From positions 1 through 21,154 of IMG/VR virus record IMGVR_UViG_3300048107_000282: DNA of 21,154 nucleotides. One strand, 5' to 3'. This stretch comes from a virus. Below, in pieces: positions 1 to 21,154 of this stretch. Below the pieces are notes generated by a model. It had not been told where the DNA came from and did not search any database. It worked only from the letters and a program-made list of their open reading frames with translations. Within the stretch, counting starts at the first letter, position 1. Each line of letters begins with the position of its first letter. The translations under genes and the position numbers were made by a program.

Positions 1-15
1 AGAAGGTTGAGCCAT
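1..15 (-). CDS. start of a further late gene, truncated by the window edge
   Basis: An ATG at 15-13 on the minus strand opens a frame reading M-A-Q-P-S before the window ends. An AGGGG ribosome-binding sequence lies about ten bases upstream, and a perfect TATAAATA late promoter lies at 50-43. The position, immediately after the preceding gene and on the same strand, fits another late structural gene. Only five codons are visible, so no product can be named and the call rests on the promoter, ribosome-binding site and start alone. Confidence 0.45.
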
Positions 16-46
16 AAAAAAATACCCCTAGTTTCCTAAGGGTATT
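16..46 (-). terminator. hairpin with T-tract, terminator or RBS-masking hairpin
   Basis: On the minus strand a 7-bp stem (AATACCC at 46-40 with GGGTATT at 27-21) encloses a loop of about 12 bases. It is followed by a run of seven T within TATTTTTTTAT, the classic shape of an intrinsic terminator for the gene ending at 65. The 3' arm includes the GGGG that would be the ribosome-binding site of the gene starting at 15, and the 5' arm overlaps the TATAAATA element. The same structure could therefore hide that site on read-through RNA. Confidence 0.7.
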
Positions 47-50
47 TATA
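43..50 (-). promoter_or_regulatory. T4-type late promoter TATAAATA
   Basis: This is an exact TATAAATA on the minus strand, between the stop at 65 and the next start at 15. In T4-like phages this octamer is the -10-type late promoter used with gp55 and the gp45 clamp. Transcription would begin about six bases further on, inside the hairpin at 46-21. Confidence 0.7.
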
Positions 51-64
51 ATTCCTAATGATGA

Positions 65-598
65 TCAGAAATCAATCGTATTTGCTGCGAGAAATGCTGG
101 AACCCAATTAGGATCAAATGCTGTAACATCTTCTTCCGTGGTAAGATTATTCAACAAAACTTCGTGGGCATTGTTGGCATCACGTGCTGCTTTTCTATAT
201 GCAGCAACTTTTGTTTGTCTAGTAGTTACACCTTCACCTTCAAGAGAATCTAATTCTTTTGCTCTTTCACCACGCCATGCAACGGGTTCAATAGCATCCG
301 AAATTAAAGATTTAATTCTAGCAGTTTTAACAGTTTTTAATTGATTAATCCGAGATGTTTCTGCTTCTAATAATAATAATGCTTGCTGTTCTTCTTTCGT
401 TTTACCAGCAAAACGATTAACAACAGTATCTTTAACATCATTTAATGTTAAAGATGAAATCTCCTCATTATCAGGATCAAAATTATATTCAACAATATAA
501 TCACCAGAGTCTAATGACTCCCCCTCAAAAGGGTTAGTATCCCACATATTTGTAGGAATTATATTTCCACTCTCTGTACTGAAAAAAATATATGCCAT
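65..598 (-). CDS. helical partner protein of the adjacent adhesin (possible fibre-assembly chaperone), copy 2
   Basis: This 177-residue protein has a beta-like N-terminus (residues 1-60, with a D-Y-I-V-E-Y strand) and then a long charged helical, probably coiled-coil, region (about 65-150). It is paralogous to the 168-residue product at 2660-2154. Both share the order (I/V)VEY, a Val-rich segment ending in RF.GKT..EQ.AL, an Arg-Ile helix, a W..ERA-type motif, and LTT.E...AF near the C-terminus. Each copy directly follows a large propeller-like gene. The pairing resembles phage fibre genes followed by small assembly chaperones (Tfa or gp38 type), so a chaperone or capping role is inferred; no family was recognised outright. 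The upstream AGGA is weak and distant from the ATG at 598. An AATAAATA late-promoter-like element lies at 633-622. A hairpin follows the gene. Confidence 0.8.
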   Translation of the reverse strand: MAYIFFSTESGNIIPTNMWDTNPFEGESLDSGDYIVEYNFDPDNEEISSLTLNDVKDTVVNRFAGKTKEEQQALLLLEAETSRINQLKTVKTARIKSLISDAIEPVAWRGERAKELDSLEGEGVTTRQTKVAAYRKAARDANNAHEVLLNNLTTEEDVTAFDPNWVPAFLAANTIDF

Positions 599-621
599 GT
601 GACTACTTTAATTTCCTATTA

Positions 622-633
622 TATTTATTTATT
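622..633 (-). promoter_or_regulatory. late-promoter-like AATAAATAAATA
   Basis: Two overlapping AATAAATA octamers on the minus strand each differ from TATAAATA by one base. They overlap the stop codon of the upstream gene (634-632) and sit 24 bases before the ATG at 598. The placement matches the exact late promoters elsewhere in the window. The mismatch makes activity uncertain. Confidence 0.45.
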
Positions 634-2113
634 ACGCTAGATTACTCTCTAATTGAGAACTAAACATAGAAGTGTTGTACATTGAAGGAACAATGAAAGG
701 ATATCCTGTACTATTTCCTGCAGTATCAAGCATGTAAGCTTTGTAATTATTATCAAATTCTGAGTACTCAGCTCCATCACTTCTTTTTGTGAATTCAAAA
801 TCTAAATCATGCACTCTAAAATAAGTACCTGGATCATCTTTATTGGTGGATTTTGAAACGATTATTTTATTTTTACCCAAAGGAGCAAGAGATCTTCCGT
901 GAGTACTATCTTGGTTTCGGAAATACATCCACTTACCATCTTTAACTCTTACGCATGCCCAATAGATGCCAGATCCATAATAATACGAAGGACAATATGC
1001 CCACCAATAATCACCACTACTACTTACTTGCCATCTAGAACCAAATCGCCTCCCTTGCTCATATCCATAAGTTGTAGTCCAACCTTGATTCCATACCATA
1101 CCAGCATATGTTCCATCTGCATTCCATTTTTCCAACTGGACACCATGACTAGGTGTCATTGTAAATGCAAATACTACTCCATTATCGCAAATACAAGTTT
1201 GGGATCTGTTATAAGCTTCAGAAGCACCGGAGTACGAAACGGCGCGATCAGTACTTCTATCGTATGCAGTATAATTTGCGGAATTATTAAAGAACTGATA
1301 AATTTTTGAATCACTATCAGATTTAGCATTACTTCCTTTAGGAGTTCCTTCAAAATGATTATTTGCAAGAGCATATGCTCTCCAATCCATTTGCACATCA
1401 GTATAAACGATAGGTTGACGCCTACCGTCACCATCAGTTTGCATCAAACAAACTTTTTTAGATCTAGTATTAATACATGAACCACCGTACATCCTATCGC
1501 TAGTAGTATCACTAGTGGAGACTCCCGCAGCAGTTTGGACTGGGATTTGGATCATATTTGCCCCCTCCCTAGTCCAATTATGATAATACTTAGCAGCATT
1601 TCTCCCACTAAACATCATTCTATGATTTCCACCACTTCCTTCTTTATTACAAAACCAAGCCCAATCTTGGTCTATATCACCTACAATAGAGTTAACATCT
1701 CTAAATGCATATGGAATAGAGCTCTCAACAGCTGGCCAACCACGAAGATATCCTGCAGTTTTAGTAAATTCAGTTACACTGACGTGTCCTTGATGTCCTA
1801 AGTAACCATTATTGCAAGTGTTGGAACCATAGTTTGATGAACTACCTGCATGACTTCCAGTCTCCTGGTAGGCACTACTAGCATAAGCATTAAAAAATTC
1901 TGGAGCGTAAGAAGTATATGTTCTAAATTGATTGTAATAATCGTTACCGTCGCCAACATACTTAGCAATCGGTTCTATATTGTGGTCAAATAATATCCAA
2001 CCACAACCATTAACACTATGCTGACATGCATAAGTAGCAAAACATGGTTGCGAATATGGATCTTGAACTTTTGATTTAACCGTTGCTGGTTTAGTACTAA
2101 TACTTCTTGCCAT
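632..2113 (-). CDS. large aromatic-rich propeller-like virion protein, probable adhesin, copy 2
   Basis: This 493-residue protein is paralogous to the 511-residue product at 4198-2663. Shared landmarks in order are PYSQPC near residue 28, a (Y/F)DHN motif, FRTY, EFF, GYLGH, FRDV, DGR..P.VY, CDNG, WTT.YGYEQGR, RWQVSS, AYCPSYYYGSGIYW, a DGK strand-turn, and a C-terminal Y.TS.F. The recurring strand-DG-strand pattern rich in Tyr and Trp suggests a beta-propeller, and the late-gene context suggests a receptor-binding protein; both are inferences. The start was chosen at ATG 2113 because MAR- aligns with the MARR- start of the paralogue. A TTG in frame ten codons upstream (2143) is less likely. 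No strong ribosome-binding site is seen. The 177-residue partner gene follows. Confidence 0.85.
   Translation of the reverse strand: MARSISTKPATVKSKVQDPYSQPCFATYACQHSVNGCGWILFDHNIEPIAKYVGDGNDYYNQFRTYTSYAPEFFNAYASSAYQETGSHAGSSSNYGSNTCNNGYLGHQGHVSVTEFTKTAGYLRGWPAVESSIPYAFRDVNSIVGDIDQDWAWFCNKEGSGGNHRMMFSGRNAAKYYHNWTREGANMIQIPVQTAAGVSTSDTTSDRMYGGSCINTRSKKVCLMQTDGDGRRQPIVYTDVQMDWRAYALANNHFEGTPKGSNAKSDSDSKIYQFFNNSANYTAYDRSTDRAVSYSGASEAYNRSQTCICDNGVVFAFTMTPSHGVQLEKWNADGTYAGMVWNQGWTTTYGYEQGRRFGSRWQVSSSGDYWWAYCPSYYYGSGIYWACVRVKDGKWMYFRNQDSTHGRSLAPLGKNKIIVSKSTNKDDPGTYFRVHDLDFEFTKRSDGAEYSEFDNNYKAYMLDTAGNSTGYPFIVPSMYNTSMFSSQLESNLA
969..1003 (-). repeat. 35-bp perfect direct repeat inside adhesin paralogues, copy 2
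   Basis: These 35 bases match 3006-3040 exactly, third codon positions included. They code for most of the AYCPSYYYGSGIYW core. Flanking sequence out to about 1090 stays similar but not identical, while most of the two genes has diverged far more. Confidence 0.9.
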
Positions 2114-2150
2114 TGGGAATATTGCAATATTTTGGGATATCAATCACCTA

Positions 2151-2158
2151 TATTTAGG
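2151..2158 (-). promoter_or_regulatory. late-promoter-like CCTAAATA
   Basis: This minus-strand octamer differs from TATAAATA at two positions, retains the AAATA core, and overlaps the stop codon of the gene ending at 2154. It lies 38 bases before the ATG at 2113. It is the only promoter-like candidate for the 493-residue gene. Confidence 0.3.
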
Positions 2159-2660
2159 CGAAATGTTCTTTGGTCTTAAATGCACGTAACTCTTCAATAG
2201 TTGTTAATGCATTTAAGTTTGCTTCTGCTTGATTTGATTTAGTTCTTACTGAATTTCTTTCTGTAAAGTATTTGGTTAGTTCATTGTTATTACCATTAAC
2301 TAAATCAGTATCGCGAGCTCTGGTTTCTTTCCATTCCATTCTCCTTAACAACTCTTTAGCATATAATTTAATATCTTCAGTTTTAAATTCAATTTCTATA
2401 TCAATTCGTTTTTGATCATCTTCTTCTTCAATTAAAGCAACTTGTTCTGCAATAGTTTTACCAGGAAATCTATTTGACATAGTTACATTATCATCCGCCA
2501 CTGTCATTGATGGTAGATAATCAGTTTCTTGCCAATCATATTCTACAATTAAAAGATATCCTTCAGGAGCTCCTCCACGTCCCCACTCTTCCGCTTCAAG
2601 TCTAGTATTGTATACACCAAAAGCTGATTTTTGATAGTTGTCGTATCCGATAAAAGCCAT
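2154..2660 (-). CDS. helical partner protein of the adjacent adhesin (possible fibre-assembly chaperone), copy 1
   Basis: This 168-residue protein is paralogous to the 177-residue product at 598-65. It has a short beta-like N-terminal part with L-I-V-E-Y near residue 40, then NRFPGKTIAEQ near 63-73, then a long highly charged helical stretch with E-E-E-D-D-Q-K-R and W-K-E-T-R-A-R, and LTTIEELRAF near the C-terminus. Its ATG lies two bases after the stop of the 511-residue gene. AGGA is placed for ribosome binding within the end of that gene, so the two are probably translationally coupled. Its role as a partner or chaperone for the upstream adhesin is inferred from the repeated gene pairing and size. 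No catalytic motif was seen. Confidence 0.82.
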   Translation of the reverse strand: MAFIGYDNYQKSAFGVYNTRLEAEEWGRGGAPEGYLLIVEYDWQETDYLPSMTVADDNVTMSNRFPGKTIAEQVALIEEEDDQKRIDIEIEFKTEDIKLYAKELLRRMEWKETRARDTDLVNGNNNELTKYFTERNSVRTKSNQAEANLNALTTIEELRAFKTKEHFA

Positions 2661-2662
2661 TT

Positions 2663-4198
2663 TTATAATCCTGCGATATTGGGCATGTTAGGTTCACTAC
2701 AGAATAGTGAAGTATCATATTTTGCTGGAATGATTCCTGCATATGCGGTAGTATCACATCCTCCTTCAAAATTTTGAGTCAACCAATTTTGAAGGTTTAG
2801 TTGATCACCGTAATTTTTTCTTTCCATTTCATATGCTATATCAACTGCGGCAATGTACATACCTGCACCGCCGTCTGTATTGATGCTTCCATTGAATCCC
2901 ATGCTACTTACACCAATCGGGAAAGGTTGGAAACCATAACTACTATCGTTGGTATAATACCATAAGATTTTACCATCAGAAATTCTAACAGCCATCCAAT
3001 AGATACCAGATCCATAATAATACGAAGGACAATATGCCCAAAAATACTTACCGTCGCTACTTACTTGCCATCTAGCACCATATTGCCTACCTTGTTCATA
3101 TCCATAACATGTAGTCCAACTTTGACCATGCCAATATTCACCATTTGGATTGAGACCACTGCTTGGTTGAGTTCTATCTTGCTCTTTAGTAGTACCATCC
3201 CATTTCCAAATAGTAAATCCCCAACTAGGAACCATATTGTAGCAAATGATATCTCCATTATCACATAGAACAGGTACAGGTCTATATCTAGCCTCCTCGG
3301 CACTACCCAGCTGGTTATAACCAGTCCAAGTGTTTAACTCCTGATACTCTGTGGCATTAGCAGTATTATGAAAATACTCATATAGTAAATTATCATTAGC
3401 ATCTTGGTTCTCACCGACCATCGCTGTCGTATACTGTTTGCTAGCATCGTGGGCAAAATGTCTAAGATCCGGGCAGTTGTTATAAACTACTGGTTTCCAT
3501 CTTCCATCACTAGTGGAGTACATAACAAGCAACTGATTAGTTTTCTTGTTATAGCAACATCCACCATGCGTGGTATGAAAATTTTTGCTACTACCGCTAC
3601 GATCGGTCCAAGTATTTGGAATGTAAGTTCTACCGGTATATGTATTATTATGCCTCAACATATTATATTGAGTAGCAGATCTTCCACCAAGAATTAATTC
3701 TTGTTTTGTTTGACTACCGCCGTTAGGAACAAAGATAGCATAATCTTGATGAGTTTCATTTACGATAGGGCAGACATCTCTAAAACCAAATGCTCTATAA
3801 CTGCTACCATTATCCCGACCAGATATGTTCCAACCACCATCATTACCAGATTGACCCCCTGGTGATGAATGCGACATATGTCCTAGATATCCAACCGCTG
3901 TAGTAAAGGATGCATAGTATCCACTATTACTACTTGGATTGTTATTGGTCTGAACACTTTGGTAACTACTTGTAGATTCAAAAAACTCGGAAGCGGTGGT
4001 AGAATAGGTTCTAAAAGATCCGTACCTGTCGCTACCATTACCATGAGTCGTAGCAATTATATTAAAGTTATGATCATACTGATAATAACCCCCGCCATGA
4101 GAATGGTTCATTGCGTATGCTGTAAAGCACGGTTGAGAATACGGATTAATCGTCTTCTGTTGTAGTGCAGTATCAGTTATTGTTAGTCTACGAGCCAT
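2663..4198 (-). CDS. large aromatic-rich propeller-like virion protein, probable adhesin, copy 1
   Basis: This 511-residue protein is the full-length paralogue of the 493-residue product at 2113-632. It starts MARR and carries PYSQPC near residue 20, YDHN, FRTYS, GYLGH, FRDV, a G-G-C-C-Y block, DGRWKPVVY, LCDNG, WTTCYGYEQGR, RWQVSS, AYCPSYYYGSGIYW, a SDGK turn, and YDTSLF near the end. Repeated strand-turn-strand units rich in Tyr, Trp and Asn suggest a beta-propeller-type adhesin; this is structural inference, and I did not recognise a named family. It is rich in Gly, Ser and Asn, and Cys is more frequent than in the neighbouring genes. AAAGGAC lies about eight bases before the ATG. The gene is followed after two bases by its helical partner. 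Confidence 0.87.
   Translation of the reverse strand: MARRLTITDTALQQKTINPYSQPCFTAYAMNHSHGGGYYQYDHNFNIIATTHGNGSDRYGSFRTYSTTASEFFESTSSYQSVQTNNNPSSNSGYYASFTTAVGYLGHMSHSSPGGQSGNDGGWNISGRDNGSSYRAFGFRDVCPIVNETHQDYAIFVPNGGSQTKQELILGGRSATQYNMLRHNNTYTGRTYIPNTWTDRSGSSKNFHTTHGGCCYNKKTNQLLVMYSTSDGRWKPVVYNNCPDLRHFAHDASKQYTTAMVGENQDANDNLLYEYFHNTANATEYQELNTWTGYNQLGSAEEARYRPVPVLCDNGDIICYNMVPSWGFTIWKWDGTTKEQDRTQPSSGLNPNGEYWHGQSWTTCYGYEQGRQYGARWQVSSDGKYFWAYCPSYYYGSGIYWMAVRISDGKILWYYTNDSSYGFQPFPIGVSSMGFNGSINTDGGAGMYIAAVDIAYEMERKNYGDQLNLQNWLTQNFEGGCDTTAYAGIIPAKYDTSLFCSEPNMPNIAGL
3006..3040 (-). repeat. 35-bp perfect direct repeat inside adhesin paralogues, copy 1
   Basis: This stretch is identical to 969-1003 over 35 bases and codes for the same conserved core. 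It is the longest exact match I saw between the two paralogous genes. Confidence 0.9.
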
Positions 4199-4230
4199 TA
4201 GATTGTCCTTTATAGTACTTATTCAAATAT

Positions 4231-4554
4231 TCAAGCGTTGCCGTCAATACCATAGGCAACTGCTGAAACTCCAGTTGACGATGCCCATACTTGAATACCG
4301 TTTGTGCTGTCAGCAAGGATGCCAGTTCTTTCAAGAACACCGTTTGCTGGAAGAGCAACATTATATTCAATGTTGTCTGCATCTGCAACAGTGGTAGTTG
4401 CCGCTAGTGCAATTCTAATTTGAACAGAACCAGAAGTTCTATTGCAAATATTAACAGTACAAACTTTAATATCTCCTGCTGAGGTGGGAGCGACTAATGT
4501 CTCCCAAGTTGAGGCGGACGCAACGTCCACCTTTGCATATACTCCTGACGCCAT
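4231..4554 (-). CDS. small beta-rich virion protein
   Basis: This 107-residue protein begins MASGVYAKVD and has a central A-T-V-N-type strand region (K-V-C-T-V-N-I-C-N-R, residues about 31-40), then alternating Val/Ile/Ala strands. LPANGVLERTG near residues 68-78 is followed by a Ser/Val-rich end. It resembles a family of roughly 100-residue proteins I associate with marine phage structural clusters; its function is unknown to me, but a small surface or fibre-associated beta-sandwich is plausible. It has a strong AAGGAG ribosome-binding site seven bases before the ATG. It also has its own exact TATAAATA promoter at 4602-4595, so it probably leads the transcript that runs into the duplicated adhesin cassette. 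Confidence 0.8.
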   Translation of the reverse strand: MASGVYAKVDVASASTWETLVAPTSAGDIKVCTVNICNRTSGSVQIRIALAATTTVADADNIEYNVALPANGVLERTGILADSTNGIQVWASSTGVSAVAYGIDGNA

Positions 4555-4594
4555 GTTAATGCTCCTTGTTAGATCTTGCTTATGGTGTTATGAT

Positions 4595-4602
4595 TATTTA
4601 TA
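4595..4602 (-). promoter_or_regulatory. T4-type late promoter TATAAATA
   Basis: An exact octamer on the minus strand, one base after the stop codon of the 1563-residue gene and 40 bases before the ATG at 4554. It would drive the 107-residue gene and probably the cassette behind it. Confidence 0.75.
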
Positions 4603-4603
4603 A

Positions 4604-7600
4604 TTACATTGCGGCAATGAAATAACCAATAGCGGTTACTTCATTTACAGCACTATCAACGTATGTCTTGACTGCCAACTGAGTTGGAACTGATATATCA
4701 TCAGCAGATCCACCAGCAAGAGTAACATCATTGTCAAATGATACACCCAGTACTGTAGTTTCAGTTAGAACTGAAGTTCCGTTAACGTGATATTCCTTAG
4801 AACCAGCAATATCAACATGCTCCGAAAGAACCCACTTATCACCGGATGCTGACCAAGAAATAGTCTTGTCGTTACCAGCTTTTACGGTAATACCACCACC
4901 GTCTCCAGTGACATCTGAAGGTCCACCAGCACTGAATACAGTACCAGTTGCACTACCACTACCTTGGAACACAGCACTTAATGTAACTGTACTTCCGTTG
5001 ACAGCAGAAACTGTATATGTACCAGACATAGTGACTGTACCGCCACCGGACGTTACTCCAACAGCAACACCAGGTGCTAGGTTAGTGGTATCACTTACAT
5101 TCGTGATGTCAGTTGAACCGGCACTGATATCACCGGTAAAACTACCAGAAGCAACTGTACCAAGTTCAATGTTACGATCTTTGGAAGTAACAGTAACAGA
5201 ATTAACAGAAGTTGTAGTTCCTTTAACAGTTAAGTTTCCTCCAACTGTAAAGTCAGAACTAACTGAATTCAGTGTGCTGACATAAGTAACGACTGCTGCC
5301 TGAGTAGGAACTTTCTCGTTACTGTTCTGCGCCATCGTGCCATCAGTTGAGAATTCGTTAATAGCAGCACCCAACTGAGCACCGATAGAACCAAGTCTCA
5401 AACTTGATAGACCAGATAGATCAAACGCAGAAGCATCTAGAGTTGCTTTACCAGTTGCCTGTTCAACTTTAAAGTACTTACCAACTGCAAAGTTACCATC
5501 TTGGTCAGTAGATACGTAGTAAACACGACCAGGACGTGATTCGTCAGTTTCCTGTGAAGGAACATTTGGTGATAGGGGAAGACCAGGCCAATTCGTATTT
5601 GCTTGACTTCCAGTACCAACGTCTAGGAAATCGTGTGCAGTTAATCTAACTTGAGAATAACGATAACGAATCTTAAAGTCTTGACCATCGCCAGCAGCAA
5701 TTACTTTCTCGTCAGCAAATAGTAACGTAGTAATACCAGTAGTATCAGGAGTTACTGCACTAATGAGGAAGAATTCATTACCAACCTTAACAAAATCATT
5801 TGCTTCAAAGTTAAGATCCGCACGTTTGATACGTAGGAAGAGTTGTGCATCTGTAGCATCTTCAATTAGTTCATCTTGTGAAGTAACCTTAGTTTGATAA
5901 ATGCTTACTGCATCACCCTGTGCATGATTTTGTGCAACAGTTCCGTCTTGTGCCCTAGCAACTTCAATTTGGTCTGCAGCGACAATTGCTACAACCTTGA
6001 AGAGTTCCTGGTTAACAACAACATAACCGTTTGCAATCATTCCAGTAACGCTTGCAACACCCATGATGTATGGTGCTGCTTCAGTACCTGTTGAGGTAGA
6101 GTTGATAGCACCACTCAAAGTGGTTGATACAGCAGTTGCGTTCTCTGGGTAGTGTGTTACACTAGTAGTACCATTATGCGTTGCTGCAGTTGATCCTAGA
6201 GCGCCTCTGTTGACTGTTAGCGAACCTCTACCATCTGGAGCAGTATAGCTGGAGTTGGAGATAACGTATGAACCAGCGTCATCATTAACTCCATTATCCT
6301 GCATCTCAACAGAACCACCTTGGTCAGGACCATATGAAAGATCAACAACCGTAAGGACAAAACCTTTTTGTCCGGTAACTGCATCAGTATTATTAACGAG
6401 GGTAATATATGCAGATGAAAGTTGTCCTGTAATTACTTCACCTTGTACAAAGGTTCCTGTAATTGGGAAGTAGTAAAGGTAACCAGATGGTGATTGATCG
6501 CTGATCAACTCACCAATTGCACCTGAAGTACCACCAATGATTCTTTCACCTGGAGTAAATCCGCCATCTTTAGCACCAGCAGGATTAATTTCTAGACGAC
6601 CACCTTTGATTTTACCGTTAACGGTAGATTCATTAGCATCAAATCCTCTAGCAATTGCACCATACTTACCATAAGAAGAGTTACCAGAAACACCACGAAT
6701 TCTACCACCTCTTGTAGAGGTGTATGAAATGTGATTATAATATGTGAAGCAAGATACAATCTCAGTTGCAGCACCTCTAGTTACATAGAAACCAATACCA
6801 CCATCAAGGATTTGGGTATAGGAGTCAAACACCATTGACTTGTTTGACTTAGTTGAGGTGTTATCAAAGTGTTCGTGAGTACCACCATCAAGTACAACAC
6901 CTACAGCAGCACCACCAATTGCGGCACAGTTTTGAACATAAGGTGACTTAGTAATCGGTGAATTTGGATTAAGTCTGAAGTATACACCTTTAAGCGTTCC
7001 ATGATCTGTGTTCTTATCATCTGGAGCATAAGGAACAAATCCAGACATGCCTTCAAATACCATATCTTTAATGGTATTTGCAGTAGACAGGAAGAACATC
7101 GTGGTTTCCTGGTTAGGAATACCAGCAGCAGTCGTGATAGACTTGTATCCATCATCATTAGTAAGTGCAGTAAGATTGCCTGAGAATAGCGAACCTGCTG
7201 CTAAATCGCATAAAGTTTGTACTGCTGCAGTTTGAGTTGCACAGAATCCAGGATCACTGGTAATTGTATTATCAATTACTTGATTGATGACGTTATTCGT
7301 TGCTGCAGATACTGTTTCATTTTTAACTACCTGAATACCAGCATCACGAATAATATCAATAAGTAATTTATCTTCAGAACCAACAGTGGTAATAGCATCA
7401 GAACCACCGGCAATAACAGCAGTTGCAAAAGCATGAACTCTGTCATTACCACCGGATCTTACTTGAGCAGCAAGTTCTACAACAAACTCCTCCAATCTTA
7501 GGCGGATATCAGCAGCAGCACCAGTAGGATTTGAACTTTGATCTGCAACAAATTTATAGTATGCTTGGTGAGCAAGGAAAGTTTTGTTTGAAACTAAAAG

Positions 7601-9295
7601 ATTTGCAGCATCAGCAGACGAATTGGAAATTGTATTTGTCCATTTGTCTGCTGTATTCCAAGCACCACCTGTAACCTGTTGAATAGTAACAGTATTTGTT
7701 TGAGACTCTAAAATTCTAGCAGTCTTAGTTCTAACTGAGTTAGAAACGATATCTCCATACTGGAAAGAATCTGCTGCCTGAGAAAGAACTAGATTTTGAG
7801 AAGTAGAATTAAAACCTGATTTTGGTTTAACCTTTGAAGTTCTTAGGTTATCACCAACAATAGAAACAAATTCAGGAACTACAATCGGAAGAGTTTCTTC
7901 GTAGACACCTGCTTTGAGGTAAATTGCAATAGGATTTGTTGCACTGGCTGCGTCTGCACCAGTTAAAGCATTAATAGTATCACAGGCATAACGTAAACTA
8001 CCAAATGCTCTTGAGATTGATCTACCGCTATTTGAATCGGAACCTTCTTTGGTTACGTAGTAAACAGCATTTGATACATTATTAGATTCCCATCTTGGCA
8101 GAATAGGTGAACCTCCAACAGTCAGAATCTGACCACTTGCTTCTTTAAGTTCTGCTGCAGTTGCAGTATTTGGATTTGCTGGTAATGCAATTCTGTTAAT
8201 ACCAGATGCAGATTGATAAAGAAGGTCACCAGTTTCTTGTAGTACCTGAGCAGCGTCACCACCTTGAGAGACGTAGTTCCAATAAACTGCAGTAGTATCA
8301 AGTTCCGGAGCAGTTGTTGCACCAGTAGTGTTAGATCTAATACAAACGTAAGAGTTACCGTTTCTATTAACGACATCACCTAGTTGATAAACTGCGCCAT
8401 TATTCCATGCAGCGTTCCAGTTTAGACCTTCAAGAACTAGATCCCAGAATCTTGTATTAGTTGGATATGGGATATAAACAATACTACCGCCAGTAGCACT
8501 AGCAGTCTCAGTACTTTCAATCGTAAATCCGGTAGTCGTAGATAATTTAACGCGGAATGCTGTGTTGTATTGAGCAGCAGATGTTCCGGAAAGTGTTACT
8601 AAATCACCAACACCAAATGGTGCGACAGGTTGAGCAGCATCAAATACAACTGTTACTTCACTGCCATCACCACTGATAGTGGCGATAGTGTAAGACTCAG
8701 GAGTTGTAGTAAGTTTACATGAGTAAGCATTACCACCATACTTGACAAGATTTCCTGGTTCGTATACTTCGTTGCTATCAAAATCACCTTGTGGTGAGAA
8801 GCCAGTTGAAAGAACTTTCCAATAAAGTTCATCCGTATTTGGTGCTACGTTAGTAGAATTTTGTTGTGCTGTGTATGTGTAACCACCAAAGGTTACAATG
8901 TCACCTTTTTGGTAGATAGTTGCGGAGGACCAAGTATCTTCAAAATTTAGACCTTCCGAATAAACTTCAAACTTAGCGAAGTCAAAACTTGCAGGACCAG
9001 TATGTGCCGTAGTACAACGATATACCGTATTGCCGTACTTGACAAGATCGTTTAGTGAATACCAAACTCCAGTCGTTTGATACTCTCCGCGATTTCTAAG
9101 ACCTTCTGTTTGAAGATCCCAATTTCCTAGGTCGGAAGAATAAAAACTAGTTTCCGTATTTGCGGAAGTGTGATTGGTGGTACAGACATATGCGTTTGCA
9201 CCGTACTTGACAATATCGTCAATGACATAAGCAGTGCTCGCCGTCCAATCACCGCGCCACTTAAACTTCAGTCTGCCGAGTCTAAAATCTGCCAT
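4604..9295 (-). CDS. tail fibre/spike protein with binding repeats, pectin-lyase-like beta-helix and tail-fibre C-terminus
   Basis: This 1563-residue protein has five N-terminal repeats of about 45 residues (about 14-60, 69-113, 118-162, 168-287, 292-342). Their pattern is W or aromatic, then Y...D.V.(Y/F)G...Y.C, as in small chitin/cellulose-binding-type modules. Repeat 4 carries an insertion of about 75 residues. From about 411, YYVTKEGSDSNSG, an A-F-G-(S/T)-L-R-Y-A segment and AIYLKAGVYEE match the start of a right-handed pectin-lyase-like beta-helix. Near 1260-1380 come GRVYYVSTDQDGNFAVGKYF, a TQAAV-TYV motif and N-L-T-V-K-G-T-T-T-S-V-N...N-I-E-L-G, familiar from tail fibres of marine T4-like phages. 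GGGITVK...KTISW and a final TQLAVKTYVDSAV close the protein. AAGGAT precedes the ATG. A surface-polysaccharide binding or cleaving role is inferred; catalytic residues were not identified. Confidence 0.9.
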   Translation of the reverse strand: MADFRLGRLKFKWRGDWTASTAYVIDDIVKYGANAYVCTTNHTSANTETSFYSSDLGNWDLQTEGLRNRGEYQTTGVWYSLNDLVKYGNTVYRCTTAHTGPASFDFAKFEVYSEGLNFEDTWSSATIYQKGDIVTFGGYTYTAQQNSTNVAPNTDELYWKVLSTGFSPQGDFDSNEVYEPGNLVKYGGNAYSCKLTTTPESYTIATISGDGSEVTVVFDAAQPVAPFGVGDLVTLSGTSAAQYNTAFRVKLSTTTGFTIESTETASATGGSIVYIPYPTNTRFWDLVLEGLNWNAAWNNGAVYQLGDVVNRNGNSYVCIRSNTTGATTAPELDTTAVYWNYVSQGGDAAQVLQETGDLLYQSASGINRIALPANPNTATAAELKEASGQILTVGGSPILPRWESNNVSNAVYYVTKEGSDSNSGRSISRAFGSLRYACDTINALTGADAASATNPIAIYLKAGVYEETLPIVVPEFVSIVGDNLRTSKVKPKSGFNSTSQNLVLSQAADSFQYGDIVSNSVRTKTARILESQTNTVTIQQVTGGAWNTADKWTNTISNSSADAANLLVSNKTFLAHQAYYKFVADQSSNPTGAAADIRLRLEEFVVELAAQVRSGGNDRVHAFATAVIAGGSDAITTVGSEDKLLIDIIRDAGIQVVKNETVSAATNNVINQVIDNTITSDPGFCATQTAAVQTLCDLAAGSLFSGNLTALTNDDGYKSITTAAGIPNQETTMFFLSTANTIKDMVFEGMSGFVPYAPDDKNTDHGTLKGVYFRLNPNSPITKSPYVQNCAAIGGAAVGVVLDGGTHEHFDNTSTKSNKSMVFDSYTQILDGGIGFYVTRGAATEIVSCFTYYNHISYTSTRGGRIRGVSGNSSYGKYGAIARGFDANESTVNGKIKGGRLEINPAGAKDGGFTPGERIIGGTSGAIGELISDQSPSGYLYYFPITGTFVQGEVITGQLSSAYITLVNNTDAVTGQKGFVLTVVDLSYGPDQGGSVEMQDNGVNDDAGSYVISNSSYTAPDGRGSLTVNRGALGSTAATHNGTTSVTHYPENATAVSTTLSGAINSTSTGTEAAPYIMGVASVTGMIANGYVVVNQELFKVVAIVAADQIEVARAQDGTVAQNHAQGDAVSIYQTKVTSQDELIEDATDAQLFLRIKRADLNFEANDFVKVGNEFFLISAVTPDTTGITTLLFADEKVIAAGDGQDFKIRYRYSQVRLTAHDFLDVGTGSQANTNWPGLPLSPNVPSQETDESRPGRVYYVSTDQDGNFAVGKYFKVEQATGKATLDASAFDLSGLSSLRLGSIGAQLGAAINEFSTDGTMAQNSNEKVPTQAAVVTYVSTLNSVSSDFTVGGNLTVKGTTTSVNSVTVTSKDRNIELGTVASGSFTGDISAGSTDITNVSDTTNLAPGVAVGVTSGGGTVTMSGTYTVSAVNGSTVTLSAVFQGSGSATGTVFSAGGPSDVTGDGGGITVKAGNDKTISWSASGDKWVLSEHVDIAGSKEYHVNGTSVLTETTVLGVSFDNDVTLAGGSADDISVPTQLAVKTYVDSAVNEVTAIGYFIAAM

Positions 9296-9306
9296 TTTTT
9301 AAATCC

Positions 9307-9675
9307 TTACTTAGGTCCTTGAGTGTTATGATCATATGATTTATTTAGTCTTGCAACTAAGTAACCATCATCATCAATGAAATATGTCAAGCGTCTGAAA
9401 TCAAACCTGAACTGTTGGTATTTATCATCAGTGTCATTTGAATATTGTCTCGCAACATTAGGTGTTGCATCTACATATTCAGTTCCTTGGAGAAAATCTT
9501 TATATTCTTCTCCATCAGTTCTGTGAAAATCGTAAACTACGTCTTCTGTTGATCTCGCATTAGTATAATGAAGCATACCGTCCTTATCTCTTCTCAGAGC
9601 GTGTACGGTAAAGTCATTTGAATTTGCAACATTTTGTTCTTGTGTTGCAGTACTTGCACTAAGATATAAACTCAT
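9307..9675 (-). CDS. hypothetical virion-associated protein
   Basis: This 122-residue protein is acidic and rich in Asp, Tyr, Arg and Asn. It has a Thr-Val-His-Ala-Leu-Arg-Arg-Asp strand near residue 22-30, a Y-D-F-H-R segment near 47, and Q-F-R-F-D-F-R-R-L-T-Y-F-I-D-D-D-G-Y-L near 88-106. I do not recognise a family. Its start overlaps the stop of the upstream gene in ATGA, with a near-perfect GGAGGATC ribosome-binding site, so it is translationally coupled to the 152-residue protein. Its stop lies 11 bases before the start of the giant fibre gene. The context suggests a small linker or connector for one of the fibres. An intragenic TATAAATA at 9816-9809 could give it extra transcript. Confidence 0.75.
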   Translation of the reverse strand: MSLYLSASTATQEQNVANSNDFTVHALRRDKDGMLHYTNARSTEDVVYDFHRTDGEEYKDFLQGTEYVDATPNVARQYSNDTDDKYQQFRFDFRRLTYFIDDDGYLVARLNKSYDHNTQGPK

Positions 9676-10130
9676 GCTAAGATCCTCCAGTAAATTCCGT
9701 CCCAGATAAACTGAACATATAAACCAGCAACATCTAAAACAAATACGCTATCAGTATTTCCAAATTTATTCAAAAATAACTGTCCATTACTGGATGTTAG
9801 CGTGACATTATTTATAGCCCATGTTGCTTTAAAATCAACTAGTTCCAGCACATCACCAACGTGAGGAACAACTCCCGCTGATTCAAATGGCATAGTTAAT
9901 GATAGCGCACTTGCACTAGTATCAATTAACCATCTAAGTCCGCATGATAAACTTGTATCTGTATTGACAACTTCCCATCTCGTTCGTTGGAGTTCAAACC
10001 CTCCAATATCACTACCATCATGTACAACCGCTGTTTTTTTATCGGTATCTACCGTAAGTTCAGCTAACGCACCTGTAAATAGTGCGTGTTCGGAAGTTGT
10101 GCCCTTTCTAAATTGTACCTGAGTGGTCAT
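9672..10130 (-). CDS. short fibre-type protein with Mtd/tail-fibre N-terminal repeat
   Basis: This 152-residue protein has an N-terminus that reads VQFRKGT, then A-E-L-T-V-D-T-D-K-K and V-V-H-D-G-S-D with G-F-E-L, over residues 4-50. This is the (I/V)Q.R(R/K)GT...L..GEL...TDT....HDG pattern of the N-terminal segment of the phage major tropism determinant and of many tail fibres. The rest is beta-rich (V-G-D-V-L-E-L-V-D-F near 94; Y-V-Q-F-I-W-D-G-I-Y-W-R near the end). It is thus a short receptor-side or connector protein. No good ribosome-binding site is visible, but an exact late promoter lies at 10164-10157. The gene overlaps the next by four bases. Confidence 0.8.
   Translation of the reverse strand: MTTQVQFRKGTTSEHALFTGALAELTVDTDKKTAVVHDGSDIGGFELQRTRWEVVNTDTSLSCGLRWLIDTSASALSLTMPFESAGVVPHVGDVLELVDFKATWAINNVTLTSSNGQLFLNKFGNTDSVFVLDVAGLYVQFIWDGIYWRILA
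9809..9816 (-). promoter_or_regulatory. possible intragenic late promoter TATAAATA
   Basis: An exact octamer on the minus strand inside the 152-residue gene, 134 bases upstream of the ATG at 9675. It could supply transcript for the 122-residue and 1563-residue genes, which lack a promoter of their own. Being inside coding sequence, it may also be chance. Confidence 0.35.
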
Positions 10131-10156
10131 TATTAGCGCACAGTTTTTCTATGATC

Positions 10157-10164
10157 TATTTATA
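10157..10164 (-). promoter_or_regulatory. T4-type late promoter TATAAATA
   Basis: An exact minus-strand octamer in the gap between the stop of the 2173-residue gene (10168) and the ATG at 10130. It sits 26 bases before the start codon and probably drives the 10130-to-4604 transcript. Confidence 0.75.
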
Positions 10165-10167
10165 GAA

Positions 10168-13100
10168 TTAAATCATCCAAACATATGTGCGAGGTGGTTG
10201 GAACAACTCAACTTGTACAATTCCGAATCCACTAATTGCAATTGAACCACTTGCAATATAAGGAGCACGTGCAAATGCCTCATCTCCATTAATAAATCCA
10301 AACAACGTTCCAGATCCGGCATAAGCACGGGATCTGATGGTTGTACTAATACCATTAACATTAATTTTAACGAATGGTTGCTCAGAGAATGTAAGTAATG
10401 GATCTCCGGATGTTCCTTGAAGTGTAAATTTGCCGGGAGTACCAAGTTCTCTTGCGGTAATTTTTTCGGATATTCTTTCTCCCGCAAACGAGAAGAGCAT
10501 TTGCTTCTCGTCTGGATTGACAGTGAGAGATTCTGCTGCACCAGATAGAGTTGGGATAATACCAAACCCAACAAAATCTCTTGCTCTTGTAGTAGTTGCA
10601 TTTCCACTGAGAGGAATTGTTCCTTCTCCAGTGTGTGCAAATCTGACAAGAACACCAGCTTCTCCAGATGCTTTGAACAATCCACCCTGACTGACTTCTC
10701 TTGCAGTTGTATTTTCTGTTCCTGCACCAATGAACGAGAAGAGCATTTGCCTCTCGTCTGGATTGAAGGTAACCGACTCTGCAGATCCCGATAGTTTTCT
10801 GAGTGAACCAGAACCAACATGTAGTACAGAGATTTTGTTGATAGAATCTCCGGAGACCTTGAACAGAACTTGTTCTGTCTGTGGTACAACTCCAGTAGAT
10901 TCTGATACTCCACCAAATCCGAAGAGTGAACCAGTACCAATAATACTGCGATGAGTGGTGAAGAATACTTTGCCACTGATCTTCGTCTGAACAAATGGTT
11001 GTTCTGCGAACGTAAGTAATGGATCTCCAGATGTACCAGAGAATGTAAATGTTCCACCTTGACTGATTTCTCTGACAAGAATTCTTTCTGTACCTTCTCC
11101 TGTAAAGGAGAAGAGCATTTGCTTCTCGTCTGGGTTGAAGGTAATAGATTCGGCACTACCTGCAAGAGCAAAGATATTACCAGATCCAATGTTGTTCGGA
11201 ACAAACTTCTCTGTAACAACACCAGAAATTTGAGCAGAACCAGAACCTGTGTATACACTGGTAAGATTTTCTTGACCTTCTCCAGTAATATCAACTTCAA
11301 TCTGTTTGATTTCAGTAGCACTGAAGGATTCTAATGCTTCCCCAATGAAGGAGAAGAGCATCTGACGTTCATCTGGATTAAACGTTACAGATTCTGCAGC
11401 ACCATTGATAGCGAAGATATTACCTGATCCGATGTTATTAGGAACATATCGGACAAATACATCACCAGAAATTCTTAGATCAGCTTGTAGTTCTGGCGAT
11501 GCAGTGAAGGATTCTGATAGACCACCAATTCCGAATAGAGAACCAGTACTAAATTCAACAATAGATGTAGTCTCTGCAATTCTCGTTCCAGTAAACGAGA
11601 AGAGCATCTGTCTCTCTTCTGGATTGACAGTAAGAGATTCTGCAGATCCGGAGAGTGTTTTGAGTGAACCAGAACCATTGTGTAGTAGACTGAAGTTTGT
11701 TTTTGCTTCACCACTAACTGGGATAGTACCAGTAACAACCCAAGATGGTTGCCAATCAAAGGTCTCAAAGTCAGATAGCGCACCTCTGCGAATTCTGATT
11801 GCTTTTTCAATACCAACATAGTTCTCGGTATGAGTCTCTTTTCCTTCTCCAATAAAGGAGAAGAGCATTTGTTTCTCTTCTGGATTGACAGTGAGAGATT
11901 CGGATGCACCAGAGAACTTCCTGAATGTACCAGTACCAACAACACTTGGAACATAATGTGTCTTGGCAATACCACTGACAGGAATAACTCCAAATGGTTG
12001 CTCTGCAAATGTAAGGATCTGAGGAGTTGTATCTCCAGATAGTCTGATTTCAGTTCCTTCTTCTGGTGGATTGGCAGAGAATACTTCTTCGGATGTACCA
12101 CCAAATTTGATATGTGCAGTAAATGCCGGAAGTCTCTTGGTGAGAGACTCGGAACTAATTCCGTTAGAGAAGATAGCACCACTTCCAATAAAGTCTCTTG
12201 CTCTTGGAGTTGCAGCAACACCAGAAACATTGATAGTTCCAAATACAAAGTGATGAACAAGTACACGTTCAACCAGATTATTAACAGTGAATAGACTTCC
12301 TGTTCCTGTGTATGGAACAGTAAAGCTTTCTGCGAGAACACCAGATAGTTTGATGTCTGTGGTAATATCTGGTGGGTTGAATGATACTGCTTCCGCTGCA
12401 CCATTGATTCCGAATAGTGAACCAAATCCTGTAAATGCTCTTGCTCTTGGAGTTTCTGCAATTCCGGAAACTGGAATTGTACCTTGAGATACCCAAGAAG
12501 GTTGCCAATCGTAAGTAACAAATCTGCTGAACGGACCAGGAGATACTTTGAATAGAAGTTGTACTTCGTCTGGTGAGTATCTTCTGCTTTCTGTGGCACC
12601 ACCGAATCCGAATAGAGATCCACCACCAAATGTTCGTAGACTGAATAATGGAATCGCTGCATTGCGAACAAGAATCGGTGGAGATATATTGTTCCATTGA
12701 GGTGGAACAACAACGAATGCATCTCCAACAATCTTGATGACTGTACTTTCCGTAAATATAGAAGTATTACGAATGTACTTCTCAACCAGTGTACCCTTGA
12801 GTGAATCAAGTTGACCGAATGGACAGACAAGACCAGTAGTATCAAGGATATGTCCGTAATCTGTCAGTCCATCTTCTGTATCTGATACATCCTGATAGTC
12901 TGCGAATACTGTTGGTACAGTTGTAAATGCAGTTAATGTATAAGTTACTCCAGGATCAATTGATAATGTAGATCCTAGAGTTACCTTTGTGCATCCAGAA
13001 GACGATGTGGTATTTGTAGAAACGACCCCATCAACATCAACACATACACTATTTGCAGAAAGATCAACGATTCTTCCATAATCAAGTTCAGGTTCGTCTC

Positions 13101-16100
13101 TACAGAGATCCATACTGTAAACTTCAGTATGCTTCTCTTCTGAAAGTTCACTGAGTTCTGGTTTCTTGGAACATAGAGTAATAGAACCAGTAGTCTCATA
13201 TGCATATTGAACTCTAAGATCTCCACCACTAACTGCGAATAGAGAACCAACACCTTCATGTGCAAGACAAATTCCTGGATCTCCAGATGTACCAACGAAT
13301 GTGAAGATTGGTTCTTCGGTAGGAGGAACTGAAGTAGTAGACTCTGCTGTTCCTGTATATCCAAATAAAGTTCCTGTTCCCTTAATACCAACGGTAATAC
13401 CAATCGCAGTATCACTACGGAATCCGAATAAACCATCACCTGGTTGTATTAGACTGAAGTTAGTCTTGGAATTTCCGCCAAGTTTGATCTGACCACTACC
13501 AATTTCACTAGCAAATAGTGGGGAGATTGCAACACCACTAATATCAATAAATCCACGACCGTTATAATTTGGAGTGAATTTAACATCACCAACTCCAAAG
13601 ATATCAATCTGACCGTAGATACATGCAGGTAATCCTTGTCTTGGAGTTCCAAGAATATGACCATGATCAACTAGAGGTGAAGCATTCTCTGCAACAAATC
13701 CATAATCCAGAGTAGAAGATGGAACTGTGTATTGTGGAGTAATGGTGTAAGTAACACCAGGATCAACTGCTAAGGAATTGAGTACCTTGGTGCATCCAGT
13801 TGCAGACGTGGTATCTGTAGAAATAATACCGTCAACATCAACACAAGAAACTGCATTCGGATCAATAATAAATCCGTAATCTGGTTCGGTGAATGGTGCA
13901 ATAGAACTACAGTTGTAACTGTAAACCTTGACTTCCTCAAGATTGTTGAATCCAAAGAGTCCACCAGAACCAACGTAATCGTATACAGTTCTTTCAACTG
14001 CAGTTTGTAGAGTGAATAGAACACCACTACCAATCCAGTTAGGATTGAATGCAAACGTTGCTTCTCCAGTAAAGGAGAATAGAAGATCTCTTTCGTCTGG
14101 GTTAAAGGTAACAGAATCTGCAGCGCCACTGAGAGTTGGGATAAGACCATCACCAAGTATACCAACGCCAATTCCAATCTGAGATTCACTATGGAATCCA
14201 AATAAACCATCACCTGGTTGCAGTAGACTAAAGTTGGTAATGGAATCACCACCAAGTGTTTTGATGCTTCCTGAACCAAATACAGTGACATCAAGAGGAA
14301 CTCTACCTTCACCAAAGATACTAATGCCACCCTGAGATATCCAGTTAGGTGCAAGACTATTAACAGATTCACCTGTGATATCAATATGACCGTAAATACA
14401 TCCTGGCATTCCGAGACGTGGAGTACCAAGAATATCTCCAAAGTCTGCAAGAGGAGCTGCGTTCTCTGAAGTTAATCCATAATCTAAGACACTAGATGCA
14501 ATAGTATTCTGAGGTCTTACTGAATAATTAACACCTGGATCAATTGTTAACGAATTGAGTACCTTGATGCATCCAGACGTTGTTGTTTCACTCGTAGAAA
14601 TAACACCGTCAACATCAACACATGCAATTGCTCCTGTGTTGATAATAAATCCATAGTCGTTCTCTGGGAAAGGAACGATAGAACTGCAGTTATAATCGTA
14701 TACTTTCTTCTCTTCAAGATTATTAAATCCGAAGATTCTTCCAGATCCAACATAGTCATATACAGTTTTCTCAACTGCAGTTTGTAGAGTGAATAGAACA
14801 CCACTACCAATCCAGTTGGGATTAAAGGAGAATGTTGCCTCTCCAATAAGAGAGAACAATAAATCTTTTTCTTCTGGATTAAAGGTAACGGACTCTGCAG
14901 AACCATTAATACTTGGAATAAATCCTGTTCCGGTAATTCCGGCAGTAATACCAATTTGAGTATCACTACGGAATCTGAATAAACCATCACCTGGTTGCAA
15001 CAGAGCAAAGTTCGTGATGGAGTCTCCACCAAGTGTTTTGATACTTCCTGTACCAAATACGGATACATCCAGAGGAACACTAGCTTCACCAGTAAGTTTA
15101 CTGATGTATCCTCTACTTGTCCAAGTTGGATTAAACGCAAACTGCGCTCCATTTTCTGGATCAAGATGGAACAATCCAAACGGAATAAGATTGCTAGTCG
15201 TTAAGATATTACCAAAGTCTACCTGTGGTGCAGCAGATTCTGATATTAGACCATAGTCAATAAAGTTACTAGGAGCATTAGCACCTAGACTTACATCATA
15301 AGTTGTTCCTGGATCAATACTCGCAGTTGATCCCACACGTACAATACATCCGGAAGATGTTCCAGATAATGTTCCTGATACATCTTCAATATCACTTGGA
15401 TGACATATAGTTAGATAACCATAGTCTGCCTTAGAGAATTCAATGATACTATCATTGATGTATCTTTCTGTATGTTTTTCGTCTGATAGTTCAGGAAGTT
15501 CTGGTTTTCTGCTAACCAGTTTAAGTCCACCAGATCCAACGAACGCATTTGTAGCGCGTTGCTGTCCATTAGATAGAGTGAATAGATCTCCAAATCCTGT
15601 TTCATGTACAAGAGTAATATCTCTTGCAGCACCTGTAACCTTACTAATATATCCGCTACTAGTCCATGTTGATACGAATGCATCATCTGTACTTGCAATC
15701 GTAAATAGAGTACCAGAACCAAAGATTCCAATACCAATACCAATACCCGAATTTCCAAGTATGGAGGTAGTTCCCGCACCGTCGTGCTTGCCAGAAAATA
15801 CCCCCAGACTTGTACCACTAAGACCTTTGACTTTTCCATCAACGATATAACCGTATACTGCTGGTGAAGTCTGTCTACCAAAGGTAAACGCAATACCTGT
15901 ACCTTCGTATGTGTTAGTCGCCTTCCAAGACGCTTCGCTAACAACTTTAACAAATCCGAAAGATTCTACATTAGTTACATAAACAACTCTGCCGTAATCT
16001 TCTAGTGTGGCATTGATATCTGAAATATTACCAAAATTTATTGTTGGTAATACTGGAGTTGTTGTATGTGTATATGTTACTGATTTTAATCCATAGTGAT

Positions 16101-16689
16101 CCCAATTATTTCCAGTATGAGATGGTTGTATTAACCTGAATTGTGTTCCCGCTGTCCTCGCTACAGAAGGAATTGTAATTTCTACAGATTTTAAAGTATT
16201 AAATGTAGTGTCATTATGCGCTACTACAGTATCAATAGAAGTCCACAAACTTCCATTATAATACTCTAAGTATAAACTCTCGTTAACAGTATCAGGATCT
16301 TCTCCACCATTGGCATCATTGCCTCTAATTACTTCAAAGGTTAGTGAAGAATTAACATTATTTGGTAAACTAAACTCTACTATTCTGGATGCTGCGGTAC
16401 TGCTGTTGAATCTAATATGTCTACCAATATTAAATCCACCAGTTGATCCTGTGCCTGTACCTGAATTTGTTAAAAATGTATTTGTTAAAGTAGCATTTAA
16501 ATTATCTACTGCTACAGTTTCAGTTGCAGTTACTGGAGTATTATTAAATGCTAATGAACCATAATCAAGTTCATTGTACCGATCAATGATACTTGGTTCA
16601 TAAACATATGAAAAGCTGCCCAAACCCTCACTCGCAGCGCGAATGATTGATGGAAATATTCCTTGTGTATTATAGGAATAAACGGACAT
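10168..16689 (-). CDS. giant repetitive virion structural protein
   Basis: This 2173-residue protein is the longest in the window. Residues about 30-215 look like a jelly-roll (Reelin-like or lectin-like) domain: an IRFNSS strand, a FEVIRGNDANGGEDPD turn, LYLEYYNGSLW, and FRLIQPSH...WDHYG. Next come modules marked by a recurring DYG motif, with CVDVDG, IDPG.(N/T)Y and DFG.IL landmarks. From residue about 420 to 1203 these form three super-repeats of about 259 residues. A partial fourth follows, to about 1300. The C-terminal part (about 1570-2090) consists of roughly 82-residue repeats centred on NP(D/E)E(K/R)QMLFSF with GSG.LF and SG.A.(S/T) strands. No enzyme motif was found. It has no clear ribosome-binding site, and no TATAAATA precedes it. 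A long fibre or baseplate-associated structural role is inferred from size, repeats and context. Confidence 0.88.
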   Translation of the reverse strand: MSVYSYNTQGIFPSIIRAASEGLGSFSYVYEPSIIDRYNELDYGSLAFNNTPVTATETVAVDNLNATLTNTFLTNSGTGTGSTGGFNIGRHIRFNSSTAASRIVEFSLPNNVNSSLTFEVIRGNDANGGEDPDTVNESLYLEYYNGSLWTSIDTVVAHNDTTFNTLKSVEITIPSVARTAGTQFRLIQPSHTGNNWDHYGLKSVTYTHTTTPVLPTINFGNISDINATLEDYGRVVYVTNVESFGFVKVVSEASWKATNTYEGTGIAFTFGRQTSPAVYGYIVDGKVKGLSGTSLGVFSGKHDGAGTTSILGNSGIGIGIGIFGSGTLFTIASTDDAFVSTWTSSGYISKVTGAARDITLVHETGFGDLFTLSNGQQRATNAFVGSGGLKLVSRKPELPELSDEKHTERYINDSIIEFSKADYGYLTICHPSDIEDVSGTLSGTSSGCIVRVGSTASIDPGTTYDVSLGANAPSNFIDYGLISESAAPQVDFGNILTTSNLIPFGLFHLDPENGAQFAFNPTWTSRGYISKLTGEASVPLDVSVFGTGSIKTLGGDSITNFALLQPGDGLFRFRSDTQIGITAGITGTGFIPSINGSAESVTFNPEEKDLLFSLIGEATFSFNPNWIGSGVLFTLQTAVEKTVYDYVGSGRIFGFNNLEEKKVYDYNCSSIVPFPENDYGFIINTGAIACVDVDGVISTSETTTSGCIKVLNSLTIDPGVNYSVRPQNTIASSVLDYGLTSENAAPLADFGDILGTPRLGMPGCIYGHIDITGESVNSLAPNWISQGGISIFGEGRVPLDVTVFGSGSIKTLGGDSITNFSLLQPGDGLFGFHSESQIGIGVGILGDGLIPTLSGAADSVTFNPDERDLLFSFTGEATFAFNPNWIGSGVLFTLQTAVERTVYDYVGSGGLFGFNNLEEVKVYSYNCSSIAPFTEPDYGFIIDPNAVSCVDVDGIISTDTTSATGCTKVLNSLAVDPGVTYTITPQYTVPSSTLDYGFVAENASPLVDHGHILGTPRQGLPACIYGQIDIFGVGDVKFTPNYNGRGFIDISGVAISPLFASEIGSGQIKLGGNSKTNFSLIQPGDGLFGFRSDTAIGITVGIKGTGTLFGYTGTAESTTSVPPTEEPIFTFVGTSGDPGICLAHEGVGSLFAVSGGDLRVQYAYETTGSITLCSKKPELSELSEEKHTEVYSMDLCRDEPELDYGRIVDLSANSVCVDVDGVVSTNTTSSSGCTKVTLGSTLSIDPGVTYTLTAFTTVPTVFADYQDVSDTEDGLTDYGHILDTTGLVCPFGQLDSLKGTLVEKYIRNTSIFTESTVIKIVGDAFVVVPPQWNNISPPILVRNAAIPLFSLRTFGGGSLFGFGGATESRRYSPDEVQLLFKVSPGPFSRFVTYDWQPSWVSQGTIPVSGIAETPRARAFTGFGSLFGINGAAEAVSFNPPDITTDIKLSGVLAESFTVPYTGTGSLFTVNNLVERVLVHHFVFGTINVSGVAATPRARDFIGSGAIFSNGISSESLTKRLPAFTAHIKFGGTSEEVFSANPPEEGTEIRLSGDTTPQILTFAEQPFGVIPVSGIAKTHYVPSVVGTGTFRKFSGASESLTVNPEEKQMLFSFIGEGKETHTENYVGIEKAIRIRRGALSDFETFDWQPSWVVTGTIPVSGEAKTNFSLLHNGSGSLKTLSGSAESLTVNPEERQMLFSFTGTRIAETTSIVEFSTGSLFGIGGLSESFTASPELQADLRISGDVFVRYVPNNIGSGNIFAINGAAESVTFNPDERQMLFSFIGEALESFSATEIKQIEVDITGEGQENLTSVYTGSGSAQISGVVTEKFVPNNIGSGNIFALAGSAESITFNPDEKQMLFSFTGEGTERILVREISQGGTFTFSGTSGDPLLTFAEQPFVQTKISGKVFFTTHRSIIGTGSLFGFGGVSESTGVVPQTEQVLFKVSGDSINKISVLHVGSGSLRKLSGSAESVTFNPDERQMLFSFIGAGTENTTAREVSQGGLFKASGEAGVLVRFAHTGEGTIPLSGNATTTRARDFVGFGIIPTLSGAAESLTVNPDEKQMLFSFAGERISEKITARELGTPGKFTLQGTSGDPLLTFSEQPFVKINVNGISTTIRSRAYAGSGTLFGFINGDEAFARAPYIASGSIAISGFGIVQVELFQPPRTYVWMI
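10430..11990 (-). repeat. in-frame tandem repeats of about 246 bp (82 residues)
   Basis: The ten bases agaagagcat (plus strand) recur at 10491, 10737, 11109, 11352, 11598 and 11859, giving steps of 246, 372, 243, 246 and 261 bases, all multiples of three. Each marks the invariant QMLFSF core of one protein repeat, with similar flanks on both sides. Weaker copies extend to about 12660. Boundaries are approximate. Confidence 0.88.
13080..15430 (-). repeat. three in-frame super-repeats of about 777 bp (259 residues)
   Basis: The string aaaccatcacctggttg (plus strand) lies at 14981, 14204 and 13430, steps of 777 and 774. A 47-base stretch at 13994-14040 is identical to 14771-14817, again offset by 777. 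Each unit runs from a DYG/CVDVDG block through a TNF.L(L/I)QPGDGLF block to the next DYG. A degenerate fourth unit continues to about 12790. Boundaries are approximate. Confidence 0.88.
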
Positions 16690-16701
16690 ACACTAACAAG
16701 C

Positions 16702-16732
16702 ATTAAAAATGAGGATTGCAAAATTGCAACCC
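16702..16732 (-). terminator. probable intrinsic terminator between the 471- and 2173-residue genes
   Basis: On the minus strand GGGTTGCA (16732-16725) pairs with TGCAATCC (16720-16713) around a four-base loop, with one G-T pair. CATTTTT follows the stem. It lies in the longest intergenic gap of the window, 42 bases after the stop at 16774. The T-run is short and two bases away from the stem, so termination may be partial. Confidence 0.5.
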
Positions 16733-16773
16733 CCACAAAAGATAACTAAAAACTGGGTCTCTAGTATATAGGG

Positions 16774-18189
16774 TCAGTCTAGGCTGACGTTTAGAGTAAC
16801 CTTAATTTGGTCACCGTTGTTTTGAATAGCGTATGGACCATTAGTAAATCTTTCTGCAAAGAAAATACTAGCGTAAAGAGTCGCATCACCAGTTCCTGAT
16901 AAAGCAGGGGTTGTGGTAAATGTTGATGACGTTGGAGTCTCAAATACGGTGTAGTGTGCAGCAGGGATAGAGCTACTAGAACCTTGTGCAATGTAGATAA
17001 CATCGCCAGGATTTAGATTATGATCTAAAGCACTGCCACCGGGGTCTGAAGTGACGATAGAGTAATCATATAGAATTGCGTCATTACCGTTAGATACCTG
17101 AATGTTATCAACTAGCAATTCACTTAGATATACACGAGGACCGATTTCACCGGTTTTAGTTTCTAGATCAATACCAACAATAGTTGTTGTTGCAGCAATA
17201 CCATTTGGAGATGCAGTTTGGGAAATTGCCATACCAACAGTTAGATTTTCTGCGACATTAACTTGGAATGTTGCAGTACCAGAAGCAGCACCAGTAAGTG
17301 CTTTGTCTAGGTAAATTGCTGTTCCTGAAATACCAACAACACGAGTTTGTGCTGCAATACCAGTACCAGTAACTCTCTGACCAATAGCAACATTAGTTGC
17401 AGAATCAACTGCAATTTCATATGTTCCAGAAACACCAGAAGTAATCGTTGGAGTTACATTAACATCAAGAAGGTTAACATAGTTGTTACCAATAACACCT
17501 TTACAACCAGACTTAGTAATTTGAGATCCTGAAGCAACACTACCACCATCAACTACGCCTTGTAAAGTAACAGGCATGTTGTTTGCACGAGATAGGTAAT
17601 ATCCGTAAACGCTACCAGCAGCAGAAGTGAAGGTGAAAACTTGTTCGGGGTAAGAAGCGGTAGTTCTACCTCTACCAAAGGAAACTGCAGTTGTACTCAT
17701 AGTTGCAGTCAATTGCTGACTCAACTCAAGATCTAGACCTTGGATATCAACAACATAGGTGTTTGTAGGGATACCAGCACCTTCTGCATAGTCTCCTTTT
17801 TTAATATCAGCAGCATCATTAACTGTAATTGCATAAGTTCCAGAAGTTCCGTCAGCGGTTCTTCCTGTTGCAACTGCATTTAAAGTTGTACCAATATCCC
17901 AACGGTTACCATTGAGAAGGATACCATACTGTTCGGTGAAGTCTTGATCTTCTTCAGTACGATTGTTAACTACTTCGGGATAACCCGTGGAAGGGCTTAC
18001 GCCATAACCAGCAGAGTTGCTAGCATCGTATGGTTCGTAATAATTCGCTACTGATGGAACATCCGATTCAGCAGGGGTGGTATTACTGGTGTATAGTTTT
18101 AGAACTAAGTTCCTGGGAATTTTATGAGTCGCGTTCAGTAGTGTACGTAGCGAATCAATTTCACCCTGGTCTGTGACTAGAAGTGCCAT
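16774..18189 (-). CDS. virion structural protein with N-terminal phage module and three beta repeats
   Basis: This 471-residue protein has an N-terminus (MALLVTDQGEIDSLRTLLN, then LVLKLYTSNTTP near residues 28-39) that matches a pattern I know from marine phage structural proteins starting MALLV...GE with an LKLY.N..TP strand. From about residue 115 to 320 there are three repeats of roughly 60-70 residues of the type N(V/L)..G....G.GI...T.VV.I.G..(I/L)(Y/E)L. These are beta modules common in phage fibres. The C-terminal part is also beta-rich (N-P-G-D-V-I-Y-I; T-V-F-E-T-P near 415-430). It has a strong AAGGAGAT ribosome-binding site before ATG 18189. Two TATAAATA elements lie upstream, at 18234-18227 and 18286-18279. 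The exact particle position is unknown. Confidence 0.85.
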   Translation of the reverse strand: MALLVTDQGEIDSLRTLLNATHKIPRNLVLKLYTSNTTPAESDVPSVANYYEPYDASNSAGYGVSPSTGYPEVVNNRTEEDQDFTEQYGILLNGNRWDIGTTLNAVATGRTADGTSGTYAITVNDAADIKKGDYAEGAGIPTNTYVVDIQGLDLELSQQLTATMSTTAVSFGRGRTTASYPEQVFTFTSAAGSVYGYYLSRANNMPVTLQGVVDGGSVASGSQITKSGCKGVIGNNYVNLLDVNVTPTITSGVSGTYEIAVDSATNVAIGQRVTGTGIAAQTRVVGISGTAIYLDKALTGAASGTATFQVNVAENLTVGMAISQTASPNGIAATTTIVGIDLETKTGEIGPRVYLSELLVDNIQVSNGNDAILYDYSIVTSDPGGSALDHNLNPGDVIYIAQGSSSSIPAAHYTVFETPTSSTFTTTPALSGTGDATLYASIFFAERFTNGPYAIQNNGDQIKVTLNVSLD

Positions 18190-18226
18190 TCAACGATCTC
18201 CTTGTGTTTCTTACCTATGTTAATGT

Positions 18227-18234
18227 TATTTATA
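18227..18234 (-). promoter_or_regulatory. T4-type late promoter TATAAATA
   Basis: An exact octamer on the minus strand in the gap between the stop at 18241 and the ATG at 18189, giving a leader of about 30 bases that includes AAGGAGAT. It is among the best placed late promoters in the window. Confidence 0.8.
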
Positions 18235-18240
18235 CAAAGC

Positions 18241-18966
18241 TTAGAGTGCTAGTTTCATAGAAACCATACACCTCTGTATATTTATAGCGTAGACAACTTC
18301 AAATTGTAAAAGGTCTCCAGCATTTAATGCTTTGTTCCAAGATGAAATTGTAGTATTTGTATTTTTTCTTTGGACCGAGTTACTTGTAATATCTCCTAAC
18401 TGTGGTCTTTCAGTGCCACATATAGATGCAAAATTGGGAAAATTTGCATAGTCAACTTTTCCGATGTCCAATTGAATTTGACCATCTTGGTCACCAATGA
18501 TAGTCCAAGACTGAATCTCTCCAGTAACATCTAATGTCATTTCTCCTTTAATACCGGAAGATAATGGTGCAGACCCAGAATCAATAACAAAATTAATAGT
18601 TCTTGTTAAATCAGCTGTTGTGGAAAGTCCTACAACATATACCGTATCTCCTGCAGTTGGTGCAGTATTAAAGATAATAGTTGTGCCACTAATAGTATAA
18701 TCAATTCCTGGAACTTGAACTAATCCATTAATAGCAACGATTAATTGCTGATCATTGACAGGAGTATATGCGTCTCCTGCTTGATCAATTAATGGATAGT
18801 CTGATGTAGTTCCATCAAATACCCAGTTTGTAGTATCAAGAATTTCATTACCATATTGTAGATACTTACTAGGAATCTCATAGTTAACACCTACATTGTA
18901 TTTTTTCTGAGGATCAGAAAGTACATTATAGTTTGATGATTTAACTGAAACATTATAGTTAGGCAT
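18241..18966 (-). CDS. fibre-type virion protein
   Basis: This 241-residue protein starts at the ATG that overlaps the upstream stop by one base (TGATG) with AGGAG seven bases before it; a TTG one codon upstream is not preferred. After a Tyr/Asn-rich lead it has a module at about residues 55-125 (W-V-F-D-G-T-T-S-D-Y, D-Q-Q-L-I-V-A-I-N-G-L-V-Q-V-P-G, DYTISGTTIIF and A-P-T-A-G-D-T-V). This is a pattern frequent in phage tail fibres and adaptor domains. The C-terminal module (G-E-I-Q-S-W-T-I-I-G-D, I-Q-L-D-I-G-K, SSWNKALNAGDLLQFEV) resembles a domain found at the ends of phage fibre proteins. A small fibre or fibre-tip role is inferred. A late promoter sequence for the next gene lies within its 3' end. 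Confidence 0.82.
   Translation of the reverse strand: MPNYNVSVKSSNYNVLSDPQKKYNVGVNYEIPSKYLQYGNEILDTTNWVFDGTTSDYPLIDQAGDAYTPVNDQQLIVAINGLVQVPGIDYTISGTTIIFNTAPTAGDTVYVVGLSTTADLTRTINFVIDSGSAPLSSGIKGEMTLDVTGEIQSWTIIGDQDGQIQLDIGKVDYANFPNFASICGTERPQLGDITSNSVQRKNTNTTISSWNKALNAGDLLQFEVVYAINIQRCMVSMKLAL
18279..18286 (-). promoter_or_regulatory. second, intragenic TATAAATA upstream of the 471-residue gene
   Basis: An exact octamer on the minus strand inside the last 16 codons of the fibre-type gene, 52 bases upstream of the intergenic copy at 18234-18227. With that copy it forms a tandem pair before the ATG at 18189. It codes for part of an Ala-Ile-Asn-Ile stretch, so it may be coincidence. Confidence 0.4.
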
Positions 18967-19301
18967 CAAACAACTCCTGGTGTTACTTCTAAGATACCTT
19001 CAATAACTCTAGTTTTTATTCCTTGGGGGGATGTCAATACAATATCATAAACATAACGTCTAGGATCTAATGCTGCTGTTGCTGCATTAGTCATTGAAAT
19101 TTTTAAAATACCATTATAACGATCAACAAACCCGACAGTAAAATCTGTAGAAGTTGTTGAATAATAACTACGACGCATCTTAGCATCTGCTGTATATCCA
19201 GTCAGATTAAGAGGAGTTGTGTTATCTTCATTCTGGATATTAAAGGTGGCATCAAAGTCCGTTCCTTTCTCCAGTAATAGATTTAGTGGGATTGCTGCCA
19301 T
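18966..19301 (-). CDS. small Ig-like baseplate or fibre-attachment protein
   Basis: This 111-residue protein begins M-A-A-I-P-L-N-L-L-L-E-K-G-T-D-F-D and continues A-T-F-N-I-Q-N-E-D, P-L-N-L-T-G-Y-T-A-D-A-K-M-R-R and, in the second half, Y-V-Y-D-I-V-L-T and I-E-G-I-L-E-V-T-P. This is the strand order of the short Ig-like domain seen at the N-terminus of baseplate upper proteins (BppU type) and in stand-alone proteins of T4-like phages. The likeness is from pattern only. It sits seven bases after the 56-residue gene, and its stop overlaps the next start by one base (TGATG). The three genes from 19479 to 18241 therefore form one coupled late unit. The ribosome-binding site is weak (GAAGAA). Confidence 0.78.
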   Translation of the reverse strand: MAAIPLNLLLEKGTDFDATFNIQNEDNTTPLNLTGYTADAKMRRSYYSTTSTDFTVGFVDRYNGILKISMTNAATAALDPRRYVYDIVLTSPQGIKTRVIEGILEVTPGVV

Positions 19302-19308
19302 GATGGAA

Positions 19309-19479
19309 TCATTCTTCTTTTGTTTCTTCTTTTGAAAGTAGATCTAGAGTTTCTAAACCACCAACCAACTTAATTTTATATTCTTTCAATTTAGTAAGTT
19401 GCTCTTCTGCTTGAGCAATTTTTGCTTCTGCATCTTTGAGCTGACCTTCAAATTCAGATCTGAGAGTTACGGAATCCAT
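19309..19479 (-). CDS. 56-residue coiled-coil protein
   Basis: A short frame from ATG 19479 to TGA 19309 codes for M-D-S-V-T-L-R-S-E-F-E-G-Q-L, then K-D-A-E-A-K-I-A-Q-A-E-E-Q-L-T-K-L-K, and ends K-E-E-T-K-E-E. Residues about 8-38 show heptad spacing of hydrophobics (L, A, I, A, L, L) with dense Glu and Lys, as in a coiled coil. The perfect late promoter at 19511-19504 stands 24 bases upstream, and the stop is seven bases from the next ATG, both supporting a real gene. There is no clear Shine-Dalgarno sequence. It may be a small chaperone or oligomerisation factor for the fibre proteins made next; that role is inferred. Confidence 0.75.
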   Translation of the reverse strand: MDSVTLRSEFEGQLKDAEAKIAQAEEQLTKLKEYKIKLVGGLETLDLLSKEETKEE

Positions 19480-19490
19480 AATTATTAAAC

Positions 19491-19504
19491 ATGATTATAA
19501 TCAT
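19491..19504. repeat. 14-bp perfect palindrome ATGATTATAATCAT
   Basis: The sequence reads the same on both strands and abuts the TATAAATA element at 19511-19504, sharing one base with it. The start of transcription from that promoter would fall inside the palindrome. Confidence 0.6.
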
Positions 19505-19511
19505 ATTTATA
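19504..19511 (-). promoter_or_regulatory. T4-type late promoter TATAAATA
   Basis: An exact minus-strand octamer in the gap between the stop at 19537 and the ATG at 19479. It probably starts the transcript of the 56-, 111- and 241-residue genes. Confidence 0.75.
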
Positions 19512-19536
19512 TGGTCTTAAAAATAATCAATTACAT

Positions 19537-20667
19537 CTAATAGTTAATTATTTTTGTATATGCATAATTATTGTTTATTCTAGAAACATTGGTAATGGTT
19601 CCTGGTAGAAGGGTTACTACTATTGGTGTTTGTAGACCACCACTCGCTAAATACTTTCTAATCTTAACCTGACCAGACTCAATATATACAAAAGCAGCTC
19701 CTCCAGGAATAGATTGCACTGTCATTCCATAAGAGAATTGGGGGGGAGTGAAAAGATCACTGAACCCACTGCTACTCATGAGACTACATTTAGGATTGCC
19801 ATCAGCGATCGGATCTCTTATAGTTATCCATGTATTAGTCCCCAAAACAGCTGCTGGTGAAAATCCATTAACGGGAGGGTTAAAAAGACCATTACCAGTT
19901 ATTGCAGTACCAGGTCCATTACCAGTAAATATGTGTACTAATGTTCCATCCATACCAGTAATCAAGCAATATCCATTTCCCCCAGTAGCTGCTATTGGAC
20001 GAGAATAGTTAGGGTTAAAGTTGGTAGACCCATTGAATCCTATTGTTGTACCTGAACTATTCACTGTCATAGAACCACGAGCCGATGGTGCGCTAGTACC
20101 TTCATTAGGCGCTTTTGTACCTATGGTTCCCATGCTAGACAAAATCCCTGTGCTGGAATTAATAGTTGCCTGACCAGCTATTACCGGGTTACCAATCATA
20201 CCGTAAGTACTGTTACGAACTCCCATATTTGTTGCGGTATTGGAAGCTATCTGAGTCAACCCTGAATTGCTAACACTATGGGTATAAGCAGTAGCCGTAG
20301 TATTGCCAGAAGTATTCTCCCAACCAAGAGTTAGTATTTTATCAGACGCAAATTTTACACTATCAGCAGTAAAATTAGTAGCAATCTGTCCAGTTGCAAT
20401 TTTTTGTAAAGTCAGTGCTGACCAAAGTTCCCAAGAACTATTAGAACTCATATTTAGAATATTAGTTCCAAATCTATATAAGTGTCCACTATAACCAATA
20501 TTTGGAATACGTTCTTCTACTTCACCTGTAGTACTGTCTATAAACAATAAATCGTTATTACTACCACTAGAAAACGGGACAATAAGATACTCACCTGCTT
20601 TATTTACGTCGTAACCGGCGTAAGTAATACCGGGACTACTACCACTGAATAACATTTGTTGCATCAT
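19537..20667 (-). CDS. beta-rich, propeller-like virion protein, unrecognised family
   Basis: This 376-residue protein has a chain dominated by short strands and turns: A-G-Y-D-V-N-K-A-G-E-Y-L-I-V near residues 16-29, L-F-I-D-S-T-T-G-E-V near 41-50, H-L-Y-R-F-G near 62, K-F-A-S-D-K-I-L-T-L-G near 105-115, then Ser/Gly/Asn-rich segments and a final tract I-E-S-G-Q-V-K-I-R-K-Y-L-A-S-G-G. The S-x-D/N-G-x-x-V spacing suggests propeller blades, like the two paralogous adhesins at the left, though no clear sequence match to them is seen. AAAGGAAT precedes ATG 20667, and the gap to the glycine-rich gene is 12 bases. A receptor-binding or fibre-associated role is inferred from context. Confidence 0.78.
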   Translation of the reverse strand: MMQQMLFSGSSPGITYAGYDVNKAGEYLIVPFSSGSNNDLLFIDSTTGEVEERIPNIGYSGHLYRFGTNILNMSSNSSWELWSALTLQKIATGQIATNFTADSVKFASDKILTLGWENTSGNTTATAYTHSVSNSGLTQIASNTATNMGVRNSTYGMIGNPVIAGQATINSSTGILSSMGTIGTKAPNEGTSAPSARGSMTVNSSGTTIGFNGSTNFNPNYSRPIAATGGNGYCLITGMDGTLVHIFTGNGPGTAITGNGLFNPPVNGFSPAAVLGTNTWITIRDPIADGNPKCSLMSSSGFSDLFTPPQFSYGMTVQSIPGGAAFVYIESGQVKIRKYLASGGLQTPIVVTLLPGTITNVSRINNNYAYTKIINY

Positions 20668-20679
20668 GTTAATATTCCT

Positions 20680-21154
20680 TTATTCGTATATTAAAACTAC
20701 TAATCCATCTTGACCTGCAGCACCATAACCATCAATATAATCCGGATCAGTTGAATCTGCTGCAATTGCCGATCCTCTTCCACCTTGACTAGAAATACTA
20801 TTAGACCAAGAACCAATAATTATTCCAGATCCTCCACCAGCACCTCCGCCACTAGCAGTACCAGTATCATATCCACCTCCGCCACCACCACCATAGTATC
20901 CAGCACCTCCACCGCCACCACGGTTTCCTGTAGATATACCAGAACCACCAGCATATCCACCATTAACTAAACTAGAACCATTATTCCAAGATGTTCCACT
21001 ACCACCACTTACTCCTGATGGTGCAGATCCTCCGCTTCCTGCGCTTCCTCCACCACTTTGCGATGCACCACCACCATAATTTGGACCATCGCCAGATTGT
21101 CCAGAACCATTGCCGCCACCGCCACCGCCGTTACCTTTCTGACCAGATCCACCG
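20680..21154 (-). CDS. C-terminal part of a glycine-rich adhesin-type protein (5' end outside window)
   Basis: A frame open from the window edge codes for 157 visible residues and ends at TAA 20682-20680. The first 110 residues are about half glycine, in runs of three to seven separated by Ser, Asn, Tyr and Thr. A less repetitive end follows (G-S-W-S-N-S-I-S-S-Q-G-G, D-P-D-Y-I-D-G-Y-G) and the chain finishes G-Q-D-G-L-V-V-L-I-Y-E. Glycine-rich blocks that end in a G-x-(V/I)-(V/I)-x-x-Y strand are typical of phage fibre proteins. Poly-glycine sandwiches also form the receptor tip of T-even gp38 adhesins. A tail-fibre tip or adhesin is inferred. The codons are dominated by GGT, GGA and GGC, so the DNA is highly repetitive. 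Confidence 0.8.
   Translation of the reverse strand, partial: GGSGQKGNGGGGGGNGSGQSGDGPNYGGGASQSGGGSAGSGGSAPSGVSGGSGTSWNNGSSLVNGGYAGGSGISTGNRGGGGGAGYYGGGGGGGYDTGTASGGGAGGGSGIIIGSWSNSISSQGGRGSAIAADSTDPDYIDGYGAAGQDGLVVLIYE

Follow-up and report, generated by a model that had tools for sequence, protein, structure and literature searches.

What are the two pairs of genes that lie between a tail fibre gene and the neck genes of this phage, and how did there come to be two of them? The window, by which we mean the whole stretch analysed, comprises 21,154 nucleotides (IMG/VR virus record IMGVR_UViG_3300048107_000282, positions 1 to 21,154), and the cassette occupies 4198-65 on its minus strand. The order on the coding strand is p107, B1, s1, B2, s2 and gp13, where B stands for the large and s for the small protein of each pair. 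The 493 aa of B2 are counted from an ATG; the mechanical open reading frame begins earlier, at a TTG, and has 503 aa. The features that matter here are as follows.

9672-10130, minus strand: 152-aa protein with a Major tropism determinant N-terminal domain (PF18454, E 1e-12), by profile
4604..9295, minus strand: tail fibre protein of 1563 aa (phrog_9851), a conserved neighbour, by profile match and synteny
4595..4602, minus strand: TATAAATA upstream of p107 and the cassette, by motif scan; in the same place in most loci
4231..4554, minus strand: p107, 107 aa; stands before the cassette in nearly all loci, and occurs in cultured cyanophages too
2663..4198, minus strand: B1, 511 aa, putative adhesin, predicted to be beta-propeller-like; intact reading frame, relatives in 56 IMG/VR loci
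2970..3125, minus strand: stretch of B1 DNA, counterpart of 933-1088; conserved core
2154..2660, minus strand: s1, 168 aa, small partner of B1, with an alpha/beta N-terminal and a helical C-terminal domain; intact reading frame
632..2113, minus strand: B2, 493 aa from ATG, paralogue of B1; intact reading frame, in the second-copy clade of the trees
933..1088, minus strand: stretch of B2 DNA, 82% identical to 2970-3125; conserved core with the gene-conversion signal
65..598, minus strand: s2, 177 aa, small partner of B2 and paralogue of s1; intact reading frame, second-copy clade
43..50, minus strand: TATAAATA, about 35 nt ahead of gp13, by motif scan
20..47, minus strand: terminator-like hairpin after s2, 12 pairs followed by a T run, from the sequence
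1..15, minus strand: start of gp13, a T4-like neck protein (MAQPS...), from the sequence; gp13 adjoins an identical cassette in L001/L003

Genomic setting of the cassette

The initial annotation took the 511- and 493-residue proteins for paralogues, and likewise the 168- and 177-residue proteins, so that a whole large-plus-small unit would have been duplicated with both copies kept open. This holds throughout. B1 and B2 are 36% identical over 515 columns, nearly their whole length (E 1e-88), and s1 and s2 are 35% identical over 127 columns (E 4e-15). None of the four reading frames is interrupted, and the trees discussed below show the duplication to be ancient. The similarity of B1 and B2 is visible in DNA too, with 156 nt (933-1088 vs 2970-3125) that are 82% identical.

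B is encoded at 56 IMG/VR loci. A complete B-s-B-s is present on 24 of the contigs, a single B-s between p107 and gp13 on 23 and a B-B-s on two (L067 and L069). The remaining loci are truncated at contig ends, and one population accounts for several of the contigs. Gene order is nearly strict, running p2173-MtdN152-p122-tail fibre-p107-(B-s) once or twice-gp13-gp14-gp15. In every intact pair s comes directly after B, beginning 2-77 nt behind it (2 nt past the stop codon in the case of s1), or with a 4-nt overlap in L067. The pairing is borne out by the profile search, in which s lay behind B in every intact locus and the small protein was not regularly found alone. In eight of nine virus records B and s are equal in number, the ninth having two B and one s, and no B or s was found elsewhere in these nine. 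L067 (6537-9811) and L069 (6530-9811) form a distant lineage in which B is duplicated without s and gp13 is not adjacent. psbA was looked for in the 195-kb L067 record and none was found.

What kind of phage carries the cassette? A 192,818-bp contig with an identical cassette has two Photo_RC genes (psbA/psbD type) together with the T4 major capsid gene gp23, which makes the phage a cyanomyovirus. In cyano- and pelagimyophages the host-recognition cluster is a variable tail-fibre block ahead of the neck genes (PMC7029224). The cassette is the last block of this cluster in a T4-like cyanophage: it shares its neighbourhood with tail fibre genes, the neck genes follow, and the T4-like phage carries genes for photosynthesis. 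The 1563-aa tail fibre finds its matches mostly in Synechococcus and Prochlorococcus myoviruses. Among prokaryotes, searched with one genome each for 84,980 species, there was a single match, a 9.3-kb contig of an archaeal MAG. This contig (L096 1-9283, binned as Euryarchaeota) carries tail fibre-p107-B-s-B-s, the same phage synteny, and is for that reason almost surely a misbinned cyanophage fragment. A toxin-antitoxin or metabolic pair was rejected on location and synteny.

The expression signals point to a late gene set. We take TATAAATA to be the T4 late promoter motif. The window has seven copies, at sites from 43 to 19511 and always on the coding strand, a number that none of 100 shuffles reaches. 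In nearly all loci examined it stands before p107 and again about 35 nt before gp13. With this motif ahead and the terminator-like hairpin behind, p107-B1-s1-B2-s2 is likely to be transcribed as one late-made unit. Extra internal copies of TATAAATA lie before B2 in L017, L019, L021 and L022, and before s2 in L004, L008, L009, L012 and L043. The two copies may consequently differ in expression level in some tandem lineages.

The proximity of gp13, which adjoins the cassette in all loci reaching it except L067/L069 (where it lies further off), lends itself to another explanation. B and s might form a neck or collar fibre, not a baseplate adhesin, with s retained in the virion as a structural clamp. 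In T4, wac (the gene for fibritin, the neck whisker) follows directly behind gene 12, the corresponding place, and cyanophage A-1(L) has multi-component neck fibres with a carbohydrate-binding tip (PMC10966104). However, the hairpin and a separate late promoter motif divide s2 from gp13, whereas p107 and the fibre genes lie on the cassette's side of the terminator. The B and s models are not long coiled coils like fibritin, and cultured cyanophages hold glycine-rich adhesin-like genes in this slot. We consider a neck fibre unlikely, and return to a distal-tail adhesin as the preferred reading.

The contents of the slot in cultured phages bear on this directly. Profiles of B and s found neither family in S-CAM1, P-SSM2, S-SSM7, Mosig or AG-345-P14. 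Behind p107, S-CAM1 has three paralogous glycine/cysteine-rich proteins (phrog_4205) plus a 241-aa protein, and P-SSM2 has two glycine/cysteine-rich proteins around a 225-aa one. In S-SSM7, where p107 was not recognised, three glycine/cysteine-rich proteins lie behind the tail fibre gene, accompanied by one of 267 aa that carries the tail assembly chaperone domain Phage_tail_APC (E 1e-9). In AG-345-P14 the slot is filled by a 282-aa protein and then a 122-aa one. B-s, unrelated to these genes, is one way of filling the slot, and the fillings in S-CAM1, P-SSM2 and S-SSM7 indicate that tandem adhesin-like genes with a small companion are a recurring habit of it.

Some observations concern the neighbours. 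p107 itself has a weak match to the tail-fibre profile phrog_11338 (E 2e-4). The 152-aa protein at 9672-10130 (minus strand) shows weak similarity to T4 gp9/10 and is kept in most relatives. The 2173-aa protein (phrog_11522; 10168-16689, minus strand) has many degenerate repeats, e.g., FNPDERQMLFSFIGEG, and a tandem repeat finder reported none at the DNA level for this gene. The tail-gene region at 19537-21153 (minus strand) encodes a 376-aa protein and the glycine-rich end of another, neither with a PHROG match; this end resembles glycine-rich adhesin tips.

Sequence families and predicted folds

No named family had been recognised for either protein at the outset, and Pfam has no match for either. 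The PHROG scan gave nothing useful for B and, for s, only phrog_26358 (function unknown, E 4e-5 at best). The glycine-rich adhesins of phrog_4205 were absent from the families matched by any B member. None of five tblastn queries (B1, B2, s2, and one distant member each of B and s) matched any of 50,697 phage records. The search evidently works, since the neighbouring 1563-aa fibre gene does match in the same records. B and s are unnamed families, unmatched in these 50,697 public phage records, a collection that may omit records very near the window and to which the absence is confined. A sequence search of the PDB gave no meaningful match for B or s. Ubiquitin matches of s in that search were discarded, as no stretch passed on its own.

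The AF2 model of B consists mainly of strands (mean pLDDT 73, pTM 0.82). Foldseek matched it to 34 PDB entries at E ≤0.001. Going by their names most of these are propeller proteins, and the best are Photorhabdus propeller lectins (E 3e-5, TM-score ≤0.38). Profile self-comparison found no internal repeat in B. To call B propeller-like seems a fair label for the predicted fold, if not a firm one, and we hold it with modest confidence. Could B then be an enzyme? The Foldseek matches include neuraminidases and prolyl endopeptidase propellers (E 3e-5 to 7e-4), which would suit a glycan-cutting protein, either a depolymerase or a sialidase-like propeller, with s as its folding partner. However, these matches reflect the propeller scaffold in general, at 7-11% identity, and no enzyme family was matched. 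A glycan-cutting B appears highly improbable, and an adhesin built on such a scaffold remains the reading we prefer.

The model of s is more confident (mean pLDDT 93). It has strands at 2-7, 12-17, 36-41, 52-54 and 61-63 with one short helix, followed by helices at 70-107, 109-122 and 126-151 and two short ones. The initial annotation had described s as a helical partner. This is right for the C-terminal part, but the model also places a small alpha/beta domain at the N-terminus. Within the s family mean identity rises from 27% in the N-terminal part to 35% in the helical part, and reaches 43% over residues 105-150.

Is s a tail-fibre chaperone? One clue is position, because its gene lies directly behind an adhesin gene. 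Another is architecture. The N-terminal domain of Pam3 gp25 is five-stranded with a short helix and its C-terminal domain has four helices, the N-terminal part being variable and the C-terminal part conserved (PMC9608196). A variable N-terminal beta domain and a conserved helical C-terminal domain are likewise predicted for s, a likeness drawn from the published description of gp25. Homology is another matter. Foldseek of s against the PDB gave no significant fold match, and a fold search among viral models gave weak matches, none of them significant. When s was compared with Phage_tail_APC (PF16778) and Caudo_TAP (PF02413), no member of A4 or A5 matched. With hhalign, s scored 27% against the Phage_tail_APC set over a short motif (erkAIRD/YRQaLRD) in the C-terminal domain (0.1% for reversed and unrelated controls) and 0.5% against Pam3 gp25, with which no direct homology was found. 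The analogy with phage fibre/chaperone pairs that was first proposed thus stands as regards position and architecture, while comparison with chaperone family profiles gave either no match or the 27% over a short motif. By analogy, s would resemble a tail-fibre chaperone; given the lack of a significant PDB match and the two hhalign values, it is not filed as a member of that family.

Duplication, exchange and divergence of the copies

The two pairs are not the product of a recent duplication, which the B and s trees rule out. The B tree divides the genes of 11 phages into two well-supported clades, one of first and one of second copies, and the s tree shows the same division for these phages. 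The duplication is thus older than the split of at least 11 phage lineages. Two groups depart from this pattern. In L021/L022 and L057/L058 the B copies pair with each other, whereas the first-copy s genes group with other first copies (support 83, moderate). When B is divided, the first 340 residues of the two L057/L058 copies group one with first copies and the other with second copies, whereas the C-terminal part pairs within the lineage. The split-B trees and the s tree are in keeping with a single early duplication of the whole unit, after which the B copies exchanged sequence. For L021/L022 a separate duplication is also conceivable.

Further evidence of exchange comes from synonymous codons common to B1 and B2. 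In the core (approximately residues 362-410, about 45 codons) they make up 0.71 within a locus vs 0.53 between loci, an excess that none of 10,000 permutations equals, and they peak at residues 361-385 (0.82 vs 0.57). Elsewhere in the gene the two values lie close together (0.53 vs 0.49). Genome-wide codon preference is a poor explanation because the signal is confined to the core, and so is a common DNA constraint, which would raise the between-locus value too. Assembly of short reads across similar copies is the remaining caveat, and here the contigs of two related phages (L001 and L002) agree. The signal of exchange between the B copies is clearest over these core codons, and the mechanism is presumably gene conversion.

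Related contigs were compared in ten pairings. The resulting dN/dS is 0.22-0.68 for B, 0.10-1.03 for s and 0-0.22 for gp13/gp14/gp15, as Nei-Gojobori values without recombination correction, which recombination may distort. The cassette proteins evolve faster than the neck proteins, and a raised dN/dS does not by itself name a function. Synonymous distances in several pairs (L004 with L008 and L009) are three to four times as large for B as for the tail fibre and p107, which would follow from diverged alleles being swapped into an otherwise similar genome.

Perhaps the two copies are simply a matter of dosage, supplying more of one structural subunit that binds alike. The most conserved segment of B is kept alike between copies and many relatives have one copy only, both of which would be in keeping with this. 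However, across all tandem loci identity amounts to only 35-52% between B1 and B2 and 23-39% between s1 and s2, and first and second copies form separate clades in 11 phages. Dosage copies are therefore quite unlikely, and two distinct adhesin types are the preferred reading.

The proposal that each partner is specific for its own adhesin has fared less well. Adjacent B and s co-diverge with r 0.93 vs an average of 0.68 with swapped partners, and none of 5,000 swaps is as high. Yet this is no proof of partner specificity, since genes copied together co-diverge anyway. In L021/L022 and L057/L058 (in the latter in the C-terminal part) the B copies became more alike than their s partners, and in L067/L069 two B genes share a single s. 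B copies that are alike with unlike s, and a lineage with B-B-s, argue against a strict one-to-one specificity.

Proposed function and known counterparts

On balance, B1 and B2 are probably late-made distal-tail adhesins and s1 and s2 their assembly partners. How might such a module work? p107 and B1-s1-B2-s2 would be made late in infection, probably from one transcript. B would be a virion adhesin whose body is the predicted beta-propeller-like domain, and its elevated dN/dS and location suggest that it varies mainly in loops and so diversifies cell-surface binding. Each s would help to assemble the B whose translation immediately precedes its own. By analogy with Pam3 gp24/gp25, its C-terminal helices may oligomerise and its variable N-terminal domain may hold the folding B. 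The ancient duplication of the whole unit, which the trees establish, would have given two adhesin types, and short exchanges between the B copies, presumably by gene conversion, would keep the core alike as the rest diverges.

A stronger version can be put forward tentatively. B may be an adhesin family not described before, which has s as its dedicated partner and is common among uncultured cyanophages. Repeated short gene conversion in a shared core would then keep the two adhesins of a phage compatible while their loops diversify, giving two kinds of receptor binder per virion. That the two copies have two receptor specificities is a guess. The binding targets of cyanophages on their hosts are largely unknown and few of their adhesins have been named, and B-s offers a defined, compact candidate pair. 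If the reading is true, two adhesins were kept by duplicating adhesin and partner, letting them diverge, and copying a short core back and forth.

The best reading overall is that the family is new but the module, an adhesin with its assembly partner, is of a known kind. The cassette has the same place as the host-recognition cluster of cyano- and pelagimyophages (PMC7029224), although B and s have no good PHROGs or Pfam match and none in the 50,697 records. T4 fibritin (wac) has the same position, behind a short tail fibre gene and before neck genes. However, fibritin is a triple coiled coil, and its long segmented coiled coil has no counterpart here: B is mainly strands by prediction, and s (168 aa) is modelled as an alpha/beta domain with a helical bundle. 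The Photorhabdus lectins PLL and PHL are the best fold matches of B, but at about 10% identity and a TM-score of 0.38 at most, and B is longer, with many loops.

Closer in organisation is Pam3 gp24/gp25 (PDB 7YPX, PMC9608196). Here too an adhesin gene is followed at once by the gene for a protein of 160-180 aa, and gp25 and, by prediction, s combine a variable beta domain at the N-terminus with a better conserved helical domain at the C-terminus. In contrast, gp24 is TNF-like plus a glycine-rich fibre, whereas B is predicted to be propeller-like, and Pam3 has one copy of the pair where the window has two. The phrog_4205 and phrog_35878 proteins of S-CAM1 and P-SSM2, and the similar ones of S-SSM7, share the slot, the tandem duplication and the small gene alongside, although they are unrelated to B in sequence. 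In these three phages several adhesin-like genes share one small gene, whereas the window alternates large-small-large-small.
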